From positions 1-33,510 of the forward strand of contig JAJZFS010000107.1 of the NCBI GenBank assembly GCA_021805245.1: 33,510 bases of DNA. Direction: 5' to 3'. Of the stretch, positions 1-33,510 are shown one piece after another. The notes beneath the pieces are model-generated. The model made no database searches and was not told where the DNA came from. It worked only from the letters and a program-made list of their open reading frames with translations. A program made the translations under genes and the position numbers. This DNA is from Pseudomonadota bacterium. Its GTDB lineage: Bacteria > Pseudomonadota > Alphaproteobacteria > Micavibrionales > UBA2020. How positions within the stretch are numbered: the stretch's first letter is position 1; every line of letters starts with the position of its first letter.

Positions 1-2
1 AA

Positions 3-1316
3 GACCGCGCGCTGGTGCGCCGCTTCCAGAAGATCGACGTGCACGAGCCATCGCAGGACGATACGGTGCGTATCCTCAAAGGCCTGAAATCCTATTACGA
101 AGACCATCACAAGGTGCATTATTCCGAGTAAGCCTTGCGCGCCGCTGTCGATTTGTCGGTGCGCTACATCGGCGACCGCAAGTTGCCGGACAAGGCGATC
201 GACGTCATCGACGAAGCGGGCGCGGCACAGATGCTGCTGCCTGAGGATAAACGCAAGAAGAATATTTCCATCAAGGACATCGAGGCGATCGTCGCCAAGA
301 TCGCGCGCATCCCGCCAAAAACTATTAGCAAGGACGATAAGGAAGTGCTTTCCAACCTCGAGCGCGACCTCAAGACGATGGTTTTCGGGCAGGACACCGC
401 CATCATGGCGCTGTCGTCGGCTATCAAGCTTTCGCGCGCGGGCTTGCGCGAGCCGGAAAAACCCATCGGCAGCTATCTTTTCTCCGGCCCCACAGGCGTC
501 GGTAAGACGGAAGTGGCACGGCAACTGGCGAAGACGCTGGGGCTGGAGCTCATCCGCTTTGATATGTCCGAATATATGGAGCGGCACTCGGTTTCTCGCC
601 TGATCGGCGCGCCGCCGGGCTACGTTGGCTTCGATCAGGGCGGTCTTTTGACCGATAAAATCGACCAGCATCCGCACTGCGTGCTGCTGCTCGACGAAAT
701 CGAGAAGGGGCATCCCGATTTGTTCAATATCCTGTTGCAGGTGATGGATTACGGCAAGCTGACCGATAACAACGGTAAAACCATCGATTTTCGTAACGTC
801 ATCCTCATCATGACGACGAACGCGGGCGCGTCGGAGCTGGCAAAAGCCTCGATCGGCATTGCCCGCGCCGCCACCCGCGAGGGCGCGGACGAGGAGGCGA
901 TCAACCGCGCCTTCACGCCGGAATTCAGAAACCGTCTCGACGCCATCATTCCTTTCGCGCCGCTGAACCCCGAAACGATAGGACGCGTCGTGGACAAGTT
1001 CATCATGCAGCTGGAAGCGCAACTCGGCGACCGCGGCGTGACGATCGAGCTTTCCGATGAAGCGCGGCAATGGCTCGGCAAGAAGGGCTATGACCCGGCG
1101 ATGGGCGCAAGGCCGCTCGGCCGCGTCATTCAGGAATACGTCAAGAAGCCGCTGGCCGACGAATTGCTGTTCGGCAAACTGACCAAAGGCGGCGCTGTCA
1201 ATATCGATGTGAAAAACGGCGCCTTATCCTTCAAATACCATGCGCAGAAAGACGGCACGAAAGGCGGTACGGACAAAAAATCCGCCCCGCCCCGCCGCCA
1301 TGAGACGGTGAAGTAA
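3..1316 (+). pseudogene. clpA: clpA (ATP-dependent Clp protease ATPase subunit), 3' part, interrupted by an in-frame TAA
   Basis: ClpA is the AAA+ unfoldase that feeds substrates to the ClpP peptidase. The window opens inside its first AAA module: the frame from base 3 reads [16 protein letters not shown], which matches ClpA. The frame then meets TAA at 129-131 and continues without shift as ALRAAVDLSVRYIGDRKLPD. In E. coli ClpA, from memory, the stop position holds Lys (YTAKAVRAA). The second AAA module is intact: Walker A GPTGVGKT, Walker B LLLDEIEK, the sensor region FTPEFRNRLD, and an IGI tripeptide where ClpA has its IGL ClpP-docking loop. The C-terminus is basic. An internal TTG at 135 opens a 393-codon frame, but no ribosome site supports it. 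One base change would restore the gene, so this is either a real nonsense mutation or a sequence error. The 5' end lies outside the window. Confidence 0.85.
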
Positions 1317-1799
1317 ATGGATGTTCCCGAGCAACAGAAAGAGTTCATGCGCCGCGCCATCGCTTTGTCGCGCGAGAAGATGAATGCGAACGAGGGCGGG
1401 CCTTTCGGCGCCGTGATCGTGCGCGATGACAAGATTATCGGCGAAGGCTGGAATCAGGTGACGTCCATCAACGACCCGACGGCGCATGCCGAGATCACCG
1501 CCATCCGCGCCGCCTGCGGCGTCGAGAACAACTTCTCGCTCGAGGGTTGCGATATTTACACCAGTTGCGAGCCGTGCCCGATGTGCCTCGGGGCGATTTA
1601 CTGGGCGCGGATCGGGCGCCTCTATTACGCCAACACGCGCAAGGACGCGGCGGCAATCGGGTTTGACGACGATTTCCTTTATCGTGAAGTGACGTTGCCG
1701 CTCGAAAAGCGCACGAAGGAAACGAGCCGTCTTCTGTCCGGCGAAGCGTGGGCCGTGTTTGAGGAATGGGAAAAGAAACCGGATAAGATAAGATATTGA
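1317..1799 (+). CDS. guaD: guanine deaminase, cytidine-deaminase fold
   Basis: This 160-residue cytoplasmic zinc enzyme probably hydrolyses guanine to xanthine and ammonia in purine salvage. His57 and catalytic Glu59 lie in the HAE motif. Cys87 and Cys90 in EPCPMC complete the zinc site. Length and sequence follow the Bacillus subtilis GuaD type of about 156 residues, including the GGPFGAVIV start, the NDPTAHAE block, CLGAIYWAR and the GFDD segment near the C-terminus that contributes to the domain-swapped active site. These features favour guanine deaminase over the tRNA adenosine deaminase TadA, although the two share a fold. The ATG directly follows the clpA stop, so the two genes are probably cotranscribed. 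Confidence 0.85.
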   Translation: MDVPEQQKEFMRRAIALSREKMNANEGGPFGAVIVRDDKIIGEGWNQVTSINDPTAHAEITAIRAACGVENNFSLEGCDIYTSCEPCPMCLGAIYWARIGRLYYANTRKDAAAIGFDDDFLYREVTLPLEKRTKETSRLLSGEAWAVFEEWEKKPDKIRY

Positions 1800-1822
1800 T
1801 GCGGGAGAAGGGACCTTAAATC

Positions 1823-2869
1823 ATGCGCGGATATTTGTTTTCGGGATGTTTATTTTTCTGCTGTCTTGCCATGGCATTGACGGTGATGACGCCGTCCGCC
1901 GCGCATGCGGATTCAAGCAAATTTTCCCGCACGGTCACGGCGGTCGATCCTGTCACATTGCAGGGGCAGGGGTTGACCATCACGCTGTGGGGCGTCAGAC
2001 CCGTCTTGTCTCCGGCCATCGAGTTGAAGGCGCTTGACCTGATGGACAATCTGATCGACGGCTCGCCCGTCTCCTGTCAGGCGGTGGGCGGCACATCGAC
2101 GCATGTGGTGGCGCGCTGCAATTCCGCGCGCGGCGACGATCTCGGCCTGTCCTTGCTGAACCACGGTTTCGTGGTCGTCGACCGGCGGCAGAATGTCGAC
2201 TCCGTTCCTTCTTATCTGGAAGCGCAGCAGGCGGCGCGGCATAACGCCGAGGGCATTTGGAAGCAGGTCGTGAAAAGTGACAGCGGCATGTCGCAGGGTA
2301 TGCGTATGCTCCTGAGCGTTTTGCCGGTTGCGGCGGTATTGCTGATGATGTTCATCATCCTTTTTCGTCTGAAAAGCCTCGAGACGCAGCAGAAGGAAGA
2401 ATTCGAGCAGACGCGCAGCAAGGAAACGCAGCTTCTGGCGCGCGAGAAGCATGTACTGGCTTCGACGCTGGAGGGCGAACTGGCCGGAAACAAAAACAGG
2501 ATCGAGGCCTTCCTGACGATTTACCGCGATATGCTCGCAAACCTGAAAAGCACGACGGAAACGCCCAAATACAAGCAGGCCGGAGATATTGTGCAAAAGC
2601 ATCCGGCTTTGAGCAAAGCCGTGTTCGAGGCGAGCGTGAGCAAGCTGTCTCTGCTGGACATGAAGCTTGCGGCGCGGCTGTCCAAGCTTTACGCAGCGCT
2701 GCCGATGGAGCAGGAATACATCAACATCGAGCCGGGCGTTCCGCTGGAATCGGCCGTCGCGCTGGTGGAAAAAGTCATACGCGACGCGGAGATATTTGTG
2801 CAGCCGCTCACGGACGCGATCGCGGCGCTGGAAGGCGTCATGACCAGCAGCCGGACGGAGAAATCCTGA
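1823..2869 (+). CDS. secreted SNase-like (OB-fold) domain protein with membrane helix and cytoplasmic coiled coil; nuclease residues lost
   Basis: This 348-residue protein begins with a signal-like hydrophobic stretch ending in AAHA (about residues 5-29). Residues 30-145 look like a staphylococcal-nuclease fold: a VTAVDPVTL start, an ITLWGV strand, LLNHGFVVV, and a closing AARHNAEGIW helix typical of the family. The nuclease metal and catalytic residues appear absent: the AIDGDT aspartates are AVDPVT, the Arg of TFRLL is Thr, and the Glu of DTPE is gone. A clear membrane helix follows at about 160-183, then a charged region at 185-215 likely to coil, and a helical C-terminal domain. A GGAGAAGGGA ribosome site precedes the ATG. 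The protein may be a periplasmic binding or scaffold module tied to a cytoplasmic helical domain. Its function is unknown. Confidence 0.6.
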   Translation: MRGYLFSGCLFFCCLAMALTVMTPSAAHADSSKFSRTVTAVDPVTLQGQGLTITLWGVRPVLSPAIELKALDLMDNLIDGSPVSCQAVGGTSTHVVARCNSARGDDLGLSLLNHGFVVVDRRQNVDSVPSYLEAQQAARHNAEGIWKQVVKSDSGMSQGMRMLLSVLPVAAVLLMMFIILFRLKSLETQQKEEFEQTRSKETQLLAREKHVLASTLEGELAGNKNRIEAFLTIYRDMLANLKSTTETPKYKQAGDIVQKHPALSKAVFEASVSKLSLLDMKLAARLSKLYAALPMEQEYINIEPGVPLESAVALVEKVIRDAEIFVQPLTDAIAALEGVMTSSRTEKS

Positions 2870-2891
2870 TCAAAAAAACAAGCGGTAAAAT

Positions 2892-3518
<627 letters not shown>

Positions 3519-3557
3519 GATCTAGCACATCCTATGGTAAACTGAAAAGTAATTGAA

Positions 3558-3587
3558 CATATACCTGTTCCGGACTCAAATTGTCAA
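3558..3587 (-). promoter_or_regulatory. probable sigma-70-type promoter for the NYN gene
   Basis: On the minus strand a perfect TTGACA (3582-3587) is followed after 18 bases by TATATG (3558-3563). The start codon lies about 40 bases further on. Assigned by eye. Confidence 0.45.
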
Positions 3588-3632
3588 GAAAAAGTGACCG
3601 AGATCAAAAAAATAGTGATTTTAAAAATAATC

Positions 3633-3661
3633 TTGCAAAATAGACGGTAAAGACTTATAGC
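3633..3661 (+). promoter_or_regulatory. probable sigma-70-type promoter for rpoZ
   Basis: TTGCAA (3633-3638) and TATAGC (3656-3661) are separated by 17 bases. The predicted transcript starts about 35 bases before the rpoZ ATG, leaving a short leader that carries the AGAAAGG ribosome site. Confidence 0.5.
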
Positions 3662-3703
3662 AAGTTGCTGGTACTTCGCATTTTTTCAGAAAGGTTTGTC
3701 GTT

Positions 3704-4138
3704 ATGGCGCGTGTTACGGTTGAAGATTGTGTCCTGAAAGTCCCCAATCGCTTTGAGTTGATTATGGCGGCTTCGCAACGCGCGCGTGAAATCGGCTCGG
3801 GTGCCGAGATTATGGTGGACAAAGATAACGACAAAAATCCGGTCATCGCGCTGCGCGAGATAGCGGATACGGACATTTCCATTGAAAACCTGACGGAATC
3901 CCTCATCAAAAATCATCAGAAGGTCATCGAGATCGAAGAAGATGAAGAAGAAGTCATCGACATTATGGAGGGGGAAAACGAATGGGCTGCCGCGGCGGCG
4001 GAAGCCGTTGAAGCCGATGTGGCAGGCGGTGCGATGCAGGAAGAAGACTTCGATCAGGTTGCCGAAGACGCTGCAGAGACGGCCATCGAAGAGACCCCTG
4101 TTGCGGAAGACGTTTCTTCCGATGCGGAGAGCTTCTAG
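3704..4138 (+). CDS. rpoZ: RNA polymerase omega subunit
   Basis: Omega helps fold and retain the beta-prime subunit in core RNA polymerase. Residues 1-60 match the family: [10 protein letters not shown], the [16 protein letters not shown] helix, and the [11 protein letters not shown] segment. The chosen ATG follows an AGAAAGG ribosome site and gives the canonical MARVTVED start; an upstream in-frame ATG at 3665 would add 13 residues that do not match omega. At 144 residues the protein is longer than E. coli omega (91). The extra C-terminus is highly acidic, rich in Glu, Asp and Ala, and looks disordered. In many alphaproteobacteria a relA/spoT gene follows; here a 227-bp gap and the pilus genes follow instead. 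Confidence 0.93.
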
Positions 4139-4240
4139 GTCTTTTACAATTCCCAGAAAATAAAATTCTGTGCTTCATGAGCGGGACATTTCCGTAGCGC
4201 GCTGATGTTGCGCCGTATGTTACGTTGCAAAGCCGGATCG

Positions 4241-4344
4241 GGAAGCTCCGAGTGCTTCCTAATGTCTTGGCTTGGCTATATAATTCATGTAACAATATCT
4301 TAAGTGAGGAATGGCTGGGGGGAATCGCCGTCATAATGTCTTGG
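4241..4344 (+). promoter_or_regulatory. upstream region of the pilus block: hairpin, 11-bp direct repeat and TATAAT
   Basis: In the 227-bp gap before the platform gene, GGAAGC (4241-4246) pairs with GCTTCC (4254-4259) across a 7-base loop without a T run. TAATGTCTTGG occurs twice, at 4260-4270 and 4334-4344. A perfect TATAAT lies at 4279-4284 with no good -35 box, which would fit an activator-dependent promoter. The function is inferred only from position. Confidence 0.3.
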
Positions 4345-4365
4345 TTGCGATGGGTCGGAGGCTAG

Positions 4366-5580
4366 ATGCCGAAATTCAGTTATAGGGCTATAAACGCCAA
4401 GGGTCGCCCGGTCCGTGGCGTGATCGCCGCCGCGAACGAGTCCGACTTAACGTCTCGTCTTGAGGAGGGCGGCCTTGCGCTGATCGATTGCAAGGAAATG
4501 TCCGAGAAAGCCAGCGGCATTGTCAACATTTTTGCCAAAAAAATCAAGATCCGCGATCTGGTGCAGATGTTCGTCCACCTGGAGCAACTGCAAAAGGCGG
4601 GCGTGCCGTTGATGGAAGGCTTGTCCGATGTGCGCGACACCACGGAATCGCCGCGGCTGCGCGACATCATGTCCGATGTCTACCGCGAGGTGGCGGAAGG
4701 AAATTCTTTCTCCAATGCATTGGCCCGTCATCCGACGGTTTTCGAGAGTATCTTCGTTTCCCTGATCGCCGCCGGCGAGGAAACGGGTAACATGGTAACG
4801 GCCTTCGGGCAGGTTATCCGCCACCTCAAGTGGGTGGACGCCATGCGCAGTAAAATCAAGAAGGCGACGCGCTATCCGAAAGTTCTTCTCGTCGTTATCA
4901 CGGGCGTCGTTTACGTGATGATGGTGCAGGTCGTGCCGCAAATCGTGAGCTTCCTCAAAGACATGAACCTTGCACTGCCCCTACAGACGCGGGCGCTGAT
5001 CGCCACGTCGGACTTCATGGGCAAATACGCCATTTACATCATTTTGGGCATGATCCTGTTCTACATCCTGTTTAAAATCGGACGCGTCATATCCGAAGGG
5101 TTCAGATATTATACGGACTACATGTTCCTGAACGCGCCCGTGTCGGGGAATTTGATCCGCAAGATTTCTCTGGCGCAGTTTTGCTCGACGTTCGGCATCC
5201 TTTTCAGCAGCGGTCTGGAAATTTTGAAATGTCTCGATGCCGCCAAGCTGACGGTGACCAATCTTGTGCTGACCGGCGCGCTGGCGTCGGTGCGGGAACG
5301 CGTGCAGGAAGGTTTCGCGCTGTCGGACTCCATGGCGAAGTCCGGCGAGTTTCCGACTCTGGTCACGCGCATGGTGAAAGTCGGGGAGGAATCCGGCAAC
5401 CTGACCGGCGTTCTGGATCAGGTGACGGAATTTTACGAAAAAGACGTGAACGACGCCATTGACGCGATGATTCAAATGATCGAGCCTACAATGACGGTGA
5501 TCATGGGGGTGATCGTCTTGTGGATCGCGGCGGCCGTCTTCGGTCCGATTTATAACAATCTGGGTAAGATGACGAATTAA
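4366..5580 (+). CDS. pilC: type IV pilus inner-membrane platform protein, GspF/PilC/MshG family
   Basis: This 404-residue protein carries the two tandem T2SSF helical domains of the platform that couples the cytoplasmic ATPases to pilin polymerisation. The N-terminus FSYRAINAKGRPVRGVI is typical. Domain one has MFVHLEQLQKAGVPLMEGL and LIAAGEETGNM. Domain two repeats the pattern with FCSTFGILFSSGLEIL and MVKVGEESGNL. Membrane helices are visible near residues 170-195, 220-242 and 375-396. The length matches PilC/GspF proteins. A GGAGG ribosome site precedes the ATG. It is the first gene of the plus-strand pilus block; the next gene starts two bases after its stop. Confidence 0.92.
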   Translation: MPKFSYRAINAKGRPVRGVIAAANESDLTSRLEEGGLALIDCKEMSEKASGIVNIFAKKIKIRDLVQMFVHLEQLQKAGVPLMEGLSDVRDTTESPRLRDIMSDVYREVAEGNSFSNALARHPTVFESIFVSLIAAGEETGNMVTAFGQVIRHLKWVDAMRSKIKKATRYPKVLLVVITGVVYVMMVQVVPQIVSFLKDMNLALPLQTRALIATSDFMGKYAIYIILGMILFYILFKIGRVISEGFRYYTDYMFLNAPVSGNLIRKISLAQFCSTFGILFSSGLEILKCLDAAKLTVTNLVLTGALASVRERVQEGFALSDSMAKSGEFPTLVTRMVKVGEESGNLTGVLDQVTEFYEKDVNDAIDAMIQMIEPTMTVIMGVIVLWIAAAVFGPIYNNLGKMTN

Positions 5581-5581
5581 A

Positions 5582-7159
5582 ATGGGCTTTTCAATTTCAA
5601 AGAAACGGGTTTTGATGGTCGGCGGCGAAGGCGTCACGCTGTTCGGTCCGACGTCGCGCGGCATTGAACGCGAGGCAGCGCTGTCGTGGGAGATGCCGGA
5701 TTTTAACCGCCAGCTGACAGATATCTTGGAAGCGGGCAGCAAAGCCCCTGTGCTGATCCTGTTCGACGGCGCCGACCAGACCTACCGCAAGGAAGATCAG
5801 ATTCCGAAGCTGACGCCTTTCGACCGGTCGCGCTATATCAAGCGCAAGCTCGATCAGGCGTTTCCGAGCTATCCGGTGCGCGCCTCAATGCTGGTCAAGC
5901 CGCCGAAAGAGAAGCCGTTTTATCTGTTCGTCGCGCTCCCCGAAACGGACCGCCTCGACGAACTCGCCGCCGACATGCTGGATGCGGGCGTGCTGATTTC
6001 CGGCTTCGGCCTGCTGCCCGCCGAATCCGTGGGGCTGGTCAAGACGCTTGCCGAAAAAACGTTCGACAAGGCAGACAAGCCTTCGCGCTGGGCCGTGCTG
6101 ATCAGCCAGCACGAGACGGGCGGCCTCCGTCAGGTCGTCGTGAAAAACGGCACGCTGGCGCTGACCCGTATCACGCCGACATCGGAAGCGGGGACGTATG
6201 GTCCCGGCTGGGCGGATGAAGTCATGCGCGAGTTCAAGGCCACGCTCACCTATATCGCCCGCTTCGGCTACACGGCGGAAGAAGGCCTCGACGTGATGGT
6301 GCTCTGCAGCAACATCGAAAAACAGTTCTTCAGCGACAAATCGCTGCCGGTGACGAATTTCCGCTGTCTTACGCCCGTCGAGGCGCTAAATGCTCTCGGC
6401 ATGAAGGGGGTATCGCTCGGGGAAACCAATTTCGGCGACGCGGTGCATTGCGCCTGGGCGGGACGCAAGAGATCTCTTTCGGTGCCGCTCGTCGTGCCCA
6501 GCGTCAAGCGCATCATGGTGCCGCGCAAGGTCCTGCAGATTCTCTCCATTCTGTTCACTTTGACACTTCTGGCCGGAAGCGGCTACATCGGCACCCAGTA
6601 CAGCAGCTACATGGCCGTGAAGAGCAATCTGGCGGGCCTCTATTCGCAGCGCGATTACCTGAAGAGCGAATACACCAAGGAATCGAGAATCTTTGACACT
6701 TATCCGTTCAAGCCCGACGTCCTCAAAAAAATACTGGCCATTAAAAAGTCGGTTGACGACGCGGGCGTCAATATCACGCCGATATTGAACCTTTTGCGCG
6801 GGGCACTGGCGAACGATATCAAGCTGAACGAACTGACGATCGGATATAATCCGCCGGCGGCCAAGAAAAAAATAGGTTTCTTCAGCAAGACGAAGGAAAC
6901 GGGGACGGTAAAGATAAACTTCAAGTTCGATATTACGGGCGCTTTGAGCCTGCAGCAGAAAGTGGATCGTGTGAACGGGATGGTGAAAATACTGCAAGGT
7001 AAATTCCCCGGCTACGTGGTTGATATCAAGCACCAGTTTGGCAACGTATCCGCAGCGGGCGGCTTCCAGGGGGCGTCGGGCACGCCGCCCGCCGGGGCAA
7101 GCAATGCCAACGGTACGGATAGCGGCGCCGCAATTGAATTGAGTGGGCCGCCGCTATGA
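5582..7159 (+). CDS. PilM/PilN-like (GspL/MshI-like) assembly platform protein with a single membrane helix
   Basis: This 525-residue protein has a soluble N-terminal part (about 1-300), a basic stretch, one membrane helix (about 315-337) and a periplasmic part (about 340-525) that starts with a likely coiled coil. That layout matches GspL, BfpC or a PilM-PilN fusion: a cytoplasmic actin-like domain that contacts the ATPase, joined to a PilN-type periplasmic domain. The N-terminal segments RSRYIKRKLDQAFP and LPETDRLDELAADMLDAGV fit PilM/MshI-like proteins. The C-terminal 40 residues are rich in Gly, Ala, Ser and Pro. Position after the PilC gene and before a PilO-like gene, overlapping the latter by four bases (ATGA), supports the assignment. 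Sequence similarity alone is weak. Confidence 0.7.
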   Translation: MGFSISKKRVLMVGGEGVTLFGPTSRGIEREAALSWEMPDFNRQLTDILEAGSKAPVLILFDGADQTYRKEDQIPKLTPFDRSRYIKRKLDQAFPSYPVRASMLVKPPKEKPFYLFVALPETDRLDELAADMLDAGVLISGFGLLPAESVGLVKTLAEKTFDKADKPSRWAVLISQHETGGLRQVVVKNGTLALTRITPTSEAGTYGPGWADEVMREFKATLTYIARFGYTAEEGLDVMVLCSNIEKQFFSDKSLPVTNFRCLTPVEALNALGMKGVSLGETNFGDAVHCAWAGRKRSLSVPLVVPSVKRIMVPRKVLQILSILFTLTLLAGSGYIGTQYSSYMAVKSNLAGLYSQRDYLKSEYTKESRIFDTYPFKPDVLKKILAIKKSVDDAGVNITPILNLLRGALANDIKLNELTIGYNPPAAKKKIGFFSKTKETGTVKINFKFDITGALSLQQKVDRVNGMVKILQGKFPGYVVDIKHQFGNVSAAGGFQGASGTPPAGASNANGTDSGAAIELSGPPL

Positions 7160-7815
7160 TAAAACTTGTCGGGTTAAGACGTATAATCATTCTCGCCTGC
7201 ATCATTGCGATGAATCTGGTGGCGGCGGGGATTTATTTCTTTGCCGTCGGGCCGATGCTCAGTGAAGCGCAGTCGCAGACGCAATCCACGCAGGGCGAAA
7301 TCTCAAGCCTCAATGCCCGGATCGCGGGCGCCAAACGCGATGCGGCTTTCATGAAGGAGAACATGCCGGAGTATGAGCGGATGCAACAGGACGGATTTTT
7401 CCTGACGCACAACCGCTTCATGCTCGAGAACGAGATCAACAAGCTGCGCGAGGCGGCGGGAATCTCCAGCTTCTCCTATGATGTTGCGGCTGCGACCAAG
7501 GTTGAGAACCGTGACGCCGAGTCCATCCATTATCAGCTGCTCGGCAGCCGGATCAGCGTCAGCCGTATCGCTTCTCCGCTCGACGCCAACATATATATAT
7601 TAGCGCAGTCCATTCATAAGGTTTTTCCCATCGATACGCGTCTGCAGGAAATGAAAATCCAGCGGGTCAAGCAAGTGGACCCGCAGTCGCTGAAACTCCT
7701 CTCTGACGGGAAACAGGTTAATTTTGTGAACGCTGCTGTCGCGTTTGAATGGATAACCTTGGTACCGAACGCTCCCGCCAAGAAAAATGGCTCTAACGGA
7801 TTCAGGGGGCGGTGA
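7156..7815 (+). CDS. PilO-like inner-membrane pilus assembly protein
   Basis: This 219-residue protein has a short basic N-terminus, one membrane helix at about residues 8-31, a coiled-coil stretch at about 35-95 and a small periplasmic domain. This is the architecture of PilO, MshJ and GspM proteins, which pair with PilN in the alignment subcomplex between platform and secretin. There is no diagnostic motif, so the call rests on architecture and position. The start overlaps the preceding stop as ATGA, and the next gene begins at its own stop codon, which implies translational coupling. Confidence 0.65.
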   Translation: MIKLVGLRRIIILACIIAMNLVAAGIYFFAVGPMLSEAQSQTQSTQGEISSLNARIAGAKRDAAFMKENMPEYERMQQDGFFLTHNRFMLENEINKLREAAGISSFSYDVAAATKVENRDAESIHYQLLGSRISVSRIASPLDANIYILAQSIHKVFPIDTRLQEMKIQRVKQVDPQSLKLLSDGKQVNFVNAAVAFEWITLVPNAPAKKNGSNGFRGR

Positions 7816-8357
7816 TGGTAAAATGGCTGCAAATTTTGACGGTTTTTGTTTGCCTTTGCGGCGCTGAGGCCCTTGCCGCGCTGCCGCCCCCGCATAAGCC
7901 CGTCACTGCGCCGCCGGCGACGGCGCACAAGCCTGTTGTCCCGAAGGGAGCTGCCGCTACCGCTGCTCCGGCAGCAGAGCCGGATATCAACAAGATATTT
8001 CGCGGATCCTTCTTCTTTTCGCCGCTGGAAATCGCAGATATCGAACAGGCTTTGGAAGGGCATGTCCGCAAGTCGACGGGGACGGATACGACGGACGCGC
8101 CCATTCCCCAGCACCGCGTCATCCAGCTGTCGGGCGTTTACTACCGTTCTCCGGGTGACTGGGTGGTCTGGATGAACGGCCAGAAGGTGACGCCGGCCAA
8201 CCTCTTGCCGCAGATCGTTTCTATCCATGTCAGCCCGTCTTCGCGGGTGCATCTTCAATGGTACGACATCGGCCTGAACCAGGTTCTTGCGCTGACGTTG
8301 CGCCCGAACCAGACATACGACATCACGTCGGGCGTGTTATTACCGGGGGCGCATTGA
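7815..8357 (+). CDS. secreted MshK/PilP-like pilus assembly protein
   Basis: This protein of about 180 residues has a cleavable signal peptide (hydrophobic core LQILTVFVCLCG, likely cut after ALA near residue 22). A Pro/Ala-rich linker runs to about residue 60, then a compact C-terminal domain. That domain reads VIQLSGVYYRSPGDWVVWMNG, followed by a region ending in LTLRPNQ. This resembles the MshK/GspC-type homology region that docks the platform to the secretin. I prefer the ATG at 7815, which overlaps the preceding TGA and has GGGGG five to six bases upstream. A GTG at 7812 is also possible and adds one residue. Confidence 0.6.
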   Translation: MVKWLQILTVFVCLCGAEALAALPPPHKPVTAPPATAHKPVVPKGAAATAAPAAEPDINKIFRGSFFFSPLEIADIEQALEGHVRKSTGTDTTDAPIPQHRVIQLSGVYYRSPGDWVVWMNGQKVTPANLLPQIVSIHVSPSSRVHLQWYDIGLNQVLALTLRPNQTYDITSGVLLPGAH

Positions 8358-8358
8358 T

Positions 8359-9141
8359 ATGACGGCGGCCAGGAAAATGAAATCCCCCGCACAGGAAACC
8401 GACGTAGCCGCAATAACCATCGACGGCATTTCGGCGCACTACGGCCGCGGCGCCAACGTCATCGAAAATATTTCTTTCGACGTAAAGCAGGGCGAGACGT
8501 TCGGCCTCATCGGGCTGAACGGCGTGGGAAAAACGACGCTGATCAAGATCATCCTCGGCTTGATGGAGCCTTCGGCGGGAGCGGTTTCGCTGTTCGGGCA
8601 AAACATAGGCGAAGGGGATGGAAAATCCATGATCGCCTACCTGCCCGAGAAGTTCGAGCCGCCGGTTTTTCTGAGCGGTTTCGAGTTCATCAAGTTTTCG
8701 CTCGATCTTTACAAACGGCCGTTCGACAAAGAGGCTGTGCTGGCAGCCGCCGACCGCGTTTCCCTGTCGCGCGAGGCGCTGGGCCGCCGCGTCAACACCT
8801 ATTCCAAGGGCATGCGCCAGAAAATCGGCCTGATGGGCAGTTGGCTGACTGGCTGTCCGTTGTTGATTTTGGACGAACCCATGAGCGGCCTCGATCCGCG
8901 TGCGCGGGTTCTGGTAAAGGATGAGATTGTTTCTTGCCGTAACCAAGGGATGACGGTATTTTTAAGTACGCACATCTTGTCGGATATGGACGAATTGTGT
9001 GACAGGATCGGCATAATACATGATAAGTCTTTAAGGTTCCTCGGAACGCCAGCAGAACTGAGGGAAAAAATGAAAAACGAGAGTCTGGAGCGGGCGTTTC
9101 TAAAAATTATCGAGAATTCTGCAGGGGTTTATGAATCATGA
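8359..9141 (+). CDS. ABC transporter ATP-binding protein in the pilus locus (PilH-like)
   Basis: This 260-residue ABC ATPase shows Walker A GLNGVGKTT (about residues 52-60), a degenerate signature YSKGMRQK where LSGGQ is usual, Walker B LLILDEPMSGLD (about 168-179) and the H-loop in FLSTHILSDMDELCD. The YSKGMRQK form is typical of ATPases paired with ABC-2 permeases. The only such permease in the window is at 15567-16388, about 6.4 kb downstream across other pilus genes. Myxococcus has an ABC system, PilGHI, inside its type IV pilus cluster that is needed for pilus assembly; this pair may be its counterpart. The gene lies between the MshK-like and TPR genes and overlaps the latter by ATGA. 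Confidence 0.85.
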   Translation: MTAARKMKSPAQETDVAAITIDGISAHYGRGANVIENISFDVKQGETFGLIGLNGVGKTTLIKIILGLMEPSAGAVSLFGQNIGEGDGKSMIAYLPEKFEPPVFLSGFEFIKFSLDLYKRPFDKEAVLAAADRVSLSREALGRRVNTYSKGMRQKIGLMGSWLTGCPLLILDEPMSGLDPRARVLVKDEIVSCRNQGMTVFLSTHILSDMDELCDRIGIIHDKSLRFLGTPAELREKMKNESLERAFLKIIENSAGVYES

Positions 9142-10427
9142 AAATGTCTGGGGTAAAGCGCGTTGAGGGCAAGTCGGCTATGTTGCGGCAAGCCGGATTT
9201 GCTTTGTTGCTTGCGGCCTGCGCACCGGGTTATGCCCTGGCGCAGACGGCAGCGACATCGACGACATCGGCACCGGCTCTGCCGATGATGGCGACGCCGG
9301 GTTTGCCGGCAAGCACGGCCCAGCCGCCATCTTCCGCAACGCTGGTACAGCCTTCAAATGCGGCGCAGGCATCGCCATCGGTACCTCCGGTGCAAGTGGC
9401 ACCGCCCACAAATGCGGCATCGGCGGTTTCCGGATCACCGGACCAGAGCGCTTCGTTTTCGGGGACGGCATCTTCCGATACTTCAATGTCCGGCACGGAT
9501 GCCTCTTCGGGAGGTGCGGTTTCGGGAACGGTGCCATCGATACCGGCGTCTGCCGAACCTTCTTCTGCCCAGCCGTCCATAGAGAGCGTTGCGGCGGCCA
9601 TCGCGCCCGCCGCCGAGACGGGCACAGCCTCCGTCCAGCCGTCTCCTGCCGAGTTGGCCATTGTTCAAAATGCGTCCAAGCTGAAAGCGGGCCATGCATC
9701 CAAGCCGTCCGAAGCCAGCATCCGCGCGATGCGTGCGAAAACACGTGCGGCGACGGATAAAGGCTTGCGCGTCACCGACATTCTGGCGACGCCGGCACAG
9801 GTCCGCCCGTTGCCGCCGCAATACCTGGTCGTGCACAGAGATTACAGTGCCGGGAGCGACTATGAATCGCGTCTTGCGTCCGCGCGTCTGGCCCTGTCCG
9901 AGGGGCACTATGCGGCGGCGCTGGGGTTGTTCGACGACCTCTTTCACCGCAATACGAGCGACCTGCGTGTCCTGATGGGCCGTGCCGTCGCACTGCAAAG
10001 ACTGGGCGAGACGGGCGCAGCCCTCGATGCCTACAAACACATCCTGAAACTCGATCCGGAGAGCGTGTCGGCGATGACCAATACCCTCGGCCTGATCAAG
10101 GGCGAGAACACGCAGCCGGCGATCGACGCGATGCAGAAATTGCGCCGCCTCTATCCGGCCAACGTGGCGGTGACGGCGCAGTTGGGGATGCTCTATGGCG
10201 TCTCCGGCGATTACAGCAACGCGCTGAAGTATCTCGACATGGCGGATGCCCTGAAGCCGGATGACGGCGTCATTCTTTATAACCGCGCCGTTGCGTATGA
10301 CCATATTGGCAAAACATCCCGCGCCGCGGAGATGTACCGCCGCATTTTGGATCTCGCGGCAGAAGGCGATCTGAACGCCTCCCTGCCGCTTGATGATATA
10401 AGGCAGCGTTTGTCGACGCTCCGGTAA
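9138..10427 (+). CDS. exported TPR protein of the pilus locus (MshN/TadD-like)
   Basis: This 429-residue protein has a signal-like N-terminus with hydrophobic core AGFALLLAACAPGYALA, cut near AQT. About 130 residues of low complexity rich in Ala, Ser, Pro and Thr follow, consistent with an extended periplasmic linker. The C-terminal half (about 235-425) holds tandem tetratricopeptide repeats, for example LALSEGHYAAALGLFDDLF, ALQRLGETGAALDAYKHIL and LYGVSGDYSNALKYLDMADAL. In MSHA loci a TPR protein (MshN) occupies a similar place and is thought to help assembly or secretin placement. The start overlaps the ABC ATPase stop by four bases. An internal ATG two codons on is also possible. Confidence 0.75.
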   Translation: MKMSGVKRVEGKSAMLRQAGFALLLAACAPGYALAQTAATSTTSAPALPMMATPGLPASTAQPPSSATLVQPSNAAQASPSVPPVQVAPPTNAASAVSGSPDQSASFSGTASSDTSMSGTDASSGGAVSGTVPSIPASAEPSSAQPSIESVAAAIAPAAETGTASVQPSPAELAIVQNASKLKAGHASKPSEASIRAMRAKTRAATDKGLRVTDILATPAQVRPLPPQYLVVHRDYSAGSDYESRLASARLALSEGHYAAALGLFDDLFHRNTSDLRVLMGRAVALQRLGETGAALDAYKHILKLDPESVSAMTNTLGLIKGENTQPAIDAMQKLRRLYPANVAVTAQLGMLYGVSGDYSNALKYLDMADALKPDDGVILYNRAVAYDHIGKTSRAAEMYRRILDLAAEGDLNASLPLDDIRQRLSTLR

Positions 10428-10434
10428 AGCCGGC

Positions 10435-11220
10435 ATGTTTTTGATCAAAGCGGTGATTGTGGCAGGGCTGGGGCTGATCTTCGGCAGCTTCGCCACGGCC
10501 TTGTCCTATCGCCTGCCGCGCGATATATCCATGGTGACGCGCGTGCATTCGCAGTGTCCGTCCTGCCGCCACAATCTTGGCCTTCCGGATCTTATACCGC
10601 TGTTTTCATGGCTTTTCCTCAAGGGGAAATGCCGTCACTGCGGCGCGCGCATCGGCGTGCGCTATCCTTTGATCGAGCTGGCGACGCTGGGCTTGTGCAT
10701 GCTCTTTTTCTCCGTTTATGGCCTGACGCCGGAAACAGTCGCCGTGTTCGCGCTGGCGCCCGTGCTGGTGAGCATCACCGACATCGACTTCGGGCACCAG
10801 ATCATTCCCGACAGCCTGAACATGGCCATCTTTCTCATCGGCGTTGCGGCGTTTGCCGTCAATGCGCTGCTGGCCGCGCATCCGGCCTCTTTTTTCAGCG
10901 CGCACATCGTGCCGCCGCTGGCCGGCGCGGCGCTTTATGGCGGCTTCGCATGGCTGTTGCGGTGGGGCGCGTTTGCCGTCCTGAAACGTGAGGCGCTGGG
11001 GCTGGGCGACGTCAAGTTTTTTGCTGCGGCCGGATTCTGGCTGGGGTTGAACGTGATGGCGGCGTCGCTGCTGATGGTCATTTCCGGGGGGGCAGGCGTT
11101 GTTTTGGCGTTCTTGTGGAAAAAACGCACAGGAGAGGCCGAAGTGCCTTTCGGCCCTTCGCTGATCGTCGCTTTTATTGTGGTGTTGTGCCTTTTCCCGC
11201 CGCATTTCATATCTCTTTGA
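10435..11220 (+). CDS. pilD: prepilin peptidase / N-methyltransferase (A24 family)
   Basis: This 261-residue membrane enzyme cleaves the leader of prepilins at Gly|Phe or Gly|Tyr and methylates the new N-terminus. The zinc-ribbon cysteines are Cys41, Cys44, Cys66 and Cys69. The catalytic aspartates are seen in ITDIDFGHQIIPD (about Asp118) and GLGDVKF (about Asp196). The N-terminal GLIFGSFATALSYRLP helix is typical of the full bifunctional form, and several further membrane helices follow. It presumably processes the four pilins encoded at 18287-24543. It starts eight bases after the TPR gene stop and lacks a strong ribosome site, so it probably depends on upstream translation. Confidence 0.95.
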   Translation: MFLIKAVIVAGLGLIFGSFATALSYRLPRDISMVTRVHSQCPSCRHNLGLPDLIPLFSWLFLKGKCRHCGARIGVRYPLIELATLGLCMLFFSVYGLTPETVAVFALAPVLVSITDIDFGHQIIPDSLNMAIFLIGVAAFAVNALLAAHPASFFSAHIVPPLAGAALYGGFAWLLRWGAFAVLKREALGLGDVKFFAAAGFWLGLNVMAASLLMVISGGAGVVLAFLWKKRTGEAEVPFGPSLIVAFIVVLCLFPPHFISL

Positions 11221-11246
11221 CATCTGCGTGCGAATAAACCGTTATC

Positions 11247-11261
11247 TTAACCTTATGTTAA
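11247..11261 (+). promoter_or_regulatory. CtrA-type box (TTAA-N7-TTAA) upstream of pilT
   Basis: TTAA at 11247-11250 and 11258-11261 are exactly seven bases apart, the full consensus for the alphaproteobacterial regulator CtrA. The site lies 80 bases before pilT in the longest gap of the pilus block. A possible promoter overlaps it: TTAACC (11247-11252), 17 bases, TACCAT (11270-11275). CtrA binding is inferred from the motif alone. Confidence 0.5.
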
Positions 11262-11340
11262 TATATGTTTACCATTCTTTCAGTGTATTTGCGTACTCTT
11301 GAAGGTGGATATACGGGGATGATACAACAGGGGGCAAGCC

Positions 11341-12522
11341 GTGGATATTACAGAGTTTCTCAAGTTTACGCTCGACAACAAGGCATCGGATTTGCACTTG
11401 AGCGGAGGCAATAATCCGAAAGTGCGTATTGACGGCGAATTGCGCCAGGTCAAGCCGGACATCCTGCAGGGCGACGATATTCGCGGCATGCTGTATCAGG
11501 TTATGAACGAGGACCAGCGCGCGGAGTACGAGCGTGATTTCGAAATCGACTTTGCCATCGCCTTCGGCCCCGAGGCGCGTTTCCGTGTCAACGCCTTCAC
11601 CAACCGGCAAGGTTCGGCTGCCGTCTTCCGCGTCATTCCGACGAAAATCCCGACCATGGAGCAGCTGTCGTTGCCGCCGGTCATCCGCAGGCTCGCGGAA
11701 CTTGAAAAAGGGCTGGTGCTTGTCACCGGTCCGACCGGTAGCGGCAAATCGACGACGCTGGCGTCGATGATCAATCATATCAATGAAAACGAAGCCGTGC
11801 ACATCCTGACCGTCGAGGACCCGGTCGAATTTTTCCATCCGTCGAAAAGAGCGCTGGTCAACCACCGCGAAGTCGGCAATGACACCAAATCATTCGCCCG
11901 CGCGCTCAAAAGCGCGCTGCGTGAAGACCCTGACGTCATTCTGGTCGGCGAAATGCGGGACTATGAAACGATCGCTCTCGCACTGACTGCCGCTGAAACG
12001 GGGCACCTTGTCTTCGGAACCCTGCACTCGAACAACGCCGCCAAAACCATCGACCGTATCATCGACGTTTTCCCTGCGGCGGAAAAAGAAATGGTGCGCG
12101 CGATGCTCGCCAGTTCCATTCAGGGCGTCGTCGCGCAGGCGCTGCTGCCGAAAGCGGGGGGCGGACGCGTTGCGTCCCATGAAATCATGGTCGGCACCAA
12201 TGCCGTGCGCAACCTGATTCGCGAAAATCAGCTGGCGCAGGTCTATTCAATGATCCAGACCGGCGCGCGCTACGGCATGCAGACGATGGAAGATTCCGTC
12301 CATGATCTTCAGGAGCACGGGTTTATCACGGCAGAGACCGCGCACGATGCACTGAAAACGGGTGCTGAAGCGGAATCCGCCGACGATACGCCAAAAGCGC
12401 CGCCGCCGCCGCCACAGCCGATGATGCGCAAGCCTGCGCCCGCCGCCCAGAGAGCGCCCGCGTCGGCCGCCGCAGCAGCGCCTGCCGCACCCTTGCCGGG
12501 CGAGGAAGGATATTCATTTTGA
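11341..12522 (+). CDS. pilT: type IV pilus retraction ATPase PilT
   Basis: This 393-residue hexameric ATPase powers pilus depolymerisation. The N-terminal domain starts ITEFLKFTLDNKASDLHL. Walker A GPTGSGKST is at residues 130-138, the Asp box reads VEDPVEFFH, Walker B VILVGEMRD, and the His box GTLHSNNAAKTIDRI. The PilT-specific motif is present as AVRNLIRE, followed by QTGARYGMQTMEDS. The start is a GTG with AGGGG upstream; an in-frame TGA a few codons before it rules out a longer form. Unlike standard PilT, which ends at about 345 residues, this one adds about 45 residues rich in Pro and Ala. Its stop overlaps the pilU start. Confidence 0.95.
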   Translation: MDITEFLKFTLDNKASDLHLSGGNNPKVRIDGELRQVKPDILQGDDIRGMLYQVMNEDQRAEYERDFEIDFAIAFGPEARFRVNAFTNRQGSAAVFRVIPTKIPTMEQLSLPPVIRRLAELEKGLVLVTGPTGSGKSTTLASMINHINENEAVHILTVEDPVEFFHPSKRALVNHREVGNDTKSFARALKSALREDPDVILVGEMRDYETIALALTAAETGHLVFGTLHSNNAAKTIDRIIDVFPAAEKEMVRAMLASSIQGVVAQALLPKAGGGRVASHEIMVGTNAVRNLIRENQLAQVYSMIQTGARYGMQTMEDSVHDLQEHGFITAETAHDALKTGAEAESADDTPKAPPPPPQPMMRKPAPAAQRAPASAAAAAPAAPLPGEEGYSF

Positions 12523-13649
12523 GCAGTGCTGCGATATACAACTACCTAAAGGAAATGGTGCAGCGGGAGGCGTCGGACATCTATCTCACGGTTGGCGTGC
12601 CGCCGACCCTGCGCATTGACAACATTCTCCATCCGATCGAGGGGGATGCGCTGAAGGAAGAAGATGTCCAGTCTATCATGATGGAGATTCTGACGCCGCG
12701 CCAGCGCCTCGAGTTCGATACCAGCATGGAACTCAACATGGCGCTCGATCTTGGCGCGGAAGGACGTTTCCGCATCAACATTCTGCGCCAGCGCCAGAAA
12801 CCGGCGCTCGTCATCCGGCGCATCACCAGCAAGATCCCCAACTTCGAGCAGTTGCATTTGCCCAAGCTCATGGAAAAGCTGGCGCTTGAAAGACGCGGGC
12901 TGATCCTGATCTGCGGCGTGACGTCGTCGGGGAAATCGACTTTGGCCAGCGCACTGATGGACTACCGCAACTCCATGATGGGTGGCCACATCATTACTAT
13001 CGAGGATCCCGTCGAGTTCTATCACGAACACAAAAAAGCCATTATCACGCAGCGCGAAGTGGGGATCGACACGGCCTCCTACAGCGTCGCGCTGAAAAAC
13101 GCCCTGCGGCAAAAACCCGACGTAATCCTCGTCGGCGAAATCCGTTATCAGGACGTCATGATCCAGGCGATCGCGGCGGCCGAAACGGGCCATACCTGCT
13201 ATGCGACGCTGCACACCACCAATGCATCGCAGGCGATCGAGCGCATTATCGGGTTCTTCCCCGAAGAACGTCATCAGCAGATACGCATCGCGCTGAGCAT
13301 GAACCTCAGGGCTATCATCGCGCTCAGGCTTGTGCCGGGAGCGAAGGGCGGTATGGTGATGGTTCCGGAAATCCTGCTCAACGAAGCTTTGGTCAAAGAG
13401 CACATCATGAAGGGCGAGACGAGCAAGATTCACGATGTTATGGCCAACAACAATACGACCGGCATGGTCACGTTCGACCAGTCTCTCCTGAGCCTTTATA
13501 AAAAAGGGCTGATTACTGCACAAACGGCATTATCTGAATCCGACTACTCTGCGGATATGAAAATAAAAATCCAACAGCACCAGATGATGGATCAGGCAGC
13601 AATGTCCTCGTCGTCTCTTGGCATTGACACATCCAGATTGTCTCTGTAA
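12519..13649 (+). CDS. pilU: PilU-like accessory retraction ATPase
   Basis: This 376-residue PilT paralogue has Walker A GVTSSGKST (133-141), Asp box IEDPVEFYH, Walker B VILVGEIRY and His box ATLHTTNASQAIERI. The C-terminal part reads IMKGETSKIHDVMANN and TFDQSLLSLYKKG, as in PilU, and lacks the AIRNLIRE motif of PilT. PilU works with PilT as a helper retraction motor. The start is a TTG overlapping the pilT stop, eight bases after AGGAAGGA; it gives the complete N-terminal helix AIYNYLKEMVQREASDIYL. The next in-frame ATG (12555) would remove part of that helix. Confidence 0.9.
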   Translation: MSSAAIYNYLKEMVQREASDIYLTVGVPPTLRIDNILHPIEGDALKEEDVQSIMMEILTPRQRLEFDTSMELNMALDLGAEGRFRINILRQRQKPALVIRRITSKIPNFEQLHLPKLMEKLALERRGLILICGVTSSGKSTLASALMDYRNSMMGGHIITIEDPVEFYHEHKKAIITQREVGIDTASYSVALKNALRQKPDVILVGEIRYQDVMIQAIAAAETGHTCYATLHTTNASQAIERIIGFFPEERHQQIRIALSMNLRAIIALRLVPGAKGGMVMVPEILLNEALVKEHIMKGETSKIHDVMANNNTTGMVTFDQSLLSLYKKGLITAQTALSESDYSADMKIKIQQHQMMDQAAMSSSSLGIDTSRLSL

Positions 13650-13708
13650 AAATAATCCGAAGCGGGTTATCGTTAATCGTATTTTTTCAAAGAGATGGGA
13701 TCGTTCAG

Positions 13709-15547
13709 GTGTCAAAATCGCGTTACTCCTTCCGCGTCAGCTACATAGCTCTCGGCGTTATGCTTTCCACAGTGTCTCTGGGGGGCTGCACTCTCGCCAA
13801 AAACCAGCTGACATTCGACCGCAGCGCGAACAAGAGCATGCAATATTATCGCGATGGTTTGTCGCCCCAGCGTCAGCCTCAAACCGCAAAAGAAGCGCCG
13901 TTGCCGCCGTTCCAGTCTTTCGTTGCCACGCCGAGCGACCTGCAGCTGCCGTCGCCGCTGGTGACTGTTTCCGTCGACCAGACGGTGTCGTTGCGCGACC
14001 TGATGTTCGAACTGGCCCAGCAGGCCGGCGTTGACCTCGAAATGGATCCCGATATTCAGGGAACGATTATTTTTACCGCCAAAGACCGTCCGTTCAACGA
14101 GGTCGTCGACCGTATCTGCAACATGTCGGGGCTGCGCTATACGTTCAAGAATAACGTGTTGCGCATCCAGATCGATCGCCCTTATATCAAGTACTATAAA
14201 GTCGATTACATGAGCCTTTCGCGCACAAGTAAGTCTACTATCAATACAGGGATTTCCAGTGGCAGCGCCGGTGGCGCCGGCGGCGGAGGCGGTCCAAGCG
14301 CCAGTTCGGGATCCAGCTTCAATGTTGACGTCAAAGACGACGCGGATTTCTGGAAGGAACTTAAAGCCGGCATGGATCAGGTTTTGAAGGCGTCTGACAA
14401 CTATGCGCCTCTGGCAACCATGCAGAATCCCGTGGCGTCGGTGGTCCCGCCGCCTGCACCGCCTGCGCTCCCCGGCAATGGCGGCACGCCAGCGCCAGCG
14501 AAACCGTCGAATATGCCTCCGTCGCTGAATGTTTCGGTTTCCAGCGGATCGGCGCCGCAGAAGAATCCGCCGGCGACGTTCTCCATCAGTAAGGATACGG
14601 GGATTATCAGCGTCTATGCCACGCAAAGACAGCAGAAGATGGTGCAGAATTATCTGAACGACTACCTCCATCAGGCGCTTGCGCAGGTCTTGATTCAAGC
14701 CAAGGTTCTTGAGGTTTCGTTGAATGACCAATTCTCCACGGGCATCGACTGGGGGCAATTGGGTGCAAACCTGACGCGTCTCGTTCAGTCCGCCCAGATC
14801 AAGACGCCTGCGCCGCCGTTTTCCCCTGTCGATACGACGGGCAGTGCCTTTGCGCTGAACCTTGATCTTGGCCATGGGTTCAAACCGGTTATCAACGCCT
14901 TGAGCGAGTTCGGTACGGTGCGTTCTCTGGCCAGTCCGCGCATTACGGTGATGAATAACCAGTCCGCCATCGTCAACGTGGCCACGAACCTGATTTACTT
15001 CCAGATTAAGGTGACCACGACCCCGTCTACGGCGGTGGGGGTTCCGCCGACGATTACTTATAACTCCACGCAACAGTCGACGCCTGAAGGTGTTCTGATG
15101 AACGTGACGCCGACGGCGGATGTCAGTACCGGCGAGATTATGCTGGCGGTGCGTCCGACCGTGACCAAGAAAATCGGCGACGCTTCAGATCCTTCCATCG
15201 CTCTCAGTATTTTGAGTTCTGGTCTGCCTTTGTCGGACGTGCCCAACAGCCCGATACCGGTCATGGACGTGCAGCAGCTTGATTCCGTCATCAAAATGCA
15301 GTCCGGCCAGACGATGGTGATGGGCGGCTTGATGCAGAATTCCAATCAGGTCAGTCAGGTGGGTGTGCCTGTTTTGGGCGATGTACCGTTTTTGGGGAGC
15401 CTGTTCCACAACCACGGCGACAACATCAACAAAAGTGAACTGATTATCTTCCTGCAGGCGACAATTGTGCCGGGGTCCAATGTCCAACCCATGGACCGGC
15501 GCGTTTACAAGGAGTTCGGCCACGATACGCGCCCCTTCAATATGTAA
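13709..15547 (+). CDS. outer-membrane secretin, lipoprotein MshL/PilN(R64)/BfpB type
   Basis: This 612-residue secretin forms the outer-membrane pore for the pilus. It starts with a lipoprotein signal ending in the lipobox LGGC, so Cys27 should be lipidated. A secretin N-domain covers about residues 85-160 (VDQTVSLRDLMFELAQQAGV and FTAKDRPFNEVVDRI). A Gly/Ser-rich stretch (about 177-205) and a Pro-rich stretch (about 245-275) link to the secretin domain, whose end shows GQTMVMGGLMQN, VPVLGDVPFLGSLF and KSELIIFLQATIV. A lipid-anchored secretin of this size fits MshL, BfpB and R64 PilN better than PilQ, and no AMIN domain is seen. The start is GTG with GAGATGGGA upstream. Confidence 0.9.
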   Translation: MSKSRYSFRVSYIALGVMLSTVSLGGCTLAKNQLTFDRSANKSMQYYRDGLSPQRQPQTAKEAPLPPFQSFVATPSDLQLPSPLVTVSVDQTVSLRDLMFELAQQAGVDLEMDPDIQGTIIFTAKDRPFNEVVDRICNMSGLRYTFKNNVLRIQIDRPYIKYYKVDYMSLSRTSKSTINTGISSGSAGGAGGGGGPSASSGSSFNVDVKDDADFWKELKAGMDQVLKASDNYAPLATMQNPVASVVPPPAPPALPGNGGTPAPAKPSNMPPSLNVSVSSGSAPQKNPPATFSISKDTGIISVYATQRQQKMVQNYLNDYLHQALAQVLIQAKVLEVSLNDQFSTGIDWGQLGANLTRLVQSAQIKTPAPPFSPVDTTGSAFALNLDLGHGFKPVINALSEFGTVRSLASPRITVMNNQSAIVNVATNLIYFQIKVTTTPSTAVGVPPTITYNSTQQSTPEGVLMNVTPTADVSTGEIMLAVRPTVTKKIGDASDPSIALSILSSGLPLSDVPNSPIPVMDVQQLDSVIKMQSGQTMVMGGLMQNSNQVSQVGVPVLGDVPFLGSLFHNHGDNINKSELIIFLQATIVPGSNVQPMDRRVYKEFGHDTRPFNM

Positions 15548-15566
15548 CGATTAAAAGGTCATTTAT

Positions 15567-16388
15567 ATGATCTCCAAACCATTGGTTAGATATGTTCTGA
15601 CTGCCGCGATGCGGGACAGGCTGATGGTAACGCTTGCGCTCATGATCCTGATGGCGGCCGCGCTTGCGGTCTTCATGGGCTCGGCGAGCGTGACGGAAGG
15701 CGCGAGTTTTGCGCTGGTTTTCGGCTCCGGCAGCCTGCGTTTTCTCGGCGTCATCGGCCTCGTGCTGTTTTGCTGCTTTTACATCCGCCGCGCTTTTGAA
15801 AACAAGGAGGTCGAGTTTTTGCTTTCGCGGCCAATCTCCCGGTTGTCCTTCCTCGTCAGCCATGCGCTGGCTTTTTCGTTCCTGGCTTTTCTGATCGCCG
15901 CCATGATCACCGTCGTGGTCGGTGTCATCGGCCGTCCCGATATGGCGGGGCTGCTGATCTGGGGCGCAAGTCTTGCCGCCGAATTCGCGATGATGGCGGT
16001 GGCGGCGTTGTTTTTTTCCATGGTGCTGTCGAGCGCGGCGGGTTCTGCCCTTGCAACGCTCGGGCTTTATGCCTTGTCGCGCACGACGGGCACGCTGCTC
16101 GGCGTCCTCAGTCAGGGGCCGGCGAATTGGTTTTACGCCATTATCGGCAGCATGATGAAGCTGATTTCAATGGTGACGCCGCGTCTTGACATGATGGGGC
16201 AGACGACATGGCTGGTCTATGGCGTGCAGGGATCGGCCGGTTTGCAGTTTATGCCGCATGCGGGCGCTTATGCGCATTGGATGATGGTGCACATGGGCGT
16301 GACCGGTTTTATTGTGGTGCAAGGTGGTATTTTTGTCGCGCTGTTGCTGGCGGCGTCGGCTTTTGACTTTACGCGACGGCAATTTTAA
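15567..16388 (+). CDS. ABC-2 type permease in the pilus locus (PilI-like)
   Basis: This 273-residue integral membrane protein has about six hydrophobic helices and the layout of ABC-2 permeases. Recognisable pieces are YIRRAFENKEVEFLLSRPISR, a common permease segment after the second helix, and helices such as LVSHALAFSFLAFLIAAM. It is the likely partner of the ABC ATPase at 8359-9141. An AAAAGG ribosome site lies eight bases before the ATG. Its stop overlaps the next start (TAATG). The substrate is unknown; in Myxococcus the PilH/PilI pair is needed for pilus assembly rather than nutrient transport. Confidence 0.75.
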   Translation: MISKPLVRYVLTAAMRDRLMVTLALMILMAAALAVFMGSASVTEGASFALVFGSGSLRFLGVIGLVLFCCFYIRRAFENKEVEFLLSRPISRLSFLVSHALAFSFLAFLIAAMITVVVGVIGRPDMAGLLIWGASLAAEFAMMAVAALFFSMVLSSAAGSALATLGLYALSRTTGTLLGVLSQGPANWFYAIIGSMMKLISMVTPRLDMMGQTTWLVYGVQGSAGLQFMPHAGAYAHWMMVHMGVTGFIVVQGGIFVALLLAASAFDFTRRQF

Positions 16389-17140
16389 TGGTTGCCCGGG
16401 GGGTGAAAACGCAGAACAGGCTGAGCCGGATAAAACTCGTTATTACGGCCATTCTTTGCGTGAACTTTCTCTTCTGGTGCGCCAGTCAGAACGTATACGA
16501 ACGCTGGTCGGGTGTGCCGCCGGTGCCGGACAGGACAGGCGCCGTCATGATGACGCTGGGCGATCCGGAATTTTCGTACCGTATTCTCGCCCTGTCCTTG
16601 CAAAATCTCGGTAACCTTGGCGTGAATATGGCGCCGCTAAAGGATTATAATTATCACGAGCTGGGGGAGTGGTTTTTGCTGCTGAACAGCCTTGATCCGG
16701 TCTCCGATCACGTGCCGACGCTGGCCGCCTATTATTTCGGCGCGACGCGCATACCGGCGGATGTCGCAGTGGTTGTCCGTTATCTCGCCGCCGTAGGTCA
16801 GGAGCCGTTCGGCACCAAATGGCGCTGGCTTGTGCAGGCGGTCTATCTTGCGCAGCACCGTCTATATAACGAAAATCTCGCCTTGCATTTGGCCAAAACG
16901 CTCGCGCATATGCCGCAAAGTGTTGCAATGCCGGCGTGGGCGCGGCAGATGCCCGCGTTTGTGCTGGAAAAGAAGGGGGACAAGGAGGCGGCGCGCACGC
17001 TCATGATCGACATGCTCCGCACGCAGAAAAATCTTTCGCCCCAGGACCTCTCCAATATGGAGTTTTTCCTGATCCATCAGGTCGGCATGTCGCCGCAGGC
17101 CGTGCTGCGCATCCTGAAAGAGCGCGGGGGGCATCACTAG
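16388..17140 (+). CDS. membrane-anchored helical protein of unknown function, linked to the ABC permease
   Basis: I do not recognise the family. The 250-residue protein has a basic N-terminus, one membrane helix (about residues 15-33, LVITAILCVNFLFWCAS) and a soluble part that should face the periplasm. The soluble part is almost wholly helical and has a TPR-like rhythm, for example LAQHRLYNENLALHLAKTLAHM and LEKKGDKEAARTLMIDML. Its start codon overlaps the permease stop, which strongly suggests joint function. By position it could be the third member of a PilGHI-like ABC system; that is inference from context, not similarity. Confidence 0.5.
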   Translation: MVARGVKTQNRLSRIKLVITAILCVNFLFWCASQNVYERWSGVPPVPDRTGAVMMTLGDPEFSYRILALSLQNLGNLGVNMAPLKDYNYHELGEWFLLLNSLDPVSDHVPTLAAYYFGATRIPADVAVVVRYLAAVGQEPFGTKWRWLVQAVYLAQHRLYNENLALHLAKTLAHMPQSVAMPAWARQMPAFVLEKKGDKEAARTLMIDMLRTQKNLSPQDLSNMEFFLIHQVGMSPQAVLRILKERGGHH

Positions 17141-17143
17141 GTC

Positions 17144-18271
17144 ATGCCTTCCATTTTTGAAAATACTTTTAGCGTCATAGAATGGCTGGCTGTCACCGGC
17201 TTCGCCCAATGCGTGCTGATTATCGTGCATATCGTGTTCCGCGTCAGGGACTGGAAACAGGCTTCTTTGGCGCTGGCCTATTTCTTTGTGCTGGGGCTGG
17301 CCTTCGCACTGCAGTTTTCCACGCGCTTGCACGATTACGATCAGGCCATACAACTGGTCTTGTGGTTTACGCGCGTTTTGGGGCCGCTTTTGTGCTATCT
17401 GCTGGTTCTGCAAATCGCGAAAGGCGCGGGCCTGCCGGAACGGCGGCAATTTCTGTTTTTGACGCTGGCGCCGCTGTCGCTGCTGGCGGGATTCGTTATT
17501 GATAAAACGGCCGGTGTTTGCACGGCGGGAGACGCTTTATGCCCGAGCCTGTTTTTGTGGCTGCAATGGCTGGGCGCGATTTCCGGTGGTTTTGCCATGC
17601 TGGCGCTGTGGGGCCATCAAAACCTTTTTACGACCTTACGGCTGGCCAGGAGCGGCATGGAGCGCTACTGGCTGGTGATGGTGCTGATCGTTGCCAATGC
17701 GGGCGCCGTCGGCATCATGTTTTTGCGCTCTGTGAACGGTCTGGACCAGCGGACGGCGGATACGCTTCTTGTCGTGTTGGGACTGTCTTTCGTCTATCTC
17801 GCGAGCACGATGCTATTCCGCGTCTTTCCATCGCCGGTTCAGTTGAGCGATAAGCCGACCCGCTTCACCAGACAAACGATGACGGCAGAAGAAAAAGAGC
17901 TCGCCGCCAAAGTCAAAAAGCTGATGGAGGTGGACAAACTCTATCATGAGCAGGCCTTCAGCCGCGCGGATCTCGCGCGCGAGCTGCAGGTTTCTGAGAA
18001 TACGCTTTCAAGGGTGATTAATGTGGCCTTCGGCAAGAGTGTCCCTAGGCTGCTCAACGAGTTCCGCGTGGGCGATGCGAAAAGGATGCTGATGAGCCCG
18101 GAGATCCCCATACAAGTGGTGGCCTCCGAAGTGGGGTTCAACTCGCTGGCGTCGTTCAACCGCGCGTTCCGCGACGTCACCGGCCTCACGCCGACCCAGT
18201 ACCGGCAGGCGCATATGACCGAAGGCAATATGGCGCAAAAAGGCGGCACGTCTGATTCAGCTAAAGGTTAG
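17144..18271 (+). CDS. AraC-family regulator with seven-helix membrane domain
   Basis: This 375-residue protein has about seven hydrophobic helices in residues 5-235, for example SVIEWLAVTGFAQCVLIIVH, YWLVMVLIVANAGAVGIMFL and TLLVVLGLSFVYLASTML. A linker and a C-terminal AraC DNA-binding domain (about 270-365) follow. The first helix-turn-helix is FSRADLARELQVSENTLSRVI. The second is IPIQVVASEVGFNSLASFNRAF, ending in the family signature GLTPTQYRQ. Such proteins are thought to sense a membrane or external signal and bind DNA while membrane-bound. It starts three bases after the preceding stop and converges on the minor pilin operon, with 15 bases between the stops. The pilin promoters are plausible targets, by neighbourhood only. 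Confidence 0.85.
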   Translation: MPSIFENTFSVIEWLAVTGFAQCVLIIVHIVFRVRDWKQASLALAYFFVLGLAFALQFSTRLHDYDQAIQLVLWFTRVLGPLLCYLLVLQIAKGAGLPERRQFLFLTLAPLSLLAGFVIDKTAGVCTAGDALCPSLFLWLQWLGAISGGFAMLALWGHQNLFTTLRLARSGMERYWLVMVLIVANAGAVGIMFLRSVNGLDQRTADTLLVVLGLSFVYLASTMLFRVFPSPVQLSDKPTRFTRQTMTAEEKELAAKVKKLMEVDKLYHEQAFSRADLARELQVSENTLSRVINVAFGKSVPRLLNEFRVGDAKRMLMSPEIPIQVVASEVGFNSLASFNRAFRDVTGLTPTQYRQAHMTEGNMAQKGGTSDSAKG

Positions 18272-18286
18272 GCATTCCTCTCCTGT

Positions 18287-20677
18287 CTACTGGCAGATGC
18301 AGGTGGAGTAAATGTAGTAGCCGTTCACGCCGTTCGGTGCAGAGCATGGAGACACCGCGCCCTGTGTCGAGCAGGTGCTGCCGAGCGAGTTGGACAGAGC
18401 AGAACCGCTCGTCCCGCTCGGCGTTTCGCCGTTACTCAGGCTCCATTGGTAGACCAGCGAACTGCAGGTGTTGTTGGTTGTAACCCAGGGGCCCCAGGCG
18501 TCAGCCGTGCAGTCGAACGTCTTCTGCTGATACTGCGTGCCTTGTTCGGGCGCAGGGCAGCCGATCTGCTGATATTGCTTGATGGGCTGGCAGGTGCAGG
18601 TGTTGCTGGTTGTCGTCCAGGCGCTCCAGGTGCCCGAGTTGACCGATTGACAGGTCATATTGGACGTTTGCGTCACTGTGCCGGAATAACCGGCGCCGAG
18701 ACCGTATGCCTGACAGGTCATCGTCTGCGTTCTCGTCGCGGTCGGGTCGCAGACGCAGTCCGTCGATTGGGTTGACGTCCAAAACGGTCCCTGCGCCGCC
18801 GCGGTGGGATTAGCGCCATCGCAGGTGAACTTTTTGGTTGTTGTGAAATTGCCGGTATAGCCCTGCGGGCATGTATTATTGTAGTTCCACGTTTGCGGGT
18901 TGCAGGTGCACGAGCCGGTGTTTGAATAAGTGTAAGTCGTGTTTGTCGGGTTGCAGGTCGTGGTTTGTGTCACGCCGACGTTTCCGCTCCAGCAGCTGCC
19001 GCAAGGCCACCAGCCGTGATACTGGTTGCAGCTTTCGTTATAGTTGTTCGTGGCCTGATTGCACTGTGTGCAGCTGCCTGTCTGCGGTGTGTTGCTCCAG
19101 CTCGGGCCGCTCCACGAACCGCCGCATGTCCAGACTTCCGAGGCGGCAAATCCGGAGCTTACCGTCTCCGATTGCCCCATAGGCAAAGAGGGAACCTGGA
19201 CCCAGGTCCAGCAGAAATTCGTCCAGGTCGTCGGGCATGACAGCTGGGACGAGCATTCAATCTGGCCGCTATTGCTTATCCCGATCATGTGTTCGTTGGC
19301 GGGGCAGGTCATGTTAATCTGGTTCTGGTCCACGCAACTCATGGTGCCGTTTGAAAAGCCGGTGGCGACCTTGTTCGCGCCGTTGCAATTCATGCTCATT
19401 TTGGCTTGAACGCAATTGCTGCCCGGCTGGCCGGGAAGGGGCCCCAGCCCGCAGAGTTCGTTCGCCATCAGGTCTCCCGTACCCGGGGTCGAGGGCTCCA
19501 CCAGCACGGCCTTGTCCCAAGGATGGGGGCTGCCCACTTGCATGGCCGCGTCCGGTGTTCCCACGCCGGTCGGAAGGTCGTTGCGGTCTATGCCGACTTT
19601 CCCCTGGCCCGCGTTGTCGCTCGCGTTGACCAGATCGCTAATGGCGGTGCCGGCGCTGCCGGCCACCTGCCACAACGGCGTTTTATCCGAGTTGTAGTAC
19701 ATGATCAGATCATCGAAATGATTCGGGCCGGTGACCGGGCTGTATAGAGCCGAGAAGTAAACGGCGTTCGACCACTCGTTGACGCCGGTTTGGCAGTTGG
19801 GCGCATCGAGCGTCGAAGGGGTGGAGTTCGCCACCAGCATGGGCGCGCAAGGATATACGGGGTGGGTCAGATCGCCGTTTTCCGTGAAGGCGCCTTTCCT
19901 GTCGGGGCCGCTGCTGATGAGGATGTATTGCACCGAGCCGCCGCCCAGGCTGTCTGCGGGCGCGGTGACCAGGGACGCGTAGCCTGACGGGTCTGCCGTC
20001 GTGGGTGCAACGGGAGCATTGGCATTGACGACGTCGATGCCGCCGAGATCCTTGTTGTAAAGCCCTTTGACCGCCAGATTTTCCGTCACGGCGTATTGAA
20101 ATTCGTCGCCGTAGCCGTCCAGCGTCTCGTATTCAGGAATGCCGAGCGTCCGGAAAGGTACTTCGCCGCGGCGCACGCGGCCGTTCCAGTAAGGGGTTGA
20201 TTGCGGCCCCGGTGCGATGGTCGGCGGCCAGGGAGGGCTTTGTGCCCAGAGAGGCGGCCAGACATCGTTCCACTTGGCGGGAGCAACGCCGCTCGGATTC
20301 CAATTCCGGTTGCTCACCTGAACGCAATAGTTGTGATCTGCCGCGCCGCCGCCGTGGTTGCACTGTCCGATGGGAACGGTGTGGTCGGTGCAGTCGCCGG
20401 CGACGCCGTAGTCCGCCGCATCGGAGCGCGGCACAAACGGCGCCGGACAGGGGTAGTGGCCCGTCTGCACGAGGTAGTTGTTGATGGCCGCGGCGAGAAG
20501 GCTCGCGTTATTCAGCGTCGTGTTCTCTTTCTGGGCTTTCAGGTACTGGGTGCCGACGGCGCCGATGCTGCTCAGCATGACGCCCATGATGAGAACGGCG
20601 ACGGCGAATTCAACCAGCGTATAGCCCCTGATCAGGCTGCTGCGGGAGGGGGCGTTTTTCATGGCGGTGGTGCGCAT
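18287..20677 (-). CDS. large minor pilin / putative tip adhesin with cysteine-rich C-terminal repeats
   Basis: This 796-residue protein has a class III prepilin signal, RG|YTLVEFAVAVLIMG, with Glu at mature position 5. The central part shares landmarks with the two upstream paralogues: YPCPAP, VPFRTLGIP, DGYGDEFQYAV, SSGPDRKGA and FDDLIMYY. A weak VGID/GVGT segment follows, then two two-cysteine modules (CNGANKVATGFSNGTMSC and CPANEHMIGISNSGQIEC, about residues 430-475). Beyond these it uniquely carries about 260 residues of Cys/Trp/Thr/Asn-rich repeats. The ATG at 20677 has GGAG seven to eight bases upstream. ATG 20662 makes an ATGA overlap with the preceding stop and is an alternative. It is the last gene of a three-gene minus-strand operon. 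The size suggests a pilus-tip protein; adhesion is inferred. Confidence 0.8.
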   Translation of the reverse strand: MRTTAMKNAPSRSSLIRGYTLVEFAVAVLIMGVMLSSIGAVGTQYLKAQKENTTLNNASLLAAAINNYLVQTGHYPCPAPFVPRSDAADYGVAGDCTDHTVPIGQCNHGGGAADHNYCVQVSNRNWNPSGVAPAKWNDVWPPLWAQSPPWPPTIAPGPQSTPYWNGRVRRGEVPFRTLGIPEYETLDGYGDEFQYAVTENLAVKGLYNKDLGGIDVVNANAPVAPTTADPSGYASLVTAPADSLGGGSVQYILISSGPDRKGAFTENGDLTHPVYPCAPMLVANSTPSTLDAPNCQTGVNEWSNAVYFSALYSPVTGPNHFDDLIMYYNSDKTPLWQVAGSAGTAISDLVNASDNAGQGKVGIDRNDLPTGVGTPDAAMQVGSPHPWDKAVLVEPSTPGTGDLMANELCGLGPLPGQPGSNCVQAKMSMNCNGANKVATGFSNGTMSCVDQNQINMTCPANEHMIGISNSGQIECSSQLSCPTTWTNFCWTWVQVPSLPMGQSETVSSGFAASEVWTCGGSWSGPSWSNTPQTGSCTQCNQATNNYNESCNQYHGWWPCGSCWSGNVGVTQTTTCNPTNTTYTYSNTGSCTCNPQTWNYNNTCPQGYTGNFTTTKKFTCDGANPTAAAQGPFWTSTQSTDCVCDPTATRTQTMTCQAYGLGAGYSGTVTQTSNMTCQSVNSGTWSAWTTTSNTCTCQPIKQYQQIGCPAPEQGTQYQQKTFDCTADAWGPWVTTNNTCSSLVYQWSLSNGETPSGTSGSALSNSLGSTCSTQGAVSPCSAPNGVNGYYIYSTCICQ
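18463..19075 (-). repeat. four tandem Cys/Trp-rich protein repeats in the large minor pilin
   Basis: Translated on the minus strand, four units of about 46-54 residues begin at CTQCNQ, CTCNPQ, CVCDPT and CTCQPI (near 19072, 18915, 18765 and 18603). The last three share a C-x-C-x-P start, a mid-unit Cys 6-12 residues on, an aromatic and Thr-rich strand, another Cys, and a W-x(2)-W or FW turn before the next unit. The first is more divergent. They look disulfide-bonded and extracellular, somewhat like thrombospondin type 1 repeats, but I cannot name the family. Confidence 0.6.
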
Positions 20678-22002
20678 TGTATAACTCCATTTGAAATTCC
20701 CACTACATACGTGCCGGGGCTGCAAGTCTTCGGCGTGATTTGGGAGGTATTGACCTGATTGGCGCACTGCGGCGTGGAACCCGCGATGCCGGTCATAATG
20801 CCGCCATTGCAATCTTCTCCCGGCGTAATCAGGGCGAGGTGAAAGCAGTTATTGGTGTTCTCGTCACAGTATATGTCGGATTGGGCGTTCGTGGCCCTGA
20901 TATTGCCGACGACGTCGAGCGTCGCGGCCGGCGCATTGGTGCCGATGCCGACCTTGCCGCCCGTTTTGTTCCCTATCCTGTGCAGGTTGGCGGAATAGGC
21001 GACCCATGCGTCCTGGTCGATATTGATGGATGTCAGTATGAATGCGTCATCGTAGAAGAGGGGGCCCTGGACCGTTGAATAGATGTCCTGAGTGCCGCCT
21101 GCCGCACCGGTCGCGCTGAAGAGGAAAGTGGAATCATTGTTGCAGTTTTCATTGTCGCGGCCCGTCGAGCTTGCCGACGGAAAACCCGGACCCATGTCAA
21201 TCGGCACGCCCATTTGGCAGGGAACGGGCACGGTTCCGTTGTAGTCCCATGCGCCGCGGCCGTTGGGGCCTGCCGACAGGACGACGAACATGAAAGAATT
21301 GGGAACCTGAGGCGCGCTGGTGTCCAGATTTTTATTGATCATCGGCGCGATTTTGTTTTGTGCGCTGTCAAAGTATTCGACGTTGATGGCGCCGCCGACG
21401 TAATAGTAATCGAACGTATTATGATCGGTGCTGTAATAGGACACCGCATAAGTCATGCGGTTGCCCCAGCCGTCCAGCGCCTGATTCATGGCAATTCCCA
21501 AGGTGACATAGGGGACCGTGCCGATCAGCACGGGGTCGTACTGGCCGGTCTGGCTTTGCGGGCCGGTGCCGCCTACGGCGGTCGGGTTGTACTGCGTCGC
21601 CCGTGCGCCCGCGACGACGCACAAGCCGTTTGCTCCGGCGGGGCAGTATGGCCATGTGACGTTGGGCGGATAATCGGTGCCCGGCGGGGGCGTGAGGCCT
21701 GATGTCCAGCCGCTGAGGTTGATCGGGCTGGGCGAGAGATCGCATACCGAAACGCCCGCGTTCGGCGATGTCGGCGGCAGGCCGGGTTCGGCCGGACAAG
21801 GGAACGCGCCGTAGGTGAAAACATAGCGCGACAGGGCGTTTTGGATGGCTATTTCTCTTGAAGCCGTTGTGTTGTTTTGCTGCTCTCTCTCCCACTGCGT
21901 ATACTCGTGGATAAGGGAGCCGGCGAAGAGGCCGAAGAGCGCCACGGCGATCATAATCTCGACGAGAGAAAATCCGCGTGATGTTTTTCCGGTATTCGTC
22001 AT
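20659..22002 (-). CDS. minor pilin with tail-fibre-like VGIGT motif
   Basis: This 447-residue protein has a prepilin leader RG|FSLVEIMIAVALFG with Glu at mature position 5. The core contains FPCPAEPG, TVPYVTLGI, DGWGNRMTYAV, LSAGPNGRGA and FYDDAFIL, shared with its two neighbours. Near residues 360-385 it carries GKVGIGTNAPAATLDVVGNI, the motif seen in many phage tail fibres and some bacterial surface fibres just before a distal domain. It ends with two short two-cysteine modules, the last being CSPGTYVVGISNGVIQC. The ATG at 22002 follows AAGGAG and gives an MTNTGKTSRGF leader; the open frame extends further upstream but without pilin features. It lies 17 bases after the first pilin stop and overlaps the third gene. 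Confidence 0.82.
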   Translation of the reverse strand: MTNTGKTSRGFSLVEIMIAVALFGLFAGSLIHEYTQWEREQQNNTTASREIAIQNALSRYVFTYGAFPCPAEPGLPPTSPNAGVSVCDLSPSPINLSGWTSGLTPPPGTDYPPNVTWPYCPAGANGLCVVAGARATQYNPTAVGGTGPQSQTGQYDPVLIGTVPYVTLGIAMNQALDGWGNRMTYAVSYYSTDHNTFDYYYVGGAINVEYFDSAQNKIAPMINKNLDTSAPQVPNSFMFVVLSAGPNGRGAWDYNGTVPVPCQMGVPIDMGPGFPSASSTGRDNENCNNDSTFLFSATGAAGGTQDIYSTVQGPLFYDDAFILTSINIDQDAWVAYSANLHRIGNKTGGKVGIGTNAPAATLDVVGNIRATNAQSDIYCDENTNNCFHLALITPGEDCNGGIMTGIAGSTPQCANQVNTSQITPKTCSPGTYVVGISNGVIQCAPPP

Positions 22003-22019
22003 GCGCCTTTTTCCACTCC

Positions 22020-23252
22020 TTAATTGCATATGACCTTCCCCGCTGAGTCGATGCCGTAGGCCATTCCCGACGGGCAGGAAGAGTTGGCGTTGGCCTGCGG
22101 AACGTCTATCGGCGTGCCGCATTGAATTTGCCCGTATTGCATGCCGTTGATGACGTTCATCTTGCCTGGCGGCGCCGCGCCGCAAACGGCGCTGACGTTG
22201 TTGTTGCTGGCGTTCGTGCCGCTTGCCGGGCCGCCCAGAATATTGGGGGCCCAGGAGTGGGTGCAGCTGCCGGCATGGCATACGGCGTTGAGATAAATAC
22301 TCCCGTTCGTATACAAGGTGCCGTTGACCTCCAATTCCTGCGTTGGATCGGCGTTTCCGGTGCCGACGCCGACATAGCCGGGGTTTTTGTTATAGACGTC
22401 GTTGCTGTTCGGCGCGGTGAAGGACCAGAGCTGTGTCAGCGTGAACGAGGAATATATCATGATATCGTCGAAATACTTGGGACTGCCCTGAACGATGTTA
22501 TAAAGGCCGTCGGCAAAGTTCCACTGGTGGTTACAGTTGGCAGAGTCGACCTCGCCTGCATGGCAGGGCACGCCCATGACGCCGGCGGACGTATAAGCGC
22601 CCATGTGGTTTTGACCGGCGGACCAGATGATGTAGTTGATGGTGTCGGGCGGCTCTACAAGGTTTGTGCCCGTCTCTGACTGGACATTGAGTACGCCATC
22701 GCCCTGGCCGTAGCTGCTGTTATAGATGTCCCCTTCTGAAACGGCGTAATTGATCTGGTATCCCCAGGGGTCCACCGTACTTCCCACGGTGGCTATCTGG
22801 GAACCCGATGCGAGGGCTGCGTCGATTGTCTTGTAAGGAATGCCGCCGAAATAGACCGGATCAGTCGCGGCGCCGGCGGTCTGGTTGGCCGGTGTAAGGC
22901 GCGCGCCGGCTTCTTTGCAGATGCCGTTATAACACCCGCCAACGGGCATCATTTTCAAGTGCAGGCAGGCAACACCCTCGTTCACCCCGCAGACCCCGCA
23001 TTGGCATCCGGCATTCGGACTGCCGATCGGCTGGGTCGGATCCGAGGGAAGCGGCAGGCGGCCCATCGAAGAGCCATAGTTGCTCAAGGCGTCGTTCAGG
23101 TTCGTTATTTGCCCGTAGGTTTTGTGATACAGGTACGTGGAGTAATACGAGAAGTAGCTGAGCGAGAGGGCTGAAATCACCATCCCCGCCAGCACGATGA
23201 CGACAGACAACTCGACCAGCGAGAATCCGCGCTCTCTTTTATTCTTCCTCAT
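22020..23252 (-). CDS. minor pilin, first gene of the minus-strand pilin operon
   Basis: This 410-residue protein starts with leader MRKNKRERG and the mature sequence FSLVELSVVIVLAGM. The core contains LPLPSDP, GIPYKTID, DPWGYQINYAV, WSAGQNHMGA and FDDIMIYSS, matching the two downstream paralogues. A VGVGTGNADPTQELEVNGTL segment is the same tail-fibre-type motif as in the second gene. Two two-cysteine modules close the protein; the last is CPSGMAYGIDSAGKVIC. An additional cysteine cluster near residues 82-110 (CQCGVCGVN) is specific to this copy. ATG 23252 with GGGAAG upstream is preferred over GTG 23267. It faces the large control region shared with the pilin at 23815. Confidence 0.82.
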   Translation of the reverse strand: MRKNKRERGFSLVELSVVIVLAGMVISALSLSYFSYYSTYLYHKTYGQITNLNDALSNYGSSMGRLPLPSDPTQPIGSPNAGCQCGVCGVNEGVACLHLKMMPVGGCYNGICKEAGARLTPANQTAGAATDPVYFGGIPYKTIDAALASGSQIATVGSTVDPWGYQINYAVSEGDIYNSSYGQGDGVLNVQSETGTNLVEPPDTINYIIWSAGQNHMGAYTSAGVMGVPCHAGEVDSANCNHQWNFADGLYNIVQGSPKYFDDIMIYSSFTLTQLWSFTAPNSNDVYNKNPGYVGVGTGNADPTQELEVNGTLYTNGSIYLNAVCHAGSCTHSWAPNILGGPASGTNASNNNVSAVCGAAPPGKMNVINGMQYGQIQCGTPIDVPQANANSSCPSGMAYGIDSAGKVICN

Positions 23253-23814
23253 ATAAATGCTTCCCACTTATTTGCCCGTCCCCATATTTCAGGCACACTC
23301 CACCGTACGTAAGCCTTAGGTATTTTAAAGACCATTATCTAATATTTTAGCTTTAATCGATGAAGTAATGCTTAACGAAGTTTTAATGCTTCGTTAATGT
23401 ATTGAAAGTTTAAGGTTTTAAAGAGCAGTGATCTTGCGGGACCTTTTGCCGCGGGAATCGCCAGGCCGGTATTTTCTGCGGGCGGATAGACGGGACGTTA
23501 TCGGGCAGCGCCCCTCTCTGTGAATGTCCATAAACAGTGCAGATTGATAAATCATTTTGTCAATCTGTCAAAATGGCTAGTTGCTTCAGGTATGACGGAA
23601 ATGGTGCCACATCATTTACATAGAGGAGAAAAGGGGCATCATTTTGCTACATTGATGAATAATCTCCTCATACTGTTTTCAGATTTAAACGAAGGCTTAA
23701 CTTTTTTATTGAACTATGGGGAAGAGGGCACCAAACTTGTAAGGCATGTTTTTCTGACTGTTCGCGGTTGCGGGAGCATGTGGGATTTTAACGTATCAAG
23801 GGAGTTTTAGGATC
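23253..23814. other. 562-bp intergenic control region between divergent pilin genes
   Basis: This gap separates the minus-strand pilin operon from the plus-strand pilin. It is AT-rich at about 23310-23425, where phased TTAA sites lie, then more GC-rich to about 23520, then mixed. A possible minus-strand promoter is TTGACA (23566-23571) with TATCAA (23544-23549), 16 bases apart. No convincing plus-strand promoter close to the pilin was found, so the pilin may have a long leader. A 96-codon plus-strand frame at 23520-23810 shows no pilin or other recognisable feature and is probably not a gene. Confidence 0.6.
23372..23397. promoter_or_regulatory. overlapping CtrA-type boxes: three TTAA at 11-bp phase inside a 9-bp inverted repeat
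   Basis: TTAA occurs at 23372, 23383 and 23394, each pair separated by exactly seven bases, giving two overlapping TTAA-N7-TTAA sites. The outer arms also form a perfect inverted repeat: TTAACGAAG (23372-23380) and CTTCGTTAA (23389-23397). An 11-bp spacing puts all three on one face of the helix. The position 120 bases before the minus-strand pilin operon and about 420 before the plus-strand pilin suggests control of one or both. CtrA is inferred from the motif. Confidence 0.5.
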
Positions 23815-24543
23815 ATGAAGAAGTTATCAAAGCTACAGAAACAAAAAGGCTTCACGCTGGTGGAGTTGGCGATCGTTCTGGTTATTATCGGTCTTCTCAT
23901 CGGCGGTATTCTTAAGGGGCAACAGCTGATCGACAACGCCCGCGTCACGGCGCAAATGACGCAGTTCCAAGGCCTGCAGGCGGCGGAAACGAGCTTCCAG
24001 GATGCTTACGCGGGGCTTCCGGGCGACTTGCCCTCCCCGAACACCCGCGTGCCAAGCACGCCTCCAGGCTGCAATGCGGTGGGTGATGGCAACGGGGTGA
24101 TCGGAACCCCCGCTACTGCTGCGAACATCTATACCATCGGCGGCGTCGGGAACGAGAATATTTGTTTCTTCGCCGAATTGTCAGGCGCCGGCTATCTGGC
24201 GGGGGTTTCTAAGCCGAACGCGAGTCCTGTGATTTTCGGCCAGACCGTGCCGCAAGCCAAACTGGGGGCGGGGTTGATCGTCTCCGATGTCCAGGACGCG
24301 CCGAGCTGGTCCGGCCTTTATGCCGCGGATGTCGAAACCACGGGTGATCCGGGAGCGGTTGCCGGTGTGAACTCGATGACGCCGGGCCAGGCGGGTCAGA
24401 TCGACCGGAAAATGGACGATGGCAACCCGACCACCGGCAGCATTTTGGGGCTTGGTTTTGGTACCAACTGCACTAACGGCGGCACCGGCTATATCGAAAG
24501 TTCTACCACGAACGATTGCGACGTCGGTTTCAAACTCAACTAA
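23815..24543 (+). CDS. pilA: type IV pilin, probable major pilin
   Basis: This 242-residue prepilin has a basic leader ending KQKG and mature sequence FTLVELAIVLVIIGLLIGG, with Glu5 and a hydrophobic stem helix continuing through KGQQLIDNARVTAQM. The globular part contains LPGDLPSP, two cysteine pairs and a cysteine near the C-terminus (NDCDVGFKLN), consistent with a disulfide-bounded D-loop. It lacks the tail-fibre motif and cysteine modules of the three minor pilins and is the shortest pilin here, so I take it as the main subunit; expression level is unknown. AAGGGAG and AGGA lie upstream of the ATG. A strong terminator follows directly, so the gene is probably monocistronic. Confidence 0.85.
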   Translation: MKKLSKLQKQKGFTLVELAIVLVIIGLLIGGILKGQQLIDNARVTAQMTQFQGLQAAETSFQDAYAGLPGDLPSPNTRVPSTPPGCNAVGDGNGVIGTPATAANIYTIGGVGNENICFFAELSGAGYLAGVSKPNASPVIFGQTVPQAKLGAGLIVSDVQDAPSWSGLYAADVETTGDPGAVAGVNSMTPGQAGQIDRKMDDGNPTTGSILGLGFGTNCTNGGTGYIESSTTNDCDVGFKLN

Positions 24544-24564
24544 TCGTTCTTAAAAGCCAAAGAC

Positions 24565-24597
24565 AAAGAGCCGGTGTTCGCACCGGCTCTTTTCTTT
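24565..24597. terminator. bidirectional intrinsic terminator between the pilin and NlpC/P60 genes
   Basis: A perfect 12-bp stem (24565-24576 with 24581-24592) closes on a TTCG tetraloop and runs into a T-rich tail. The A run on the other side makes it usable for the converging minus-strand gene, which ends at 24601. Confidence 0.9.
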
Positions 24598-24600
24598 TGT

Positions 24601-25332
24601 TTAAACCCGCCGGATGGAGGTGACTTCGCCGCGCCGCGCGATAACATCGCCCAGCGGCTCGATCACGGTTTTCATGTGCGTGCCGTTGGCATGAAGCAGG
24701 TTGACGTCGTCCGCCATCATGCCGACGTGTTTTCTGAAGAAGATGATGTCGCCGGCTTTCGGCGAATCGACGGCGCGGCCGATGGCGTGTTCCTGCACTT
24801 CCGAATCGCGCGGCGTTTTGAGGCCGGCGCGCCCGAGGCACACCTGCACCAGCCCCGAGCAGTCGATGCCGAAGCCGCTGCGCCCGCCCCAGTAATAGGG
24901 CGTTTCAAGGAATTTTTTCCCCGTGGCGATATGGTCTTTCTCGATGTGCCCGATGGCCTCTATGTGTTTTTTAAAAATCCAGTGTCCGCCCTCCATTTGC
25001 ACGAAGTCCTGCCCGATGTCGGTGACCTTGATCAGGCTGCCGAAGCTCAAAGCGCCCCTGAAGGCCGATTTGACCGAGGGCGAGACATAGGTGTTGCTGC
25101 GCGCCGTGACGACGATATGCGTCGGCGTGGTAACCTCTTCCGTCAGGTGGCGGCTTTCTATGTATCCGGCATAGCCGTCGTGCGCGCAGGTGCCTTTGCA
25201 CCAGCCGTCTTCTTCTTCCGTGACGTCGAACAACTCGCCCATGACCAGCTGCGTCTCGAATTTGCCGCGCAGGACGTCCAAATCCGGCACGCCGTGGATG
25301 TCGGCGACGGGGCTGGCGATCTGGAATTGCAT
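24601..25332 (-). CDS. NlpC/P60 (C40) peptidoglycan endopeptidase with SH3-like domains
   Basis: This 243-residue protein cleaves peptide cross-bridges or stem peptides of peptidoglycan. Two SH3-like segments occupy about residues 1-125 (VMGELFDVTEEEDGWCKG with GYIESRHL, and later KVTDIGQDFVQMEGGHWIF). The NlpC/P60 domain follows, with catalytic Cys158 in GIDCSGLVQ, His202 in KHVGMM and His214 in NLLHANG. TPYYWGGRSGFG precedes the cysteine as usual. No signal peptide is seen, which is common for the alphaproteobacterial version beside leucyl aminopeptidase and suggests turnover of wall peptides in the cytoplasm. GGAGGGGG lies just upstream of ATG 25332; the longer open frame runs back into the aminopeptidase gene. 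Confidence 0.9.
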   Translation of the reverse strand: MQFQIASPVADIHGVPDLDVLRGKFETQLVMGELFDVTEEEDGWCKGTCAHDGYAGYIESRHLTEEVTTPTHIVVTARSNTYVSPSVKSAFRGALSFGSLIKVTDIGQDFVQMEGGHWIFKKHIEAIGHIEKDHIATGKKFLETPYYWGGRSGFGIDCSGLVQVCLGRAGLKTPRDSEVQEHAIGRAVDSPKAGDIIFFRKHVGMMADDVNLLHANGTHMKTVIEPLGDVIARRGEVTSIRRV

Positions 25333-25352
25333 TGATTTCCCCCTCCGGCGGT

Positions 25353-26750
25353 TTATTTTTTGCCGAATGTCCTCTGTATCATGTCGAACACCGCGCGCAG
25401 GCCGAGCGCCTCGCCGCCTTCGGGCCGCCCGGGTTTGGCGGACGGGTTCCACGCGAAGGTGTCAATATGCACCCACGGAATGTCCGCGTCGACGAATTTT
25501 TCAAGGAACAGCGCGGCAACGCTTGCGCCCGCAAAACTGTTGGGGCTGACGTTGTTGCTGTCGGCAATCTTGCTGTTGAGCCAGGCTTTGTAAGGCTGCC
25601 ACAACGGCATGCGCCACAGCGGGTCTTCGACCCGTTGCGCGGATTTCAGCAGCGCGCCGGCGATGCGGCCGTTGTTGCAGAACATCGCGGGCAGGTCAGG
25701 CCCGAGGGCGATGCGCGCCGCGCCCGTCAGCGTGGCGAAATCGACGATCAGGGCGGGTTTTTCGCTGCTTGCTTCAGCGAGCGCGTCGGCAAGGACGAGG
25801 CGGCCTTCGGCATCGGTGTTGCCGACTTCGACGCTAAGACCCTTGCGCGTTTTAATGATGTCGCCCGGACGGTAGCTGTTGCCGCCGGTGGAATTTTCCA
25901 CCGCAGGCACCAGCACGCGCAAATGGACGGGCAGTTTGTGCGCCATGATCATCTGCGCGAGGCCGAAGACATGCGCCGCGCCGCCCATGTCCTTTTTCAT
26001 CAACAGCATGCCGGATGAGTTTTTAAGGTCGAGCCCGCCGGTATCGAAGCACACGCCCTTGCCGACCAGCGCCACGCGCGGGTGTTTCGGGTTGCCCCAG
26101 CGGATGTCGATCAGGCGCGGCTTGCGCGGGCTGCCCTTGCCGACCTCATAGATGGCGGGGTAGTTTTTCTTCAAAAGGTCTTCGCCGGTGATGACGGTCA
26201 CACGCGCGTTTTTGAAAGATGCGGCCAGTTTCTTTGCCGCGGCCGCAAGTTCTGCGGGGCCCATGTCGTTGGCGGGCGTGTTGACGAGATCGCGCACCAG
26301 CGTGACGGCTTCGATCGTGGCTTCGACGGTTTTCTTGTCGGCGGAAGCAGGCCATATGAGTCGCGCGTAATTTTTATCGTTTTTCCTGTAGCGGTCGAAA
26401 CGGTAGCAGCCGAGCGCCCAGCCGATGCAGATTTGCGTGGCGTCCGCACGGGTCAGGCGCTGGTCGATATAATATCCGGCGGCATTGTCCTGCAGCTGCG
26501 CGGGCAGGCCCGCATAAATATAAAGAGTGCCTTCGGCGCGCTTTTTTTCGGGCACGCCGAACAGCACGCGTTCGACCGCGCCGTTCTCGTCCGGCAGGGT
26601 CAGAAGCGATCCTGCGGCGGCGGTAAAACCCGCGGCGGCAATCCAGTTTTTCCTCGATTGGCTTTGTTTTTTCAGCCATTTCTGCAATGTGGCGGTATCG
26701 ACGGGCGTGATGGGAATCGATTTCGGCGACGTCTTGTTCAAAAAGGGCAT
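25353..26750 (-). CDS. leucyl aminopeptidase family protein (M17)
   Basis: This 465-residue cytoplasmic two-metal aminopeptidase removes N-terminal residues from peptides. The M17 signature NTDAEGRLVLADAL is at about residues 305-319. Metal-binding and catalytic segments VGKGVCFDTGGLDLK and MKKDMGGAA come earlier (about 232-258). The final domain contains ADSNNVSPNSFAGASVAALFLEKF and the WVHIDTFAW segment. The N-terminal third is less conserved, as is normal. It lies 20 bases upstream of the NlpC/P60 gene on the same strand; together they may degrade wall-derived or other peptides. AAAGG precedes the ATG. Which of the M17 subfamilies (PepA or PepB) it belongs to is not clear. Confidence 0.92.
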   Translation of the reverse strand: MPFLNKTSPKSIPITPVDTATLQKWLKKQSQSRKNWIAAAGFTAAAGSLLTLPDENGAVERVLFGVPEKKRAEGTLYIYAGLPAQLQDNAAGYYIDQRLTRADATQICIGWALGCYRFDRYRKNDKNYARLIWPASADKKTVEATIEAVTLVRDLVNTPANDMGPAELAAAAKKLAASFKNARVTVITGEDLLKKNYPAIYEVGKGSPRKPRLIDIRWGNPKHPRVALVGKGVCFDTGGLDLKNSSGMLLMKKDMGGAAHVFGLAQMIMAHKLPVHLRVLVPAVENSTGGNSYRPGDIIKTRKGLSVEVGNTDAEGRLVLADALAEASSEKPALIVDFATLTGAARIALGPDLPAMFCNNGRIAGALLKSAQRVEDPLWRMPLWQPYKAWLNSKIADSNNVSPNSFAGASVAALFLEKFVDADIPWVHIDTFAWNPSAKPGRPEGGEALGLRAVFDMIQRTFGKK

Positions 26751-26905
26751 GGCGGCCTTTGCAAGGGATATACATGGGCGCGTGGAATAAGGCGAAAATG
26801 CCCTTCAATCGCGCGGCGGGGCGTCTGTCCCCCGCTGTGCCCAGTATACAACGGGCTTTCGTTCACGTAAATATTTAGTTATGTAAACGGTAGCTTTAAA
26901 AAGTC

Positions 26906-26935
26906 TTGACGGAGCTTGTTTTCTTGACATATGTT
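26906..26935 (+). promoter_or_regulatory. probable promoter of rpmB
   Basis: TTGACG (26906-26911) and TATGTT (26930-26935) are 18 bases apart. The transcript would start about 30 bases before the rpmB ATG. Confidence 0.4.
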
Positions 26936-26970
26936 GCCCGTCTATGAGTTTTTCGAGAAGGATGAAGATA

Positions 26971-27318
26971 ATGTCGAGACGTTGTGAAATAACGGGAAAA
27001 GGGCCCATGGTCGGCAATAAGGTTTCCCATGCCAACAACAAGACCAAGCGCCGTTTCCTGCCCAACATGCAGGAAGCCTCGTTTTTCAGCTCCGGTTTGA
27101 AGAAGAGCATTACAGTCACCTGCACCACGAACGGCATCCGTACGGTCGAGCATAAAGGCGGTATTGACGCTTTCCTGCTGGGCACCGCGCCGACGAAGCT
27201 GCCGCTGCGCCTGCGTAAGATTCGCAAGCAACTGGTCGCCAAGGTCGGCAAGCCCGAACCGGCACCGAAGAAGCCGCGCCGCACGGTTAAAAAGGCCGCG
27301 GACAAAAAGACCGCCTAA
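26971..27318 (+). CDS. rpmB: 50S ribosomal protein L28
   Basis: This 115-residue ribosomal protein matches L28: [31 protein letters not shown] at the start, then RVT-type strands and a KGGIDAFLL segment. The chosen ATG gives the canonical [10 protein letters not shown] start and follows AGAAGGA; an upstream frame from 26944 adds nine unrelated residues. The C-terminal 25 residues are a Lys/Pro/Ala-rich tail longer than in E. coli (78 residues) but of a kind seen in alphaproteobacteria. It is monocistronic by the promoter and terminator around it. Confidence 0.95.
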
Positions 27319-27341
27319 CCGGAACGAATTTCAGAGCTTTT

Positions 27342-27376
27342 AAAGCCCATTTGCCGTAAGGCAAATGGGCTTTTTT
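27342..27376 (+). terminator. intrinsic terminator of rpmB
   Basis: A 14-bp stem (27342-27355 with 27360-27373) closes on a GTAA loop and ends in a run of six T. It lies 23 bases after the rpmB stop. Confidence 0.92.
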
Positions 27377-27493
27377 CGTATGTCCGTCTTCCGTGCCTTA
27401 TGAAATTAAAAAATCCTTTTATTCAAGCTGGTTGGAAACTGTTCATTAACCAGTTTTTGGTTATTTACATGCTAACAATAAAAGGAGTGGGAC

Positions 27494-29074
27494 GTGCAGT
27501 ACGCAAGGCAGCTTATGAGCGTTATCGATAAAGACGACATTTCAGGCACCGATGTTACCGATCGTGACTTTCGCGAATTTTTCATGAAGTCACCTGTCGG
27601 CCGCATGATTGTGGCCGTGGATCCGGAACATAAAGGCGCATATGCCGAGGTCAACGCCGCGGCGGCCGCTTATTTTGAAATGCCAAGAGAACATATGCTG
27701 GGCCGCACGCCGGCCGAGCTCTTCGAGGGCAAGGTGGCCGAACAGATGGAGCATGCCTTCCGCAACTGCATCAAGACGCGCAAGACGACGACGTTCAACG
27801 TGCTGCCGCGCTTTCCCGGCGGCGTGAAGGTGCAGACGTTTATCCTCAGCCCGATTTTCGACGCGGCCGGCGCGGTGCATTACATTGACGTGACGATCCG
27901 CCCCGATATGGCCGACAGCATGCACTTGCAGCACGAGCGCGACGACGCGCTGATGCTGATGACGGCGCTGTTCGACGCGAGCGGCATGAGCATCATCGTG
28001 ACGGACCATCACGGGCGCATCGTGCGCGTCAACGACATGTTCCTGAAAGAATACGGCTGGAAGCGCGACAATCTTCTGGGCGAGGAATTTCTCATGATCG
28101 TCCCGCCGGAAGACCGCGCGCTGTCACGGCGCCTGCACGCGGCGTTTATCGACCACGGGCGGCAGGGCTCGCGCGAGGTGCAGCTGGTGCGCAAGGACGG
28201 CAGCGTCGCCGACGTGGTCATCACCACCGCGCTTCTGGAACTGAGCCAGAAGCGGCGCTTCATGGTCTCGGCCATCCGCGACATCACGGAGCGCAAGCAT
28301 CTGTTGAACTCGATGAAACGCGCCAAGGAGGAGGCGGATTCCGCCAATCGCGCCAAATCGGCCTTCCTTGCCAACATGAGCCACGAGTTGCGCACGCCGC
28401 TCAACGCCATCATCGGCTTTTCCGAGCTGATGAAAAACCATCTTTTCGGGCCGCTCAACAACCCGAAATACGAAGAATATATGGAGGACATCCATTTCAG
28501 CTCCCGCCATCTGCTCGACATCATCAACGACGTGCTCGACATGTCGAAGATCGAGGCGGGCCGGGTCGAGCTGATCGAGAGCGAGGTCGCCATCAACGAG
28601 GTGCTCGATTCCGTCGTGCGCATCATGAACGACCGTGCCAAGACGCAATCCGTCGGCCTCGATTTCAAGGTCGACAAGGACCTGCCGCATATCAGGGCGG
28701 ACCAGCGGCTATTGCGCCAGATTCTCATCAATCTCGTATCCAACGGCGTCAAGTTCTCGCCCGTGGGCAAGAGCGTCAAGGTGCGCGCCTCCCTCAAGCC
28801 CGACAGGCACATCCGTATTTCCATTTCCGATCAGGGCTGCGGCATCCCCGCAGACAAGCTGAAGGTCGTGCTCGAGCCCTTCGGTCAGGTGAACGATCCG
28901 CGCCACAGCAGCGGACAGGGCACCGGTCTCGGCCTGCCGCTCGCCAAGGCGATGACAGAATTGCACGGCGGCTGGCTGACGATGGAATCGAAAGAAGGCA
29001 AGGGCACGACGGTGCATATCGACTTCCCGCCGGAGCGGACCCTTTCGGCCTACGCCCCAGTCAGCATCTTTTAG
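27494..29074 (+). CDS. cytoplasmic PAS-domain sensor histidine kinase
   Basis: This 526-residue kinase lacks membrane helices. Two PAS domains cover about residues 25-135 and 155-270 (the second with IIVTDHHGRIVRVNDMFLKEYG and RDITERK). The HisKA domain carries the phospho-acceptor His297 in NMSHELRTPLNAIIGFSELM. The ATPase domain shows the N box NLVSNGVKFSP, G1 SDQGCGIP and G2 GTGLGLPLAKA. No receiver domain is fused and no response regulator lies beside it, so its partner is elsewhere. The start is GTG with GGAG seven bases upstream. DUF1491 and prfC follow with three-base gaps, suggesting one operon. The signal is unknown. Confidence 0.92.
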   Translation: MQYARQLMSVIDKDDISGTDVTDRDFREFFMKSPVGRMIVAVDPEHKGAYAEVNAAAAAYFEMPREHMLGRTPAELFEGKVAEQMEHAFRNCIKTRKTTTFNVLPRFPGGVKVQTFILSPIFDAAGAVHYIDVTIRPDMADSMHLQHERDDALMLMTALFDASGMSIIVTDHHGRIVRVNDMFLKEYGWKRDNLLGEEFLMIVPPEDRALSRRLHAAFIDHGRQGSREVQLVRKDGSVADVVITTALLELSQKRRFMVSAIRDITERKHLLNSMKRAKEEADSANRAKSAFLANMSHELRTPLNAIIGFSELMKNHLFGPLNNPKYEEYMEDIHFSSRHLLDIINDVLDMSKIEAGRVELIESEVAINEVLDSVVRIMNDRAKTQSVGLDFKVDKDLPHIRADQRLLRQILINLVSNGVKFSPVGKSVKVRASLKPDRHIRISISDQGCGIPADKLKVVLEPFGQVNDPRHSSGQGTGLGLPLAKAMTELHGGWLTMESKEGKGTTVHIDFPPERTLSAYAPVSIF

Positions 29075-29077
29075 AAC

Positions 29078-29413
29078 ATGACGGAGAGACTGCCCACGGA
29101 GCTTCTGGTCGCAGGTTATCTCCGCCAGTGCATGACGGCAGGCATTCCCGTTTATATCGTCCATAAAGGCGCGCCTGCGGCGGGCACGGTCACGGTGCGC
29201 ATCGTCCTGCAAGACAAGACGGTCAAAATCCTCAACCAGAGCCGCGATATGGACGGCAATCTGGGCTGGAGCAGCCCTTTTGACAGTGAAACCGTTGACG
29301 AACCCCGCGCCGACCAGTATATCCGGAAGGTCGTCGCGCGCGACCCCGATGTCTGGGTGATCGAGGTCGAGAACGCAGACGGCAAGAATCCGTTTGAAGG
29401 AAAAACATTCTAA
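29078..29413 (+). CDS. DUF1491 family protein
   Basis: This 111-residue protein matches the alphaproteobacterial DUF1491 family: an N-terminal LLVAGYLRQCMTAGIPVYIVHKG segment and a C-terminal ADQYIRKVVARDPDVWVIEVEN motif. The family has no established role. It lies in a tight run between the histidine kinase and prfC, three bases from each. No signal or membrane segment is visible. Confidence 0.8.
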   Translation: MTERLPTELLVAGYLRQCMTAGIPVYIVHKGAPAAGTVTVRIVLQDKTVKILNQSRDMDGNLGWSSPFDSETVDEPRADQYIRKVVARDPDVWVIEVENADGKNPFEGKTF

Positions 29414-29416
29414 GCC

Positions 29417-31006
29417 ATGACTATGAACGACGAAATTCACCGCCGGAGGACCTTTGCCATCATCTCGCACCCTGACGCGGGGAAAACGACGCTGACCGAA
29501 AAGCTGCTGCTGTTCGGCGGCGCGATCCAGATGGCGGGCACGGTCAAGGCGCGGCGCGACATGCGCATGGCGCGCTCGGACTGGATGAAGGTCGAGCAGG
29601 AGCGCGGTATCTCGGTCGCCTCGTCGGTCATGACGTTCGAATACGACGGCATCAAGTTCAACTTGCTCGACACCCCCGGCCACGAGGATTTCTCGGAAGA
29701 TACCTACCGCACGCTCACGGCGGTGGACAGCGCGATCATGGTCATCGACCACGCCAAGGGCATCGAGGCGCAGACGCGCAAATTGTTCGAAGTTTGCCGT
29801 TTGAGGGATTTGCCGATCATCACCTTCATCAACAAGCTCGACCGCGAGGGGCGGGACCCGTTCGACCTGCTCGACGAGATCGAGCAGAAGCTGGCGCTCG
29901 ACGTTTCGCCCGCCAGCTGGCCGATCGGCATGGGCAAGGAATTTCTCGGCTGCTACGATATTCTCGACGATCAACTCATGCTCATGGCGCGGAGCAAAGG
30001 CACGACATTGGGCGAGGCGGAGCAGTGCAAGGGGCTGGATGATCCCAAACTGGATAAATTGCTGCCCGAACACGCGGCGGCCAAATTGCGCGAGGATGTT
30101 GCAATGGTGCGCGGCGCCTGCAAGCCGATGGACGTGAAATCCTACCGCGAAGGGCATTTGTCGCCGGTGTTTTTCGGCTCGGCGCTCAATAACTTTGGTG
30201 TACGCGAGCTTTTGGGCGGCTTGAAGCAGTTCGCCCCGCCGCCGCAGCCGCAACCTGCCGTCGAACGCACGATCGAAACGACGGAGAATAAAGTCACCGG
30301 CTTCGTCTTTAAAATTCAGGCGAACATGGACCCGAAACACCGCGACCGCATCGCCTTCACGCGCCTCAGCTCCGGCCATTTCAAGCGCGGCATGAAGCTC
30401 AACCACGTGCGCGCGGGGAAGCAGATCACCGTACACAACCCTTTGCTGTTCTTCGCGCAGGAGCGCGAGGTGGCGGAGGAGGCCTTCGCGGGCGACATCA
30501 TCGGCATTCCCAATCATGGTAACTTGCGCATCGGCGATACGCTGACCGAGGGCGAAAGCCTGCATGTCACGGGCATTCCGAGCTTCGCGCCGGAATTTCT
30601 GCAGCGCGTGCGTCTAGATGACCCGTTGAAGGCGAAACATCTCGGCGAGGCGTTGCTGCAACTGGCGGAAGAAGGCGCGGCACGGGTCTTCAAGCCGCGG
30701 ATGGATTCAAGCTGGGTGGTGGGCGTCGTCGGGCCGCTGCAATTCGAGATTCTCGCCGACCGCATCCGCACCGAATACAACCTGCCCGTCCACTTCGAGC
30801 AGACGGCGCTATACACCGCGCGCTGGCTGGAATCGGACGACAACGGCGCGATGGAGAAATTTGTCGCGCAGAACCTGCCCAATATCGCGGAGGATCACGA
30901 CGGAAACCCCGTCTTTCTCGCGCGCAATGCGTGGCATCTCGACAATGCGAATGAAAACTGGCCGCAGATTAAATTTTTGGCGACCAGGGAACAATCAAGC
31001 CGGTAA
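29417..31006 (+). CDS. prfC: peptide chain release factor 3 (RF3)
   Basis: RF3 is the GTPase that recycles RF1 and RF2 from the ribosome after termination. The 529-residue length is normal. G1 is SHPDAGKTTL, G3 DTPGHEDFSEDTYRTL, and G4 NKLDREGRDP. The RF3-specific segments WPIGMGKEFLGCYD, PVFFGSALNNFGVRELL and the C-terminal GVVGPLQFEILADRI are present. The segment ARRDMRMARSDWMKVEQERGISV holds switch I. It begins three bases after the DUF1491 stop. Its last 38 bases overlap the tail of the converging unknown gene. Confidence 0.95.
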   Translation: MTMNDEIHRRRTFAIISHPDAGKTTLTEKLLLFGGAIQMAGTVKARRDMRMARSDWMKVEQERGISVASSVMTFEYDGIKFNLLDTPGHEDFSEDTYRTLTAVDSAIMVIDHAKGIEAQTRKLFEVCRLRDLPIITFINKLDREGRDPFDLLDEIEQKLALDVSPASWPIGMGKEFLGCYDILDDQLMLMARSKGTTLGEAEQCKGLDDPKLDKLLPEHAAAKLREDVAMVRGACKPMDVKSYREGHLSPVFFGSALNNFGVRELLGGLKQFAPPPQPQPAVERTIETTENKVTGFVFKIQANMDPKHRDRIAFTRLSSGHFKRGMKLNHVRAGKQITVHNPLLFFAQEREVAEEAFAGDIIGIPNHGNLRIGDTLTEGESLHVTGIPSFAPEFLQRVRLDDPLKAKHLGEALLQLAEEGAARVFKPRMDSSWVVGVVGPLQFEILADRIRTEYNLPVHFEQTALYTARWLESDDNGAMEKFVAQNLPNIAEDHDGNPVFLARNAWHLDNANENWPQIKFLATREQSSR

Positions 31007-31655
31007 CCTCGCGCTTTTCGCGCGGCATGAGAAGCGTGCGGACTGCGGTCCTGAAATGCCGCATCGCTGTGTTGGGCGGCCGTGACGCGTGGCGGAACTC
31101 GTCACGCAGCGGGTTCATGTCCGCCAGTTGTTCGGCGGAGAGCAGCGTGCGTCGCGTTCCGGATTCCGACTGGCCGAGCATGCGCTTTTGCACCAGCAAT
31201 ACGTTGAGTAGATTTTCAAGGTCGGGGCGCTGGCGCAATCCTTCGTCGATGATGGTGAAGTGCGAAAGCGAAAGCGCGTAGCGGTCTCCCGCCGTATCGG
31301 TCTCGTCGCAGTCGAGCGCCTGACCGATCGCGCCGAGCGGCATGTTGGACGGGTGGTGCAGGTTGTTCCACGTTCTTTCCGCATCCTGCAGGTCGGCATG
31401 TGCCGCTTGCCATTCGGGTGAACAGCTGGCGGCGACGGTCTCCCACAGCTGGTCGCTGGTCAGGCTGGTATAACTGCTCTTGAGCGCGCTCTGGACGCGG
31501 ACGATGAGATCCTGATTTTGGTCGGCCCATTCGGCCAGTTCGTCGGGAAGGCCGATAAGAATCGCTGTGCTGGGATGATTTCCGGTGCCGGAAAGCGCTT
31601 CGTCGTCCGTGATATCGTCTTGCAAACCCACAATGCCCTCGCCGTATACAGTCAT
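30969..31655 (-). CDS. hypothetical protein, no recognised family
   Basis: This 228-residue frame encodes a mostly helical, soluble, acidic N-terminal region (EGIVGLQDDITDDEAL) and a basic C-terminus (RHFRTAVRTLLMPREKREV). No signal peptide, membrane helix or known motif is visible. The gene fills the space between prfC and the SUF regulator, and its strand is opposite to prfC, whose tail it overlaps by 38 bases. No good ribosome site precedes the ATG, so the start is uncertain. The composition looks like real protein rather than a shadow frame, but function cannot be stated. Confidence 0.55.
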   Translation of the reverse strand: MTVYGEGIVGLQDDITDDEALSGTGNHPSTAILIGLPDELAEWADQNQDLIVRVQSALKSSYTSLTSDQLWETVAASCSPEWQAAHADLQDAERTWNNLHHPSNMPLGAIGQALDCDETDTAGDRYALSLSHFTIIDEGLRQRPDLENLLNVLLVQKRMLGQSESGTRRTLLSAEQLADMNPLRDEFRHASRPPNTAMRHFRTAVRTLLMPREKREVTGLIVPWSPKI

Positions 31656-31698
31656 TATGGATTTATTTGATTAAGAAAATTATAATTTTTCAGATTGT

Positions 31699-31733
31699 TT
31701 ATAAAAACGGTATTTTTATACCGCAATTTATAA
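31699..31733. promoter_or_regulatory. 35-bp inverted repeat in the divergent SUF regulator region
   Basis: TTATAAA (31699-31705) and CGGTAT (31708-31713) are mirrored by ATACCG (31718-31723) and TTTATAA (31727-31733) around a TTTT centre. It lies between the divergent unknown gene and the Rrf2-type regulator, about 40 bases upstream of a TATAAT box. It may be an operator or an AT-rich hairpin. Confidence 0.35.
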
Positions 31734-31773
31734 GATTATTTTTCGTTTTTCTCGCATTACAGGAAACTAGGGC

Positions 31774-31779
31774 TATAAT
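31774..31779 (+). promoter_or_regulatory. -10 box (TATAAT) of the SUF operon
   Basis: A perfect TATAAT lies 55 bases before the regulator ATG. No good -35 hexamer is found at 16-18 bases, which would fit a regulated promoter. Confidence 0.4.
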
Positions 31780-31834
31780 CCGCTTATATCAAAGATAGAA
31801 ACAGGACTTTTTTAGTACGATAAAGGAAGTAGCT

Positions 31835-32323
31835 ATGATAAAACTGGGAAAACTGACGGATTACGCAATCGCGGTCATGGGACAACTCGTACACGAGGCG
31901 GCCGACAGCCCCGCGCATGACAAGGAAGGCGCTATGAGCAGCAGCGCGCATTATCTTGCGAGCCGGACGGGTATCCCTGAGCCGACCATCGCCAAGGTTT
32001 TGAAGATGCTGGCCAAGGGCGGGCTTGTCACGTCGATGCGCGGCGCGGCGGGCGGCTATCGTCTGGCGAAGCCGGCGGATCAAATCTCCATCGGCGAGAT
32101 CATCGCCGTGATGGACGGGCCGATCGCGATTGTCGGTTGCGTCGAAGAGGACAAGGAGCATTGCAACATGTGGGAAACATGCCCGACCAAAGAAAACTGG
32201 GGCCGCGTTAACGATGCGATCAAGTCCGCGCTCGACGGCGTGAAACTGCAGGATATGTTGAGCACGCCCGCCTGCGGCAACGTGCCCGACTTTACGAAAG
32301 ATGTTGATGCCGATTGCGCCTGA
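31835..32323 (+). CDS. Rrf2-family Fe-S sensing regulator of the SUF system
   Basis: This 162-residue regulator has the Rrf2 winged helix: [18 protein letters not shown] at the start, recognition region [20 protein letters not shown] and wing [14 protein letters not shown]. Three cysteines, Cys102, Cys110 and Cys116, sit where IscR-type proteins bind an Fe-S cluster. An immediately downstream sufB identifies it as the SUF-operon regulator found in many alphaproteobacteria, likely sensing iron-sulfur status and controlling its own operon. AAAGGAAG precedes the ATG. Its 3' end overlaps sufB by about 17 bases. Confidence 0.92.
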
Positions 32324-33510
32324 AACATTACTGGACAAAAAGTACGAGGCCGGATTTGTCACCGAGATCGAGAGCGATCGCGCGCCCAAGGGCTTGAGCG
32401 AAGACATCGTGCGCCTGATTTCGGCCAAGAAAGACGAGCCGGAATGGCTGCTGGGGCAGCGTCTGAAGGCTTATCAACACTGGCTTTCCATGCCGGAGCC
32501 GCATTGGGCGAAGGTGTCGTTCCCGCCGATAGACTATCAGGACGCCTATTATTACGCCGCGCCGAAAACCGCCGCCAAGCCGAAGAGTCTCGACGAGGTC
32601 GATCCCAAACTTCTTGAAACCTACAAGAAACTCGGCATTCCCTTGCGCGAGCAGGAGATGCTGGCGGGCGTCGCGGTCGACGCGGTGTTCGACAGCGTTT
32701 CGGTGGCGACGACGTTCCGCGCAAAGCTGGCGGATGCGGGCGTGATTTTCTGCTCGATTTCCGAAGCGGTGCAGAAATATCCCGAACTGGTGAAAAAGTA
32801 CATGGGTTCGGTCGTGCCCTATACCGACAACAAGCACGCCTGCCTCAATGCCGCCGTTTTTACCGACGGCACGTTCGTTTATATTCCCGAAGGCGTGCGC
32901 TGCCCGATGGAGCTGTCCACCTATTTCCGCATCAACGAAGCCAAGACAGGGCAGTTCGAGCGCACATTGATTGTCGCTGAAAAGAGATCATACGTCAGCT
33001 ATCTCGAGGGCTGCACCGCGCCGATGCGCGACGAAAACCAGCTCCACGCCGCCGTGGTCGAACTGATCGCGATGGAAGACGCGGAAATCAAATATTCCAC
33101 CGTGCAGAACTGGTATCCGGGCGACGAGAACGGCAAGGGCGGGATTTACAACTTCGTCACCAAGCGCGGGATTTGCAAAGGCGCGCGCGCCAAGATTTCA
33201 TGGACGCAGGTCGAAACCGGCTCCGCCATCACGTGGAAATATCCGAGCTGCATTTTGCAGGGCGACGACAGCGTCGGCGAGTTTTATTCCGTCGCCATCA
33301 CCAACAACTGCCAGCAGGCCGATACCGGCACCAAGATGATCCACATCGGCAAAAACACCAAGTCGCGCATCATCTCCAAGGGCATTTCCGCAGGGCGGTC
33401 GAACAATACCTATCGCGGCCTTGTGCGCATTTCGGGCCGCGCGGACAATGCCCGCAATTTCACGCAGTGCGACAGCCTGCTGATCGGCCATGATGGCGGC
33501 GCGCCCACCG
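32307..33510 (+). CDS. sufB: SufB, Fe-S cluster scaffold component (3' end outside window)
   Basis: SufB forms the SufBC2D complex that builds Fe-S clusters with sulfur from SufS. About 401 codons are visible and the frame is open to the window edge. Typical segments are [70 protein letters not shown] and [18 protein letters not shown]. The functionally essential cysteine region [13 protein letters not shown] lies just before the edge. I chose the ATG at 32307, with GAAAG six bases upstream; ATG 32301 is a close alternative. It overlaps the regulator gene, so the two are cotranscribed. The rest of the suf genes presumably follow outside the window. Confidence 0.95.

Follow-up and report, generated by a model that had tools for sequence, protein, structure and literature searches.

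Three paralogous modular minor pilins as the probable grasping tip of a type IV pilus in the Micavibrio order

Type IV filaments need a priming complex, and minor pilins generally prime their assembly (PMC10191384). Modular pilins are already known, PilB and PilC of Streptococcus sanguinis among them, and a survey of such proteins lists fusions of a pilin with S74 (PMC8179133). In CofB and TcpB a T4b-like pilin stem is followed by a beta-repeat and distal domains, and the protein forms a homotrimer at the tip (PMC8179133). Heterotrimeric minor-pilin tips are likewise known from a predator, since the Kil Tip complexes of Myxococcus (KilL/KilM/KilN) are of this kind, carry modular domains and are needed for predation (PMC12075869). 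The predatory Bdellovibrio, for its part, possesses trimer-forming fibres that serve it as adhesins, the Mosaic Adhesive Trimer (MAT) fibres Bd2133, Bd2439 and Bd3182 (PMC10769870). Here we analyse a stretch of 33,510 nucleotides (the window; contig JAJZFS010000107.1, assembly GCA_021805245.1) from a bacterium of the Micavibrio order, a relative of the predator Micavibrio, in which three modular minor pilins probably form together the grasping tip of the only type IV pilus of the organism.

The operon and its pilus locus

The three genes, designated A, B and C, constitute one operon on the minus strand:

22020..23252, minus strand: gene A, first in the operon (ATG at 23252), a 410-aa modular minor pilin with PF07963 (N_methyl) over the Pfam cut-off; orthogroup A in the tree
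20659..22002, minus strand: gene B, a 447-aa modular minor pilin, 17 bp after A and overlapping the start of C
18287..20677, minus strand: gene C, a 796-aa modular minor pilin, the largest of the trio, its start overlapping the end of B

C starts at the ATG at 20677, which gives 796 aa, and the true start of B is 22002, the first ATG of its open frame being a wrong start. The original prediction of three paralogous modular pilins is borne out by an all-against-all alignment, in which similarity extends far beyond the N-terminal helix (BLASTP E 4e-29 for A and B, 6e-20 for B and C, 3e-13 for A and C). Likewise, the parts that follow the pilin domain, compared as family profiles with hhalign, reached 99.8% (E 8e-29) for A and B, 99.5% (E 6e-23) for A and C and 99.3% (E 9e-21) for B and C, against a maximum of 6.5% among 60 column-shuffled controls. 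On these alignments A, B and C are true paralogues; C is nevertheless more than a plain third copy, since it bears a long additional cysteine rod.

All three proteins have the class III (prepilin) leader and hydrophobic N-terminal helix of modular type IV minor pilins, the leader reading GFSLVE in A and B and GYTLVE in C. PF07963 is over its cut-off in A and B and below it in C; TIGR02532 is over the cut-off in all three in the genome search (C at 18.4 bits), and in the protein scans the leader of C falls below both cut-offs. Every shared landmark that had been predicted was found in each protein and in the expected order (A, B and C, respectively): P[CL]P (RLPLP, FPCPA, YPCPA), P[YF]xT (IPYKT, VPYVT, VPFRT), DxWG (DPWGYQINYAV, DGWGNRMTYAV, DGYGDEFQYAV), SxG...GA (SAGQNHMGA, SAGPNGRGA, SSGPDRKGA) and FDD (YFDD, FYDD, HFDD). 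As the prediction had supposed, no described pilin family covers the trio, and a full-length match to a known minor-pilin family was sought in Pfam, NCBIfam and PHROGs with no result other than the leader. The curated HIJK families (GspH-K, FimU/PilV/PilW/PilX) gave sub-cut-off leader matches only, e.g. TIGR02523 on C with 11.6 vs 52.2 bits, and a single-sequence search of the PDB with C returned no match.

The first domain is predicted to adopt a pilin fold. The AF2 single-chain model of B (mean pLDDT 78.9) shows this fold, its top structural match being the ETEC T4b pilin (158 residues aligned, Z 5.8), followed by TcpA (4.6) and GspG (4.5), and the pilin domain in the model of C also aligns best with the ETEC T4b pilin (Z 5.7); these Z values are moderate, yet the models are independent and the top matches of both are pilins. 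Foldseek with the B and C models gave nothing below E 0.001, and the matches ranked under the pilins for B, as well as every match of C except the pilin, appear to reflect common arrangements and were set aside.

The classical top subunit of a pilus tip lacks Glu5. This residue is retained in A, B and C of the window genome and lost only in some B orthologues of family f3, a retention that counts against the proposed tip role of the trio.

The trio adjoins an MSHA-like pilus locus and the major pilin:

4366..15547, plus strand: type IV pilus machinery with platform protein (4366), ABC and TPR proteins and prepilin peptidase (10435)
within 4366..15547, plus strand: two PilT/PilU ATPases (11341, 12519) and an MshL-like secretin (13709-15547)
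15567..18271, plus strand: two membrane proteins (15567, 16388) and an AraC-type regulator (17144), kept beside the trio and the secretin in relatives
23815..24543, plus strand: probable major pilin of 242 aa, divergent from the trio, with a prepilin leader; adjoins the trio in several relatives

It is very improbable that the three proteins are instead pseudopilins of a substrate-exporting secretion system. They resemble GspG in the DxWG...Y motif and in the pilin fold (a GspG aligns with Z 4.5, TIGR01710 remaining below its cut-off), but the GspG and GspH equivalog cut-offs are not reached, and the two retraction ATPases of the PilT/PilU family and the MshL-like secretin fit a retractile pilus.

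Searches of the genome, which is 97% complete, with two different leader profiles detected only four prepilins, namely the major pilin and the trio, bearing in mind that leader models are short and odd prepilins can escape them. Because no other prepilin was detected except the major pilin, candidates for the priming complex are limited to the trio. Elsewhere in the order, genomes with more prepilins occur, so that the trio is not everywhere the sole set, which counts against the proposed tip. A first search for PilY1, in which the controls gave no signal, was repeated in a wider set; PilY1 was not found in 55 relatives, and the same model was positive in 18 of the 60 genomes searched across the phylum, a result in favour of the trio as the tip.

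Fibre element, cysteine modules and the rod of C

Beyond the pilin domain, each protein carries one capping-loop element and a series of cysteine modules, followed in C by a rod:

22320..22373, minus strand: MAT-type capping-loop element of A, VGVGTGNADPTQELEVNG (residues 294-311; landmark form VGVGTGNADPTQELEV-G), from alignments and a PDB profile match to MAT fibres
20905..20952, minus strand: capping-loop element of B, VGIGTNAPAATLDVVG (residues 351-366; landmark form VGIGTNAPAATLDV-G), from alignments and a PDB profile match to MAT fibres
19532..19597, minus strand: divergent capping-loop element of C, VGIDRNDLPTGVGTPDAAMQVG (residues 361-382), from alignment and hhalign with the A and B families (99.5%, 99.3%)
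22119..22184, minus strand: two-Cys module 1 of A (C357-C378), from alignment
22026..22076, minus strand: two-Cys module 2 of A (C393-C409), from alignment
20764..20811, minus strand: two-Cys module 1 of B (C398-C413), a predicted beta-hairpin, from alignment and model
20674..20724, minus strand: two-Cys module 2 of B (C427-C443), a predicted beta-hairpin, from alignment and model
19334..19387, minus strand: two-Cys module 1 of C (C431-C448), from alignment and hhalign
19253..19306, minus strand: two-Cys module 2 of C (C458-C475), from alignment and hhalign
18290..19243, minus strand: Cys/Trp-rich rod of C (residues 479-796), repeats of about 48 residues with CxC at the junctions and CxC[EQ] at the conserved end, from alignment and model

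Minor pilins with a fibre-like distal part had been proposed, and prepilin leaders were indeed found together with a profile match of the fibre element to Bd2133 in the PDB (E 2.5e-13, over three repeats); three or more additional MAT chains of distinct sequence were matched as well. The extra C-terminal module not specific to pili that marks a modular minor pilin is present as this MAT-type element. The phage tail fibres named in the prediction match more weakly by profile (best phrog_9942, E 4.7e-5, in 18 of 39 members), in the short motif only, and the distal part is closest to Bdellovibrio MAT. By profile comparison, the 'VGIGT...LDV-G' element is the capping-loop unit of Bdellovibrio MAT fibres and not specifically a phage one. 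The full capping motif is present in 40 of the 61 A/B orthologues, where shuffled sequences would be expected to give 0.015. C, to which a weak form had been ascribed, has the divergent VGID...GVGTPDAAMQV-G, homologous to the A/B element because the post-pilin profiles match while shuffled controls stay at or under 6.5%. The fibre region is poorly modelled in single chains (pLDDT 43-76 in B, 33-54 in C). The divergence of the capping element of C counts against a heterotrimeric fibre.

A and B terminate with two cysteine modules, and C bears the same two. The expectation of exactly two modules per protein, six in total, proved correct for the modules and too strict in its 'exactly': a third short Cys pair precedes them in each protein (in B C379 and C386, 'CDENTNNC'), and C continues beyond its two modules for 318 residues with 26 more Cys, a rod that had been overlooked. 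The C-terminal cysteines are strongly conserved. The last 150 residues of the C model have pLDDT 77-90. A fibronectin-type-I-like match of the rod (Z 4.2-4.5) is too weak for naming the fold, and homology of the rod to the A/B cysteine modules was rejected (hhalign 0.2-0.5%).

These distal parts bear on whether the trio could be an ordinary priming complex of the HIJK type rather than an adhesin, its fibre and cysteine modules only stabilising the tip or gating the secretin. The general priming role of minor pilins and the lack of other candidates in the genome speak for this explanation, which we regard as improbable: the number of repeats and the length of the rod differ between C orthologues (full-length rows have 592-1039 aa) while its end is kept, as expected of a surface adhesin, and related pilins exchange their distal modules for other domains (S74, vWA-like).

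Conservation of the trio and the proposed tip

In relatives, the trio was recovered as three ancient orthogroups kept together across families f1, f3 and f5. Matches to the A/B family profile occur in 125 of the 142 genomes and 48 of the 54 genera of the Micavibrio order, and orthogroup C (32 rows) has 100/94 support in the tree. Almost all complete loci hold A, B and C in exactly one copy each, and in several genera the trio is syntenic with the major pilin, the AraC regulator, the two membrane proteins and the MshL secretin. Outside the order, about 285 genomes were sampled from the class, and only two of them gave a match to the fibre-plus-module profile; the long ORFs concerned match it chiefly in the fibre motif. 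M. aeruginosavorus ARL-13 has, in addition to the trio, a second and separately derived trio (95-100% support in the trees), again of three chains with one capping element each. The regions of interest in ARL-13 lie at 730.7-735.1 kb and 897.7-900.2 kb; if its locus tags are spaced at about one per kb, GMV0902/0903, pili-related genes with high expression in published RNA-seq, would be close to the second trio. A trio without Cys modules in genome G052 was considered as a decayed canonical trio and this was rejected, as ARL-13 holds both sets and the trees separate them, making it a second set. In a congener, pilins belonging to this family occur as fusions with S74 trimer chaperones.

Judged from sequence, a pilus-tip complex is the best-fitting role for the trio. 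We propose that A, B and C are minor pilins forming the priming and adhesive tip of the type IV pilus, probably as an A-B-C heterotrimer with intertwined MAT-like strands, and give this a probability of about 0.58. The prepilin peptidase encoded in the window would cleave the three proteins, which would enter the filament head through the N-terminal helix and pilin domain. Distal to the pilin domains, each chain would contribute a single MAT-type beta strand with its capping loop, and these would intertwine, most likely between A, B and C, into a short rigid fibre followed by the disulphide-stapled hairpin modules. C alone would extend further as a disulphide-rich rod, its conserved end being the likely receptor-binding part, and with retraction of the pilus by the two PilT-family ATPases the cell may then be drawn towards its target, which by analogy would be a prey cell or another surface.

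The MAT match supports a trimeric tip because the published MAT structures are trimers. These described structures are homotrimers, as are the tips made by the minor pilins CofB and TcpB, and some pilins of genome G003 each carry a fused S74 trimer chaperone of their own, all of which suits an arrangement where each paralogue forms its own homotrimer, decorating different pili or serving as alternative tips. We consider this unlikely, though it is the foremost of the competing explanations: one would expect alternative tips to come and go singly, whereas nearly every complete locus retains the full set of A, B and C, one of each and very different in length, and no other minor-pilin set was found in the window genome. 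Paralogous homotrimers on separate pili, or three proteins acting successively, would leave the same sequences, which counts against the heterotrimeric tip.

More tentatively, the proposed tip may be a true heterotrimeric beta-fibre with one MAT- or phage-fibre-like strand per pilin, in which the disulphide rod of C recognises prey or partner bacteria; the trio would then be an order-wide, Micavibrio-like attachment device with alternative trios as exchangeable tips, an extension that we hold to be rather doubtful. The trio offers order-wide candidates for the means by which Micavibrio and its many uncultured relatives recognise other bacteria and keep hold of them. It would represent a three-gene pilus tip made from a fibre unit that Bdellovibrio uses in surface adhesins, in a lineage outside classical Bdellovibrio, and suggests that pili can bear trimer fibres of the phage and MAT types, also as heterotrimers.

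Relation to described systems

With the MAT fibres the trio shares the capping-loop/strand unit V-G-I-[GN]-[ST]-x-x-P-x3-L-x-V-x-G, a modular tip and occurrence in a predator lineage. MAT proteins, in contrast, begin with a signal peptide and a conserved beta-rich domain of about 130 aa, and the trio has one unit per chain in three different chains per operon, its Cys modules and Cys rod replacing the known MAT tips. By sequence, the trio is related to MAT through this module and does not belong to the MAT family, because a prepilin leader and a pilin domain occupy the N-terminus.

CofB and TcpB resemble the trio in their T4b-like stem, as the pilin models of B and C align best with the ETEC T4b pilin; they differ as homotrimers of a single gene and are absent among the solved-structure matches obtained by sequence. 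PilB and PilC also graft a functional module onto a pilin stem, but the modules are vWA and lectin, whereas here three paralogues share one distal architecture. The PilV shufflon adhesin of IncI plasmids is likewise a minor pilin with a variable C-terminal recognition domain, encoded however by a single gene with DNA inversion and not by a trio; its family PF04917 (Bac_shufflon) is absent from the Pfam matches of the trio up to E 10.

The closest functional analogue appears to be the Kil Tips of Myxococcus. As described, these are three-gene minor-pilin sets with C-terminal extra domains and one much larger member, with several paralogous sets per genome as in ARL-13. They belong to a Tad pilus with separate Flp adapters, in contrast to the MSHA-like secretin and PilT ATPases of the present locus, and no MAT element and Cys modules common to their subunits have been described. 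An AlphaFold heterotrimer has been placed at the end of the Kil pilus, and the trio matches this system in gene set and architecture.

Three paralogous pilins conserved across the order

The modular minor pilins A, B and C (here, the trio) are encoded in one operon, with a gap of 17 bases between A and B and an overlap of 19 bases between B and C:

22020-23252, minus strand, A, 410 aa
20659-22002, minus strand, B, 447 aa
18287-20677, minus strand, C, 796 aa

All the landmark motifs listed in the original prediction were found in the three proteins. Pairwise BLASTP comparisons gave E values of 4e-29 (A-B), 3e-13 (A-C) and 6e-20 (B-C), and family profiles of the post-pilin parts alone matched with probabilities of 99.8%, 99.5% and 99.3%, respectively, the highest of sixty column-shuffled control comparisons being 6.5%. 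On sequence grounds, A, B and C are true paralogues. Members of the A/B profile are found in 125 of the 142 genomes and 48 of the 54 genera of the order, which includes Micavibrio aeruginosavorus ARL-13, and the named relatives of the window's genome include the MAGs Micavibrio sp. UBA2020 and UBA5703; NCBI places Micavibrio in Bdellovibrionota, whereas the genome collection places it in the window's alphaproteobacterial order. Beyond the order, only 2 of about 285 genomes sampled from the class gave a match to the fibre-plus-module profile, in each case within a long ORF. A tree of 98 rows resolves A, B and C into distinct old groups, all of them with orthologues in further families. Nearly every complete locus contains a single copy of A, B and C; the exception is locus L047, where C is duplicated. 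This is a tandem duplication (genome G049, L047:7412-11764, plus strand) with nearly identical copies of 723 and 718 aa. In another genome, G016, the B gene is split between two overlapping frames (L042:10321-11527, plus strand), by a frameshift or else through an error in assembly. Neighbours of the trio in several genera are the major pilin, an AraC-type gene, two membrane proteins and a MshL-like secretin.

A feature absent from the original prediction is the C-terminal end of C, a Cys/Trp-rich rod of 318 residues with 26 cysteines, in which CxC joints recur at intervals of about 48 residues and the CxC[EQ] at the end is conserved. Full-length C orthologues range from 592 to 1039 aa, and one shorter row (487 aa) lacks most of the rod. 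Tandem CxxGxxLxGIxxGxPxC modules in a 633-aa prepilin of genome G041 (L142:5583-7484, plus strand) suggest that the two-Cys module may be a reusable repeat. Modular pilins have been described as a class, and an earlier survey (PMC8179133) lists pilin-S74 architectures; a search of an open-access library found no study of Micavibrio minor pilins. What is new is the architecture of the trio and its conservation across the order, together with its connection to Mosaic Adhesive Trimer (MAT) fibres and the Cys rod that ends C.

The distal part and related prepilins

A profile built from 39 A/B orthologues, taking only their post-pilin parts, matched Bdellovibrio Bd2133 over three repeats (E 2.5e-13) and other Bdellovibrio fibres with E values of 5e-7 to 0.0015. 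These are MAT fibres, whose published capping-loop consensus (PMC10769870) corresponds to the VG[IV][GN]xxxPxxxLxV found here. Phage tail-fibre profiles also match the distal part, more weakly than MAT fibres, and myelin regulatory factor gave a weak match to the A/B profile. In AlphaFold models the first domain of B and C is pilin-like, the best alignment being with the ETEC type IVb pilin (Z 5.8 and 5.7, respectively), and both Cys modules of B are predicted as beta-hairpins. The fibre region of both models is of low confidence, which would be expected for strands needing partners but proves nothing.

Three giant prepilins, each roughly 1000-1260 aa long, are encoded in a genome of the same genus:

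L066:900-7703, minus strand, a pair of prepilins
L140:1322-4357, minus strand, one prepilin

In the L066 pair a trio-family pilin domain is joined to NTAVG-type trimer-adhesin repeats and, at the C-terminus, to an S74 endosialidase chaperone (SDLRLKKD; Pfam E 1.9e-12 and 1.2e-11); Pfam was run on this pair only, and the L140 prepilin has a similar C-terminus. These fusions are independent evidence for trimer-fibre modules mounted on trio-family pilins. Related prepilin-like proteins (L067:4887-6518, L071:5719-7497, L104:5944-7827 and L105:5926-7965) display vWA-like, PA14/GLEYA-like (below cut-off), WD40-like and concanavalin-type lectin domains. One genome of family f5 (G027) shows a large expansion of pilin variants, with about 30 prepilin leaders dispersed across many contigs, most of them on ORFs approximately 250 aa long.

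A putative heterotrimeric tip

Assembly of type IV filaments is begun by a minor-pilin complex at the tip (PMC10191384). In the window's 97%-complete genome two leader profiles detected only four credible prepilins, the trio and a divergent major pilin, and the trio is therefore the only priming-complex candidate found, allowing for the fact that unusual prepilins can escape short leader models. PilY1 was not found in a model search of 55 relatives, the same model matching in 18 of 60 genomes of the phylum. Among the ORFs of the window that were scanned, none was recognised as a PilB-type extension ATPase. Three consecutive pilus-locus ORFs (window 5582-8357; 525, 219 and 181 aa) lie where inner-membrane assembly proteins are expected, none with a Pfam match. 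Glu5 is kept in A, B and C of the window and is sometimes absent only from B-like orthologues of family f3 (4 of 16), a weak hint that B might be the outermost subunit. We infer the tip position of the trio, and likewise its 1:1:1 stoichiometry, receptor and target cell. The window's organism is not itself a known predator.

MAT and S74 fibres are trimers. A, B and C are different chains kept together, and in all three a single capping element follows the pilin domain at a comparable spacing, usually 16-22 (A/B) or 18-25 (C) residues after a conserved Trp; consequently they perhaps assemble as an A-B-C heterotrimer. ARL-13 and its sister genome each harbor a second set of three prepilins, and the ARL-13 loci are:

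L139:6641-11066, plus strand, canonical trio
G421:C1:897728-900119, minus strand, second set

The latter matches the sister genome's second set, which has capping elements and fibre repeats without Cys modules. The ARL-13 total of eight prepilins is the number given in its genome paper. The second set is a clade of its own in both trees, and thus a three-member set seems to have evolved twice, although long branches call for caution. The closest functional parallel to the trio is the Myxococcus Kil pilus, whose exchangeable tips, needed for predation, are heterotrimers of three modular minor pilins (PMC12075869).
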